DNA of 64,000 nucleotides, taken from NCBI RefSeq assembly GCF_907164915.1, contig NC_061867.1, forward strand, positions 461,001-525,000. Direction: 5' to 3'. Below, in pieces: positions 1 through 64,000 of the stretch. Source of the stretch: Impatiens glandulifera. Its lineage: Eukaryota; Streptophyta; Magnoliopsida; Ericales; Balsaminaceae. A program made the position numbers and the translations under genes. Under the pieces are notes generated by a model. It was not told the DNA's origin. It ran no database searches and worked only from the letters and a program-made list of their open reading frames with translations. The stretch's first letter is position 1; every line of letters starts with the position of its first letter.

Positions 1-44
1 GCCTCTTCTCATCTCACAACTCACAAACTGCGCCTCCTCTTATC

Positions 45-692
45 ATGGTTCTGATCAAGGGAAACGATGTGGTCAAGGGACCGTGGACTCCGGAGGAAGA
101 TGCTTTGCTTCTGAGCCATGTGGTGATCCACGGGGCTCGGAATTGGAAAAACATTGAACAATTTATTCCAGGGCGTCCAGCTAAATCCTGCCGCCTCCGG
201 TGGCGCAATCAGCTCTCTCCGGAGGTGGCTCATCGCCCATTTACCCCGGAGGAGGACATGATTATCATGCATGCCCATGCGCGTGTGGGGAACAAATGGG
301 CGACGATTGCTAGGTTCCTTTACAAGAGGACGGATAACGCGGTTAAGAATCATTGGTATTGGAAATTGATGAAGAAGGATGAAGCCACCGTGAAGATTGA
401 ATCTTCGGAGCAGCCAGCTGCTTTCATCGATCTTACGACGACTGAGGGAAGTAAGATGGAGATCGGAGAGAGCAGTGGAGGTGGAAAAATGAAGATGAAG
501 ATGGAAGATTTTATGGAGATTGATGTGGAAACGGAGAATGAGCAAGAACAGCTGGGAGAGGAAGATGATGATGATGATGATGAAGAAGAAGAAATGGTTA
601 GGTACGGGCAGCAAATTACTGTTACAGAATTAGCGAGGCTGGTTAGGAAAGGAGTTAGGGAGTATTTGAGGTCCAGAGGGATAATTAAGTAA
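45..692 (+). CDS. R2R3-MYB transcription factor (subgroup 22-like)
   Basis: Intronless 215-residue nuclear DNA-binding protein. R2 spans about residues 11-60 with Trp at 14, 34 and 53. R3 spans about 64-110 with Phe66 in place of the first Trp, then Trp85 and Trp104. The stretch HARVGNKWATIAR and the lack of introns resemble the MYB44/MYB73/MYB77 group. The C-terminus (about 190-213, TELARLVRKGVREYL) resembles the short QEMIRxEVRxYM-like tail motif of that group. Residues about 173-185 are an Asp/Glu run encoded by GAT/GAA triplets. Unusual: the R3 recognition helix ends NHWYWKLMKK where this family normally has NHWNSTLKR, so an expected base-contacting Asn is Tyr. The ATG at 45 is the first start in frame; only 44 bases of upstream sequence are present. 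Family call secure; subgroup is inference. Confidence 0.9.
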   Translation: MVLIKGNDVVKGPWTPEEDALLLSHVVIHGARNWKNIEQFIPGRPAKSCRLRWRNQLSPEVAHRPFTPEEDMIIMHAHARVGNKWATIARFLYKRTDNAVKNHWYWKLMKKDEATVKIESSEQPAAFIDLTTTEGSKMEIGESSGGGKMKMKMEDFMEIDVETENEQEQLGEEDDDDDDEEEEMVRYGQQITVTELARLVRKGVREYLRSRGIIK

Positions 693-1729
693 ATTAATTT
701 GTTTTAATATTGAGAGAATAATATATAATAATTGAATTTAAGGTAGTTCTGAGAGTGAGAGATGTAAGTCATGAATATTATGAAACAAAATAATAATTTT
801 ATTTAAGTAGTGGTTGTTTGAGTTATCTCATCTAAAAAAAGGTTAATTTAATTTTACATTCATAATTGATTGCCTAAAGTGATTATCAATATTAACATTA
901 ATTTGATAATTAACTAATGATTGTATTTATGAAATTTAGAAACGATTCATTGATAATCATGCATGTCCCCACATTATTATTATTATTTTTTAAATATATA
1001 TAATAGGATATAAATAATAATTATTTAGGTATAATCTAAAAAACAAGTCTTTACTTAATTGTCAAACACACTAATAGAATGAGATTATTCTTTGAAAACG
1101 CCACATTATATTTTTAAGGTCTGGTTTGGTTTGAGTTTTTAAAACATTTTAAGCAAAATTAAACATCATTTCACTACATTCTCATTCATCACATAACTCA
1201 TCTCATTAACCAAAATACTTAAATACCATTTATTTATTTTTTTAATTTTTTTTTTTATATATACCAATTTCTTTTAACTAATCACATCCTCAAAATCATT
1301 AATAATAATTATTTTTCTCTCTTTATATTTTTAAATAAACGAACATGCTCTAAGCTAAATTTTGTGAAATTTGGTTACTCTGAATTTTTTTTTTCAATTC
1401 AACGATAATTAAACATATTTTTATAATCTCTTATTAATCAAATCACTTAATTCATTAACTAAAATAATAAAATACCATCAATATAAAAATTATATTTTAT
1501 CATTTATATATTAATATTCTTTAAATATTTTTATAAAAAAATATATATTCTCTTTAAAATCAAACACTTTAAAATATTTTTATTATTTTAACTATTAAAT
1601 TATTTAATTTATAAATTAAAATATCAAAATATTTTTATTTTACTAGTATTAAATTTAAATTTTAAATATAAAAAAACATTTTCATAATTAATATAAACTT
1701 TTCAAATAATCTATTTTTTTTAGCAATTA
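693..1729. other. AT-rich 3' flank of the MYB gene
   Basis: Very AT-rich, with many short A and T runs and no coding signal on either strand. Presumably the MYB 3' UTR and intergenic DNA. No recognisable element. Confidence 0.6.
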
Positions 1730-2347
1730 TCTATATATATATAATGATGTTTAATTTTTAAAGTGTTCGGATTGCCGGGTCGAGAGCTGTGGTTAATTTG
1801 GATATATGTGAGAGTAAATGGATACTTGAGTTGAATTGTGGGTTGACCCGCCCATAAACTTAAATCGGTTAAAAATAAAACTAAAAATGCTATAGGTATG
1901 GTTCAAACTTGCAACGTAACAAAAACAAGTACAACCTTTTAACCAACTAGGCTAATAACACTTTATATTTTAAATTCAACCCAAAATTTGATAAACGCGT
2001 AACATTTTTACAATATAAGTTCAACTTTTTAATTAACTAACTAATCTATATATATAATGATGCTTAATTTTTAAAGTGTCCGGATTGCCGGGTCGAGAGA
2101 TGTGGTTATTTGAATATATGTGAGAGTAAATGGATATTTGGGTCGGATTGTGGGTTGACCCGCCCATAAACTTAAAACGGTTAAAAATAAAATTAAAAAT
2201 GATATAGGTATGGTTCGAACTTGCAACCTAACAAAAACAAGTACAACCTTTTAACCAACTAGGCTAATAACACTTTATATTTCAAATTAACCCAAAATTT
2301 AATAAACGCGTGACATTTTAATAATATAAGTTCAACTTTTTAACTAA

Positions 2348-2387
<40 letters not shown>

Positions 2388-3431
2388 GATGCTTAATTTT
2401 TAAAGTGTCCGGATTGCCGGGTCGAGAGATGTGGTTAATTTGGATATATGTGAGAGTAAATGGATACTTGGGCCGGATTGTGGGTTGACTCGCCCATAAA
2501 CTTAAAACGGTTAAAAATAAAATTAAAAATGCTATAGGTATGGTTCAAACTTGCAACCTAACAAAACAAGTACAACCTTTTAACCAATTAGGCTAATAAC
2601 ACTTTATATTTTAAATTCAACCCAAAATTTGATAAACGCGTGACATTTTAACAATCTAAGTTCAACTTTTTAACTAACTAATCTATATATATATAATGAT
2701 GCTTAATTTTTAAAGTGTCCGGATTGCCGGGTCGAGAGATGTGGTTAATAGTGATATATGTGAGAGTAAATGGATACTTGGGTCGGATTGTGGGTTGACC
2801 CGCCCATAAACTTAAAACGGTTAAAAATAAAATTAAAAATGCTATAGGTATGGTTCGAACTTGCAACTTAACAAAAACAAGTACACTTTTTAACCAACTA
2901 AGCTATTAACACTTTATATTTTAAATTTAACTCAAAATTTGATAAACGCGTGACATTTTAACAATATAAGTTCAACTTGTTAACTAACTAATCTATATAT
3001 ATATATAATGATGCTTAATTTTTAAAGTGTCTGGATTGCCGGGTCGAGAGTTGTGGTTAATTTGGATATATGTGAGAGTAAATGGATACTTGGGTCGGAT
3101 TGTGGGTTGGCCCGCCCATAAACTTAAAACGGTTAAAAATAAAATTAAAAATGCTATAGGTATGGTTCAAACTTGCAATCTAACAAAACAAGTACAACCT
3201 TTTAACCAACTAAGCTAATAACACTTTATATTTTAAATTCAACCCAAAATTTGATAAACGCGTGACATTTTAACAATATAAGTTCAACTTTTTAACTAAC
3301 TAATATATATATATATAATGATGCTTAATTTTTAAAATGTCCGGATTGCCGGGTCGAGAGATGTGGTTAATTTGGATATATGTGAGAGTAAATGGATACT
3401 TGAGTCGGATTGTGGGTTGACCCGCCCATAA
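1730..3431 (+). repeat. Six tandem copies of the Helitron 5' region (about 310 bp each)
   Basis: Units start near 1730, 2045, 2352, 2682, 2992 and 3302. Each starts with a TCTATATAT or ATATAT run, then ATGATGCTTAATTTTTAAAG, a TGTCCGGATTGCCGGGTCGAGAG block and the word GATAAACGCG. The last unit is cut after about 130 bp and joins the 3' end. The AT run in the third unit (2351-2385) is expanded. Short ORFs here are not genes. Confidence 0.88.
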
Positions 3432-3506
3432 AAATTTTACCGTAATATTTTTTTCACGGTTTTTTATATTATTATTACTCGTGCAAATACACGGGATACA
3501 TGCTAG
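1730..3506 (+). mobile_element. Helitron (non-autonomous) with reiterated 5' end
   Basis: Begins TCTATATATATATAATG directly after an A. It ends with a short hairpin (CTCGTGC-AAAT-ACACGGG, 3479-3495), about 7 bases, then CTAG (3503-3506) followed by T. A|TC...hairpin...CTRR|T is the Helitron signature. There is no Rep/helicase coding, so it is non-autonomous. The element at 60900-61689 belongs to the same family (same 5' start, same repeat unit, same 3' hairpin), and there a paralogous empty site confirms the ends. Most of the length is six tandem copies of the 5' region. Confidence 0.82.
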
Positions 3507-4624
3507 TTTATTGAATTACCCTAGTCGCATCATTGAGAAACAAAAGTAATACTACATCCACATCAACGAGTAGTTCAATTGGCTATCAAGTTTATGGCAT
3601 TGTCTAAGGATGTCAATGAATATCCGTATACTCGATACTCATGGGTACCCGATAATCGGGTTCGGGAATGGAGAGTGTTGGAAACTCAAACCTAATAACT
3701 GATACCCAAATATATTAATATATTGATAAAATTTAAATATTTTTTTAAATTCCACATCATAAGTTATTTATAACCGTCATTAAATAAATATATTAATTAC
3801 TTTATCATTACTCACACATCGCGATAACATTATTTCATTAATTTGTAATAAGTATTTCTCAGGTAAATACTTTTAATCTTCATTTTCATTATTCATTCTA
3901 CATTACTTTAACTTCTATTTTCATTTTATCTCTAGATTTTGTTCTAACACTAAGTCTTCAATAACAAAATAAATTGAAAGTAAGTAATGTTTTCATTTGT
4001 GTTTTCAAAATTTGATATTACTTATTTTATTGTTATTTAATAAAGTTATGCTTGATTTTCAACTTTTACAATTTTATACTTATTTATTAACTTAATCTTT
4101 AAGATTTATTTTGTAGTTTCTTCCGATTTAACAATAACAAAGTTGACTTCTTAGATAACTTTTACAAGACTACAACACGTATATAAGTAAGTAATACTTT
4201 TATTATATATATTTTCAATTTAGATATTGTTATTTTTAAAATTATTCATTATTTAATAAGTTATATTTTGTATTGTTTCCTTTGAGATAAATTAATTCTT
4301 AAAAAGGTTAATATTTTAAGGCAAAATTAACTAAATGGTCAATTTTGTAAAGAAAAAATAAAAGGTTAGTTTTTTTAAGGTAAAAACAAATGGTCAATTT
4401 TTTAAGGTACCTACTTTTTAAGAGTTTTTGAAATTATAAGTCATTAGTAAATATTAATCACTTTTATAAATCAAAAGCTTATAAAAAATATATTAAATAT
4501 TAAATATTTTATTATGTTTAACTATATTTAGAGAATAAAAGTTCAATATATTATTTATTTATCATTTTTATAATTATTAGTATATAATATATGTGATCTA
4601 CGAAGAATTAACTTTTTAAATAAT
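3507..4624. other. AT-rich intergenic DNA
   Basis: No gene seen. Near 3600-3670 is a GC-richer phrase (GGGTACCCGATAATCGGGTT) of the kind found in old hAT-like remnants, but no partner end could be found, so no element is called. Confidence 0.5.
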
Positions 4625-4629
4625 GAATT

Positions 4630-6367
4630 TGTTAGGATCTAGGTCGCCGCTGGTGGACCGGGGGTTGGACCGGTTAGCGGTTCTCACTCGTAGGGTGGTG
4701 GTTAATCCGGTTAGAGATTAACACCGGGGTTTCAATACTACACAACCTGTCACAAACCCTTGAACTAGGTTCAAGCGCGAAAGAGGTTTGCTTTCAAGTT
4801 GAAGCGGTACACGTGTATGATAGGCGGAGTCGGTTTCGGATGATAGAGAATTTGAAGAATGGTGGGTCGGTTTCGGTTATCTGGATATTCGGTATGGTCA
4901 GTATGGAGTCGGTTTGGAGCGGTATGGTTAGATTAGTTAGTTATGTAAGGAAGCCAACAGAAAGTAAATAACACAACAAAGTTTTATGGATGTTCGGAGA
5001 TAACAACTCCTACGTCACCCCTTCCTCTCGAAACCGCGAGAAGGATATTCACTAAGGAATACAAATACAATCCGATCGAGACTTATTTCCTGCTCGATAA
5101 CACTCTTACAATTTACACCGAAATTGTAACACACACTTAGAGTTTAGCACTTAGGCTTTCTTAGAATACCACACTGTTATCACTTGTAGTAAATGCACTT
5201 AATGTTTGTCTCACTTAGTAACTGCTCAATATCTGCTTTTTGTCACGCATTTACTCTTCTGCAACTGCCTCCTTTTATAGGTGAAATATGCCAACGGTCA
5301 TATTTCGAAGCTTTGAATCTGATTGGCTGGTCAGCGGTGCAGTGATTCAGTGTCTCAGACCTGCGGTCTTCTCCTCAGACCTGACGGTCAATCTCAGACC
5401 TGGCATCCTGTTTCAGACCTGCCGGTCTGTAAAGCAAACCTGCCGGGTTTGTCTTTTACTCAATGTAGGCACTGTCTGCTTGGACAGTTGTCTGTACTTT
5501 GAAGATTTCCTTTCTGGCTTATCCCGAAGTGGAAAGATCCGGTAGTACTGTTTTCTGCAGCCTACAGTCTTTCCTCAGACTTGCATGGATATGGAAGTAT
5601 TCAGTCTGTTCCTTTGGTATCATTCTCAACAGATACCCAAAGTGTCTTCTTGTGCAGGTCGGCCTCTTGACTTGGCCAAATATCTTTTGATAGTGAAGTG
5701 ACCGGGCTTATTCCGGTTATGTTTGTCTTGAGGGTTGATCGGCTATTTGATGGATCTGGCTTTTAGGCTTTGGCCGATCCTTCCTCTGTGCGGTCATGTA
5801 CCGAATACTCTTGATCGGTTTGGTAGCTTGACCGGTTAGGTTTCTTCAGTCGGTTCTCTTGTTCATCCGGTCTGGTTCCTTGTTCCTAATGATTCCGGTT
5901 TTGAGCTTTGGCCGATCCTTTCTCTGTGCGGTCACGTACCGAATACTCTTGATCGGTTTGGTAGCTTGACCGGTTAGGTTTCTTTAGCCGGTTCCGGATG
6001 ACTTTAGGTTTTTCATAGCTTCTTCTGGCCGGTTTGATATTCAATCGGTTAGATTTCTTGACCGTTCTTTCGGTTTACAACTCAATCGGTCCTGAACTTG
6101 AACCTGTCCGGATTTCTAACTTCTTGACCGAACCGGTTGACTGAGCCGGTATACATTGTCGAACCGATCTTGCCTATAGGTAAATTTCGGATTTTGCTCA
6201 GCTTCCCTGAAATAGCAAAACTTTAAATATTATTTGCTGTCGATGAGATTTGATCCCTGGTCACATGTGTGACAGGCATGGGTGTTTACCACTATGCTAC
6301 AACACCTTCTTGTTATATTTAAACCAATTAATATACTTGATATGACTTAACGGTTTATTTTCTAACA
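4630..6367 (-). repeat. 3' LTR (element orientation)
   Basis: 1738 bp with TG...CA ends; nearly identical to 8148-9885. Differences seen include the bases near 4796, 4937-4938 and 5311. Rich in CCGGTT/AACCGG words. Short ORFs at the same relative place in both LTRs are not genes. Confidence 0.95.
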
Positions 6368-6822
6368 ATTTCTCCCTTTTTGATTATTTTATTTAAAATT
6401 ATCAAAATCATGTAAGTTTGCAACCGTAGGCCGGTTGTTTTTGTTTGTCCGGTTTTTTGAAAAAGACTTAGAGAATTTTTCGAAAAATTTTGGGAGAAAA
6501 TTTTGAGAAAGGTTTTGGAAGAGTCTTTATCTTTTATCTAACAATTTCTCCCTTTTTGATTATTTAGAATAAATATTCAAAACCATGCAAGAAGTAAGAA
6601 GTAGGCCGGTTTAAAAATCTTATGTTTGTTTGGCCGGTTTTTTGAAAAAGACTTAGAGAATTTTTCGAAAAATTTTGGGAGAAAATTTTGAGAAAGGTTT
6701 TGGAAGAGTCTTTATCTTTTATCTAACAATTTCTCCCTTTTTGATTATTTAGAATAAATATTCAAAACCATGCAAGAAGTAAGAAGTAGGCCGGTTTAAA
6801 AATCTTATGTTTGTTTGGCCGG
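6365..6822 (-). repeat. Triplicated polypurine-tract segment
   Basis: The polypurine tract just inside the left LTR (minus strand AAAAAGGGAGAAAT, near 6368-6382) recurs in ACAATTTCTCCCTTTTTGAT at 6365, 6541 and 6726. It sits within imperfect tandem repeats of about 176 and 185 bp. Each copy includes the LTR edge (TCTAACA), so the element carries two extra internal tract/LTR-edge look-alikes. Confidence 0.85.
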
Positions 6823-6823
6823 T

Positions 6824-6958
6824 TTAATCTAATAATTCTAAAATATTTCTAAGGGAAGAAAACTTAGACTCGAGAAGTGGCTTTGTGAGGATGTTAGCCA
6901 CTTCATGCTTGTTCCCTTCATGTGATGTGTCTGTCAGCAGCCGGCTGTCCGAATGCAA
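6824..6958 (-). pseudogene. Remnant C-terminus of Copia reverse transcriptase/RNase H
   Basis: The minus strand, in a frame different from gag, reads LLTDTSHEGNKHEVANILTK, then PLLESKFSSLRNILELLD and a stop at 6824. The phrase ILTKPL...F..LR is the conserved end of Copia RNase H. It overlaps the end of the gag frame, marking a large deletion that fused gag to the tail of pol out of frame. Confidence 0.8.
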
Positions 6959-8108
6959 TGTTGTCTTTTCCAAGCCTTTGTCTTGATTTACCTACATTCA
7001 TAGACAATAGAAAATCTGGTTCCCATTTTTCTTTGAGTCCGCGGTTGATTAGTCCCTTGGGTATCCAAACTTTAATAAATCGGATAGCTTTCTTTGCTAG
7101 GGTTTTAACTGTCCTTTTGGCGCTCGGTCTCGTGTATTTCGGTTTTCCTTCAAATGTCCTAAATGGTGGTCTTTGATTCGGTGATCTGTGGTTTGACCTA
7201 CGCGGTTCAGGGAAGTTTTTCTTATATCTGAGGATTTCGGCTTTTCTTTTCTCAGGGTCAAGCCATGAGTCGGTTGGACCAACATAATCGTATTTTAGCT
7301 TCTCTTCCCTATAGTATGCGGTCTCCTCTTCTTCCTTGGTCAGTTCCCTAGTAGGTTCACTAGATTGTTCGGTCTTGGGATCTAACTCGGTTTCTAGAGT
7401 AGGAGTATCATCAGGTTGTATGGCTTCCGGTTCGGTTATGATAAGTACCTCTGGTTCTGTCGGAGTGGGTATTATGGGATCGGTTCTAATGTTGAGGTGC
7501 TTAGGTAACATGGTCAATAGGTTCTTATATTCTTCTACCATGTCATTCAATGCTTCATATAACTCATCTTTAGTAAATTCATCACAAGGAGAGTCAAATA
7601 CCTGTTCCTCATTTGCCATGAGACATGTGAGGTCATCGTCACTGTCACTGTGAGCCCATAGGCTTCCTCCATCATCGGCTATCAGTGCTTTCGGTACTTC
7701 ACTTCCTTCACCGGTTTGTTGATAGTTATTTCGGTTATTTTGATTGTCCGGTTTCCGGTCATCTCTCCTCGGTTTTCTGCATTCCCACTTGTTTTCCTTG
7801 GTTCTTTCATTTCCCTCGAAGATCTGGATAACTGTGTTCCATGTCTCCTTCGCGGTTTTGCAATCTCTGATCTTGCAATATGTGTTTCTGTCTACGCTGT
7901 TGGAGATCCGGTTTCTTGCATGGTTGTCCAGATTGTTCCTTCTCCTATCTTCAGCCGTCCATTCTTTTCTATCTTTATCAATGAATATCGGTCCTTCGGT
8001 TAGAATGGACTCCATTTCATCATCCAAGGTGACTAGGTGCAGGTGCATGCGTGCCTTCCAGTTGGCAAAGTCATCACCTTCTAGCATTGGAGGCCTATCC
8101 TGATACAT
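6918..8108 (-). CDS. Copia gag, internally deleted
   Basis: 396-residue frame. The N-terminus has the plant Copia gag core (GDDFANWKARM near residues 11-21; AKETWNT near 86-92). The middle passes straight from KENK to WECRKPRRDD, which looks like the last Cys of a CCHC knuckle, so the rest of the zinc knuckle has been lost. Then an acidic linker with LTCLMANEEQ and the phrase VWIPKGL near residue 341, typical of the region just before protease. The last about 45 residues run into pol sequence in the wrong frame. Probably a trans-mobilised gag or a decayed one; the open frame over nearly 1.2 kb suggests youth or selection. Confidence 0.8.
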   Translation of the reverse strand: MYQDRPPMLEGDDFANWKARMHLHLVTLDDEMESILTEGPIFIDKDRKEWTAEDRRRNNLDNHARNRISNSVDRNTYCKIRDCKTAKETWNTVIQIFEGNERTKENKWECRKPRRDDRKPDNQNNRNNYQQTGEGSEVPKALIADDGGSLWAHSDSDDDLTCLMANEEQVFDSPCDEFTKDELYEALNDMVEEYKNLLTMLPKHLNIRTDPIIPTPTEPEVLIITEPEAIQPDDTPTLETELDPKTEQSSEPTRELTKEEEETAYYREEKLKYDYVGPTDSWLDPEKRKAEILRYKKNFPEPRRSNHRSPNQRPPFRTFEGKPKYTRPSAKRTVKTLAKKAIRFIKVWIPKGLINRGLKEKWEPDFLLSMNVGKSRQRLGKDNIAFGQPAADRHIT

Positions 8109-8130
8109 GCTTGCTTGAGTATTGAAACTA

Positions 8131-8145
8131 ACTGCTCTGATACCA
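8131..8145 (-). other. Primer binding site for initiator tRNA-Met
   Basis: The minus strand reads TGGTATCAGAGCAGT, two bases from the LTR edge at 8148. This is the usual tRNA-iMet-complementary site of plant Copia elements and fixes the element's orientation. Confidence 0.92.
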
Positions 8146-8147
8146 AT

Positions 8148-9885
8148 TGTTAGGATCTAGGTCGCCGCTGGTGGACCGGGGGTTGGACCGGTTAGCGGTT
8201 CTCACTCGTAGGGTGGTGGTTAATCCGGTTAGAGATTAACACCGGGGTTTCAATACTACACAACCTGTCACAAACCCTTGAACTAGGTTCAAGCGCGGAA
8301 GAGGTTTGCTTTCAAGTTGAAGCGGTACACGTGTATGATAGGCGGAGTCGGTTTCGGATGATAGAGAATTTGAAGAATGGTGGGTCGGTTTCGGTTATCT
8401 GGATATTCGGTATGGTCAGTATGGAGTCGGTTTGGAGCGGTATGGTTAGATTAGTCGGTTATGTAAGGAAGCCAACAGAAAGTAAATAACACAACAAAGT
8501 TTTATGGATGTTCGGAGATAACAACTCCTACGTCACCCCTTCCTCTCGAAACCGCGAGAAGGATATTCACTAAGGAATACAAATACAATCCGATCGAGAC
8601 TTATTTCCTGCTCGATAACACTCTTACAATTTACACCGAAATTGTAACACACACTTAGAGTTTAGCACTTAGGCTTTCTTAGAATACCACACTGTTATCA
8701 CTTGTAGTAAATGCACTTAATGTTTGTCTCACTTAGTAACTGCTCAATATCTGCTTTTTGTCACGCATTTACTCTTCTGCAACTGCCTCCTTTTATAGGT
8801 GAAATATGCCAACGGTCATATTTCGAAGCCTTGAATCTGATTGGCTGGTCAGCGGTGCAGTGATTCAGTGTCTCAGACCTGCGGTCTTCTCCTCAGACCT
8901 GACGGTCAATCTCAGACCTGGCATCCTGTTTCAGACCTGCCGGTCTGTAAAGCAAACCTGCCGGGTTTGTCTTTTACTCAATGTAGGCACTGTCTGCTTG
9001 GACAGTTGTCTGTACTTTGAAGATTTCCTTTCTGGCTTATCCCGAAGTGGAAAGATCCGGTAGTACTGTTTTCTGCAGCCTACAGTCTTTCCTCAGACTT
9101 GCATGGATATGGAAGTATTCAGTCTGTTCCTTTGGTATCATTCTCAACAGATACCCAAAGTGTCTTCTTGTGCAGGTCGGCCTCTTGACTTGGCCAAATA
9201 TCTTTTGATAGTGAAGTGACCGGGCTTATTCCGGTTATGTTTGTCTTGAGGGTTGATCGGCTATTTGATGGATCTGGCTTTTAGGCTTTGGCCGATCCTT
9301 CCTCTGTGCGGTCATGTACCGAATACTCTTGATCGGTTTGGTAGCTTGACCGGTTAGGTTTCTTCAGTCGGTTCTCTTGTTCATCCGGTCTGGTTCCTTG
9401 TTCCTAATGATTCCGGTTTTGAGCTTTGGCCGATCCTTTCTCTGTGCGGTCACGTACCGAATACTCTTGATCGGTTTGGTAGCTTGACCGGTTAGGTTTC
9501 TTTAGCCGGTTCCGGATGACTTTAGGTTTTTCATAGCTTCTTCTGGCCGGTTTGATATTCAATCGGTTAGATTTCTTGACCGTTCTTTCGGTTTACAACT
9601 CAATCGGTCCTGAACTTGAACCTGTCCGGATTTCTAACTTCTTGACCGAACCGGTTGACTGAGCCGGTATACATTGTCGAACCGATCTTGCCTATAGGTA
9701 AATTTCGGATTTTGCTCAGCTTCCCTGAAATAGCAAAACTTTAAATATTATTTGCTGTCGATGAGATTTGATCCCTGGTCACATGTGTGACAGGCATGGG
9801 TGTTTACCACTATGCTACAACACCTTCTTGTTATATTTAAACCAATTAATATACTTGATATGACTTAACGGTTTATTTTCTAACA
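8148..9885 (-). repeat. 5' LTR (element orientation)
   Basis: 1738 bp, pair of 4630-6367. Followed at 9886-9890 by the GAATT target duplication. Confidence 0.95.
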
Positions 9886-10032
9886 GAATTGTTTGTCGAA
9901 AATTTGAGGTAGGTTATTAGTTAAATACTTTAATCTTAATTTTATTTGTTAATATTGGGTTTTTTTTTTATTGATTTTGTAGATTGTAATTTACTTGTGT
10001 TGAAGAAGTTTATTCATTAAGTATGATTTTTT

Positions 10033-10073
<41 letters not shown>

Positions 10074-10229
10074 TGTTAATTTAATCTTTATTCTTAGCAT
10101 ATTTATTTTTAAATTAAATTATTTCTCAACTACTTACCTTTTAGGTTAATTTTATAGTTTATAATTACTTTCCTTACTTTCAGACTTTTATAGTTTCTTT
10201 ATATATACCGTTAGTATTCACTTAATTAA

Positions 10230-11187
10230 AATTTAATTAATTTAACTTCTTATTTAAGTATATTCAACATTTTGTTAATTACATGGTATAAAATTGTATA
10301 TATATTCTCATTCTGATTTTATGTTTTTGTTAATTGTTATAATAGAAAATAAAGGAAATAAAAAAGTAAAAACATTATTGTCATTTTCAAACATAAATGA
10401 GTAATCTATTTTTATTTTTCAAGAGTATAAATTGATCTTAATACTCTTGAACGAAATACCGCAATTCGGATTCTTATATAAAAACATCCCGTTAATCAAC
10501 AAGATAAAATTAAACGAATTTATATTAAAATGAGTCAATATCAACATAAGTTAAATAAGTATCCAAGAGAATCACAAACATAATATCATAAATTTCAGTG
10601 GTTTGAAAAGTTTCCTGAATCTCTTCATCAAATGTTAAGGAAGTATTTGTAATGGTTTTAATATTTGTAAGAATTGTATTAAGTGGTTTTAGAAAACTTG
10701 GGTTTTAGAAATCTGGAGGAATTATTTGAAGATTTATAAATTTCATGTTTAAGTTCAAATAGACAATAATTTAAAAAAAATCAAAATTACTTTCTCTAGT
10801 TAAATTGTTTATTTGAGAAAGACTTTATTTAAACTTAACTCAAACATTATTTAAATTTTAATATTTTGTAATTGTAGTTTAAAATATCAAAATTAAAAAA
10901 CTACTAAATCATGTAATAGAATTAACATAAATCAACACAAACAACATATAATATTGTCCTCGTTAACTAATTAATACTAACTCACATAATTCGGTTCACA
11001 TTGCCTAAGTTAATAATACCGACAAAGGTTATAGGGACTGGTGACGAGACCTAAAAAAATCCTGATCGGTGATGACCATTGTGGGCGGTATATACGTTCC
11101 CCATAAGCACTTTTTTACTAGTGACCTTGGCCCGGGCTTGGCCCAGAATCCTTCATTGATAAGTCGCTTGTGTGCTCATGTCCTTCA
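10230..11187. repeat. Segmental duplication, copy 1 (pair 21950-22936)
   Basis: About 1 kb downstream of the broken PIP gene. It matches 21950-22936 with scattered substitutions, including ATCCTGATCGGTGATGACCA and the PIP-gene tail. No other gene in it. The stretch 9891-10230 before it is AT-rich with an (AT)n tract near 10038-10070. Confidence 0.85.
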
Positions 11188-11340
11188 CCGGGGCTAGCTA
11201 TATATGGAAAAATTGCTGAATATTCCACGACGACGGTGATGGCGATGACGATGATCAAGGACTCGGGCTGCATCTATTGCATGAAGTAGGCACGAGGCCA
11301 AGACCAGAAAAATGACTATCGTTGACAGTTTTCCAGCCAT
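11118..11340 (-). pseudogene. Frameshifted PIP-like peptide precursor
   Basis: Reading down from ATG at 11340 gives a signal peptide nearly identical to the intact paralogs (VIFLVLASCLLHAIDAARVL) and a His/Arg-rich stretch. About 30 bp (the NRxxxIVxSV segment of the paralogs) are then lost in frame. The first SGP is replaced by a sequence four bases longer, giving a stop (TAG) near 11199-11201. One frame over, the remainder reads SPGEGHEHTSDLSMKD then SGPSPGQGH and stop at 11118-11120. The C-terminal peptide is therefore preserved but out of frame. A CACTA element sits 125 bp upstream of the start. Confidence 0.85.
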
Positions 11341-11489
11341 TTTTTCTAGTTCTTTTCTTGTGGATAGTTAATGACTTTATTTATAATTATAGATCATTTG
11401 ATCAATAGCTAGCTTAATTGGCTTATAATATACTGTTCAAAGTTATTTGTTGTGGGAAGAGATATACTAGTGAAAAAATAGGTTTCTGT

Positions 11490-12175
11490 AACGATGCTTA
11501 GTAACGGCGGTCGAACGTCCCTACTGAAGATTTTTATCAGTAACGGCTATTAAAGACCGTTACTGTTATAAACATATCAGTAACGGCTATTAAAGACCGT
11601 TACTAATAGAAGGAAACAGTAACGAACATAAGAAAAAACCGTTACAGATAATAACAAGTTAATTTTATTTTTTCAAATTAAAGGTATCAGTAACGATTTT
11701 AGTATAACCGTTACTGATACTGTCTCATGATAAGATTTGTGAGATTCTTATTAGTAACGGTTTTAGACAGACACCGTTACTGATAAGAATCTGTAACGGT
11801 TTACTCATAACCGTTACTAATACGTTTCTGACGTTTCGTCTTCTTCAAGAATATCAGTAACGATTTTTAATATAACCGTTACTGACACTATCTCATGATA
11901 AGATTTGTGAGATTCTTATCAGTAACGGTTTTAGACAGATACTGTTACTGATACGTATCTGTAACGGTTTACTCATAACCGTTACTAATACGTTAACTGA
12001 CGTTTCGTCTTCTACAAGGTTATCAGTAACGGTTTTAGTATAACCGTTACTGATACTGTTTCATGATAAGATTTGTGGGATTCTTATCTGTAACGGTTTA
12101 AGAGGATAACCGTTACAAATACTTATTTTATTATCAGTAACGGTTTATCTAAAGTCGTTATTGATACTCTAATTT
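11490..12175. repeat. CACTA left subterminal repeats (AGTAACGG / CCGTTACT)
   Basis: More than 15 copies of the 8-10 base word in both orientations, mostly as pairs forming small palindromes such as GTAACGG...CCGTTAC. In other CACTA elements such clusters bind transposase. A larger block of about 170 bp containing TCATGATAAGATTTGTG occurs three times. Confidence 0.85.
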
Positions 12176-13640
12176 TACCACGTTACGCCGTTCTCTTTCT
12201 TTTTTCTTTTTTCTTCTTTCTTTCTTTTCTCTTTTCCTCCGTTTCCTTCCTCCGCCGCCGTCGTCGATCTGCAAACAAGAAAGAGTACGTAATTCGCCGC
12301 CTTCGATCTACAAACAGGTAAGTTCTTCTTCTTCTCCGCTCTGTCTTCTTCTTCTCCGGTTCCACCGCGGGTTCTTCTTCCTCTTCTCCGCTCTGTCTTC
12401 TTCTTCTCCGGTTCCGCCGCTGGTTCAAATAGAATTCTTCCGCCGTCGCTAGTTCTTCTGCATTCAGGTAAGTAAACACTTCTTCATTTGTTTATCTTAG
12501 GGTTTTACTTCTTCTGCATTCTGATATTTATTTGCTTCCCTTGGCTTATTTATGATATTGCTATTTAGGGTTTATCTTAGGGTTTCATTGAACAAGATAG
12601 ATGACAATTTTCCAGTTTTCTTAGGATTTATTGCCGGTTTTTTTGATGCATAATTTAAGTTGAATCATAAATTTGGAACTTGTTTTTGGGTGTTTTTGGA
12701 ATCATAGTTTAGCTTGAAATTATCCAAGATGAAATCATCACAGAGTATATTTTATTGATAAGATTATTGATTAGCTTGAATGAATCACAGAGTGTATTTT
12801 ATGGAATCATCATAGTTTAGCTTGAATGAAATTATTGATAAATTTTCACACTAGTACTTAAACTGGTCATTAGTTGTGGCTTTCTTTTTTATTTTAAGCT
12901 GCCTAAATTTTGAATTATGCAAACAATAAACCAAATTTATTTGATTTTGTTTTGATTTGGCAGCAAAACGATTTGAACAGCAAAACGATTTGGCAACAAA
13001 ACGATTTGGCAGATTTATCAAACAATAAACGTTCAGGTAAGTTCTTTCTTTCAATATTTGACAAAATTTGTTTCTTTTTGAATGTATTTCATAAATCCAG
13101 ATTAGTTGATTCGATTTCTATTTCTCTATTTGGCAGATTTTTTTTTAAATTTTGCCCTGTTTGAAGTTGTCCCTACTGTTGAGTGTCTAACGCTGCTTCT
13201 CTTTCAAATCCAGTTTAGTTCTTTAAAATGAATGTTTGATAGTTAAATTTTATAGCATTGTTAGATTATTTGTATGTTAGGCTGCTAGATGATTGAATGT
13301 TGGTTTATTTAATGTTAGATTATTTGTATGTTAGGCTGCTAGATGATTGAATGTTGGTTTATTTGATGTTAGATTATTTGTATGTTAGGCTGCTAGATGA
13401 ATGAATGTTGGTTTATTTGATGTTAGATTAAGTGAAATTATTTGAAGGTTAGATTATTGGATTGTTAGATTAAGTTAGATTATTTGAATGTTAAATTATT
13501 GGATTGCTGGATTAAGTTAGATTATTCGATTGTTAGATTAAGTTGAATTATTCGATTGTTAGATGAAGTTAGATTATTTGAATGTTAGGTTTATATAGGT
13601 ACAAATGAATATGAAATATATATATAAAAAAAACAATTAT
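12176..13640. other. CACTA interior
   Basis: 12180-12480 is pyrimidine-rich (TTCTTCTTCTCCG repeats) with CAGGTAAG exon-intron-like edges at about 12315 and 12466, as in a plant 5' UTR. It may be captured host leader or the element's own. 13261-13430 holds three copies of a 54-bp repeat beginning TTAGATTATTTGTATG. No protein recognised. Confidence 0.5.
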
Positions 13641-13975
13641 TATTTAGTAACGGTTTTATGCATTAAAAAACCGTTACTGTAATTTGCTCTGTAACGGTAC
13701 CGTTACTGTTGTTCAATGACTATCAGTAACGGCTTTCGAAAACCGTTACTGATACCTGAGAAGTTTCTGTGACGGTTTTACCTTGGCTAGTACCGTTACT
13801 GTTGTTCAATGACTATTAGTAACGGCTTTCGAAAGCCGTTACTGATACCTGAGAAGTTTCTGTGACGAGTGTGTCTGTAACGAATGGTAACGGTTTTATT
13901 TGCCGTTACTGATGATTTTCAGTAACGGCTTTTGATGTTTTCAGTAACGGTTTTCGCCCTTACTAATACCTCTTT
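13641..13975. repeat. CACTA right subterminal repeats
   Basis: About ten further AGTAACGG/CCGTTACT words, mirror of the left array, including two near-identical blocks with CTGAGAAGTTTCTGTGACG. Confidence 0.82.
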
Positions 13976-13989
13976 TTTTACTAGTGATA

Positions 13990-15743
13990 GAGATGGATAA
14001 TTATTGCTAATTTCCATATAATCTTCATTAAGGAAGCTGATTTGCATTTGTATTTCACTGACTGAAAAGCTTCAAATCTTCTTAATGATGAATATTCTTA
14101 AGAAATCAAACAAAACTTTAATAAATAATAAATTAAAATATTTTAATAATTAAAATGATTTTTCTATGAGTTTTTATAGACCTTTGATTTTGAATTTATT
14201 CAATAAATACAAATTTTATTTATTTCAATATAATAATTATTAAATAAACTAATTATATATTTTTTAAATAATAAATATAGTAAAATATAAAACAAACTAG
14301 GCTTAATAAAAAAAAATGGAATTAGAAGGAAAATTTTCAATGATAATTTAACATTAAAATATTTATTGTATAGATTAATTTAATTTATTTATATTAAGAT
14401 TATTGATAATAAATTTAATTTCTGATAAAAACTTGAGCCGAACAAGGCCTTATTGGAATAAGATTGTTGATTTTGGATTGATTTAAATTGAACACTTTTT
14501 TTTTATGAGAATAACACAATAAGTCATTGCATATATAATTCATATTTAATATAATGTTTTCAATGTGACTCATATCTAAGAACTATGCAAAGTAAGCCTT
14601 TAATCCTAAATTATAAAAATGGTATTGAAATAAGATTGAAAGGATAAGTTTATATATATATTCATGAACAATCTTTATAAAAAAAAATTGAATATCTAAG
14701 ATTGAATATTTTTTAACGCGTTAAATAAATTTTTTGATCTAAAAAATTTAATATTCATGAACAATCTTTATAAAAAAAATTTAATTTTGATCCAAAAAAT
14801 TTAATATTCATGAACAATCTTTATAAAAAAAATTGAAAGACCATGTCTTATAATTTTGTTAAGAGTCCTCCTTCTTTAACGCGGGTTCTATTTTTTAAAT
14901 AATAATTCTAAAATTAATCATTATTTTTCTCCGTTTTCTTCTGAAAATGTCAAATCAAACAAATTTAATTTAATTTAAGAGTAAATAAAAAAAATGTTTA
15001 ATCTTGTCTGAGTCATATAAGAGTAAATAAATACTACATATATATAATAAAAAGAATATCAATTAAATTGCAACCATCAATGTTACTCATAACAAATCAA
15101 AAATATATATTGTACCAAATTTAGGTTCTCATAAAAGCTATTTTCATAGCAATATCATGCATTGGTTTACTTTTATTGAAACCAATATGCATATGATACT
15201 CATCCGTGTTCCAATAGAAATAATCGATATTAGAAATCAAAATGTCACAGTTTCGATTCTCACCGTAAGTGAAATGCCACAATTGTGGAGAGTGTCATGT
15301 TAATTTTTTATAATTAAAAAAAAAATATATGTATATCTATATTGAACTTTGATTATTTATTTTTGGTTTTATTTTTGGTTTTAAGCTACTCTTGATGTGA
15401 GTGGTTTTATTTGTTTTTTTCTCCCATCCTAATATATCTCACATAAAATCTTGAACTGAAATTAAAATAATAATTATTTATAAAGTAATACAATCTACCT
15501 GCATCATATGATATTGAAGATTACTTTCTAATGAATTGATTTATAAAAATGATATATAAGTAACTAATAGATACTAAGCAAATTAAATAACATATATAAA
15601 TAACACCCAACTAAAAAATAAAATAAAAAATTAACTTAGTTATGAAAAATATAAGTTATGCTATAATCTATACTTTCACATATTGGATTTATTAAGATTA
15701 TTATTTTCTAAAAATATTTATGTTGAAAGACTCACAATGGTGC

Positions 15744-15825
<82 letters not shown>

Positions 15826-15894
15826 ATTTACTTTGTTTTACATTTTTTTAAAGGTATGTTTATACACGCATAAGTTTCGATAATAATCTTGGAT
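13990..15894. other. PIP-gene flanking spacer
   Basis: No gene. 14450-14900 matches the region upstream of the intact PIP gene (20460-20750) and 53110-53480. 15150-15250 matches 53680-53745/60638-60720, and 15440-15890 matches 60850-60899/61690-61995. These matches show the PIP neighbourhood was duplicated as a block of at least 1.5 kb. Contains a long (AT)n run at 15746-15823. Confidence 0.7.
15746..15823. repeat. (AT)n microsatellite
   Basis: About 38 uninterrupted AT units. It creates a Tyr/Ile-repeat ORF that is not a gene. Confidence 0.97.
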
Positions 15895-15977
15895 CCATTT
15901 ATAAGGTTAATTACATACTCTTTTCATGAGTAGTTTAACGACATTAATTAGAAATACCGTTGTCATCTGTCACTAAT
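15895..15977 (+). repeat. 83-bp perfect direct repeat, left copy
   Basis: CCATTTATAAGG...CACTAAT, identical base for base to 19207-19289. A diverged single copy lies at about 62003-62085 in the homologous flank of the multi-PIP gene. Confidence 0.9.
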
Positions 15978-18900
15978 CTATATATATATCTAATAACGCT
16001 TAATTTAAAAGGTTGGAGGTGTACATCACGCTCTCTCCAAAATTATTCACATCATCATCATAGTATTTTCTCTTTCTTAGATATATTGTTTTTCTATCCC
16101 TTACCATATATATATTCACACTAATAATATATAAAATATATATTTTTTCATCAACTCTATTAACTTTCATCATTAATTATTCTATGTCTGTTACTCTTTT
16201 ATATATATACATATATATTAATATTTTTTATTAATTATTTTAAAAATAAACCTAATGATTCTTCTCTAAAATATTATATATATTAATCACGCTCTCTCCA
16301 AAATGATCAACATCATCATTATAAGTATTTTCTCTTTCTTAAATATATATATTTTTCTCTCTTTTTTCATTCTCAGGCTTAGATCTTTATTTGTTATAGA
16401 AAGTGGTTGATTATACATATTCTGAAAAGGTATTTATTTGTTATAGATGCAATGACTATTTTTTTCTTGAGTTTTTGTAGACGTAATGTTGTCATTTTCA
16501 TAGGGAGAACGAGGCTTTCAGTTATTTCAAAGAAGATCCATATTTGTGTAATGTGGTATGAACTCTTGAGCTCAAGTCTAAACTTCTTATCATATATTTT
16601 TTATTTTTATTAGTTCTTGAAATATAACTTTTCTTCTCTATTATGGTTCGTCTCTCCTTAAGTCTTATTTTGTTATTCAAAGACAGATGAGAGCAAAGTT
16701 ATCTAAAGAATATATATATATATATATATATATAATAATTCCCGATTTGTTTGTTTGGTTTCAAGTCCTTTTAATCATCACTTTAATATGTTGATTTTTA
16801 ATATTTCAATTGATGTTTTGATGAAGATGATGAGTTCATTGGATTCAAGATTAAACAACTTTGATTTTTTTTATTAGGTTTTGGCGATAATGGTGCTATC
16901 ATGGTTATGCAAAGTTGTTTTTTGTGATAATCGTGTTAGCATTGGTAAGTCAGTGAAATTTAGATCATTTTATCATAAAATTTATTTGTAAAAAGATTTT
17001 TTAATTTTTCTATTACATTAATTCTTGATTTTATTTGGTTTATTTCAGGTACTTTCAGCCATTATATTCCATTATACTTCTAGATGCAAGCTATTGTCTA
17101 AATGTTTGTTTACTTAAAATATTTTAATTTTGAGATAATTGTGTTTAGATTTAGATTTCTTATGTATACACTAACTTGGAATAATTTGTTTAATACTCAT
17201 AATTTTAATGAAATAATAATGTGTTTTATGAATTTAATTTTATTGTGCAACTACTATTTTTATCTACTAATTTTATGGTATATTTTAGTTTTTGATACTC
17301 CTATTTTTATTAAAAAAATGTTAATAAAAATAAACTCAATAAATATAACCTACCATCTATATATATTAATATTTTTTATTAAATATTTTATCTAAATAAT
17401 TTGATTATTTATAAAAAAATTCAAATAAAATAAACCCTTTCTCATCTAAAAAGTCATTTGAGATTTATATTAAATATTAATATTAATTATGAAAACTATT
17501 TAGAAGATTTAAATTGTAAAAAAAATATACTTACATTACATTGAATATGTTCACACTAATGGATAATAAATATTATTATAACCTCTAATTAATTCAATTT
17601 CATTCTAATTTATAACTAATTATTATAAATAAAATTAACTGATAATAAATATTATTATAACCTTCAATTCATATATATTAATAATTTATTCAAATAATTA
17701 ACATCAAATAAAATAAATCCTCCTAATTTTAATGAAATAATAATTTATTTTATGAATTTAATTTTATTGTACAACTACTATTTTTTGGTATATTTTAGGT
17801 TTTTAATACTCTTATTTTTTTTAAAATATTAGTAAAAATAAACTTAACAAATATAACCTAAATAATTTGATTATTTATAAATAAATCCAAATAAAATAAA
17901 CCCTTCTCATCTAAAATTATTGAGATTTGTATTAAATATTAATATTAATTATGAAAACTATTTAGGAGATTTAAATGGTAAAAAAGTATACTAACATTAA
18001 ATATTTCACTTATGGATAATAAATATTATTATAACCTCCCATGCATAAAATAAATTATTAGAAATAAAATTAACAGATAATAAATATTATTACAACCTTC
18101 AATTCATATATATTAATCATTTATCCAAATAATTACCATCAAATAAAACAAACCCTCTCCGTTCTATTTGAGATTTGCATTTAATATTAATATTAATTCA
18201 CTAACGTAATAAATCATTCAGTTTCATTCTAATTTATAACTAATTAATAGAAATAAAATTAACGGATATTAATATTATTACAACCTTCAATTCATATATA
18301 TTATTAATTTATTCAAATAATTAACATAAAATAAAACAAACTCCTTTATAACTAATTAATGCAAATATTATGGAAATTGGATTATAAGTATTTTGACACC
18401 AACAAAAAAATGAGTTTCATTTTACAAAATTTTAGACAAATTGTTAGGTGGTACAAGTAAATTCATAAACAATTGATACTTTATTTTTATTATTATTATT
18501 ATTAACTTTATTATTATTATTTTTTGACATATTTTAACTTTAATGTTATATTGGTGGTTGTTCAATATCTACATTATTTTGATATTTATATATGTATTTG
18601 TCTAATAAGATGTTTATTGAGAATATTATCAAATTCTTAGCCTTTTGATATTATACTTTTTATTCTCTATTACTTTTTCATCTATTCCATTTAAAATGAA
18701 ATTATCTGCAAAACATAAAAAGAGAAATTTCGAACAACAATTTTATTGTTTGAATGTGTAGAACCACTAAATTCTTATCGGATGATCGACACTATGAATA
18801 AGAGTTTTGTTTGATATTTATAGTCTCAAATTGGTAGGAATTTTAAATGATATTTATAGTCATAAATTTTGAGAAATTAGAACTTCTGATTCCTTGTGTT

Positions 18901-19206
18901 GTGTCCAATTACGATCCTTACAACCTTAAAAAAAATGTAATAAAAAATATTGTCAAATTATCGATATTCATTCTACTTCTTATTTCATCTTATATTTTTT
19001 TTTTTATATTTACAACTTAGACTAACTATTATAATATCTATTTATATTAGAATTTACAAAAATAATACAAAGAAATTAATTTGAATGGTAGATTTAAGTA
19101 GCAACTACAAGCATTTAGTGGCATTTCGACGTTGATTTTTAATTTTATTTTCCATGTTTTTTTAGTTAATATATGTGTTAACTTACATTCGTTGCACGGA
19201 CTTTTT
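15977..19206 (+). mobile_element. Helitron-like insertion with damaged 3' end
   Basis: Starts TCTATATATATATCTAATAACGCTTAA after an A, like the Helitrons elsewhere in the window. The right side ends TTCGTTGCACGGACTTTTT, half of a Helitron 3' hairpin with no CTRR. The content is extremely AT-rich, with degenerate internal repeats (17410-17540 against 17873-18000; 16020-16080 against 16280-16340). The homologous flank at 62085 lacks this insert. No protein recognised; the short ORFs near 16407 and 17102 have only AT-rich composition behind them. Classification is tentative. Confidence 0.5.
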
Positions 19207-19289
19207 CCATTTATAAGGTTAATTACATACTCTTTTCATGAGTAGTTTAACGACATTAATTAGAAATACCGTTGTCATCTGTCACTAAT
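19207..19289 (+). repeat. 83-bp perfect direct repeat, right copy
   Basis: Identical to 15895-15977. It continues into the PIP-gene downstream flank, so this side is the ancestral junction. Confidence 0.9.
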
Positions 19290-19548
19290 TACTTAGTAAT
19301 TTCACAATTATAAGCATTGGTATATAAATAATTCGGAAGCAGTTTGATAATTAATTTTATAACAATTGACTTAAAATTAACATTTCACATAATAATTTGC
19401 TTACATTTAAACAACTTATTAAATATCTAGCAGATAGGCATACGACCATATTCTTTTTGCATGCATATATAAATATGTTTTAAGGACGATTGCAAATTAT
19501 ATGAAACCCAAATAGACGACATGAAGTGCGCAGTGGTACTATGTAGTT

Positions 19549-19845
19549 TTAAGGACGATTGTGATGAGTGATCATAACAAAGGGATGGTGCTCATGTCCT
19601 TCGCCTGGGCTTGGCCCGGAATCCTTCGTAGATAAGTCGCTTGTGCGCTCATGTCCTTGACCTGGGCTAGGCCCAGAAAACTTGCTCACTGATCTAACAA
19701 TGGCAATCTCTCGGTTGAATATTCCACGACGTCGATGGTGATCACGATGATGACGATGATCAAGGACTCGGGCTGCATCTATTGCATGAAGCAGACACGA
19801 AGCCAAGACCAGAAAAATGATGAACATTGACAGTTTTTGGGCCAT
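19549..19845 (-). CDS. PIP/PIPL-type secreted peptide precursor, two motifs
   Basis: 98 residues. Residues 1-24 are a signal peptide (hydrophobic IIFLVLASCLLH, probable cut after AIDA). Residues 25-55 are His/Arg-rich. Two peptide motifs follow: SGPSPGQGH (57-65) and SGPSPGEGH (76-84). SGPS..G.GH is the core of PAMP-induced peptides and their relatives (PIP/PIPL), secreted signals matured from the precursor's C-terminal part and, for Arabidopsis PIP1, perceived by the receptor kinase RLK7. Unlike typical PIPs, the last motif is not terminal: it is followed by EHHPFVMITHHNRP. I chose the Met at 19845, not an upstream Met in an (AT)n tract, because it starts the signal peptide and matches the paralogs (MAQKLSM). 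Confidence 0.85.
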   Translation of the reverse strand: MAQKLSMFIIFLVLASCLLHAIDAARVLDHRHHRDHHRRRGIFNREIAIVRSVSKFSGPSPGQGHERTSDLSTKDSGPSPGEGHEHHPFVMITHHNRP

Positions 19846-19886
19846 TGTTTCTATTTCTTTTCTTGTGGGTAGCCAATTACTTGGAT

Positions 19887-19894
19887 TTATATAA
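19887..19894 (-). promoter_or_regulatory. Probable TATA box of the two-motif PIP gene
   Basis: The minus strand reads TTTATATAAAT about 45 bp before the ATG. The same element sits at the same distance in the multi-PIP gene. Confidence 0.55.
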
Positions 19895-19918
19895 ATATTT
19901 ATTTGATCAAGAGCTAGC

Positions 19919-19923
<5 letters not shown>

Positions 19924-20012
<89 letters not shown>
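19924..20012. repeat. (AT)n microsatellite upstream of the PIP gene
   Basis: About 44 AT units starting roughly 80 bp upstream of the ATG, immediately beyond the TATA box. Confidence 0.97.
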
Positions 20013-20014
<2 letters not shown>

Positions 20015-21949
20015 AATTTATATACGTACTGTTTGTGGTTGGGGTCTACTATTGCAAATTGTCACGTGCGGAACTTCTAGTTTGACAATATAAGATTGCT
20101 TGAAAAAAAATTTATATCGATAAAACAAAATATTTTCTTAATTGATCACAATAAATATAAATTAATCCCATAAATGATTAATAACGGTAATTAAAGATTT
20201 TAGGTAAATCAATAACGTAATTTAAAAAATAATATTTAAGAGATAATTAATTATACGTAAATAGATAATTAATTATACGTAAATTTTTAATTTGAACATT
20301 ATAAATCAATTCAATGATTTAAGGGATTAAATTAAAATAATAATTTAAAAATAACTAATATTAATATTTATCTAACCACGTTTCTTTAATTTTCTTTAAA
20401 TAATTTCATTAATTATTTATTAATTTAAACATCTAATTATTTTCAAACACTTATTTTATGAGAATAAAACAATGACTCATTGCATATTTAGTTCATATTT
20501 AGAATATATAATCTTTTCAATGTGACTCATATTTAAGACACCTATGCATAGTAATCCTTTAATCCTATAATGAATTAAGATTGAAATATTTGTCTATAAG
20601 GATAAGTTTATAATATGATAATTGAATATTTTTTAACGCATCCAAATTTTTTAAACAATCTTTATAAGAAATTGAAAGACGATATCTTATAATTTTGTTG
20701 AGAGTTGTGTTATCTTTTTAAAATAACAATTCTAAAACTAGTCATTACTTTTTTTTTTAAGACATTGTTTAACATGGTTGAAAACTCATTTAGCTCAGTA
20801 GTTAAATGAAAAAAAAAAACATCTGTCAAATAATTTATTCGAACTTTCGTGATTATTTTTTAAAAATGTCTAATGTTTTTTTAGTCATACCTAATTAAGT
20901 CTATTTGGTTTTCTAAAAATCTTGGATCATTCTAATATTCATATCACAATTTTGAATTTATCCACATTGAAAAATTAAATAAATAATAAAAAAAATATAC
21001 AAAAAGTAAAATATTTAACAGTATTTATATGTTATAATTAACATATGGACTTACACGTGATTGTCTCACCACCCCTTTAATCTTTTTTTTCATTGTATAA
21101 TTGAGAATCAAATAGAATTATAAAATGAATATCATTTAAAATGACATAATGTTAAGCTATTGATTAATTATTATTATTATTATTATTATGGAATAATGGG
21201 TTGAGTAAAGGAGAGAAATAGCAATTGATTAAAATGTCAACAATTGTAGGATGAGGTGGCAGAGAATAATTAAATAAAAATTAAAGTAGTGGAATTAGTT
21301 AAGCACAAATCCTCCTTCAAAGGTTGCCGGAGAATGTCTACTTATACAAGTAACAATTACATATTTTCGATCAATTTAGTCCACATTATTACTTTTTTTG
21401 AACAAAGTTCATTTAATAAAAAATAGTTGAATACAATAAAAAAATAATTAAAATTTATTTGAAATCACTTAAATACAAATTGTTTGGAAACAATATTTTT
21501 CATGGATGCTAATGGATTATAATAAGCCATGAGTTAAATTATATATTGGCACAAATATTGATATATACAACCTAATCTAGATCTACAAAGAAATTAAGAC
21601 TAATTAATGATTTTGTCCAATTTCGTTGTATCGCTCTCACCTAGCATATTCGTTTACTCCAATTAATTCGATCTCTCTTGCAAATTGAATCCCAGCAAGA
21701 GTATTTTACATTATATCATCAAAAGTTGAATGAGTCCATGTCAAGAGGAGAGATTCATAACTTGGTGCATTAACTCGTGTCTCTTCTCAAGTTTTATCCG
21801 AACTATTTAAAAAAAATAGGGTGTGTTGTAGAGCAGCCAATAAAGAAGCTCATATTTTTCCTATATTCCTAGTTAACTAAGCTCAACTTCATTAAATTAG
21901 ACTTTTATATATTTTTATTTATTTATATAGTTAGCCTTCAATTATTTAA
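20013..21949. other. PIP upstream region and AT-rich spacer
   Basis: 20060-20200 matches 63534-63680 and 63815-63960 (upstream of the multi-PIP gene). 20460-20750 matches 14500-14900 and 53150-53480. No gene seen in the remainder. Confidence 0.6.
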
Positions 21950-22750
21950 AACTTAATTAATTAAATTTTTTATTTAAGTATATTCAACATTTTATTAATT
22001 ACATAATATAAAATTGTATATATTCTCAGTCTGATTTTATGTTTTTGTTAATAAACTATAATTAAAAATGAAATAAAAAATTTAAAAACATTATTGTCAT
22101 TTTTAAACATAAAGGAGTAATCTATTTTAAAATTTTCAATAGTTGAAATTAATCTTAATATTCTTGAATGAGATACCGCAATTCGGATTCTTATATTACA
22201 ACATTCCATTAATCAACAAAATAAAATTAGACGAACTTATATTAATATGAGTCAATATCAACTGAACTAAGTATGAATCACAAACATAATATCATAAATT
22301 TCAATACTCGTAGTTTAAAAAGTTTCGTAATTTCTTTTTCAAAGGAATTTGTAATGGTTTTAATATTGGTAAGAATTGTATTAAGTGAGAAGAACTTGGG
22401 TTTTAGAACTATGGATGAATTATTTGAAGATTTATAAACTTTATGTATTAAGTTCAAATAGATAATCATTTACAAAAAAATCAAAATTACTTTCTCTAGC
22501 TAAATTGTTTATTTGAGAAAGACTTTATTTAAACTTAACTCAAACATTATTTAAATTTTAATATTTTGTAATTGTAGTTTTAAATATCAAAATTAAAAAA
22601 CTACTAAATCATGTAATGAGGATATCATGTAATAGAATTAACATAAATCAACACAAACAACATATAATGTTGTCCTCATTAACTAATTAATACTAACTCA
22701 AATAATTCGGTTCACATTGCCTAAGTTAATAATACCGACAAAGGTTATAG

Positions 22751-22804
22751 GGACTGGACTGGACTGGACTGGACTGGACTGGACTGGACTGGACTGGACT
22801 GGAC
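22751..22804. repeat. (GGACT)10 pentanucleotide microsatellite
   Basis: Ten perfect GGACT units plus GGAC. The paralogous position near 11036 has a single unit, so this is a local expansion after duplication. Confidence 0.95.
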
Positions 22805-22878
22805 GAGACCTAAAAAAATCCTGATCGGTGATGACCATTGTGGACGGGATATACGTTCCCCATAAGCACTTTTTTTTA

Positions 22879-22936
22879 TTAGTGACCTTGGCCTGGGCTT
22901 GGCCCAGAATCCTTCATTGATAAGTCGCTTGTGTGC
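22879..22936 (-). pseudogene. Residual 3' end of a PIP-like gene
   Basis: The minus strand reads EHTSDLSMKD then SGPSPGQGH and stop (22879-22881). Everything upstream, including the signal peptide, is missing. Here, as in the broken copy at 11118, the last motif ends exactly at GH-stop, the usual arrangement in PIP precursors. Confidence 0.8.
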
Positions 22937-23574
22937 TCCTATTATAAGAAATCATATTATTAACATATTACTCCTAATAAAGAGTATTATAAGAAATCAT
23001 AAATATGACATTAGAGCCATATCAAAAAAATTATAAAATAGTTTAGTAGAATTGAGTTTATTAATTCTGGTGTACATGTTATAAGTGTATTGTTTTCATT
23101 TTTTCAAATAATTTTACCATTTTGTTATATATATATATATAAAAGTGGCGTTTAGTACATATTAAAATTTATATAAGTATAAGTTGTAAGGATATATAAA
23201 TTGTATAGAGTAATAAGATGCATAAATTATATATATTATTAGTGTTTAGTTGGAAAAATAAAAAGGTATAAATTATATTTCGAACTTATAACCTAACAAA
23301 AACAAGTACAACCCTTTAACCAATAAGTATATAATAATAAGTAATATTGGACTATAATAGATAATTTATATAATTATTCAAAATCTAACTTACAAAATAT
23401 ATATACATACACAAAATTATAAAAAAATTTCAATAATTATAAGTGGTCTAGCGTTTAAAGTGTTAACATTTCATATTAAAGACAATGATTAAAAATCTCT
23501 CTAAAAGAAGTAATTATTATATTTGAGTGCGCGAACATTGATTGATGAAGCAGAAGCGAGAGTTTTGACTTGAG
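22937..23574. other. AT-rich spacer
   Basis: No gene. 23270-23320 holds a short phrase (ACCTAACAAAAACAAGTACA) also present in the Helitron 5' units, presumably a Helitron remnant. Confidence 0.4.
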
Positions 23575-23835
23575 TAACGCAAAATTGGGGAGAAAATCTA
23601 AGGGTTTATCTATGGAGGGAATGTCGGCTTGAGTAACACAAACATTGGTGATAAAATCTAAGGGTTTGTCTATGGAGGGAATGTCGACTTGAGTAACGCA
23701 AACATTGGTGAGAAACCTAAGGGTTTGTCCATAGAGGAAATGTCGGCTTGAGTAACCTAAACATTGGTGAGAAAACCTAAGGGTTCGTCCATGGAGGGAA
23801 TGTCGGCTTGAGTAACACAAATATCGGTGATAAAA
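23575..23835. repeat. Minisatellite, about 62-bp unit, four copies
   Basis: Unit contains ACCTAAGGGTTTGTC, ATGGAGGGAATGTCGGCTTG and AGTAACACAAACATTGGTGA, repeated with few changes. A minus-strand ORF across it merely reads the repeat. Confidence 0.85.
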
Positions 23836-24049
23836 AACCTAAGGGTGTGTTTGATGAGGGGGAATTGGAATTGGAATTGTCATTGGAATTCTAATTCCAA
23901 TTCCATGAGAATTGGCATTGAATTACAATTCAATTCCTATGTTTGGAAAAATTATAGAATTGTAATTCAATTCCAATTCTTATGTTTGGGAAAATGATAA
24001 AATTGTAATTCAATTGTAATTCCTATGTTTGTAAAATAAAATTTTGAAT

Positions 24050-24875
24050 ATCGGTTCAAAATGTTAACTTTTTAAATATGTTTTCACGTTTTTGGCATGT
24101 TTAACACGTTTTTGACATGTTTAACACATTTTACACGTTTTTGGCACGTTTAACCACGTTTTTGACATGTTTAACACATTTTCACACTTAAAACACATTT
24201 TTACACGTTTAACATGTTTTTCACGTTTTTGGTATGTTTAACACGTTTTTGACATTTTTAATACGTTTAACATGTATTTCACATGTTTTAACAAGTTTAA
24301 CACGTTTTTCACGTTTTTAACATGTTTAACATTTTTAATACGTTTTCACACGTTTAATATGTTTTTCACGTTTTCCACACGTTTAACACGTTTTTGGCAT
24401 GTTTAACACGTTTTTCATGTTTTGGCATATTTCACACGTTTTTCACGTTTAACACGTTTAACATGTTTTTCACGTTTTTAGCACGTTAAACACATTTTTG
24501 GCATGTCTAACACAATTTTCACACGTTTTACACATTTTTGACATATTTAACATATTTTCACGTTTTGGCACGTTTAACACGTTTTTCACGTTTTTCATGT
24601 TATTCACACGCTTTTTACGTTTTCACACGTTTTTCATGTTTTACACACGTTTTTCACATGTTTTTCACGTTTTTCCACACATTTTAACACATTTTTACGT
24701 TTTTCACACGTTTTCACACGTTTTTTTTTATGTTTTTGGCACATTTAACACATTTTTGACATTTTTAATATGTTTAACATATTTTTCACACGTTTTTTTT
24801 TATGTTTTTGGCACATTTAACACATTTTTGACATTTTTAATATGTTTAACATATTTTTCACACGTTTTGATAGGT
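24050..24875 (+). repeat. CACGTTTTT/GTTTAACACG satellite, left arm
   Basis: Degenerate repeats of CACGTTTTTGGCATGTTTAA type. The complementary form makes up 24880-26555, so the two arms form one giant inverted repeat with its centre near 24875. Confidence 0.9.
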
Positions 24876-24879
24876 TTAA

Positions 24880-26555
24880 AACGTGTTAAACATGTCAAAA
24901 ATGTAAAAACGTGTTAAACATATCAAAAATGTGTTAAATGTGCCAAATAAGTGAAAAACTTGTTAAACGTGCCAAAACGTGTTAAAAACGTTAAATGTGT
25001 TAAAAATGTGTCAAATGTGTCAAAAACGTAAAAAACATGTGAAACGTGTCAACATGTTAAATGTGTTTAATGTGTTAAAAACGTTTTAAATGTGTTAAAA
25101 ACATGAAAACGTGTCAAAAATGTGTGAAACGTTCCAAACATGTGAAAAACTTGTTAAACGTGCCAAAACGTGAAAAACGTGTTAAACGTGTCAAAAATGA
25201 GGTAAACGTGTCAAAAATGTAAAAAATGTGTTAAATGTGTAAAAAACGTGAAAACGTGTTAAACGTATCAAAAACGTATTAAATGTGTAAAAATGTGAAA
25301 ACGTGTTAAACGTGTCAAAAATGTTTTAAATATGTGAAAAACTTGTTAAACATGCCAAAACGTGCAAAATGTGCCAAAATGTAAAAAATATGAAAACGTG
25401 TTAAACATTCCAAACATGTGAAAAACTTATTAAACGTGTCAAAATGTGAAAAACGTGTTAAACGTGTCAAAAACGTATACAAATGTGTTAAATGTGTCAA
25501 AAACGTGAAAACGTGTTAAACGTGTCAAAAACGTAAAAAAACATGTTAAATGTGTCAAAAACGTGAAAACATGTTAAACGTATCAAAAACATGTTAAATA
25601 TGTGAAAAACTAGTTAAACGTGTCAAAATGTGCAAAATGTGCCAAAATGTAAAAAACGTGTTAAAAACGTGAAAATCATGTTAAACGTGTCAAAAACGTA
25701 TTAAACGTGTCAAGGACGTGTTAAACGTGTCAAAGACGTGAAAAACGTGTTAAACGTGTCAAGGACGTGAAAAACGTGTTAAATGTGTTAAAACGTATTA
25801 AACGTGTCAAAAACGTGTTAAACGTGCCAAAAATGTGTAAAATATGTCAAAAACGTGTTAAACGTGTTAAAAACGTGAAAATCATGTTAAACGTGTTAAA
25901 CGTGTCAAGAACGTGAAAACGTGTTAAACGTATCAAAAACATGTTAAACGTGCCAAAAACGTGTTAAACGTGCCAAAATATGAAACTATGTTAAACGTGT
26001 CAAAAACGTGTTAAATGTGTCAAAAACGTGAAAACGTGTTAAACGTGTCGAAAACATGTTAAATATGTAAAAAACTTGTTAAACGTGTCAAAACGTGCAA
26101 ATTGTGTCGTAATGTAAAAAACGTGTTAAACGTGTTAAAAACGTAAAAATTATGTTAAACGTGTCAAAAACGTGTTAAACGTGTCAAGGACGTGAAAAAC
26201 GTGTTAAATGTGTCAAAAACATGTTAAACGTGTCAAGGACGTGAAAAACGTGTTAAATGTGTCAAAAATGTGTTAAACGTGTCAAAAGCGTGTTAAACGT
26301 GCCAAATACGTGTTAAACATGTCAAAAACGTGCTAAAAACGTGAAAATCATGTTAAACGTGTCAAACGTGTTAAATGTGTCAAAAATGTATTAAACGATG
26401 TTAAAAACGTGTTAAACGTGCCAAAAACGTGTTAAACGTGCCAAAATATTAAAATATGTTAAACGCGTAAAAAAACGTGTTAAACGTGTTAAAAACGTGT
26501 TAAACGTGTTTAATGTGTGAAAAACGTGTTAAACATGTCAAAAACATGAAAAATT
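24880..26555 (+). repeat. AACGTGTTAAACGTGTCAAA satellite, right arm
   Basis: About 1.7 kb of 10-12 bp half-units (AAACGTGTTA, AACGTGTCAA) with frequent C/T transitions at CG sites (CATG/TGTG variants), the pattern expected from methylated-cytosine deamination. Confidence 0.9.
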
Positions 26556-26892
26556 TGTTAATTTGGAATTACAATTCCGACCTAAAAAAATTGGAATTGA
26601 GAACTATCAAATTACACTATATTGAATTCCATTGGAATTGTAATTCTAATTTCAATTTTTAATATTAAAGTGTCTAACAAACGTAAGAATTGGAATAGAA
26701 CCCTTCAATTCCAATTTCAATGCCAATTCCAGGGTTATCAAACACACCCTAAGGGTTTATGTCTTAAGGTGCAATCGAATGTCTAAAAATACACCCTCGA
26801 ATTTGGTTATTAAATCATCAAAATCATTATAGATATAAAAATAAAAAAAACTTCAATGAATTGGTTATATGATTTTTTTAATATTCTTATTT

Positions 26893-27245
26893 TCAAATAA
26901 ATATATAATAAGTAATATTAGACTCAAGTAGAACTTTATATTTAATTGGTAATTTGATCCAAAATTCAATGTTTAAAGATTTGTTTTATCGAAATTATTT
27001 TTATTTTCACCTAATAGATGTTTTCAATTTATATAATTTTAGATAAGCTTAAAAAAATTAAAAAATAATTTTAAATAAAATGAGTGGATAAAAATAAATT
27101 TTATCATATTTTTTAATAATTAGATAACAAAATATTGAATTAAATTATAGAGTCATTTTTAACGTAATTTATTTTTTTAATTTTTATATTATTATTCGTA
27201 CAAATATTAATTGGAATAAGATTGTTAATTTTTAATTGATTTAAG
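26893..27245. repeat. Segment shared with 52765-53125
   Basis: AT-rich, over 90% alike by eye. It extends the duplication of the satellite beyond the transposon end, so this was a segmental duplication and not a second transposition. Confidence 0.8.
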
Positions 27246-27246
27246 T

Positions 27247-27546
27247 GTTTAATTTGATTATTTGTGGTGAAATAGATTGGAATAGATTATTTGTGGTGAA
27301 ATCACTATTAGGTTTTTTAGCAGTTATCATTGTTAGCAACCTTTGGATCTTGGTCTCATGTTCATTGTTAGGGATACCCATCAAATAGTACTTGATTAAT
27401 AGTTAGGGATACCCATCAAATAGTACTTGATTAATAGTTAGTGGCTATCTGTGTCTTTTCCATACTTCGCAGAGGATGTTCTTTTCTCCATTGATCATTT
27501 GGAAGAACCAAATGAAGACGTGTTCCAATACTATTCTACTTACAGA
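27247..27546 (+). pseudogene. Callose synthase gene fragment (second copy)
   Basis: Matches 57612-57855 of the MULE-captured callose synthase: intron sequence, then the exon encoding TEDVLFSIDHLEEPNEDV in shifted frame. Relative to that copy it lacks 14 bases (GTAGTGTCCTCACT), removing the splice acceptor and the first codons of the exon. It abuts the last PMD exon at about 27546. An internal 42-bp tandem repeat (AGGGATACCCATCAAATAGT) lies near 27380-27440. Confidence 0.8.
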
Positions 27547-29770
27547 AATCGTCATTATCTTCATTGTCAGCTTCTTCATCATCATCTTCATTCACATTTA
27601 TAGGCACAGCTTCTTCATCATAATCTTCATTCTCCCCCACCACTCCCAACTCTGAAAAAATATAGATTTATTAATGAAATAAAATAAAATTATTTAAATG
27701 AAGGTATTTTTAATTTAATCTCTTACCAATAAGTTTGTCGTAACTGCATATTAAATGATCTGTTCTATTATTTCAAAAGTCGACATGCTTTTGAAACTTT
27801 GAACCCCAATCAGGTTTCTCGGAAGATTTACGATGCTTTGATTTGGCTTTTGGAAGGGTACGAATAATGCCAATATCACTTTCTTCTAATCCCATCATTT
27901 CTAGAAAGATATGCGGCATATGGTGCGCAAGTTGTTCAAAGCATATCAACACGTTATGTGTGTATGCAACATGAAGTTGGGATTTTAGATATTGAGGTAA
28001 AAACTCAACATTCAAACGATCGTATGGTCTTGGTATAATCTATTCGAAGTTAAAAAAATATATTGTTAGTAAATAAAATTTAAAATATGAAAAAAGTAAA
28101 ACAATGATTAAACACACCTCACTCATTTGAAGAAGATTAACAAATGTATCAGCGGCCAGCTTCCCGTGATTGTTCTTGCTCTTACTAATCAAAAGAGATG
28201 ACCAAGATACAAGCAGGGGAAATTCCATTGGCAGGTCAAAAGGTATTTGGTTTAAACGCAGTGAGGCATTTGTTAGCCCATTTACGTGTTCAAACAAAAA
28301 CACCTACAATAACAATAATATCAAAAAGAATTGTTAGTATATTTAAATAATAAACATTATATTTAAAAAAATATAAAAATTAACTTACCATAAAAAATGG
28401 AATACAAGCTCCCGTAGTCGTAGTGGAATCAATTTTCATCTTCAAATGACGAACATGGTTCATTGATTGAGTCAAGAAAGCAGCTCCCCAAGCAAAGTTT
28501 TTTATTTCATCAACGTTTCTCAAAAGACTGAGAAACATGGATGAAACACCGGAGGGATTCATCGACGGACATATAAAACATCCTATTACGTGTAACACAT
28601 AGGCGCGCACATATATGTCAATATCCTCTAAATTCATGGGGATATTCTGCAGGTTTTCTCTCAACCCCTTCAATGATATTTCAGTGCCACTACGGCCTGA
28701 AACATACCGGCTATCCCCTAATAATTCATTGCACAATTGTTCTGTTACCTCTCTTCCGAAGTCTTTTCCAGTGATGGCTTCACCATCAATTTGAAGCCCC
28801 ATAATTCTTACAACATCCTTTAAGGTAGGCACTATACGTCTACCTCCAATAATAAAACAATGTTCTTCTATAGAATAACATTTTATTAAAGCCAAAAACA
28901 GGTTTAAATCCGTTCTCATCATATTGTGCATATGATGAATGTTCTTAAATCCGGTTTCATTAAGTCTTAACAAAACTCTTTTATCGACATTCCATTTAGA
29001 TAATTCAACTTGGTGGTTGCGCGTAGAAATCTAAAATAAGAAACACAAAATTAAAATCTAAATTTAACCTAAGCGACAAATTAAAAAAAAACAATTATGT
29101 TATCTGCTTAGACCTATTCTCCATTTTTTTATGGAAAATTATCTAAAGATTTAAATGTTTCCGGTTGGAAGATTATCTGAACAAAAATTCAAATAAGTCA
29201 TAAAAAAAAACAACACTACCAGACATTAAAATAAACTCAACTACAATGAAATAGAAAAATCGAGCAAAAAATTGTATAAGGTGGGTTAATCCAAAAACAT
29301 TGATCCAAAATAATATCATAGTATATTCTATCAAACCCTAATCATTGAAATAATATCAGAGTATACTCAACTAAGTATCAAACACTAATCAATTTTGAAA
29401 TAATATCATTACTCAGCTAAGTATCAAACCCTAATCAATTTTGAAATAATATCATCTTATACTCAACTTAAGTATCAAACCCTAATTGAAACAAAATAAT
29501 AAATACCTCTGTTCGTAGAAGAACGATCCGGCGTTTGATGGTTTCCGGCGGCTACTGTGGTTTCCGGCTGCGGCGGCTGCGAGCGGAGTAAAATAACAAA
29601 TAAGTATCAAAATTAGAAAAACCAGAAAAGAATTTTTGAAATACCTCAATCCGGCGGCGGCGGGCAGGCGGTTTCCGGCGGCTGCGGCTGATTTCCGGTT
29701 GTAGGTGTGCGGAGATTGGAAGAGGATTGGAAGAGAAAGGTTTGAAGGTGAAGAGAGGGTGGGTTATGCT
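27546..29770 (-). pseudogene. Plant mobile domain (PMD/MAIN-like) gene, multi-exon, with a premature stop
   Basis: Exons, in transcription order: possible 5' leader exons ending near 29646 and 29513; coding exons 29030-28389, 28303-28118, 28039-27727 and 27651-27546 (truncated). All internal edges fit GT-AG. The largest exon encodes RIVPTLKDVVRIMGLQIDGE, matching the plant mobile domain core (TLxDVxxLxGLxxxG) found in transposon-linked proteins and in the MAIN/MAIL group. Exon 28039-27727 ends KFQKHVDF-stop followed by NNRTDHLICSYDKLI in the same frame, so the TGA is probably a Trp codon changed to stop. The last exon is Asp/Glu-rich and is cut by the callose synthase fragment. No convincing ATG is seen upstream of the main exon. 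Confidence 0.7.
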
Positions 29771-29890
29771 ACAATCTATATATGTGCGATCTATGTATAA
29801 AATATTATATAATTATATATTATTTTATATTTATATATAATAAATATATATAGTAAATAGAGAGTGTCGGTGACATTCACTATTCACATT
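29771..29890. promoter_or_regulatory. Divergent AT-rich promoter-like gap between PMD and PB1 fragments
   Basis: About 120 bp of TATA-rich sequence (TATTATATAATTATATAT) separates the outward-facing 5' ends of the PMD (minus) and PB1 (plus) pieces. Copies recur at about 33690, 37595 and 41500. Function is inference from position and composition only. Confidence 0.4.
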
Positions 29891-29924
29891 CACAAGGAAT
29901 TCCCAATCGGTGAGGCAATTGGAA

Positions 29925-30586
29925 GTGCAAAAATTCTCTTCTCAACTCCTCCTCCGCTACGTCGGCGGCCACATAAGAATCCTCTCCGTCGATCGTTTCA
30001 TAACCATCGCAGGTAATTAATTAACTACTATTCCTTATTTTGATCTTAATTATTTTTGGGACCGATTGCCTTTAATTAGATTTGGATTTGGACTACTACT
30101 ACAGATCTGATGATGAAATTTGAAGAATCGTGTGGATTTCGTGTGAATTTAAAATGTAAACTTCCAAACGAAGATCTAGACGTGCTTGTTTCCATCACTT
30201 CTGACGAAAACCTAGCTAATATAATCGAAGAATACGTTCCAGCTTCATCGGCGGCATCGAATAATAATAGGGAATTGAAGATTAGAGCGATTCTGTTTCC
30301 TAATTTAAAGTCTGTTAATAAAAAAGTTCATCCGCCACTGCCGCCTGTTTCTTCTTCTTGCTCTAGCGTTGGTTCAACCTCAGGGAGTATTGCATCAATA
30401 CTGTCGTCGTCGTCGTTGGCAATTGGATTTCCGTTTCAACGCAATATTCCTTGCTACTTCGGAGAGGGTAACTTTGCTCTTTTAGTTCTTCTTCTTCGTC
30501 TTCAAATTGCTGAATGGAATTTCGATCCACTCTGTGATTTCGAGATTTCGATCCACTGTACCATGTTTATGGCCTTGTTCCTTTAA
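29925..30586 (+). pseudogene. PB1-domain protein fragment, unit 1
   Basis: Exon 1 (to 30012) encodes LRYVGGHIRILSVDRFITIA. After a 92-bp GT-AG intron, exon 2 from 30105 encodes DLMMKFEESCGFRVNLKCKL, then PNEDLDVLVSITSDENLANI. This is the PB1 domain of the plant family with the (Y)VGGxxRxLxVDR and EDLDxLVSxTSDEDLxNxxEEY signatures, a protein-protein interaction fold. The start codon and the usual preceding Gly-rich strand are missing. Exon 2 probably ended at the GAGAGG|GTAACT site near 30467; the open frame continues through former intron to a stop at 30584. Truncated at both ends, so a captured fragment. Confidence 0.8.
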
Positions 30587-30761
30587 CAGAAGAATCAATC
30601 TACAATTTTTATCGGAAAATTGATGTTCATTTCTTGTCTGATGCCTATCAATTGATAGAACACTAGCTATTCACCCTTAATGCTTTCTGTAATACATATT
30701 TCTGTTCAATTTTATGAAGTTCTCATCCCTAATTATATAATCAATTAGATGCCTGTTATAG

Positions 30762-32202
30762 GAATTCTATGCTTTGAAGCGACGTTGTAGCGGACAAGAT
30801 GGAAATTCACTTAGGTGCTTCTGCTTTGTTGCGGTAAGATGGAAATTCACATTAAATGTTGTTCTTCAGTACTTTCTCCTAGTTGATAACTGTTAGGGTC
30901 TTTTTAGTATTTCATTGGGCTGTAAAATGTAATTAGACTAGTTATGGGCTTAGTTCTAGAAAGTCAAGAAGATAGTTAGATTATACTAGTATACATTGTA
31001 GAAGATTAGTATTGTAAATGTGTGAATAAAGCTGGAAGGGTGCTTTCTACATTCTGATTTGTTTCTGGCTGTTACTTATTCATTCAATTTAGGTTAAATT
31101 CAAAATTATCCATATTACTAGCTATACATGTTCTTATCATTGCTATACATCTAAAATAGAAGAAATGCAATTTGTATTCTCCCTGAATTAAATGATTCCC
31201 ATTCTTATAACTGCTTTTGTGTTTGAGCTTTATTGATGGTATTTCTTAGATGACGGTTCCAGGTTAAAAAGGAGGACAAAAATATCCGAAGGACTGTTCT
31301 AAACAGTGTTGTGGGAACTCTGGACCTCAGCGTCCGTCAACTTTTGCAAGGAGAAAGATATCCAGGGGTACTTATCAGATCGTCATATCTTTCTAGCCCA
31401 TTTAGAAACACATTTTTTTCTCTCATATATCACATGTTTGGAAACCTGTTATATCGTTAAATAATGCAAATTCTTTTCTTATTCTTGTGAGAATATACTC
31501 TCTTTTTTATTAATATTTAGATCCACTTGATATTGCCCAAAAAACAATTGGTTATGGGTTCTTTTACATACATGAGATTGATATTTTCAAGATGTTGATT
31601 TGCATTATTCTAAGAAGATTTCTAATACATGATTAATTTAATTGTCCTGATATTTTAGGAGGTGAAAAGGGTATCTGCTATCTTGGCTAGCCAAGTGCAT
31701 TACGGAACACACCAATATGCTTACATTGCTAATGTTAGTGTTTCTAAGTTTGCTCGACGTCAGGGAATAGCTTCAAATATGCTACAGTTTGCAACAGATG
31801 TTGCTAATTTGGCAAGTTTGTTTCTTTTATTACTTGTAAATGTTACTTAATGTCTAACATTTTGTCTAAACAGGTATGAGGAAACTATTTGTACATGTAA
31901 ATGTGGAGAATGAGGTTGCTCAAGAATTGTATAAAAAAACTGGTTTTAAGGTTTGCATCTTTTACCAATAGTAACTTCTTTTTTGTCCCTATCGAGTATT
32001 GAACACATGACATATTGACATGCATGTTCTTCATTGAACAATTGATCTGTATCTTTGCAACTTCTTTATGATTTAGGTCATTTCTTGCAGTTTCCTCGAA
32101 ATCGTGTTGATAACATATAAGAGTTTACTTTTGTCCATTATATACCATATTATGTTCCGAGTGTTTGTTTGCAGGTTGTTGAAGCAGCTTCATCTAGCAG
32201 AG
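30762..32202 (+). pseudogene. GNAT acetyltransferase fragment, unit 1
   Basis: Five exons with GT-AG edges: 30762-30833 (EFYALKRRCSGQDGNSLRCF), 31263-31367 (TVLNSVVGTLDLSVRQLLQG), 31659-31815 (YAYIANVSVSKFARRQGIAS, then NMLQFATDVANLA), 31874-31950 (MRKLFVHVNVENEVAQELYK) and 32175-32202. RRQGIAS is the acetyl-CoA-binding R-x-x-G-x-G/A loop, and NxxAxxLYxKxGF is the GNAT C-terminal motif. Overall it resembles plastid GNAT proteins of plants. The N-terminus (transit peptide) and the end of the gene are missing; the next exon-like sequence belongs to RNR1. Open frame kept in this unit. Confidence 0.8.
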
Positions 32203-32302
32203 GTTTGTCTCCAGTCTATTCCTAATCACCACATCTTAATGATATATGGGGTTGAGTTATACTGAGTTGAATACTATTATCTTTTTAATAGGTTACAGCT
32301 AC

Positions 32303-33660
32303 AGTGGAATCAATTTTCGTCTTCAAATGACGAACATGGTTCATTGATTGAGCCAAAAAAGCGGCTCCCCAAGCAAAATTTTTTATTTCATCAATGTTTC
32401 TCAAAAGACCGAGAAACATGGATGAAACACCGGAGGGATTCATCGACGGACATATAAAACATCCTATTACGTGCAACACATAGGCGCGCACATATATGTC
32501 AATATCCTCCAAATTCATGGGGATATTCTGCAGGTTTTCTCTCAACCCCTTCAATGATATTTCAGTGCCACTACGGCCTGAAACATACCAGCTATCCCCT
32601 AATAATTCATTGCACAATTGTTCTGTTATCTCTCTTCCGAAGTCTTTTCCAATGACGGCTTCACCATCAATTTAAAGCCCCATAATTCTTACAACATCCT
32701 CTAAGGTAGGCACTATACGCCTACCTCCGATAATAAAACAATGTTCTTCTATAGAATAACATTGTATTAAAGCCAAAAACAGGTTTAAATCCGTTCTCAT
32801 CATATTGTGCATATGATGAATGTTCTTAAATCCGGTTTCATTAAGTCTTAACAAAACTCTTTTATCGACATTCCATTTAGATAATTCAACTTGGTTGTTG
32901 CGCGTAGAAATCTAAAATAAGAAACACAAAATTAAAATCTAAATTTAACCTAAGCGACAAATTAAAAAAAACAATTATGTTATCTGCTTAGACCTATTCT
33001 CCATTTTTTATGGAAAATTATCTAAAGATTTAAGTGTTTCCGGTTGGAAGATTATCTGAACAAAAATTCAAATAAGTCATAAAAAAAACAACACAACCAG
33101 ACATTAAAATAAACTCAACTACAATGAAAATAGAAAAATCGAGCAAAAAATTGTATAAGGAGGGTTAATCCAAAAACATTGATCCAAAATAATATCATAG
33201 TATATTATATCAAACCCTAATCATTGAAATAATATCAGAGTATACTCAACTAAGTATCAAACACTAATCAATTTTGAAATAATATCATTACTCAGCTAAG
33301 TATCAAACCCTAATCAATTTTGAAATAATATCATCTTATACTCAACTTAAGTATCAAACCCTAATTGAAACAAAATAATAAATACCTCTGTTCGTAGAAG
33401 AACGATCCGGCGTTTGATGGTTTCCGGCGGCTACTGTGGTTTCCGACTGCGGCGGCTGCTGTGGTTTAGGCTGCGGCGACTGCGGGCGTAGTAAAATAAT
33501 AAATAAGTATCAAAATTAGAAAAACCAGAAAAGAATTCTTGAAATACCTCAATCCGGCGGCAGCGGGCAGGCGGTTTCCGGCGGCTGCGGCTGATTTCCG
33601 GTTGCAGGTGTGCAGAGATTGGAAGAGGATTGGAAGAGAAATGTTTGAAGGTGAAGAGAG
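32303..33660 (-). pseudogene. PMD fragment, unit 2
   Basis: Main exon from about 32928 down to the junction at 32303, missing its last about 11 codons and all later exons. A nonsense change (CAA to TAA) at about 32671 follows RIMGL, splitting the frame. Leader exons as in unit 1. Confidence 0.8.
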
Positions 33661-33827
33661 GGTGGGTTGTGCTGCAATCTATATATGTGCGATCTATGTA
33701 TAAAATATTATATAATTATATATTATTTTATATTTATATATAATAAATATATATAGTAAATAGAGATTGTCAGTGACATTCACTATTCACATTCACAAGG
33801 AATTCCTAATCGGTGAGGCAATAGGAA

Positions 33828-34489
33828 GTGCAAAAATTCTCTTCTCAACTCCTCCTCCGCTACGTCGGCGGCCACATAAGAATCCTCTCCGTCGATCGTT
33901 TCATAACCATCGCAGGTAATTAATTAACTACTATTCCTTATTTTGATCTTAATTATTTTTGGGACCGATTGCCTTTAATTAGATTTAGATTTGGACTACT
34001 ACTACAGATCTGATGATGAAATTTGAAGAATCGTGTGGATTTCGTGTGAATTTGAAATGTAAACTTCCAAACGAAGATCTAGACGTGCTTGTTTCCATCA
34101 CTTCTGACGAAAACCTAGCTAATATAATCGAAGAATACGTTCCAGCTTCATCGGCGGCATCGAATAATAATAGGGAATTGAAGATTAGAGCTATTCTGTT
34201 TCCTAATTTAAAGTCTGTTAATAAAAAAGTTCATCCGCCACTGCCGCCTGTTTCTTCTTCTTGCTCTAGCGTTGGTTCAACCTCAGGGAGTATTGCATCA
34301 ATACTGTCGTCGTCGTCGTTGGCAATTGGATTTCCGTTTCAACGCAATATTCCTTGCTACTTCGGAGAGGGTAACTTTGCTCTTTTAGTTCTTCTTCTTC
34401 GTCTTCAAATTGCTGAATGGAATTTCGATCCACTCTGTGATTTCGAGATTTCGATCCACTGTACCATGTTTATGGCCTTGTTCCTTTAA
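33828..34489 (+). pseudogene. PB1-domain fragment, unit 2
   Basis: Same two-exon structure (exon 1 to 33915, exon 2 from 34008); the exon 2 protein is identical to unit 1. Confidence 0.8.
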
Positions 34490-34664
34490 TAGAAGAATCA
34501 AGCTACAATTTTTATCGGAAAATTGATGTTCATTTCTTGTCTGATGCCTATCAATTGATAGAACACTAGCTATTCACCCTTAATGCTTTCTATAATACAT
34601 ATTTCTGTTCAATTTTATGAAGTTCTCATCCCTAATTATATAATCAATTAGATGCCTGTTACAG

Positions 34665-36103
34665 GAATTCTATGCTTTGAAGCGACGTTGTAGCGAACAA
34701 GATGGAAATTCACTTAGGTGCTTCTGCTTTGTTGCGGTAAGATGGAAATTCACATTAAATGTTGTTCTTCAGTACTTTCTCCTAGTTGATAACTGTTAGG
34801 GTCTTTTTAGTATTTCATTGGGCTGTAAAATGTAATTAGACTAGTTATGGGCTTAGTTCAAGAAAGTCAAGAAGATAGTTAGATTATACTAGTATACATT
34901 GTAGAAGATTAGTATTGTAAATGTGTGAATAAAGCTGGAAGGGTGCTTTCTACATTCTGATTTGTTTCTGGTTGTTACTTATTCAATCAATTTAGGTTAA
35001 ATTCAAAATTATCCATATTACTAGCTATACATGTTCTTATCATTGCTATACATCTAAAATAGAAGAAATGCAATTTGTATTCTCCCTGAATTAAATGATT
35101 CCCATTCTTATAACTGCTTTTGTGTTTGAGCTTTATTGATGGTATTTCTTATATGACGGTTCCAGGTTAAAAAGGAGGAAAAAAATATTCGAAGGACTGT
35201 TCTAAACAGTGTTGTGGGAACTCTAGACCTCAGCGTCCGTCAACTTTTGCAAGGAGAAAGATATCCAGGGGTACTTATCAGATCGTCATATCTTTCTAGC
35301 CCATTTAGAAACACATTTTTTTCTCTCATATATCACATGTTTGGAAACCTGTTATATCGTTAAATAATGCAAATTCTTTTCTTATTCTTGTGAGAATATA
35401 CTCTCTTTTTTATTAATATTTAGATCCACTTGATATTGCCCAAAAAACAATTGGTTATGGGTTCTTTTACATACATGAGATTGATATTTTCAAGATGTTG
35501 ATTTGCATTATTCTAAGAAGATTTCTAATACATGATTAATTTAATTGTCCTGATATTTTAGGAGATGAAAAGGGTATCTGCTATCTTGGCTAGCCAAGTG
35601 CATTACGGAACACACCAATATGCTTACATTGCTAATGTCAGTGTTTCTAAGTTTGCTCGACGTCAGGGAATAGCTTCAAATATGCTACAGTTTGCAACAG
35701 ATGTTGCTAATTTGGCAGGTTTGTTTCTTTTATTACTTGTAAATGTTACTATGTCTAACATTTTGTCTAAACAGGTATGAGGAAACTATTTGTACATGTA
35801 AATGTGGAGAATGAGGCTGCTCAAGAATTGTATAAAAAAACTGGTTTTAAGGTTTGCATCTTTTACCAATAGTAACTTCTTTTTTGTCCCTATCGAGTAT
35901 TGAACACATGACATATTGACATGCATGTTCTTCATTGAACAATTGATCTGTATCTTTGCAACTTCTTTATGATTTAGGTCATTTCTTGCAGTTTCCTCGA
36001 AATCGTGTTGATAACATATAAGACTTTACTTTTGTCCATTATATACCATATTATGTTCCGAGTGTTTGTTTGCAGGTTGTTGAAGCAGCTTCATCTAGCA
36101 GAG
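34665..36103 (+). pseudogene. GNAT fragment, unit 2
   Basis: Exons 34665-34736, 35166-35270, 35562-35718, 35775-35851 and 36076-36103. Frame open throughout. A 2-bp loss lies in the intron before the fourth exon. Confidence 0.8.
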
Positions 36104-36203
36104 GTTTGTCTCAAGTCTATTCCTAATCACCACATCTTAATGATATATGGGGTTGAGTTATACTGAGTTGAATACTATTATCTTTTTGATAGGTTACAGC
36201 TAC

Positions 36204-37560
36204 AGTGGAATCAATTTTCGTCTTCAAATGACGAACATGGTTCATTGATTGAGCCAAGAAAGCGGCTCCCCAAACAAAGTTTTTTATTTCATCAATGTTT
36301 CTCAAAAGACCGAGAAACATGGATGAAACACCGGAGGGATTCATCGACGGACATATAAAACATCCTATTACGTGCAACACATAGGCACGCACATATATGT
36401 CAATATCCTCCAAATTCATGGGGATATTCTGCAGGTTTTCTCTCAACCCCTTCAATGATATTTCAGTGCCACTACGGCCTGAAACATACCGGCTATCCCC
36501 TAATAATTCATTGCACAATTGTTCTGTTACCTCTCTTCCGAAGTCTTTTCCAGTGACGGCTTCACCATCAATTTGAAGCCCCATAATTCTTACAACATCC
36601 TCTAAGGTAGGCACTATACGCCTACCTCCGATAATAAAACAATGTTCTTCTATAGAATAACATTGTATTAAAGCCAAAAACAGGTTTAAATCCGTTCTCA
36701 TCATATTGTGCATATGATGAATGTTCTTAAATCCGGTTTCATTAAGTCTTAACAAAACTTTTTTATCGACATTCCATTTAGATAATTCAACTTGGTGGTT
36801 GCGCGTAGAAATCTAAAATAAGAAACACAAAATTAAAATCTAAATTTAACCTAAGCGACAAATTAAAAAAACAATTATGTTATCTGCTTAGACCTATTCT
36901 CCATTTTTTATGGAAAATTATATAAAGATTTAAGTGTTTCCGGTTGGAAGATTATCTGAACAAAAATTCAAATAAGTCATAAAAAAACAACACTACCAGA
37001 CATTAAAATAAACTCAACTACAATGAAAATAGAAAAATCGAGCAAAAAATTGTATAAGGAGGGTTAATCCAAAAACATTGATCCAAAATAATATCATAGT
37101 ATATTCTATCAAACCCTAATCATTGAAATAATATCAGATTATACTCAACTAAGTATCAAACACTAATCAATTTTGAAATAATATCATTACTCAGCTAAGT
37201 ATCAAACCCTAATCAATTTTGAAATAATATCATCTTATACTCAACTTAAGTATCAAACCCTAATTGAAACAAAATAATAAATACCTCTGTTCGTAGAAGA
37301 ACGATCCGGCGTTTGATGGTTTCCGGCTGCGGCGGCTGCTGTGGTTTCCGGCTGCGGCGGCTGCTGTGGTTTAGGCTGCGGCGGCTGCGGGCGGAGTAAA
37401 ATAACAAATAAGTATCAAAATTAGAAAAACCAGAAAAGAATTCTTGAAATACCTCAATCCGGCGGCGGCGGGCATGCGGTTTCCGGCGGCTGCGGCTGAT
37501 TTCTGGTTGCAGGTGTGCGGAGATTGGAAGAGGATTGGAAGAGAAATGTTTGAAGGTGAA
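36204..37560 (-). pseudogene. PMD fragment, unit 3
   Basis: The main exon frame is open from about 36830 to the junction, then reads into RNR1 antisense to a stop at 36123. Later exons missing. The GC-rich leader has an extra CCGGCTGCGGCGGCTGCTGT repeat near 37320-37390. Confidence 0.8.
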
Positions 37561-37734
37561 GAGAGGGTGGGTTGTGCTGCAATCTATATATGTGCGATCT
37601 ATGTATAAAATATTATATAATTATATATTATTTTATATTTATATATAATAAATATATATAGTAAATAGAGAGTGTCGGTGACATTCACTATTCACATTCA
37701 CAAGGAATTCCCAATCGGTGAGGCAATTGGAAGT

Positions 37735-38394
37735 GCAAAAATTCTCTTCTCAACTCTTCCTCCGCTACGTCGGCGGCCACATAAGAATCCTCTCCGTCGA
37801 TCGTTTCATAACCATCGCAGGTAATTAATTAACTACTATTCCTTATTTTGATCTTAATTATTTTTGGGACCGATTGCCTTTAATTAGATTTGGATTTGGA
37901 CTACTACTACAGATCAGATGATGAAATTTGAAGAATCGTGTGGATTTCGTGTGAATTTGAAATGTAAACTTCCAAACGAAGATCTAGACGTGCTTGTTTC
38001 CATCACTTCTAACGAAGACCTAGCTAATATAATCGAAGAATACGTTCGAGCTTCATCGGCGACATCGAATAATAATAGGGAATTGAAGATTAAAGCGATT
38101 CTGTTTCCTAATTTAAAGTTTGTTAATAAAAAAGTTCATCCGCCACCGCCGCCTGTTTCTTCTTCTTGCTCTAGCGTTGGTTCAACCTCAGGGAGTATTG
38201 CATCAATACTGTCGTCGTCGTCGTTGACAATTGGATTTCCGTTTCAACGCAATATTCCTTGCTACTTCGGAGAGGGTAACTTTGCTCTTTTAGTTCTTCT
38301 TCTTCGTCTTCAAATTGCTGAATGGAATTTCGATCCACTCTGTGATTTCGAGATTTCGATCCACTGTACCATGTTTATGGCCTTGTTCCTTTAA
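37735..38394 (+). pseudogene. PB1-domain fragment, unit 3
   Basis: Exon 1 to 37820, exon 2 from 37913. Differs from units 1-2 at several residues (for example NEDLAN, EEYVRASSAT). Together with unit 4 it forms a second subfamily of the array. Confidence 0.8.
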
Positions 38395-38569
38395 TAGAAG
38401 AATCAAGCTACAATTTTTATCGGAAAATTGATGTTCATTTCTTATCTGATGCCTATCAATTGATAGAACACTAGCTATTCACCCTTAATGCTTTCTATAA
38501 TACATATTTCTGTTCAATTTTATGAAGTTCTCATCCCTAATTATATAATCAATTAGATGCCTGTTACAG

Positions 38570-40010
38570 GAATTCTATGCTTTGAAGCGACGTTGTAGCG
38601 GACAAGATAGAAATTCACTTAGGTGCTTCTGCTTTGTTGTGGTAAGATGGAAATTCACATTAAATGTTGTTCTTCAGTACTTTCTCCTAGTTGATAACTA
38701 TTAGGGTCTTTTTAGTATTTCATTGGGCTGTAAAATGTAATTAGACTAGTTATGGGCTTAGTTCAAGAAAGTCAAGAAGATAGTTAGATTATACTAGTAT
38801 ACATTGTAGAAGATTAGTATTGTAAATGTGTGAATAAAGCTGGAAGGGTGCTTTCTACATTCTGATTTGTTTCTGGCTGTTACTTATTCATTCAATTTAG
38901 GTTAAATTCAAAATTATCCATATTACTAGCTATACATGTTCTTATCATTGCTATACATCTAAAATAGAAGAAATGCAATTTGTATTCTCCCTGAATTAAA
39001 TGATTCTCATTCTTATAACTGCTTTTGTGTTTGAGCTTTATTGATGGTATTTCTTATATGACGGTTCCAGGTTAAAAAGGAGGACAAAAATATCCGAAGG
39101 ACTGTTCTAAACAGTGTTGTGGGAACTCTGGACCTCAGCGTCCGTCAACTTTTGCAAGGAGAAAGATTTCCAGGGGTATTTATCAGATCGTCATATCTTT
39201 CTAGCCCATTTAGAAACACATTTTTTTCTCTCATATATCACATGTTTGGAAACCTGTTATATCGTTAAATAATGCAAATTCTTTTCTTATTCTTGTGAGA
39301 ATATACTCTCTTTTTTATTAATATTTAGATCCACTTGATATTTGCCAAAAAACAATTGGTTATGGGTTCTTTTACATACATGAGATTGATATTTTCAAGA
39401 TGTTGATTTGCATTATTCTAAGAAGATTTCTAATACATGATTAATTTAATTGTCCTGATATTTTAGGAGATGAAAAGGGTATCTGCTATCTTGGCTAGCC
39501 AAGTGCATTACGGAACACACCAATATGCTTACATTGCTAATGTCAGTGTTTCTAAGTTTGCTCGACGTCAGGGAATAGCTTCAAATATGCTACAGTTTGC
39601 AACAGATGTTGCTAATTTGGCAGGTTTGTTTCTTTTATTACTTATAAATGTTACTTAATGTCTAACATTTTGTCTAAACAGGTATGAGGAAACTATTTGT
39701 ACATGTAAATGTGGAGAATGAGGCTGCTCAAGAATTGTATAAAAAAACTGGTTTTAAGGTTTGCATCTTTTACCAATAGTAACTTCTTTTTTGTCCCTAT
39801 CGAGTATTGAACACATGACATATTGACATGCATGTTCTTCATTGAACAATTGATCTGTATCTTTGCAACTTCTTTATGATTTAGGTCATTTCTTGTAGTT
39901 TCCTCGAAATCGTGTTGATAACATATAAGACTTTACTTTTGTCCATTATATACCATATTATGTTCCGAGTGTTTGTTTGCAGGTTGTTGAAGCAGCTTCA
40001 TCTAGCAGAG
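38570..40010 (+). pseudogene. GNAT fragment, unit 3
   Basis: Exons 38570-38641, 39071-39175, 39467-39623, 39682-39758 and 39983-40010. Frame open. Confidence 0.8.
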
Positions 40011-40110
40011 GTTTGTCTCCAGTCTATTCCTAATCACCACATCTTAATGATATATGGGGTTGAGTTATACTGAGTTGAATACTATTATCTTTTTGATAGG
40101 TTACAGCTAC

Positions 40111-41460
40111 AGTGAAATCAATTTTCGTCTTCAAATGACGAACATGGTTCATTGATTGAGCCAAGAAAGCGGCTCCCCAAGCAAAGTTTTTTATTTCATC
40201 AATGTTTCTCAAAAGACCGAGAAACATGGATGAAACACCGGAGGGATTCATCTACGGACATATAAAACATCCTATTACGTGCAACACATAGGCGCGCACA
40301 TATATGTCAATATCCTCCAAATTCATGGGGATATTCTGCAGGTTTTCTCTCAACCCCTTCAATGATATTTCAGTGCCACTACGGCCCGAAACATACCGGC
40401 TATCCCCTAATAATTCATTGCACGATTGTTCTGTTACCTCTCTTCCGAAGTCTTTTCCAGTGACGGCTTCACCATCAATTTGAAGCCCCATAATTCTTAC
40501 AACATCCTCTAAGGTAGGCACTATACGCCTACCTCCGATAATAAAACAATGTTCTTCTATAGAATAACATTGTATTAAAGCCAAAAACAGGTTTAAATCC
40601 GTTCTCATCATATTGTGCATATGATGAATGTTCTTAAATCTGGTTTCATTAAGTCTTAACAAAACTCTTTTATCGACATTCCATTTAGATAATTCAACTT
40701 GGTGGTTGCGCGTAGAAATCTAAAATAAGAAACACAAAATTAAAATCTAAATTTAACCTAAGCGACAAATTAAAAAAACAATTATGTTATCTGCTTAGAC
40801 CTATTCTCCATTTTTTATGGAAAATTATATAAAGATTTAAGTGTTTCCGGTTGGAAGATTATCTGAACAAAAATTCAAATAAGTAATAAAAAAAACAACA
40901 CTACCAGACATTAAAATAAACTCAACTACAATGAAAATAGAAAAATCGAGCAAAAAATTGTATAAGGAGGGTTAATCCAAAAACATTGATCCAAAATAAT
41001 ATCATAGTATATTCTATCAAACCCTAATCATTGAAATAATATCAGATTATACTCAACTAAGTATCAAACACTAATCAATTTTGAAATAATATCATTACTC
41101 AGCTAAGTATCAAACCCTAATCAATTTTGAAATAATATCATCTTATACTCAACTTAAGTATCAAACCCTAATTGAAACAAAATAATAAATACCTCTGTTC
41201 GTAGAAGAACGATCCGGCGTTTGATGGTTTCCGGCGGCTACTGTGGTTTCCAGCTGCGGCGGCTGCTGTGGTTTAGGCTGCGGCGGCTGCGGGCGGAGTA
41301 AAATAACAAATAAGTATCAAAATTAGAAAAACCAGAAAAAAATTCTTGAAATACCTCAATCCGGCGGTGGCGGGCATGCGGTTTCCGACGGCTGCGGCTG
41401 ATTTCCGGTTGCAGGTGTGCGGAGATTGGAAGAGGATTGGAAGAGAAATGTTTGAAGGTG
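40111..41460 (-). pseudogene. PMD fragment, unit 4
   Basis: As unit 3, but a TCG-to-TAG change near 40252-40254 (FICP-stop-MNPSG) splits the frame. Confidence 0.8.
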
Positions 41461-41629
41461 AAGAGAGGGTGGGTTGTGCTGCAATCTATATATGTGCGAT
41501 CTATGTATAAAATATTATATAATTATATATTATTTTATATTTATATATAATAAATATATATAGTAAATAGAGAGTGTCGGTGACATTCACTATTCACATT
41601 CACAAGGAATTCCCAATCGGTGAGGAGGA

Positions 41630-42292
41630 AGTGCAAAAATTCTCTTCTCAACTCCTCCTCCGCTACGTCGGCGGCCACATAAGAATCCTCTCCTTTGATC
41701 GTTTCATAACCATCGCAAGTAATTAATTAACTACTATTCCTTATTTTGATCTTAATTATTTTTGGGACCGATTGCCTTTAATTAGATTTGGATTTGGACT
41801 ACTACTACAGATCTGATGATGAAATTTGAAGAATCGTGTGGATTTCGTGTGAATTTGAAATGTAAACTTCCAAACGAAGATCTAGACGTGCTTGTTTCTA
41901 TCACTTCTGACGAAGACCTAGCTAATATAATCGAAGAATACGTTCGAACTTCATCGGCGACATCGAATAATAATAGGGAATTGAAGATTAGAGCGATTCT
42001 GTTTCCTAATTTAAAGTCTGTTAATAAAAAAGTTCATCCGCCACCGCCGCATGTTTCTTCTTCTTGCTCCAGCGTTGGTTCAACCTCAGGGAGTGTTGCA
42101 TCAATACTGTCGTCGTCGTCGTTGGCAATTGGATTTCCGTTTCAACGCAATATTCCTTGCTGCTTCGGAGAGGGTAACTTTGCTCTTTTAGTTCTTCTTC
42201 TTCGTCTTCAAATTGCTGAATATAATTTTGATCCACTCTGTGATTTCGAGATTTCGATCCACTGTACCATGTTTATGGCCTTGTTCCTTTAA
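41630..42292 (+). pseudogene. PB1-domain fragment, unit 4
   Basis: Exon 1 ends at 41718, where CGCAG|GT has become CGCAA|GT; exon 2 from 41811. A short deletion precedes exon 1 (GGTGAGGAGGAAGTGC). Encodes DEDLANIIEEYVRTSSATSN. Confidence 0.8.
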
Positions 42293-42467
42293 CAGAATAA
42301 TCAAGCTACAATTTTTATCGGAAAATTGATGTTCATTTCTTGTCTGATGCCTATCAATTAATAGAACATTAGCTATTCACCCTTAATGCTTTCTGTAATA
42401 CATATTTCTGTTCAATTTTATGAAGTTCTCATCCCTAATTTTATAATCAATTAGATGCCTGTTACAG

Positions 42468-43908
42468 GAATTCTATGCTTTGAAGCGACGTTGTAGCGGA
42501 CAAGATGGAAATTCACTTAGGTGCTTCTGCTTTGTTGCGGTAAGATGGAAATTCACATTAAATGTTGTTCTTCAGTACTTTCTCCTAGTTGATAATTGTT
42601 AGGGTCTTTTTAGTATTTCATTGGGCTGTAAAATGTAATTAGACTAGTTATGGGCTTAGTTCAAGAAAGTCAAGAAGATAGTTAGATTATACTAGTATAC
42701 ATTGTAGAAGATTAGTATTGTAAATGTGTGAATAAAGCTGGAAGGGTGCTTTCTACATTCTGATTTGTTTCTGGCTGTTACTTATTCATTCAATTTAGGT
42801 TAAATTCAAAATTTTCCATATTACTAGCTATACATGTTCTTATCATTGCTATACATCTAAAATAGAAGAAATGCAATTTGTATTCTCCCTGAATTAAATG
42901 ATTCCCATTCTTATAACTGCTTTTGTGTTTGAGCTTTATTGATGGTATTTCTTATATGACGGTTCCAGGTTAAAAAGGAGGACAAAAATATCCGAAGGAC
43001 TGTTCTAAACAGTGTTGTGGGAACTCTGGACCTCAGCGTCCGTCAACTTTTGCAAGGAGAAAGATATCCAGGGGTACTTATCAGATCGTCATATCTTTCT
43101 AGCCCATTTGGAAACACATTTTTTTCTCTCATATATCACATGTTTGGAAACCTGTTATATCGTTAAATGATACAAATTCTTTTCTTATTCTTGTGAGAAT
43201 ATACTCTCTTTTTTTATTAATATTTAGATCCACTTGATATTGCCCAAAAAAAAATTGGTTATGGGTTCTTTTACATACATGAGATTGATATTTTCAAGAT
43301 GTTGATTTGCATTATTCTAAGAAGATTTCTAATACATGATTAATTTAATTGTCCTGATATTTTAGGAGGTGAAAAGGGTATCTGCTATCTTGGCTAGCCA
43401 AGTGCATTACGAAACACACCAATATGCTTACATTGCTAATGTCTGTGTTTCTAAGTTTGCTCGACGTCAGGGAATAGCTTCAAATATGCTACAGTTTGCA
43501 ACAGATGTTGCTAATTTGGTAGGTTTGTTTCTTTTATTACTTGTAAATGTTACTTAATGTCTAACATTTTGTCTAAACAGGTATGAGGAAACTATTTGTA
43601 CATGTAAATGTGGAGAATGAGGCTGCTCAAGAATTGTATAAAAAACTGGTTTTAAGGTTTGCATCTTTTACCAATAGTAACTTCTTTTTTGTCCCTATCG
43701 AGTATTGAACACATGACATATTGACATGCATGTTATTCATTGAACAATTGATCTGTATCTTTGCAACTTCTTTATGATTTAGGTCATTTCTTGCAGTTTC
43801 CTCGAAATCGTGTTGATAACATATAAGAGTTTACTTTTGTCCATTATATACCATATTATGTTCCGAGTGTTTGTTTGCAGGTTGTTGAAGCAGCTTCATC
43901 TACCAGAG
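42468..43908 (+). pseudogene. GNAT fragment, unit 4, frameshifted
   Basis: Exons 42468-42539, 42969-43073, 43366-43522, 43581-43656 and 43881-43908. The fourth exon has lost one A in an A-run (TATAAAAAACTGG), shifting the frame in the YKKTGF motif. Confidence 0.8.
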
Positions 43909-43997
43909 GTTTGTCTCCAGTCTATTCCTAATCACCACATCTTAATGATATATGGGGTTGAGTTATACTGAGTTGAATACTATTATCTTTTTGATAG

Positions 43998-45492
43998 GTT
44001 ACAGCTATAGTGACTACAAATCTCAACAAAATAATTGATATTAATTACTACCCTATTGAGACTGCTGAAAGGTCAAACATGCGTCATAGGCCAATTGGTA
44101 TAGGAGTTCAAGGCCTCGCAGATACTTTCATTTTACTAGGCATGCCATTTGAGTCACCAGAGGCAAGAAGCTGAATCTCATAAGGCCTTTCTCTTAAGCT
44201 ATTGATGATTACACTCATGTTTTGATTGTCGGCTTGGTTATGAAATGCAGGCGCAACAGCTTAACAAAGACATCTTTGAGACAATATATTACCATGCTCT
44301 CAAAGATTCTTCTGAATTGGCAGCAAAGGTAGGTGCTTATGAGACATATAATGGAAGTCCCGTTATCCAGGTATGTGAATTTTTTGTGTTAACTTTTCAT
44401 AAGTATATTTTTAGTAAGGCCTTCCCCTAGTAGCTTCTTAGATGCATTCTTCTTTTCAGGGTATACTCCAGCCAGATATGTGGGGTGTTACACCTTCAAA
44501 ACGCTGGGATTGGGATGCCCTTAGAGCTATGATAGCAAAGGATGGTGTGAGGAATTCACTTCTTGTAGCACCCATGCCCACTGCTTCAAATAATGAATGC
44601 TTTGAACCTTACACATCAAATATTTACAGCCGCAGAGTTTTAAGGTATTTTTCTTTGGCTTTTTTTCGTTGTTCCTTGGCGTGTATTTTTTGTTGCATGC
44701 TAATCTTGGTTATTTATGCCAGTGGGGAATTTGTTGTGGTGAATAAGCATCTTCTTCACGACTTAACTGAGATGGGCTATGGTCTCCTGCTCTGAAGAAT
44801 CAGATTATATATGAAAATGGTTCTGTTCAGAAAATTCGTCAAATTTCTGAAGAGATAAAGCCAATTTACAAGTATGCAAATTATCTTGACCTTTAATTAA
44901 TGTACCCATCCCAATTCTGTTTGCATATTTGAACTATTACATATGTTTCCATTCCAGAACTGTTTGGGAGATTAAGCAGAAGACATTAGTTGATATGTCA
45001 GTTGATCGTGGATGCTACATAGACCAAAGCCAAAGCCTTAATATCCACATGGACGAGCCAAATTTTGGAAAACTGACTTCCTTGCATTTCCATACTTGGT
45101 CAAAGGTAAATGTTTAACTTTGACATTATTATGACACTAAATAAATAGAATGATTGGTAGGAAATCCTGTTGTGCTAATATGTGTTTGTTTTGGGGGTTG
45201 GCGAAGGGTTTGAAAACAGGGATGTATTACTTGAGAACCCGTGCTGCTGCTGATGCAATAAAATTCACAGTTGATACAACCATTCTCCAAGTAATAATAA
45301 TATATTTATATATACATTTTGAGTTTAGAATGCAATTATATATAATCATTATGTCCCCGTTCTATCTGGCAATGCAATGTAATGCAGGGAAAGACCAAGG
45401 TGAAAGAAGAAGAAGATGATCTCGATACCCAGAAGTCACAGATGGTATGTTCCTTGACCAACCGAGAAGATTGCATGGCATGTGGCAGTTGA
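43998..45492 (+). pseudogene. Ribonucleotide reductase large subunit, C-terminal third
   Basis: Seven exons: 43998-44162, 44251-44370, 44460-44644, 44723-44871, 44958-45105, 45207-45290 and 45388-45492. They encode [20 protein letters not shown]...[112 protein letters not shown] and the C-terminal redox tail NREDCMACGS-stop. The family reduces NDPs to dNDPs in the cytosol. Defects: the N-terminal two thirds with the catalytic NxCxE site are absent; about six residues (TSQILG-like) are missing between PTAS and NNECFEP; one base is lost in exon 4 after HDLTEMG. The first intron appears to use a GC donor (CCAGAG|GCAAGA). Confidence 0.9.
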
Positions 45493-45821
45493 AGCTCTTT
45501 TTGTGTCAGGATGGTAACATCATTTTCTTAATCCACGTCTTTAAATATGGGTGTGATTGTGTTTTAACACACATCTTACTTATGTTATAAAACAATATAT
45601 AGTTCCTACTTCTTACAATAAATATTGTGGTTCCAAAATATATTATATTATTATTATTTTTTTTGAAACACAACATTTGTGGTCTGCATATCACTTATTT
45701 TACAAATCTAAATGTAATTAATTACATGGAAACAATAGTGAAAAAGAAAAGAGAGAAAAGAAGGAAAATGTGTGATTGTTAAAGTGTTATTTACTTACTT
45801 ATTGTGAAGGTGTGATTGATG

Positions 45822-46000
45822 TTGTACAATCAAGGCAGAGACGGGTCTGCGAATATCCGAAGAAGCAAGCATATCTCCAATAGGGCCAAGCTCAGGCAAA
45901 TCCATCCATTCACTTAAACCATTTAACATGGGTGAAGACTCTTAAGCAACGCCGTGCCTCCCCACAATGATGAGATCATAAACCTCTGCAATTGTGTGAA
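45822..46000 (-). pseudogene. Cation/H+ exchanger (CHX) C-terminal fragment
   Basis: The minus strand reads EVYDLIIVGRHGVA, a stop, then ESSPMLNGLSEWMDLPELGP and IGDMLASSDIRRPVSALIVQ. The phrases DLxIVGR, GLSEWxxxPELGxIGDxLASSD and VSxLxVQ are the conserved cytosolic tail of plant CHX antiporters. Antisense to the adjacent RNR1 piece, so an independent capture. One in-frame stop. Confidence 0.82.
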
Positions 46001-46149
46001 CACCTAATATGTTTTTGATAATATATATATATATATATATATATGTTAAACAATAAAATCAAAACCAAAAAAGGCATAACATTTATTAAACAAACCCAAT
46101 CCCTATCCATCGGCCAGCCACCAAACCGCCACCACCCACAATCATTCTC

Positions 46150-46345
46150 TCACATCTTGGCTGAAGTTGAAGCATTCTCTCACATCTTGGCTGAAGTTGA
46201 AGTCGGTAATAAAATCCCTCATCGACTACCCAGTCGAAGTGAAAATCCGGAATGGTCATGCCAGTTCAGGATTAACAAGTACAATTTTACAAGTTGATGG
46301 ATCTTGTGGCCTACAAGTCCACACGGATCTTATGGGTGAGGAGAT
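46150..46345 (+). pseudogene. 2-oxoglutarate dioxygenase fragment, left arm
   Basis: Reads SLIDYPVEVK in one frame and NPEWSCQFRINKYNF in the next, then GLQVHTD. The frameshift (one extra base in GAAAATCCGGAATGG) is shared with the other arm, so it predates the inversion. HTD is the iron-binding HxD of the family. Confidence 0.72.
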
Positions 46346-46408
46346 TGCAATGAAAACTCACGAACCTCCCATGTTTCTGCGGATCTACACCAGATCTACA
46401 CATCAGAT

Positions 46409-46681
46409 CTACAGATCTACATTTTGGTTACCTCCAGGCATGAGATCGATCGGCAAGAAAACACCTGTTTCCTTATCCATAACTTCGAGACCTCCGACGT
46501 TTTCATCGTCCTGCAATATCGTAAGGAACCCAGAATCCGTGTAAATTTGTACGCCACAAGATCCAACAGCTTCAGGTGTAAAATTGTACTTGTTAATCCT
46601 GAACTGGCATGGCCATTCCGGATTTTCACTTCGACTAGGTGATCGATGAGGGATTTTATGACCTACTTCAACTTCAGCCAA
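46409..46681 (-). pseudogene. 2-oxoglutarate dioxygenase fragment, right arm and loop
   Basis: The minus strand reads ENPEWPCQFRINKYNFTPEA, then VGSCGVQIYTDSGFLTILQD and DENVGGLEVMDKETGVFLPI. This is the double-stranded beta-helix core of plant 2OG-Fe(II) dioxygenases, closest in feel to the DAO (auxin oxidation) type. The iron ligand His of HTD is Tyr here. A third of the domain, including the second His and RxS, is missing. Confidence 0.78.
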
Positions 46682-46865
46682 GATGCGAGAGAATGAGAGA
46701 ATGCTTAAACTTCAGCCAAGATGGGAGAGAATGAGAGAATGATTGTGGGTGGTGGCGGTTTGGTGGCCGATGGATAGGGATTGAGTTTGTTTAATAAATG
46801 TTATGTCTTGTTTGGTTTTGATTTTATTGTCTAACATATATATATATTATCAAAAACATATTAGG

Positions 46866-47465
46866 TTATTAAAATTCAATTACATTGATAAATAATATTT
46901 ATAATTAATTTTATAAATTAATGACATTATTATTATTAATTAATAAACTTATATCTATATAATTCATTTTTTAAACTAAATTATAATTATATCTTCTAAT
47001 TTCAAATATTATTTTATTAATAATATTTTATTTTATACTAACAATATTTTTTAATATAATGAATGAATTTTTAGTTTTAAAATATGGTATAACCGTATTT
47101 AACAAAATAAAAATAAAGAAATTTTTAGAAATTCATATATTAATGAAAATCAATTTATTAATTTATGATCAAAAACTTTTCAAATAATTTAATTAATTTA
47201 TAAAGTAAATTAAAGTATATTTTTATTAATAATATATAACTTTTTATAAATATAAATTTTATTTTAATTAATATTATAGCAGTTAATTGGTTAAATATTA
47301 ACTTTTTATTATTATATTAAAAAAATTGTGTGAATATGAAAAGAAAAATTACATAGTTTATTTAGTCATAGCTTTTTTTTACCTAGTCCTAAACAACTAG
47401 AATTTATTAAGCTTGCTTAAAATATATATATTATTATAATTTTTAATCATCATCACCTACTACTA
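46866..47465. other. AT-rich spacer
   Basis: About 85% A+T by eye; no gene, no clear repeat. Confidence 0.55.
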
Positions 47466-48008
47466 GCACTGAGCTGACTCAGTAAGAAATGTCTTGTAGG
47501 TGGGACGCACCCCTCTAAGCTATCGTTTCACTTCTATCAAAATGTTATCACTTTTCAATCTTTGTAGTTCACTTTCTTTTTATTTTCTACCTATAATAAA
47601 AAGTGAACAAGTTTCAAAAATATGATAAAAATCTCATAAAAATAATAATAATAAAAAAAAAAATTCCAATTTGTAAATATATCAAAGTCATAATATAAAA
47701 ATCTTCATCATTAAATTTTGAAAAAAAGAAAGATAAAAATGTAAATAAATAAAGTGATGATGTGAACTTTGCCTGTTGCTTTAAGCGTCTACAATATATT
47801 TTCACCCTACTTCGATAACTTCAGTACCGGTATAGACTATAGTCATTCGACATTTTCATTCATTATTTATATATTAAAAACAAGCTCTTTTATATAAAGA
47901 CAGTAAAGGAGACTAGAGATAGCTATCCCTGTCGCTTTCCCCAGTCAGGCCGCCTACACGCCCTGCACCATGGCCTCCTTCAACCTACCTCACCTATGCA
48001 AAAGCTAA

Positions 48009-48270
48009 GGCCTTGTTCGGATTGGGTTTTTGAAAAACCTAAAGAGGGAAAAAGGTAATGATTGATGATGATTTTGAGGAAGTGATGATTATTTTTGATA
48101 AAAAAATTTAAAGGGTATTGATATATATGAATAAAATAAAAATAATAATTTAAAATAGAGGATATTTTAGTATTTTGGTTAATGAAATTAGTGATGTAAT
48201 TGTTGAGAAGTGATTGATTAGAAAATTGTTTTGGAATAAGTTTTTTAAAAAACCCAAAAAGAACAAGGCC
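48009..48270. mobile_element. Tourist-type MITE
   Basis: 262 bp with inverted ends GGCCTTGTTCGGATTGGGTT and GGCCTTGTTCTTTTTGGGTT, flanked by TAA (48006-48008 and 48271-48273). GGCCTTGTTCGG with TAA is typical of Tourist/Harbinger MITEs. Confidence 0.85.
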
Positions 48271-48273
48271 TAA

Positions 48274-48938
48274 GTTCTTGTTTGATTTCTGTTATTTAAT
48301 AAAAACTACTAGACTCTTTCGGATTTTGTTGAATAATTTAAATAACTCAATAAAAATTTAAACATCATTTTCAGTCCCACTAACTCATCAAAACACAGTA
48401 TTCATATCCTAAAATACTAAAATAATAAGTATTTAAAATTATTAATTTTGATTTTATTTATATATAATAATACAATTTACCTATTTTTACTTAAAATGTT
48501 ATTTATTGCATGTATTTTGAGGTTTTCTTTAAATGTAATGTATGTAACCTTTCCAAATAAATGGATAAGCATCAACTAAAATTAACAATTGCATTGATCA
48601 ATTAACAATTATAATCATTCTCAATCTATTTATTTTAAATATATATATAAACTTATTTTTTAGATGTATACCAAAAAAAATATAGTATACTTATTAGCAC
48701 ACAGTTTTATTTGGAGATGGAGTGGACATGGTTTGATATATAAACATACATTTAATATATAAATAAAATAAAATTAATAATTTTAAATAATGATTATTTT
48801 AGTATTTTAAGATATGAATAGTATGATTTGATGAATTAGAGACTGAAAATAATGTTTAAGTTTTTTTTCAGTTAATTAAATTACTAAAAACCGAAAGAAG
48901 GCTAGTTTTTATTAAATAACAGAAACCAAACAACACCC
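48274..48938. mobile_element. Second MITE-like inverted-repeat element
   Basis: Inverted ends GTTCTTGTTTGATTTCTGTT and GGGTGTTGTTTGGTTTCTGT with further pairing inward (TTATTTAATAAAAACTA). It abuts the first MITE, sharing its TAA; the right flank is TTA. Confidence 0.65.
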
Positions 48939-50171
48939 TTAGCTTTTGCATAAATGAAGTAGGTTGAAGGATTGAGCTATGGTGCAGGGCTAGCTATAGG
49001 CGTCTAGTCTCCTTCACTCTCTTTAAAAAAGAGCTTTTTTTAATGCATAGATTTGAAGTTTACTTGAATTATTTAAAAACAAAATAAAATTTGAATAATA
49101 AAATTACATAAAATATTAATAGGAGCGAAAAGGGAAGGAATGGAGAAAAAGAATGATATATCAATAATATCACTAGTTACAAAACAAAAAAACAAATAAA
49201 AAAAAAAAAGAAGTTGAAGAGAAGGATAAAAGAGAAATTTTATTATTTTTCGTCCAATAAATTGAACCGTCATTTCCTTTATAAATCTTTCTCTCAATCA
49301 TTTCTCAATATTAATATTTACTGTAACTTTTATAATAATTTAGCTTTTTTTCAAATAAATCAAACTCCTTTGAAGTTTTAAAACATAATAGTACAGACAA
49401 AAGCAACATTTAATATATATAAAAAATGAATAAAAATAACGAATGATTGTATCGAAGTTAACTAAGTAGTGTAGAAAATAAATTGCAGACGCAACAAGCG
49501 GCAGGCAAAGTTCATATCATCACTTTATTTATATACTTTTTTTACTGGTCTGTTTTCCAAAATTTAATGATGAAGATTATTATATTTTGACTTTCATTTA
49601 CTTACTAAATTAGAATTTATTTTATTTCATTTTTCATTATGGACTTGTTCGGTTATATTTTTTATTTTTTTAAATTAAGAGAGTAAAATTAAATAATGGA
49701 AGATGGTTTTAAAAAGATAATGATTATTTTTAGTAAAAATACTTAAAAGATATTAATATATAAAAATAAAATAAAAAATAATAATTTTAAATATATAATA
49801 TTTAAATATTTTGGTTAATGAAACAAATAATGTAATTGATTAGAAATAATTAATTAAAAAATAATTTTTATAAAGATTAAAATAAAATCCTTTACATAAT
49901 ATGAGATTTTTATCATTTTTCAGAATCTTGTTCACTTTTATTATGAGTTAGAAAATAAAACGAAAGTGAATTTGAAAAGGATTGAAACAGTGATAATATT
50001 TTGATAAAAGAGTAATGGGATAACTTTGGGAGATGAGAAAATAGAGAGGGTCCCACCTAACTGCCATAATCTTTAATAAATATAATTAATTGATTATATT
50101 TATTAATATTCTTGTTAGGCATGTAACAGTTGAGTCACGACGAAACATTATTTACTGACTCAGATCAGTGC

Positions 50172-50811
50172 TCCAGGCAATTATATTATTTTTAACATTA
50201 TTATTTTTATTATTATATTTAAGGCCTCGTTTGATTTGGCGTTAATAAACCGTTTATGGGTGGCGTCTGCGTAATAAGTTGTTGCGTAATAAGTTTACGC
50301 AAAAAATTTAAACTCAATTTTCTCTCTACCTCCCTCCTCAACTTTTATGATTATAATCTCAGTATTTTTCTCTCTTATCGTTTTTAAATATTTTTTATTT
50401 ATTCTCTTTTGTATATTTCATTATTTTCTAATTATTCTATTATTTTTTTCATATATTTAATATTTTTATAATTATTTTATTTATTAATTTTCATTTATTT
50501 CATATATTTATAATATTTTTATATATTTATATAAAATTATTATAATAAAAAAAATATATTTTTATTTATAATATATATATCTTACCCTTGTTTCTAAGGG
50601 AGCTTCTTAGATAGGACTTAAGAGGATGTTTTGATATGTGGTTTCTAATGTTGTAATGTAATGTATTATATTATATCTTGTTGTATTGGACAATTTGATT
50701 TTTGGGCAATAATTTAATTTTAAGTTGTATTATATTATTTTATCTTTCTTTAATTATTTCACTATGATTAATCTCATATAGTAATATTCAGAAAAATATT
50801 TCACTATTACT
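50172..50811. other. AT-rich spacer
   Basis: No gene. GGCCTCGTTTGATTTGGCG at about 50223 looks like the left end of a Tourist-type MITE, but no matching right end was found. Confidence 0.45.
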
Positions 50812-52752
50812 ATTTAACATATTTTCACGTTTTGGCATGTTTAACACGTTTTTCACGTTTTTCATGTTATTCACACACTTTTCACGTTTTACACACGTTT
50901 TTCACATGTTTTCACGTTTTTCCACACATTTTAACTTATTTTTACGTTTTTCACACGTTTTCACACGTTTTTTTTTTATGTTTTTGTCACATTTAACACA
51001 TTTTTAACATTTTAAATATGTTTAACATTTTTTCACACGTTTTGATAGGTTTAAAACGTGTTAAACATGTCAAAAACGTAAAAACGTGTTAAACATATCA
51101 AAAATGTGTTAAATGTGCCAAATAAGTGAAAAACTTGTTAAACGTGCCAAAACGTGTTAAAAACGTTAAATGTGTTAAAAATGTGTCAAATGTGTCAAAA
51201 ACGTAAAAAACATGTGAAACGTGTCAACAACATGTTAAATATGTTTAATGTGTTAAAAACGTTTTAAATGTGTTAAAAACATGAAAACGTGTCAAAAATG
51301 TGTGAAACGTTCCAAACATGTGAAAAACTTGTTAAACGTGTCAAAAATGAGGTAAACGTGTCAAAAATGTAAAAAATGTGTTAAATGTGTAAAAAACATG
51401 AAAACGTGTTAAACATATCAAAAACGTATTAAATGTGTAAAAACGTGAAAACGTGTCAAAAATGTTTTAAATATGTGAAAAACTTGTTAAACATGCCAAA
51501 ACGTGCAAAATGTGCCAAAATATAAAAATATGAAAACGTGTCAAAAACGTGTTAAACATTCCAAACATGTGACAAACTTGTTAAACGTGTCAAAATATGA
51601 AAAACGTGTTAAACGTGTCAAAATGTGGTAAACGTGTCAAAAACGTATACAAATGTGTTAAATGTGTCAAAAACGTGAAAACGTGTTAAACGTGTCAAAA
51701 ACGTAAAAAAAAACATGTTAAATGTGTCAAAAACGTGAAAACGTGTTAAACGTATCAAAAACATGTTAAATATGTGAAAAACTTGTTAAACGTGTCAAAA
51801 TGTGCAAAATGTGCCAAAATGTAAAAAAAACGTGTCAAAAACGTGTTAAACGTGTCAAGGACGTGTTAAACGTGTCAAGGACGTGTTAAACGTGTCAAGG
51901 ACGTGTTAAACGTGTCAAAGACGTGAAAAACGTGTTAAATGTGTAAAAACGTATTAAACATGTCAAAAACATGTTAAACGTGCCCAAAACGTGTTAAACG
52001 TGTTAAAAACGTGAAAATCATGTTAAACGTGTCAAAAACGTGTTAAACGTGTCAAAAACGTGTTAAACGTGTCAAGAACGTGAAAACGTGTTAAACGTGT
52101 CAAAACATGTTAAACGTGCCAAAAACGTGTTAAACGTGCCAAAATATAAAACTATGTTAAACGTGTCAAAAACATGTTAAATGTGTCAAAAACGTGAAAA
52201 CATGTTAAACATGTCGAAAACATGTTAAATATGTAAAAAACTTGTTAAACGTGTCAAAACGTGCAAATTGTGTCGTAATGTAAAAAACGTGTTAAACGTG
52301 TTAAAAATATAAAAATTATGTTAAACGTGTCAAAAACGTGTTAAACGTGTCAAGGACGTGAAAAACGTGTTAAATGTGTCAAAAAAATGTTAAACGTGTC
52401 AAGGACGTGAAAAACGTGTTAAATGTGTCAAAAACGTGTTAAACGTGTCAAAAATGTGTTAAACGTGTTAAACGTGCCAAATACGTGTTAAACATGTCAA
52501 AAACGTGCTAAAAACGTGAAAATCATGTTAAACGTGTCAAACGTGTTAAATGTGTCAAAAATGTATTAAACGATGTCAAAAACGTGTTAAACGTGCCAAA
52601 AACGTGTTAAACGTGCCAAAATATTAAAATATGTTAAACGCGTAAAAAACGTGTTAAAAACGTGTTAAACGTGTTTAATGTGTGAAAAACGTGTTAAACG
52701 TGTTTAATGTGTGAAAAACGTGTTAAATATGTCAAAAACATGAAAAATTTAT
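50812..52752. repeat. Truncated second copy of the inverted AACGTG satellite
   Basis: Corresponds to about 24547-26580 of the first copy with the same centre (GTTTTGATAGGTTTAAAACG) and the same order of variants, plus local gains and losses. Both Harbinger-like ends are missing; the right side passes directly into the sequence shared with 26893. Confidence 0.88.
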
Positions 52753-52764
52753 TCCGACCTAAAC

Positions 52765-53736
52765 ATCAAATAAATATATAATAATAAGTAATATTAGACT
52801 CAAGTAGAATTTTGTATTTAATTGGTAATTTGATCCAAAATTCAATGTTTAAAGATTTGTTTTATCGAAACTATTTTTATTTTCACATAGATGTTTTCAA
52901 TTTATATAATTTTAGATAAGCTTAAAAAATAAAAAAATAATTTTAAATAAAATGAGTGGATAAAAATAAATTTTATCATATTTTTTAATAATTAGATAAC
53001 AAAATATTGAATTAAATTATAGAGTCATTTTTAACGTAATTTTTTTTTTAATTTTTATATTATTATTCGTACAAATATTAATTGGAATAAGATTGTTAAT
53101 TTTTAATTGATTTAAGTGTTTAATTTGAACACTATTTTTTTTTTATGAGAATAACACAATAAGTCATTGCATATATATATATATAGTTCATATTTAATAT
53201 AATGTTTTCAATGTGACTCATATCTAAAAACTATTCATAGTAAGTATAAAATTGTACTTTTCCCCAAAAAATAAATAAATATAAAATGGTATTGAATTAA
53301 GATTGAAAGTATAAGGTTATGATATGATAAAATTGAATATTTTTTAACGCTTTAAATCATGTTTGATCCAAAAATTTAATATTCATGAACAATCTTTATA
53401 AATTTTTTTTGAAGGACTGTGTGTTAGAATTTTGTTAAGAGTGCTCCTTATTTAAGGTGGATTCTCTTTTTAAAATATTAATTGTAAAATTAGTCATGAT
53501 TTTATCTGTTTCCTTCCAAAAATCACAAATCAAACCAATTTCATTTTATGTAAAACCTTATTTAACATATTGGTTGAAGATTTGTTTAGTTCAGTAGTTA
53601 AATAAAAAAAATAAAATAATTGATTTGAATTTTTATGACTGTTTAAAAAATGACTAATCTAAGCTGTTTTCATAACAATAACATGCATTCTTTTACTCTT
53701 ATTGGAAGCATATGCATATCGATACTCATCAATGGT
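52765..53736. repeat. Duplicated AT-rich flank
   Basis: 52765-53125 matches 26893-27245. 53110-53736 matches 14450-15215, the spacer of the PIP neighbourhood. No gene. Confidence 0.75.
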
Positions 53737-53745
53737 CCAATAAAA

Positions 53746-54010
53746 GGGAAATTGGATGAAATGTCCTTCATAATAGCCCTAATTCTAAAAAAAGCCCACG
53801 CTTGTTAAACCTTTTCGCCCTGTGAAATGTCATTTTTGCCCCCGATAACACATTCAACGCTGATGTACGAACATTGTAAATGCGAGAATTGTAATGCTCG
53901 CACATCATCATACGAGCATTACAGATGCGAGAATCATGTAATTCTCGCACATATCATACGAGCATTACATGATTCTCGCACATCTGTAATGCTCGCACTT
54001 AAGCGTATAT
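53746..54010 (+). repeat. MULE left terminal inverted repeat
   Basis: Contains GAGCATTACAGATGCGAGAA and its complement several times, giving smaller palindromes inside the TIR. Matches the reverse complement of 60350-60637 with substitutions and small indels. Confidence 0.9.
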
Positions 54011-54248
54011 AAATTTTAATTTTGACCCTCATTTTGAGAAACTTCATCCGTCCGTCCTGTTTCAACCTGCATCAGTTCTACTCATCATCGCACGTCCGTC
54101 CCGTTTCAACCTGCATCAGTTCTACTCATTATCGTCTCGTCGTTCCATTATTCAGGTCAGTTTAGGGTTGTGTATTGTTCTTATTATTTCTGTCCTTTAT
54201 GTTTAATAACTCTAATGTGTGTTTATATTGATGGATAATAACTCCAAT
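54011..54248 (+). other. Leader-like sequence inside the MULE
   Basis: A 48-bp unit (CGTCCGTCCCGTTTCAACCT...) is present twice (54047-54140), followed by TTATTCAG|GTCAGTTTAGGG, which looks like a plant 5' UTR with an intron donor. Probably transcribed leader just inside the TIR. Confidence 0.45.
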
Positions 54249-54806
54249 GGTGCGATCAATGCTTGCTTGATTCCCACAGAAAAGATTGAGCAGCCTAAGA
54301 AGGGATTGAAAGTTACACTTACTGGAAAAGTTTATGAGGTTCAGTAATAGACTTTTTATAATTATTATGTTATTAGCATCTTTATTTTGTTGCCTGAAAT
54401 TGGATGTCTATCTTAGGTCCCTTTTAGGCCATCTCCAACCTAAATACATATTCTCAACCCAAAATGCAGTAAACATCCCATCAAACAGTAATTTATCTCC
54501 AACTCAAAAACTCAAACTCAAACTCAAAAGAATATTCTCAGAATATTCTCAGAATATTCTTTTTATAATAATTTTTAATTTTTCAATATTATCTATATAT
54601 TTATCTAAAATTACAAATTGAACCCATAACTTTACAACAACTTATTAATTACTTTTAAATTCTAATTATAAACCAATTATTTATACAACTGCATAAAACA
54701 AATTAAACATTATTAAATAAACACAAATTACATTTCACAAACAAAAAAAATACAATAAAACAAACCTTATTAAAACATACTTTCCACACATAAAATAGAC
54801 GATTTA

Positions 54807-54900
54807 TCAATTCTCGGAATTAGTGTATTTCTCCCACAAATGATCAATTAATGCATTGCGAAGTTTTATGTGAGATTCTTTATTTCTTATATTTACATAC
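54807..54900 (-). pseudogene. Harbinger transposase C-terminal remnant
   Basis: The minus strand reads RNKESHIKLRNALIDHLWEK then YTNSEN-stop, matching the end of plant Harbinger transposases (H..L..DL.EHLW). Confidence 0.7.
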
Positions 54901-55022
54901 CGAGATATGAAATCTTAAAATCGAGTGTTTTCATTTATCACCATTTCTATTGTGAGTATCAAGGCATTACTTGATTTAATTTTCAATAGTATTCTTCTAA
55001 TAAGTTAGTAATTTATTATTTG

Positions 55023-55634
55023 AACTCGACAGATGCTCAAATCTAAAATATTATTCATAAAAGATTCAAAGTACAAAGAAGGTTGGAAGTTTGATCACGT
55101 GTGGACATCGTTAAAAATTTCGAAAAATTTAAAGATTTTTCAACAAGTAGCAGAAGAAATCAATCTTGTTATCCCTCTTCCGAGTCCGACAATCCAACTC
55201 CTGAAAACGTCGGGAAAGCATCCCCTGGTATTTCTTCATTTCCTCTAAACTTAGAGAATTCAGAAAGACCAATCGGGGTGAAAAAAGCAAAACTGAAAAG
55301 AAAAATGATGATAATACATCATCGATCATAAACAATCTGCAAAAAAACAAACAAAGAATTTCTTGAAGAAATTAAAAAGTCAAATGAACAAATTCAATAC
55401 CAATTGAATAAGAACTATGCACTAAAAGAGATTAAGGAAGAAAACAAAATTTTATTGCAAGATTCGAGTTCCATAAAAGATCCAAATGTTCGAGCATTTA
55501 TTAAAGTTGAATAAGCACGTATTTTACAAAAAAGAGTTGAAGATCAAGGCCAACCAAATCCATCCACAATGGGCACATTTTCAGAATATTTCAATGATCT
55601 TGGAGGAAGTGGTGCAAATTTACCATATTATTAA
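55023..55634 (+). pseudogene. Harbinger ORF1 (Myb/SANT-like) C-terminal remnant
   Basis: Pieces in shifting frames: KEGWKFDHVWTSLK, then NSERPIGVKKAKLKRK, then YALKEIKEENKILL and EYFNDLGGSGANLPYY-stop at about 55634. GWKF.H.W..LK and RP.G.KKAK are the hallmarks of the ORF1 partner protein of plant PIF/Harbinger elements. At least two frameshifts. Confidence 0.75.
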
Positions 55635-58013
55635 TTATATTTTTATTATCCATCTTGTATTTTATATGTAATCGGAATATCTTTTTCAATTTATTAGTTA
55701 TGTAATGGATTGTTGTATTTTTTCGGTTTTTCTACGTGTTTTATTTTATTAAAATTGTTTTTATTATTTATTATTTTTTTATCAATATTATTTATTATTA
55801 TAAATTTACAATACTTAAAAAAAATATAAAATATAATATAAACAAATTTAAATATAAATTAATCATATAAACAAATTAAAATTATCATGAATTAAACATA
55901 TAAATAAATTAAAATATAAATAAACTATATAAATAAATAAAATATGTAAACAAAATAAAATATAAAGAAGTTATGTAAATTAATTAAAAACAAACTAAAA
56001 GGACTGAAATGAAAATTTTGAAAACTTTTGAGTATGTGACTAATGTCCCTGCAAATTTGGGTTTGGAGGAGAGAGAATTTACAAAAAAAACTTAAAATGC
56101 AGTTGAGTTTGCAGATGGGTTGAAGGGCTAAGAGCATCTCCAATAGTGCTGCAAACGCATACCCAAAATGAGTTTTCTCCTCCAACCGAACTGCAAAACC
56201 AAACCCATAATGAGATTTCTCATTTTCCCTCTTCAAAAAACCCAAATATGCGTTGCTACTATTCACAAACGCATATATTTTTTTTTTGCATTTTAGCCCT
56301 TTAACTTTTACTTAATTAATTTTATATATTAAACTTACTTATATAATTTATTTATATTTTAATTTATTTATATTTTAATTTGTTTATATGTTTTATTTAT
56401 TTATATGTTTTATTTATTTATATTTTATTTTTATCTTATATTTTATATTAAGTTTATTTATATAATTATTAATTTAATTTATATAATATTTTTTATATAA
56501 CATAAATTTATAATATAATTAAAAAAAATTATAATAATATTAAAAAAAATATTTTAATATATATATATATATATTATATATATTATTTTAATAAATTTTT
56601 ATAATTAATTTATATTTAAGTTTAAAATATTTGGATGATATTATAATATTGTGGTGTAATTTATAAGTTTGTAAAAGATATGAGTGGTATTAAAAAGTTA
56701 TAAAAGTTGATGTAAGAAAGAATATTATAAGAATATTCTTTTGGGTTTGAGAATGGGTTTTTCGGTTGGAGTAGGATTACTGTTTGATGTGACATTTACA
56801 CCAAAATGAGTTTGAAAATGAGTTTTTCGGTTGGAGGTGGTTTAAGACCTATTATAGAGATGAGTTTGCAGGTGGGTTGGAGATGATCTTAATCAAGCAA
56901 AAGAGGCTGCTAGATTTACACAACTGTGAAACAAAATAATTAATGGGTTCAAAGATGAAGATCTCATAAATAATAAGTAACTGAAAATTGAGCTTGGTAT
57001 CCTCTTTTTCCATTTTGACTTCTAATTTTGTTCTATTTTGTTTTGTTTGTTTCTAGTGAATTGAACTTGTTGCTTGTTCCACACTCGGCTAATCGTGATT
57101 TAGATCTCATCCTATGGCCACCCTTTTTACTTGCTAGCAAGGTTTGATGTATATATGTTGTTAATCTTTTATTTTCCTGATATGAGAGAAAGGATATCTA
57201 TTTTATTCTTTTTGTAGCTTCCTATAGCATTGGACATGACTAAAGATAGTGATAATGCAAGAGATAACCAACTGACAAAAAGATTGAATCAAGACAATTA
57301 TATGCTCTTAGCTGTTCAAGAGTGTTATGCTTAATGCAAAAGTATCTTGAATTCTTTAGTTTTGGGGTAACCTAAAAAATTGTAAGTTGAATGCTACTTG
57401 ATAATGTAGTTGAATAAACAATTCTTTTATAATTTTGCTGGATATAATATAATAGTTTTCTTTTACCCAAAAGATATTTCCATTTGAAAGAACCTCTCAC
57501 ATCAATGCCATACATTAGGCAGGCTAGGGATAGTGAAGTTAGCTTTTGTAGCTTACAACTTTTTTAGGACATTGAACTCTTTCTTCATCCTAGAAATGTC
57601 TGAAACTGAAACTAGATTATTTGTGGTGAAATCACTATCAGGTTTTAGCAGTTATCATTGTTAGCAACCTTTGGATCTTGGTCTCATGTTCATTGTTAGG
57701 GATACCCAGCAAATATTACTTGATTAATAGTTAGTGGCTATCTGTGTCTTTTGTAGTGTCCTCACTCCATACTTCACAGAGGATGTTCTTTTCTCCGTTG
57801 ATCATTTGGAAGAACCAAATGAAGACGTGTTCCAATACTATTCTACTTACAGAAGATTTTTCCTGGTTGGTTGTCTTCTATTACATATTGTGTTACTTTC
57901 TTATTTCTCTGGATTCTAACCTCTACTTTTAATGTGCTCCTGATATGCAGACGAATGGACAAATTTTCTTGAACGGGTTCAATGTAGTACTGAAGATGAA
58001 TTGAAATTCACAG

Positions 58014-59275
58014 CTGACTTTTCCTGGTCTGTTTATGTTGCTTGTGCTAACCCCTTGTGTGGACCTAACATTATGGTTACTCAAGGGTTTAAACCTACTG
58101 GTTCTTCATGAAGAGCTTGGTGGCGATCCTTCAAAGATCTCCTTTCTGTCACGAGTTAGACATGAGACATTAGGCCAGAGGAAGACTCAATCTGAACCTA
58201 ACATTGTGGTTTTGATGGTATGAGCAGGTGTTATTATATTTTGTATAAAGATAATATATTGGGGGCTATCTTTAGCATGTGAAAGAAACATAGAGGAGCA
58301 AAATCATGAGAGGAAGTTGAAGAAAGTGTGTGGAGATATTTAAATGAATATAAAACTCCCAGTAATTGATAAATAGTCTTTTTTCCCCTTTTTCTCATGT
58401 ATTATTTATTTTGTTTGTGGAGCGCCCTGGATTGTTGTTGCTTGGTGCTTTCATGACTGCACAGTAGGTAAGAGAAGAGAAGAATCTTAAACGATAGAAG
58501 CATCCAACATTTTCAATGACATGATATTTTTGTAACTGATTGCAGACTCTGAGAACTAAACACATTGAAGGGACATTGAAGGGACATGTTGTGTATGTGG
58601 TGAAGTTGAAGGGGCTCGATCTTGACAACATACAACACCATTTCAACGTGTGAGGAAATTGAATGGGGATGAGCTCAAAAGAAGAATATATTTATATTAT
58701 GTATTTGATTTAGAGAAATGAACAAACCCCTTTGGCAAATGGAATGAATCTATATACTTTGTTTTCAAATAATTTATTATGTATTTTTTACTCATCATTG
58801 TTCATAGTAATTCTAGTCAAAATAGTTTAAACTTATAGGTTACACTAATTAGTTTATTTGAATAAATATTAGTCATTTAATTTAAAAAATGTTAATTATA
58901 GCAACCCAAACCACCATATTTATAATATTTAAAAGTGAATCTGATCAGTCAACACTTTTATATAAAATCTAAATGTATATAATATCTAAAGGCTTGTATA
59001 TAATATCTAAAGGCTTGAAGCATTAACCATTGTTTGCATTATTTAATGTAGTGCATTAATTAATGAAATATTGATATGAAAAATCCATCAATCCATGTCA
59101 TGAGGTAACAAAATACAACAATCCATCAATTTACAACATGAGTTTGATTGAGTGGATACCCATAACTAACTATCAAACACACCACAATCAAACCTTGTAT
59201 ACAAACAAACAAACACTTTTTATAGGACAACATAATGATAATACTCATAATACATGTACAGTACATATATTCGCT
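58014..59275. other. MULE interior, unresolved
   Basis: Probably further captured gene and intron sequence: 58080-58220 and 58548-58650 have near-coding composition (for example IEGTLKGHVVYVVKLKGLDL on the plus strand) but I do not recognise the family. The rest is AT-rich. Confidence 0.35.
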
Positions 59276-59648
59276 TCACCTTCCAAAAACTGCATTTTCT
59301 TTCTTCCCTTGATAATGCGATGATGGGTTCATTTCATAAATCAATTTCTGCGCCAATTCTGCAAGATTGTTCAATGAAATATGAAAATGTGAGAGAAGTG
59401 CCACCAATACATTACGTTAATTTGTCATAAACCATTTAAATATGTTAAAACATTTAAGAGCAAGCAATAGCACACCTTCTCCATATAGCTGTTCAAATCG
59501 AGTGACTATATGTTTTTCATAAGTGTACTTCTTCCGTGCGCACACATGGTTATGAATGCGGCTAAACAACATTTCCCTTTGAATATCGGTACAGGTATCT
59601 AGTAGCTTCTAGATAACATAATTTGCGAATTGGTATTTCATCATTACC
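59276..59648 (-). pseudogene. Captured Pumilio (APUM) C-terminal exons
   Basis: Exon 59648-59476 reads MMKYQFANYVI, stop (CAG to TAG), [20 protein letters not shown], then [24 protein letters not shown]. After a GT-AG intron the terminal exon 59358-59276 reads ELAQKLIYEMNPSSHYQGKK and ends at TGA (59276-59278). QFANYVVQKxLD and KxTYGKHIVxRxEQL are the last two repeats of the Pumilio RNA-binding domain. One nonsense mutation; the rest of the protein is absent. Confidence 0.87.
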
Positions 59649-60100
59649 TTAGACACACAAACAAAGAGAAAATACAAAAAAAAAAACAAAGAGTTCAATC
59701 AAAGAAAATAAGATCAACTAAGTGCATAGGAAACAAAAGTTCAATCAGCCGCCGTGATTGTTCAAAAATGTTTAGAAAATTGGTTCTCAGATAGGAAATT
59801 TGAAGAGAAAAAAATAAAGAGATAGAGATGGTATCAGAAATTAATGAATCAAGAATGCCGCTGCTGCTAAAAGGTGTTATCTTGCGAGAGCACTTGTGAA
59901 TATATAACCTGCGGAGAGGCAGAATCAATGGAATGCAGCTCTTGCTCCGAATCTGATGTGTTTTTTTGAACAAAATACAAAATTTAATCTAGCTATAAAC
60001 TATCTTAGTAGGATACATATTAGTATGATACATACTGATAAACAATCTTTGATCAGATGCATGGTAACGGAAAAGGAAGAGGAAAAAATGTATAACTTAC
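59649..60100. other. MULE interior between Pumilio and eS6 pieces
   Basis: AT-rich with a more GC-balanced stretch at 59850-59960. I recognise nothing in it; the breakpoint between the two captured genes must lie here. Confidence 0.4.
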
Positions 60101-60272
60101 AGCTTCTGGTCATCATCAATTTCCAGTTTCTTCTGGCATCCAGTCGTCGAATCTGCAATGTTGAACTGAAACAGAAATAAAATCAGAATGAGAGAGCAAC
60201 CAGAGAAAACCGAATCTGGTAAAATTGATAGAAGAACGCCGTAAGGATTAGTTCGTCTGATCGGACCTTCAT
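60101..60272 (-). pseudogene. Captured ribosomal protein eS6 5' end
   Basis: The start codon lies at 60272: ATG AAG then GT donor (exon 1 ends at 60267). Exon 2 is 60165-60101, reading FNIADSTTGCQKKLEIDDDQ KL before GTAAGT. Plant eS6 begins MKFN(V/I)ANPTTGCQKKLEIDDDQKL. Only the first about 24 codons and the leader next to the right TIR were captured; Asn-Pro has become Asp-Ser. The MULE thus carries a housekeeping-gene start region close to its own end. Confidence 0.9.
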
Positions 60273-60349
60273 CTTCGATGCCTATTTGCTTGCTGCTTAT
60301 TTAGTGCCTTCCGAAAATACAATGCTTTCATTACGGTTTTCTCAAATAT

Positions 60350-60637
60350 CATCTATTTATACTCTGATGTGCGAGCATTACAGATGTACGAGAATAGTGT
60401 AATGCTCGTATGATGATGTGCGAACATTACAGATGCGAGAATCGTGTAATGCTCGTATGATGATGTGAGAGCATTACATAATTCTCGCATATGTAATGTT
60501 CGCACATCAGTGATAAATATGTTATCGGGGGCATGATCAACATTTCACAAGACGAAAATACCCTTTTTGCAAGGTTTATCAAGCGTGGACCTTTTTTAGA
60601 ATTAGGCCTATTATGAGGGCCATTTTATCAAATTTCT
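60350..60637 (-). repeat. MULE right terminal inverted repeat
   Basis: Mate of 53746-54010. Confidence 0.9.
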
Positions 60638-60899
60638 CCAATAAAAATAGTCAACTTAAGAGATTAAAAGATCACGGTTTCGATTCCCACCGTAAGCGAA
60701 GAACCGTAATTGTAGGTCATAATTAAATAAATAAATTATAAGCACACCTATATCGATCTTTGATTTTTTTATGTTGTGGGTTTCAGGTTGTAAGAGACTT
60801 TAATTTGGTGTGAGTGATTTTATTTGTTTCTTTTTTTTTCTCCCCTCGCACTTTATTTCACATAAAATCTTGAAATGGAATCAAAATTTTGAACGGTAA

Positions 60900-61689
60900 T
60901 CTATATATATATAATGATGCTTAATTTTTAAAGTGTCCGGATTGCCGGGTCGAGAGCTGTGGTTAATTTGGATACTTGGTCGGATTGTGGGTTGACCCGT
61001 TTTTAAATTTAAAACGGTTAAAAATAAAATTAAAAATGCTAGAGGTATGTTTCGAACTTGCAACCTAACAAAACAAGTACAACTCTTTAATCAACTAGGC
61101 TACAAAGACTTTATATTTTAAATTCAACACCAAATTTGATAAACGCGAGATGTTTTAATATTAATATAAGTTCAACTTTTTAACTAACTAATCTATATAT
61201 ATATAATGATGCTTAATTTTTAAAGTGTCCGGATTGCCGGGTCGAGAGCTGTGGTTAATTTGGATACTTGGGTCGGATTGTGGGTTGACCCTTTTTTAAA
61301 TTTAAAACGGTTAAAAATAAAATTAAAAATGCTATAGGTATGTTTCGAACTTGCAACCTAACAAAACAAGTACAACTCTTTAACCAACTAGGCTACAAAA
61401 ACTTTATATTTTAAATTCAACACCAAATTTGATAAACGCGGGACGTTTTAATATTAATATAAGTTCAACTTTTTAACTAACTAATATATATATATATAAT
61501 GATGCTTAATTTTTAAAGTGTCCGGATTGCCGGGTTGAGAGCTGTGATTAATTTGGATACTCGGGTCGGATTGTGGGTTGACCCGTTTTTAAATTTAAAA
61601 CGGTTAAAAATAAAATAAAAAATGTTATCCGTAATTTTTTTCACGGTTTTTATATTATTACTTGTGCAAATGCACGGATTAAATGCTAG
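60900..61689 (+). mobile_element. Helitron (same family as 1730-3506), three 5' units
   Basis: Starts TCTATATATATATAATGATG after A60899; ends with hairpin CTTGTGC-AAAT-GCACGGA and CTAG (61686-61689) before T. Three tandem 5' units start at 60900, 61192 and about 61484 (292-bp spacing). The homologous flank of the other PIP locus (near 15440-15490) runs straight from CACATAAAATCTTGAA to TTATAAAGTAATACAATCTA without it, an independent check of both ends. Confidence 0.9.
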
Positions 61690-62467
61690 TTTATAAAGTA
61701 ATACAATCTATATACATGATGTTGAAGATTATTTTCTAATGAATTGATTTATAAAAATGATAGATAAGTAACTAATATATTCTAAACAAAATAACTATAT
61801 AAATAATACCAAACTAAAAAGTGAAATGAGAAATTAACTTAGTCATGAAAAATTTAAGTTATTCTATAATCTATATTTTCACATATTCGAATTTATTAAT
61901 ATTATTATTTTCTAAAAATATATATTTTGAAAGACTCACAATGGTGCATTATATATAAAGGTATGTCTTTACACACATGAGTTCGATAATAATCTTGGAT
62001 CCATTTATAAGGTTAACTACATACTATTTTCATGACTAATTTAACGACATTAATCAGAAATACCATTGTCACCTGTCACTAATTCCTTTATATGGATCGG
62101 CTGACATCACCTTTAGCTACGGTCAGGGGCGGAGCCAAGTACAAGCTAGCCCGGGCGGTAGCCTGGGTAGGCTGTTTTTATCAATAACGACGGTAAATTA
62201 CCGTCGTTATTGGTTATTTTCTGTCGCTAAAAAACATCGGTGACAACAAACTATAAAACTAGCCCGGATAAATTTTTTAATAAAAAATTAGTCCAGATAT
62301 AAAAAATTTTGAAACGCATAATAATTTGCTAACAATTAAACAGCTTATTAAATATATAAATATATAGGTTTTAATATAATTTAATTAACTTAAGATGATT
62401 GCAAATTAAATGAAACCAGAATAAACTACCTAAAGCGCGAAGTGGTACTAGGTAGTTTTAACGACCA
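61690..62467. other. Downstream flank of the multi-PIP gene
   Basis: 61690-62085 matches 15480-15977, and 62310-62467 partly matches 19370-19548. Between about 62090 and 62310 is non-matching sequence with GGGCGGAGCC and ATAACGACGGTAAATTACCGTCGTTAT, probably an inserted transposon remnant. No gene. Confidence 0.6.
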
Positions 62468-63445
62468 CTAATGTCCTTGACCTGGGGGGCTTGGCCCGGA
62501 ATCCTTCATAGAAAAGTCGATGGCGCGCTCATGCCCTTGACCCGGGGGGCTTGGCCCAGAATCCTTCATAGAAAAGTCACTCACACTCTCATGTCCTTGA
62601 CCTGGGGGGCTTGGCCCGGAATCCTTCATAGAAAAGTCATTCGCGCGCTCATGTCCTTGATCCGGGGGACTTGACCCGGAATGCTTAAAAGAAAAGTCGC
62701 TCGCGCGCTCATGTCCTTGACCCGGGGGGCTTGGCCCAGAATGCTTCATAGAAAAGTCGTTCGCGCGTTCATGTCCTTGACCCGGGGGGCTTGGCCCGGA
62801 ATGCTTCATAGAAAAGTCGCTCGCGCGCTCATGTCCTTGACCCGGTGGGCTTGGCCCAGAATCCTTCATGGAAAAGTCGATCACGCGCTCATGTCCTTGA
62901 CCCGGTGGGCTTGGCCCAGAATCCTTCATGGAAAAGTCGCTCGCGCGCTCATGTCCTTGACCCGGTGGGCTTGGCCCTGAATCCTTCATAGAAAAGTCGC
63001 TCGCGCACTCATGTCCTTGACCCGGTGGGCTTGGCCCTGAATGCTTCATAGAAAAGTCGCTCGCGCGCTCATGTCCTTGACCCGGTGGGCTTGGCCCAGA
63101 ATGCTTCATAGAAAAGTCGCTCGCGCGCTCATGTCCTTGACCCGGGGGGCTTGGCCCAGAATGCTTCATAGAAAAGTCGCTCGCGCGCTCATGTCCTTGA
63201 CCCGGAGGACTTGGCCCAGAATCCTTCATAGAAAAGTCGCTCGCGCGCTCATGTCCTTGACCCGGGGGGCTAGGCCCAGAAAACTTGCTCACTGATTTGA
63301 CAATGACAATCCCTCGGTTGAATATTCCACGACGTGGATGGTGATCATGATGATGACGATCAAGGACTCGGGCTGCATCTATTGCATGAAGCAGACACGA
63401 GGCCAACACCATTAAAATGATGACCATTGACAGTTTTTGAGCCAT
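62468..63445 (-). CDS. Multi-PIP secreted peptide precursor with 14 tandem motifs
   Basis: 325 residues. Residues 1-24 form a signal peptide (MAQKLSM then VIILMVLASCLLH, cut probably after AIDA). Residues 25-55 are a short His/Arg-rich and variable stretch. From residue 56 come 13 complete copies of a 20-residue unit (consensus SGPSPPGQGHERASDFSMKD, with D/H alternating at the end) and a fourteenth half-copy ending SGPSPPGQGH-stop. SGPSxxGxGH is the core of PIP/PIPL signalling peptides, released outside the cell; family members normally carry one or two copies. All 14 copies are recognisable; only copy 11 is changed in the core (SGSSPPDQGH). The last motif ends exactly at the stop, as in canonical PIPs. 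N-terminal region and start are shared with the two-motif gene at 19549. The frame is intact over about 0.8 kb of repeat, which argues for function; expression is unknown. Confidence 0.87.
   Translation of the reverse strand: MAQKLSMVIILMVLASCLLHAIDAARVLDRHHHDHHPRRGIFNRGIVIVKSVSKFSGPSPPGQGHERASDFSMKDSGPSPPGQGHERASDFSMKHSGPSPPGQGHERASDFSMKHSGPSPPGQGHERASDFSMKHSGPSPPGQGHECASDFSMKDSGPSPPGQGHERASDFSMKDSGPSPPGQGHERVIDFSMKDSGPSPPGQGHERASDFSMKHSGPSPPGQGHERANDFSMKHSGPSPPGQGHERASDFSFKHSGSSPPDQGHERANDFSMKDSGPSPPGQGHESVSDFSMKDSGPSPPGQGHERAIDFSMKDSGPSPPGQGH
62471..63280 (-). repeat. 60-bp coding minisatellite (13.5 copies)
   Basis: Thirteen and a half 60-bp units, in frame, nearly identical at DNA level and much richer in G+C (CTCGCGCGCTCATGTCCTTG on the plus strand) than all surrounding DNA. 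Every unit is exactly 60 bp, with no indels. Confidence 0.95.
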
Positions 63446-63485
63446 TGTTTTTATTTCTTTTGTTATGGGTAGTCAATTCCTTAGA

Positions 63486-63494
63486 CTTATATAA
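63486..63494 (-). promoter_or_regulatory. Probable TATA box of the multi-PIP gene
   Basis: The minus strand reads ATTATATAAG about 45 bp before the ATG, same position as in the paralog. Confidence 0.55.
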
Positions 63495-64000
63495 TTATTT
63501 ATTTGATCATGAGTATATATATATATATATATATACTTCTAGTTTGGTAATATAAGATTGATTGAAAAAAAAATATTTTTATATATTTTTTTAATTGATC
63601 ACAATTAATATAAATTAATTCCATAATTTAAGAGATTACTAAGGTAATTAAAAATTTGGTGTAAATCAATAACGCAATTTAAAGAATAATTAATTATATG
63701 TAAATTTTAATTTAAACGTTGTAAATTAATTCATTAACTTAAAGGGAGGATTAAATTAACATAATAATTTAAATATAACAAATATTAATATTTATCCAAC
63801 TATTCTCATGTGCAGAACTTCTAGTTGGTAATATAAGATTGCTTAAATATATATATATATATATAAAAGATTGGTTGAAAAAAATATATATTTAACACAA
63901 AACGTTTCTTAATTGATCCCAATTAATAAAAATCAATCACACAAATTAAGACTAGTAACGACAATTAAATATTTATTTAATAACATTAAAGATATGATTT
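63495..64000. other. Upstream region of the multi-PIP gene
   Basis: A block beginning ACTTCTAGTTTGGTAATATAAGATTG occurs at about 63534 and again at about 63816 and matches 20066 upstream of the two-motif gene. A conserved, locally duplicated upstream block, possibly promoter. (AT)n runs at 63514-63534 and 63847-63863. Confidence 0.55.

Follow-up and report, generated by a model that had tools for sequence, protein, structure and literature searches.

Among the frames of the 64,000-nucleotide stretch of Impatiens glandulifera DNA analysed here (the window), one at 62468..63445 encodes 14 tandem motifs of the PIP type. The locus raises the question of whether such an array is a working precursor of secreted signalling peptides or a repeat whose frame has stayed open without a function. 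We consider it fairly probable that the array gene, which lies in a local cluster of such genes, is intact, belongs to the PIP2-like branch of the PIP/PIPL family and is a polyprecursor of many near-identical peptides. Judged from sequence comparison, its assignment to PIP/PIPL is well supported, and amplification of a wound or immune signal by this gene is plausible by analogy. The principle of multiplying a peptide domain within one precursor is already known from CLE and CEP; what is new is the number of 14 copies and their uniformity. Statements drawn from the published sources cited below hold for the portions of those sources that were available.

Layout of the array gene

An earlier note on this DNA had given the coordinates, the frame, 14 motifs at an exact 20-residue spacing and a Gly-His directly before the stop, and all of these are borne out by the sequence; the strand is minus. 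The frame runs uninterrupted over 325 codons, with a secretory-type N-terminus followed by the 14 motifs, and is homologous to a gene for a 98-residue protein at 19549..19845. All features described in this section lie on the minus strand. Residues 1–25, MAQKLSMVIILMVLASCLLHAIDAA (63371..63445), form a probable signal peptide, the boundary of which has been placed by hydropathy and by alignment with the paralogues. Its hydrophobic core has a Kyte-Doolittle mean of 3.11 across 11 residues from position 8, and the junction reads Ala-Ala-Arg. A conserved Arg just after the signal peptide is a family trait of PIP/PIPL precursors (PMC4526919) and is present here in the context DAA-R26-VLD. The same Arg is found in both paralogues that keep an N-terminus and, by a loose pattern, in 109 of the best 120 relatives described below. 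Residues 26–55 form a variable, His- and Arg-rich region, RVLDRHHHDHHPRRG...SVSKF (63281..63370). It is followed by the tandem array (62471..63280), which consists of 13 full 20-residue units and a final 10-residue motif, and the stop codon (62468..62470) comes immediately after the last Gly-His. The protein is poor in cysteine, as PIP/PIPL precursors are, with one Cys after residue 25. The G+C content of the array is 58%, compared with 31% for the whole window.

A candidate TATA box, TTATATAA, is located about 40 bases upstream of the ATG (63487..63494); sequence and alignment suggest this function, and the element is conserved in the 98-residue paralogue. BLASTN shows that the 3' flank (62317..62467) is homologous to the 3' flank of the same paralogue. 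A conserved W-box has been rejected, because the array gene's upstream TTGACT corresponds to TTGGCT in the intact paralogue. A gene on the plus strand has also been rejected: the frames there, of 67, 99 and 84 aa, are interrupted by stops, and the matching antisense frame of the array is broken by 3 stops within its 13 full units. The Rfam scan gave no RNA matches, and the Pfam scan of the array protein and of the 98-residue paralogue gave no domains. Five weak matches to PDB entries (best E = 0.072) were read as chance.

The 14 motifs start at residues 56, 76 and so on to 316, with a spacing that is always 20, and the 60-bp unit is counted 13.5 times by Tandem Repeats Finder, with 92% matches. 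The sequence SGPSPPGQGH had been said to occur 14 times. There are indeed 14 motifs, but only 13 of them are exact, and the eleventh is SGSSPPDQGH. As expected of PIP/PIPL proteins, SGPS and GxGH lie at the C-terminus, with GxGH at the extreme end (SGPS-PP-GQGH-stop). Two residues separate SGPS from GxGH in 14/14 units, in line with the rule stated for PIPs (PMC9532867), while the local paralogues have one. The linker, described before as ERASDFSMK[D/H], takes other forms as well: across the 13 full units, variation is seen at unit positions 12, 13, 14, 18 and 20, and the linker residues E11, D15, F16, S17 and K19 are invariant in 13/13. A Lys stands two residues ahead of the motif in all 14 cases. 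Pairwise, the units differ at 0 to 9 of 60 bases, and units 4 and 8 are the only identical pair among the 13 full units. The last residue of the linker follows the order D-HHH-DDD-HHH-DDD along the 13 units. A higher-order duplication of six units, read from this order, was rejected, as the similarity at offset 6 is ordinary (25% of permutations are as low).

Paralogues, relatives and known precursors

A six-frame motif scan and BLASTN of the window identified three further paralogous loci, absent from the earlier note and all on the same strand as the array gene. The intact one (19549..19845, minus) encodes the 98-residue protein and has two motifs, SGPSPGQGH and SGPSPGEGH, at a 19-residue spacing, a linker of 10 residues (ERTSDLSTKD) and, at the C-terminus, the tail EHHPFVMITHHNRP. 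Another paralogue (11118..11340, minus) is broken: its N-terminal part stops after 48 codons, and its motif part, SPGEGHEHTSDLSMKDSGPSPGQGH followed by a stop, is in another frame. The remaining locus (22879..22940, minus) is a 5'-truncated fragment, EHTSDLSMKDSGPSPGQGH followed by a stop, and its downstream sequence resembles that of the copy at 11.1 kb. Members of this cluster do decay, since two of the four loci are broken.

An alignment of 353 columns between the array gene and the gene for the 98-residue protein shows 87% identity; it begins slightly upstream of the TATA-like box, takes in the N-terminus and ends within the second unit. A segment further upstream is 71% identical over 286 columns, and the last units into the 3' flank are 67% identical over 297 columns (BLASTN). 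In this comparison, the array gene lacks sequence corresponding to the tail of the 98-residue protein, so its last motif runs straight into the stop. Its motif has three extra bases in comparison with the paralogues, resulting in two prolines instead of one. This insertion is common to 14/14 units, and a Phe for the Leu of the paralogue linker is found in 13/13. Because all units share both changes, the array was probably expanded or homogenised after the Pro insertion and the Phe arose. The C-terminal unit (motif plus linker, 60 bp) would have been multiplied in frame to 14, presumably by unequal exchange.

As a single query, the array protein gave no relative at E ≤ 10 among 23 candidates; this search spans lengths of about 178–567 aa but starts from a single sequence, and it could therefore overlook a long relative whose words have diverged. 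The 98-residue paralogue gave one relative, the guava protein P0001, with a non-significant E of 0.77. When P0001 was aligned with two sequences from the window, both motifs were found to be shared. A profile that includes these three sequences (A1) retrieved 266 proteins at E ≤ 10, and the best 120 of the 266 all have E ≤ 4.9e-10; the reach of this search is protein lengths of about 54–171 aa. Several of the best 120 are named PAMP-induced secreted peptide 2-like (Vigna, Gastrolobium, Mercurialis, Prosopis and others), and the 91 that carry an organism name are all from plants. Since single queries gave no significant match, the link of the array gene to the PIP family rests on the profile. 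The earlier identification of a PIP-type secreted-peptide gene is upheld by the DNA homology to the intact two-motif gene together with the profile search, the profile being derived in part from the array gene. Bacterial and viral collections searched with the array protein yielded no relatives, and profile A1 gave no match in the viral collection. One match of the profile, L001, a stretch in Nocardioides with 41% identity, was taken as chance.

Among the best 120 of the 266 relatives, 15 proteins have no motif, 12 have one, 34 have two, 40 have three and 19 have four. With a looser pattern, one protein is left without a motif, and five motifs are found in P0011. Three or four motifs are thus seen in 59 of the best 120 (43 of these 59 from named plants), which is not the frequency in the family, because multi-motif proteins score higher among the best-scoring matches. 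Many eudicots have PIP2-like precursors with three or four motifs; they were not found described in the available portions of the literature on PIPs and SGPS repeats. The claim that PIP/PIPL precursors usually carry one or two motifs fits Arabidopsis (PMC4526919) but is not supported by these relatives.

The 276 motifs of the best 120 relatives have a Lys two residues before the motif in 255 cases and an Asp one residue before it in 135. They are 9 (161 motifs), 10 (113) or 11 residues long (2), often mixed within one protein, with one, two or three residues, respectively, between SGPS and GxGH. The extra Pro of the array is therefore within the variation of the family. The exact sequence SGPSPPGQGH is found in none of the best 120 and SGPSPGQGH in 29, and 66 of the best 120 have GH at the protein end, as the array protein does. 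Three identical cores are present in 4 of the 59 relatives with three or more motifs, and none has more, compared with 13/14 in the array. The spacing of 20 residues recurs in Xanthoceras P0015, which has four motifs. In Eucalyptus globulus P0006, nine consecutive prolines follow SGPS in the last motif. Matches from Eucalyptus grandis have nearby locus numbers (H02228, H02235, H02236 and H02243), and these names suggest a local cluster there too.

In Arabidopsis, eight single-motif and three double-motif PIP/PIPL members have been described (PMC4526919, PMC4154866). A study of the evolution of 128 PIP genes in 23 species has reported members with one and two SGP motifs (PMC10704477), and a survey in wheat, in the portion available, reports no multi-domain PIP (PMC9532867). 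In the available portions of the literature on PIP and SGPS motifs and repeats, a PIP precursor with more than two PIP motifs was not found; matches to the string SGPSPP were judged unrelated by title, and longer forms of the motif gave no match. PIP2, PIP3 and PIPL1 of Arabidopsis and TIPTOP of Nicotiana benthamiana resemble the array gene in having a secretory N-terminus, an Arg after it, a variable region and a C-terminal repeated SGPS/GxGH. On the other hand, the three Arabidopsis proteins have two motifs in 84–108 aa (PMC4526919) and TIPTOP has two tandem sGPSPGxGH motifs (PMC5427549), compared with 14 motifs in 325 aa. The array protein is also outside the range of short precursors described for Arabidopsis, 69–108 aa with one or two motifs (PMC4526919), and the earlier note was right in placing 14 far above that number. 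This difference bears on the variant and not on the homology, because relatives with three or four motifs exist. The PIP2-like proteins of legumes, Eucalyptus, Xanthoceras and other plants retrieved by the profile share the Lys at −2, and many of them end on GH, but the best 120 have at most four motifs, or five by the looser pattern.

Outside the family, MtCLE14 also has in-frame tandem peptide-hormone domains, seven CLE domains of which four are identical (PMC4526924), but it belongs to another peptide family and has half the copy number. CEP precursors resemble the array in carrying several GxGH-ending motifs each, five in AtCEP9 (PMC4526919), and pea precursors combine CEP and PIP-like domains (PMC9739355). 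The rule given for CEPs is a single Pro between the half-motifs (PMC9532867), whereas the array has two residues there in 14/14 units. The border between CEP and PIP is not sharp, because the paralogues of the array gene and 161 of the relatives' 276 motifs have one residue at this place.

Peptide release, codon pattern and rival explanations

Arabidopsis prePIP1 is a secreted protein that undergoes cleavage close to the C-terminus, and RLK7 mediates the action of a synthetic 13-mer (PMC4154866). By analogy, the array precursor would be secreted, and apoplastic proteases would cut near the invariant Lys before each motif and after each Gly-His. The prolines of the released peptides would be hydroxylated, and up to 14 peptides per precursor, in the two main forms MKD- and MKH-SGPSPPGQGH, would be perceived by a receptor of the RLK7 type, with a higher dose of peptide from each transcript. 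Were the products 13 residues long, like AtPIP1, four different sequences would come from the 14 sites: seven copies of MKDSGPSPPGQGH, five of MKHSGPSPPGQGH and two that occur once each. The predicted output is thus mostly two near-identical peptides and not one, and the expectation of many identical peptides would hold for the seven and five copies but not for the set as a whole. The absence of a dibasic site in the linker had been taken to require another protease specificity. This is no real obstacle, since the protease for PIP precursors is unknown (PMC11371470) and a Lys is present at −2 in 14/14 motifs.

The open frame of the array is weak evidence, because with a 60-bp period a unit that has no stop leaves hardly any in the array; when the columns were shuffled, 1,333 of 2,000 arrays retained one open frame or more. 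A chance open frame is nevertheless rejected on the sequence evidence, as the homology to the two-motif gene and to the family found by the profile, together with the codon pattern, argues against it. The units depart from their consensus by 23 distinct base changes. Of the 10 that fall in the core, 8 are synonymous, and the 2 nonsynonymous ones are both in unit 11; the 13 linker changes comprise 5 synonymous and 8 nonsynonymous ones. The same changes were placed randomly at matching bases and CpG contexts in 20,000 runs, with distinct changes counted as independent, although they are not fully so because units in an array may exchange sequence. For the core, 7.98 nonsynonymous or stop changes were expected and 2 observed, and two or fewer occurred in 0.085% of runs (P = 0.00085). 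No constraint on the linker was detected in this simulation (8 nonsynonymous changes observed against 8.86 expected with stops, P = 0.43), and core and linker do not differ significantly when contrasted directly (Fisher P = 0.09). Averaged over pairs of units, dN/dS is 0.015/0.316 for the core and 0.083/0.299 for the linker. For the N-terminal parts of the two intact paralogues it is 0.066/0.110, which is only mildly below one and a mild sign of constraint. Array units differ more from one another at synonymous sites (0.30) than the two intact genes do in their N-terminal parts (0.11), for which either conversion of the 5' part or faster change within the array may be responsible.

Tentatively, and at slightly less than an even chance, we propose that the array gene encodes a true polyprotein. 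Selection would keep 13 of the 14 cores identical while the codons drift, one mRNA would give a large, protease-gated dose of one immune peptide, and the K-[D/H] linker would be tuned for the release of every unit, unlike the diverged motifs of the relatives. If each linker carried a strict cleavage site, the lack of detectable constraint on linkers would be surprising, although five of their residues (E11, D15, F16, S17 and K19) do not vary. This lack fits an alternative in which the terminal motif, or a few motifs, alone are released and the other copies are a passive spacer with ordinary PIP output. Switchgrass genes with several TDIF-like domains are likewise reported not to have enhanced activity when expressed in Arabidopsis (PMC9532867). 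However, such copies should drift, and in the array 13/14 cores are identical in protein with differing codons and mostly synonymous changes, and a Lys precedes all 14 motifs two residues ahead; we regard a passive spacer as unlikely. It is less likely again that the array is a functionless minisatellite, expanded in a redundant, decaying paralogue and still open because it is recent. The large share of shuffled arrays that stay open is in keeping with this, as are the two broken paralogues nearby and the richness of the window in tandem repeats (145 rows, overlapping ones included). The pairwise differences between units are nonetheless not those of fresh copies, the core differences are concentrated at synonymous positions, and the promoter, the start and the 3' flank match the intact paralogue.

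Sequence of the SPP type could plausibly be hydroxylated at proline and glycosylated, and Ser makes up 18%, Gly 14% and Pro 14% of the protein beyond residue 25. Both features would suit a structural Ser-Pro-rich apoplastic repeat protein of the hydroxyproline-glycoprotein kind instead of a hormone precursor. The array nevertheless keeps every element of the PIP grammar, namely SGPS-xx-GxGH, a GH at the end and the Lys at −2, as in the relatives named as signalling peptides, which makes a structural protein very improbable; the absent Pfam match decides neither for nor against it. Tandem arrays are also prone to assembly error, and the true copy number could in principle be lower than 14. We give this the least credence, as most units can be told apart, with only units 4 and 8 identical among the 13, and the array is about 0.8 kb long.

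If every unit of the proposed polyprotein is released, the locus would provide a natural dose experiment, with 14 near-identical copies of a ligand beside an intact two-motif sister that has a similar promoter. It would then allow a test of how copy number affects signal output, in line with the signal amplification that was proposed for multi-domain CLE genes in 2008 (PMC2254619). The repeated unit with its invariant Lys would also be a good substrate for finding the PIP-processing protease.

Other features of the window

Four tandem segments of about 3.9 kb are located at 28380..42292, each with a 158-aa ORF (at 30110, 34013, 37918 and 41816). Between copies, 149–158 of the 158 residues are identical, and the first ORF (30110) has a PB1 domain. 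A Plant mobile domain ORF is found at 28380..28931, and similar-looking ORFs are present at 36123 and 40252. Long arrays of GTTTAACACGTTTTT-like units at 24081..26561 and 50813..52739 switch to the complementary orientation part-way, which accounts for the many inverted-repeat pairs in these two regions. Tandem arrays with units of 310 and 293 bp are found at 2371..3432 and 60897..61628, respectively, and the starts of their consensus sequences share AATGATGCTTAATTTTTAAAGTGTCCGGATTGCCGGG.

A MYB gene with two Myb DNA-binding stretches (PF00249) lies at the edge of the window (45..692). The 117-aa ORF at 44442..44795 matches part of the ribonucleotide reductase barrel domain (PF02867) and is perhaps a gene fragment or an exon. 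A Copia-type gag ORF (PF14223) is present on the minus strand at 6918..8108.
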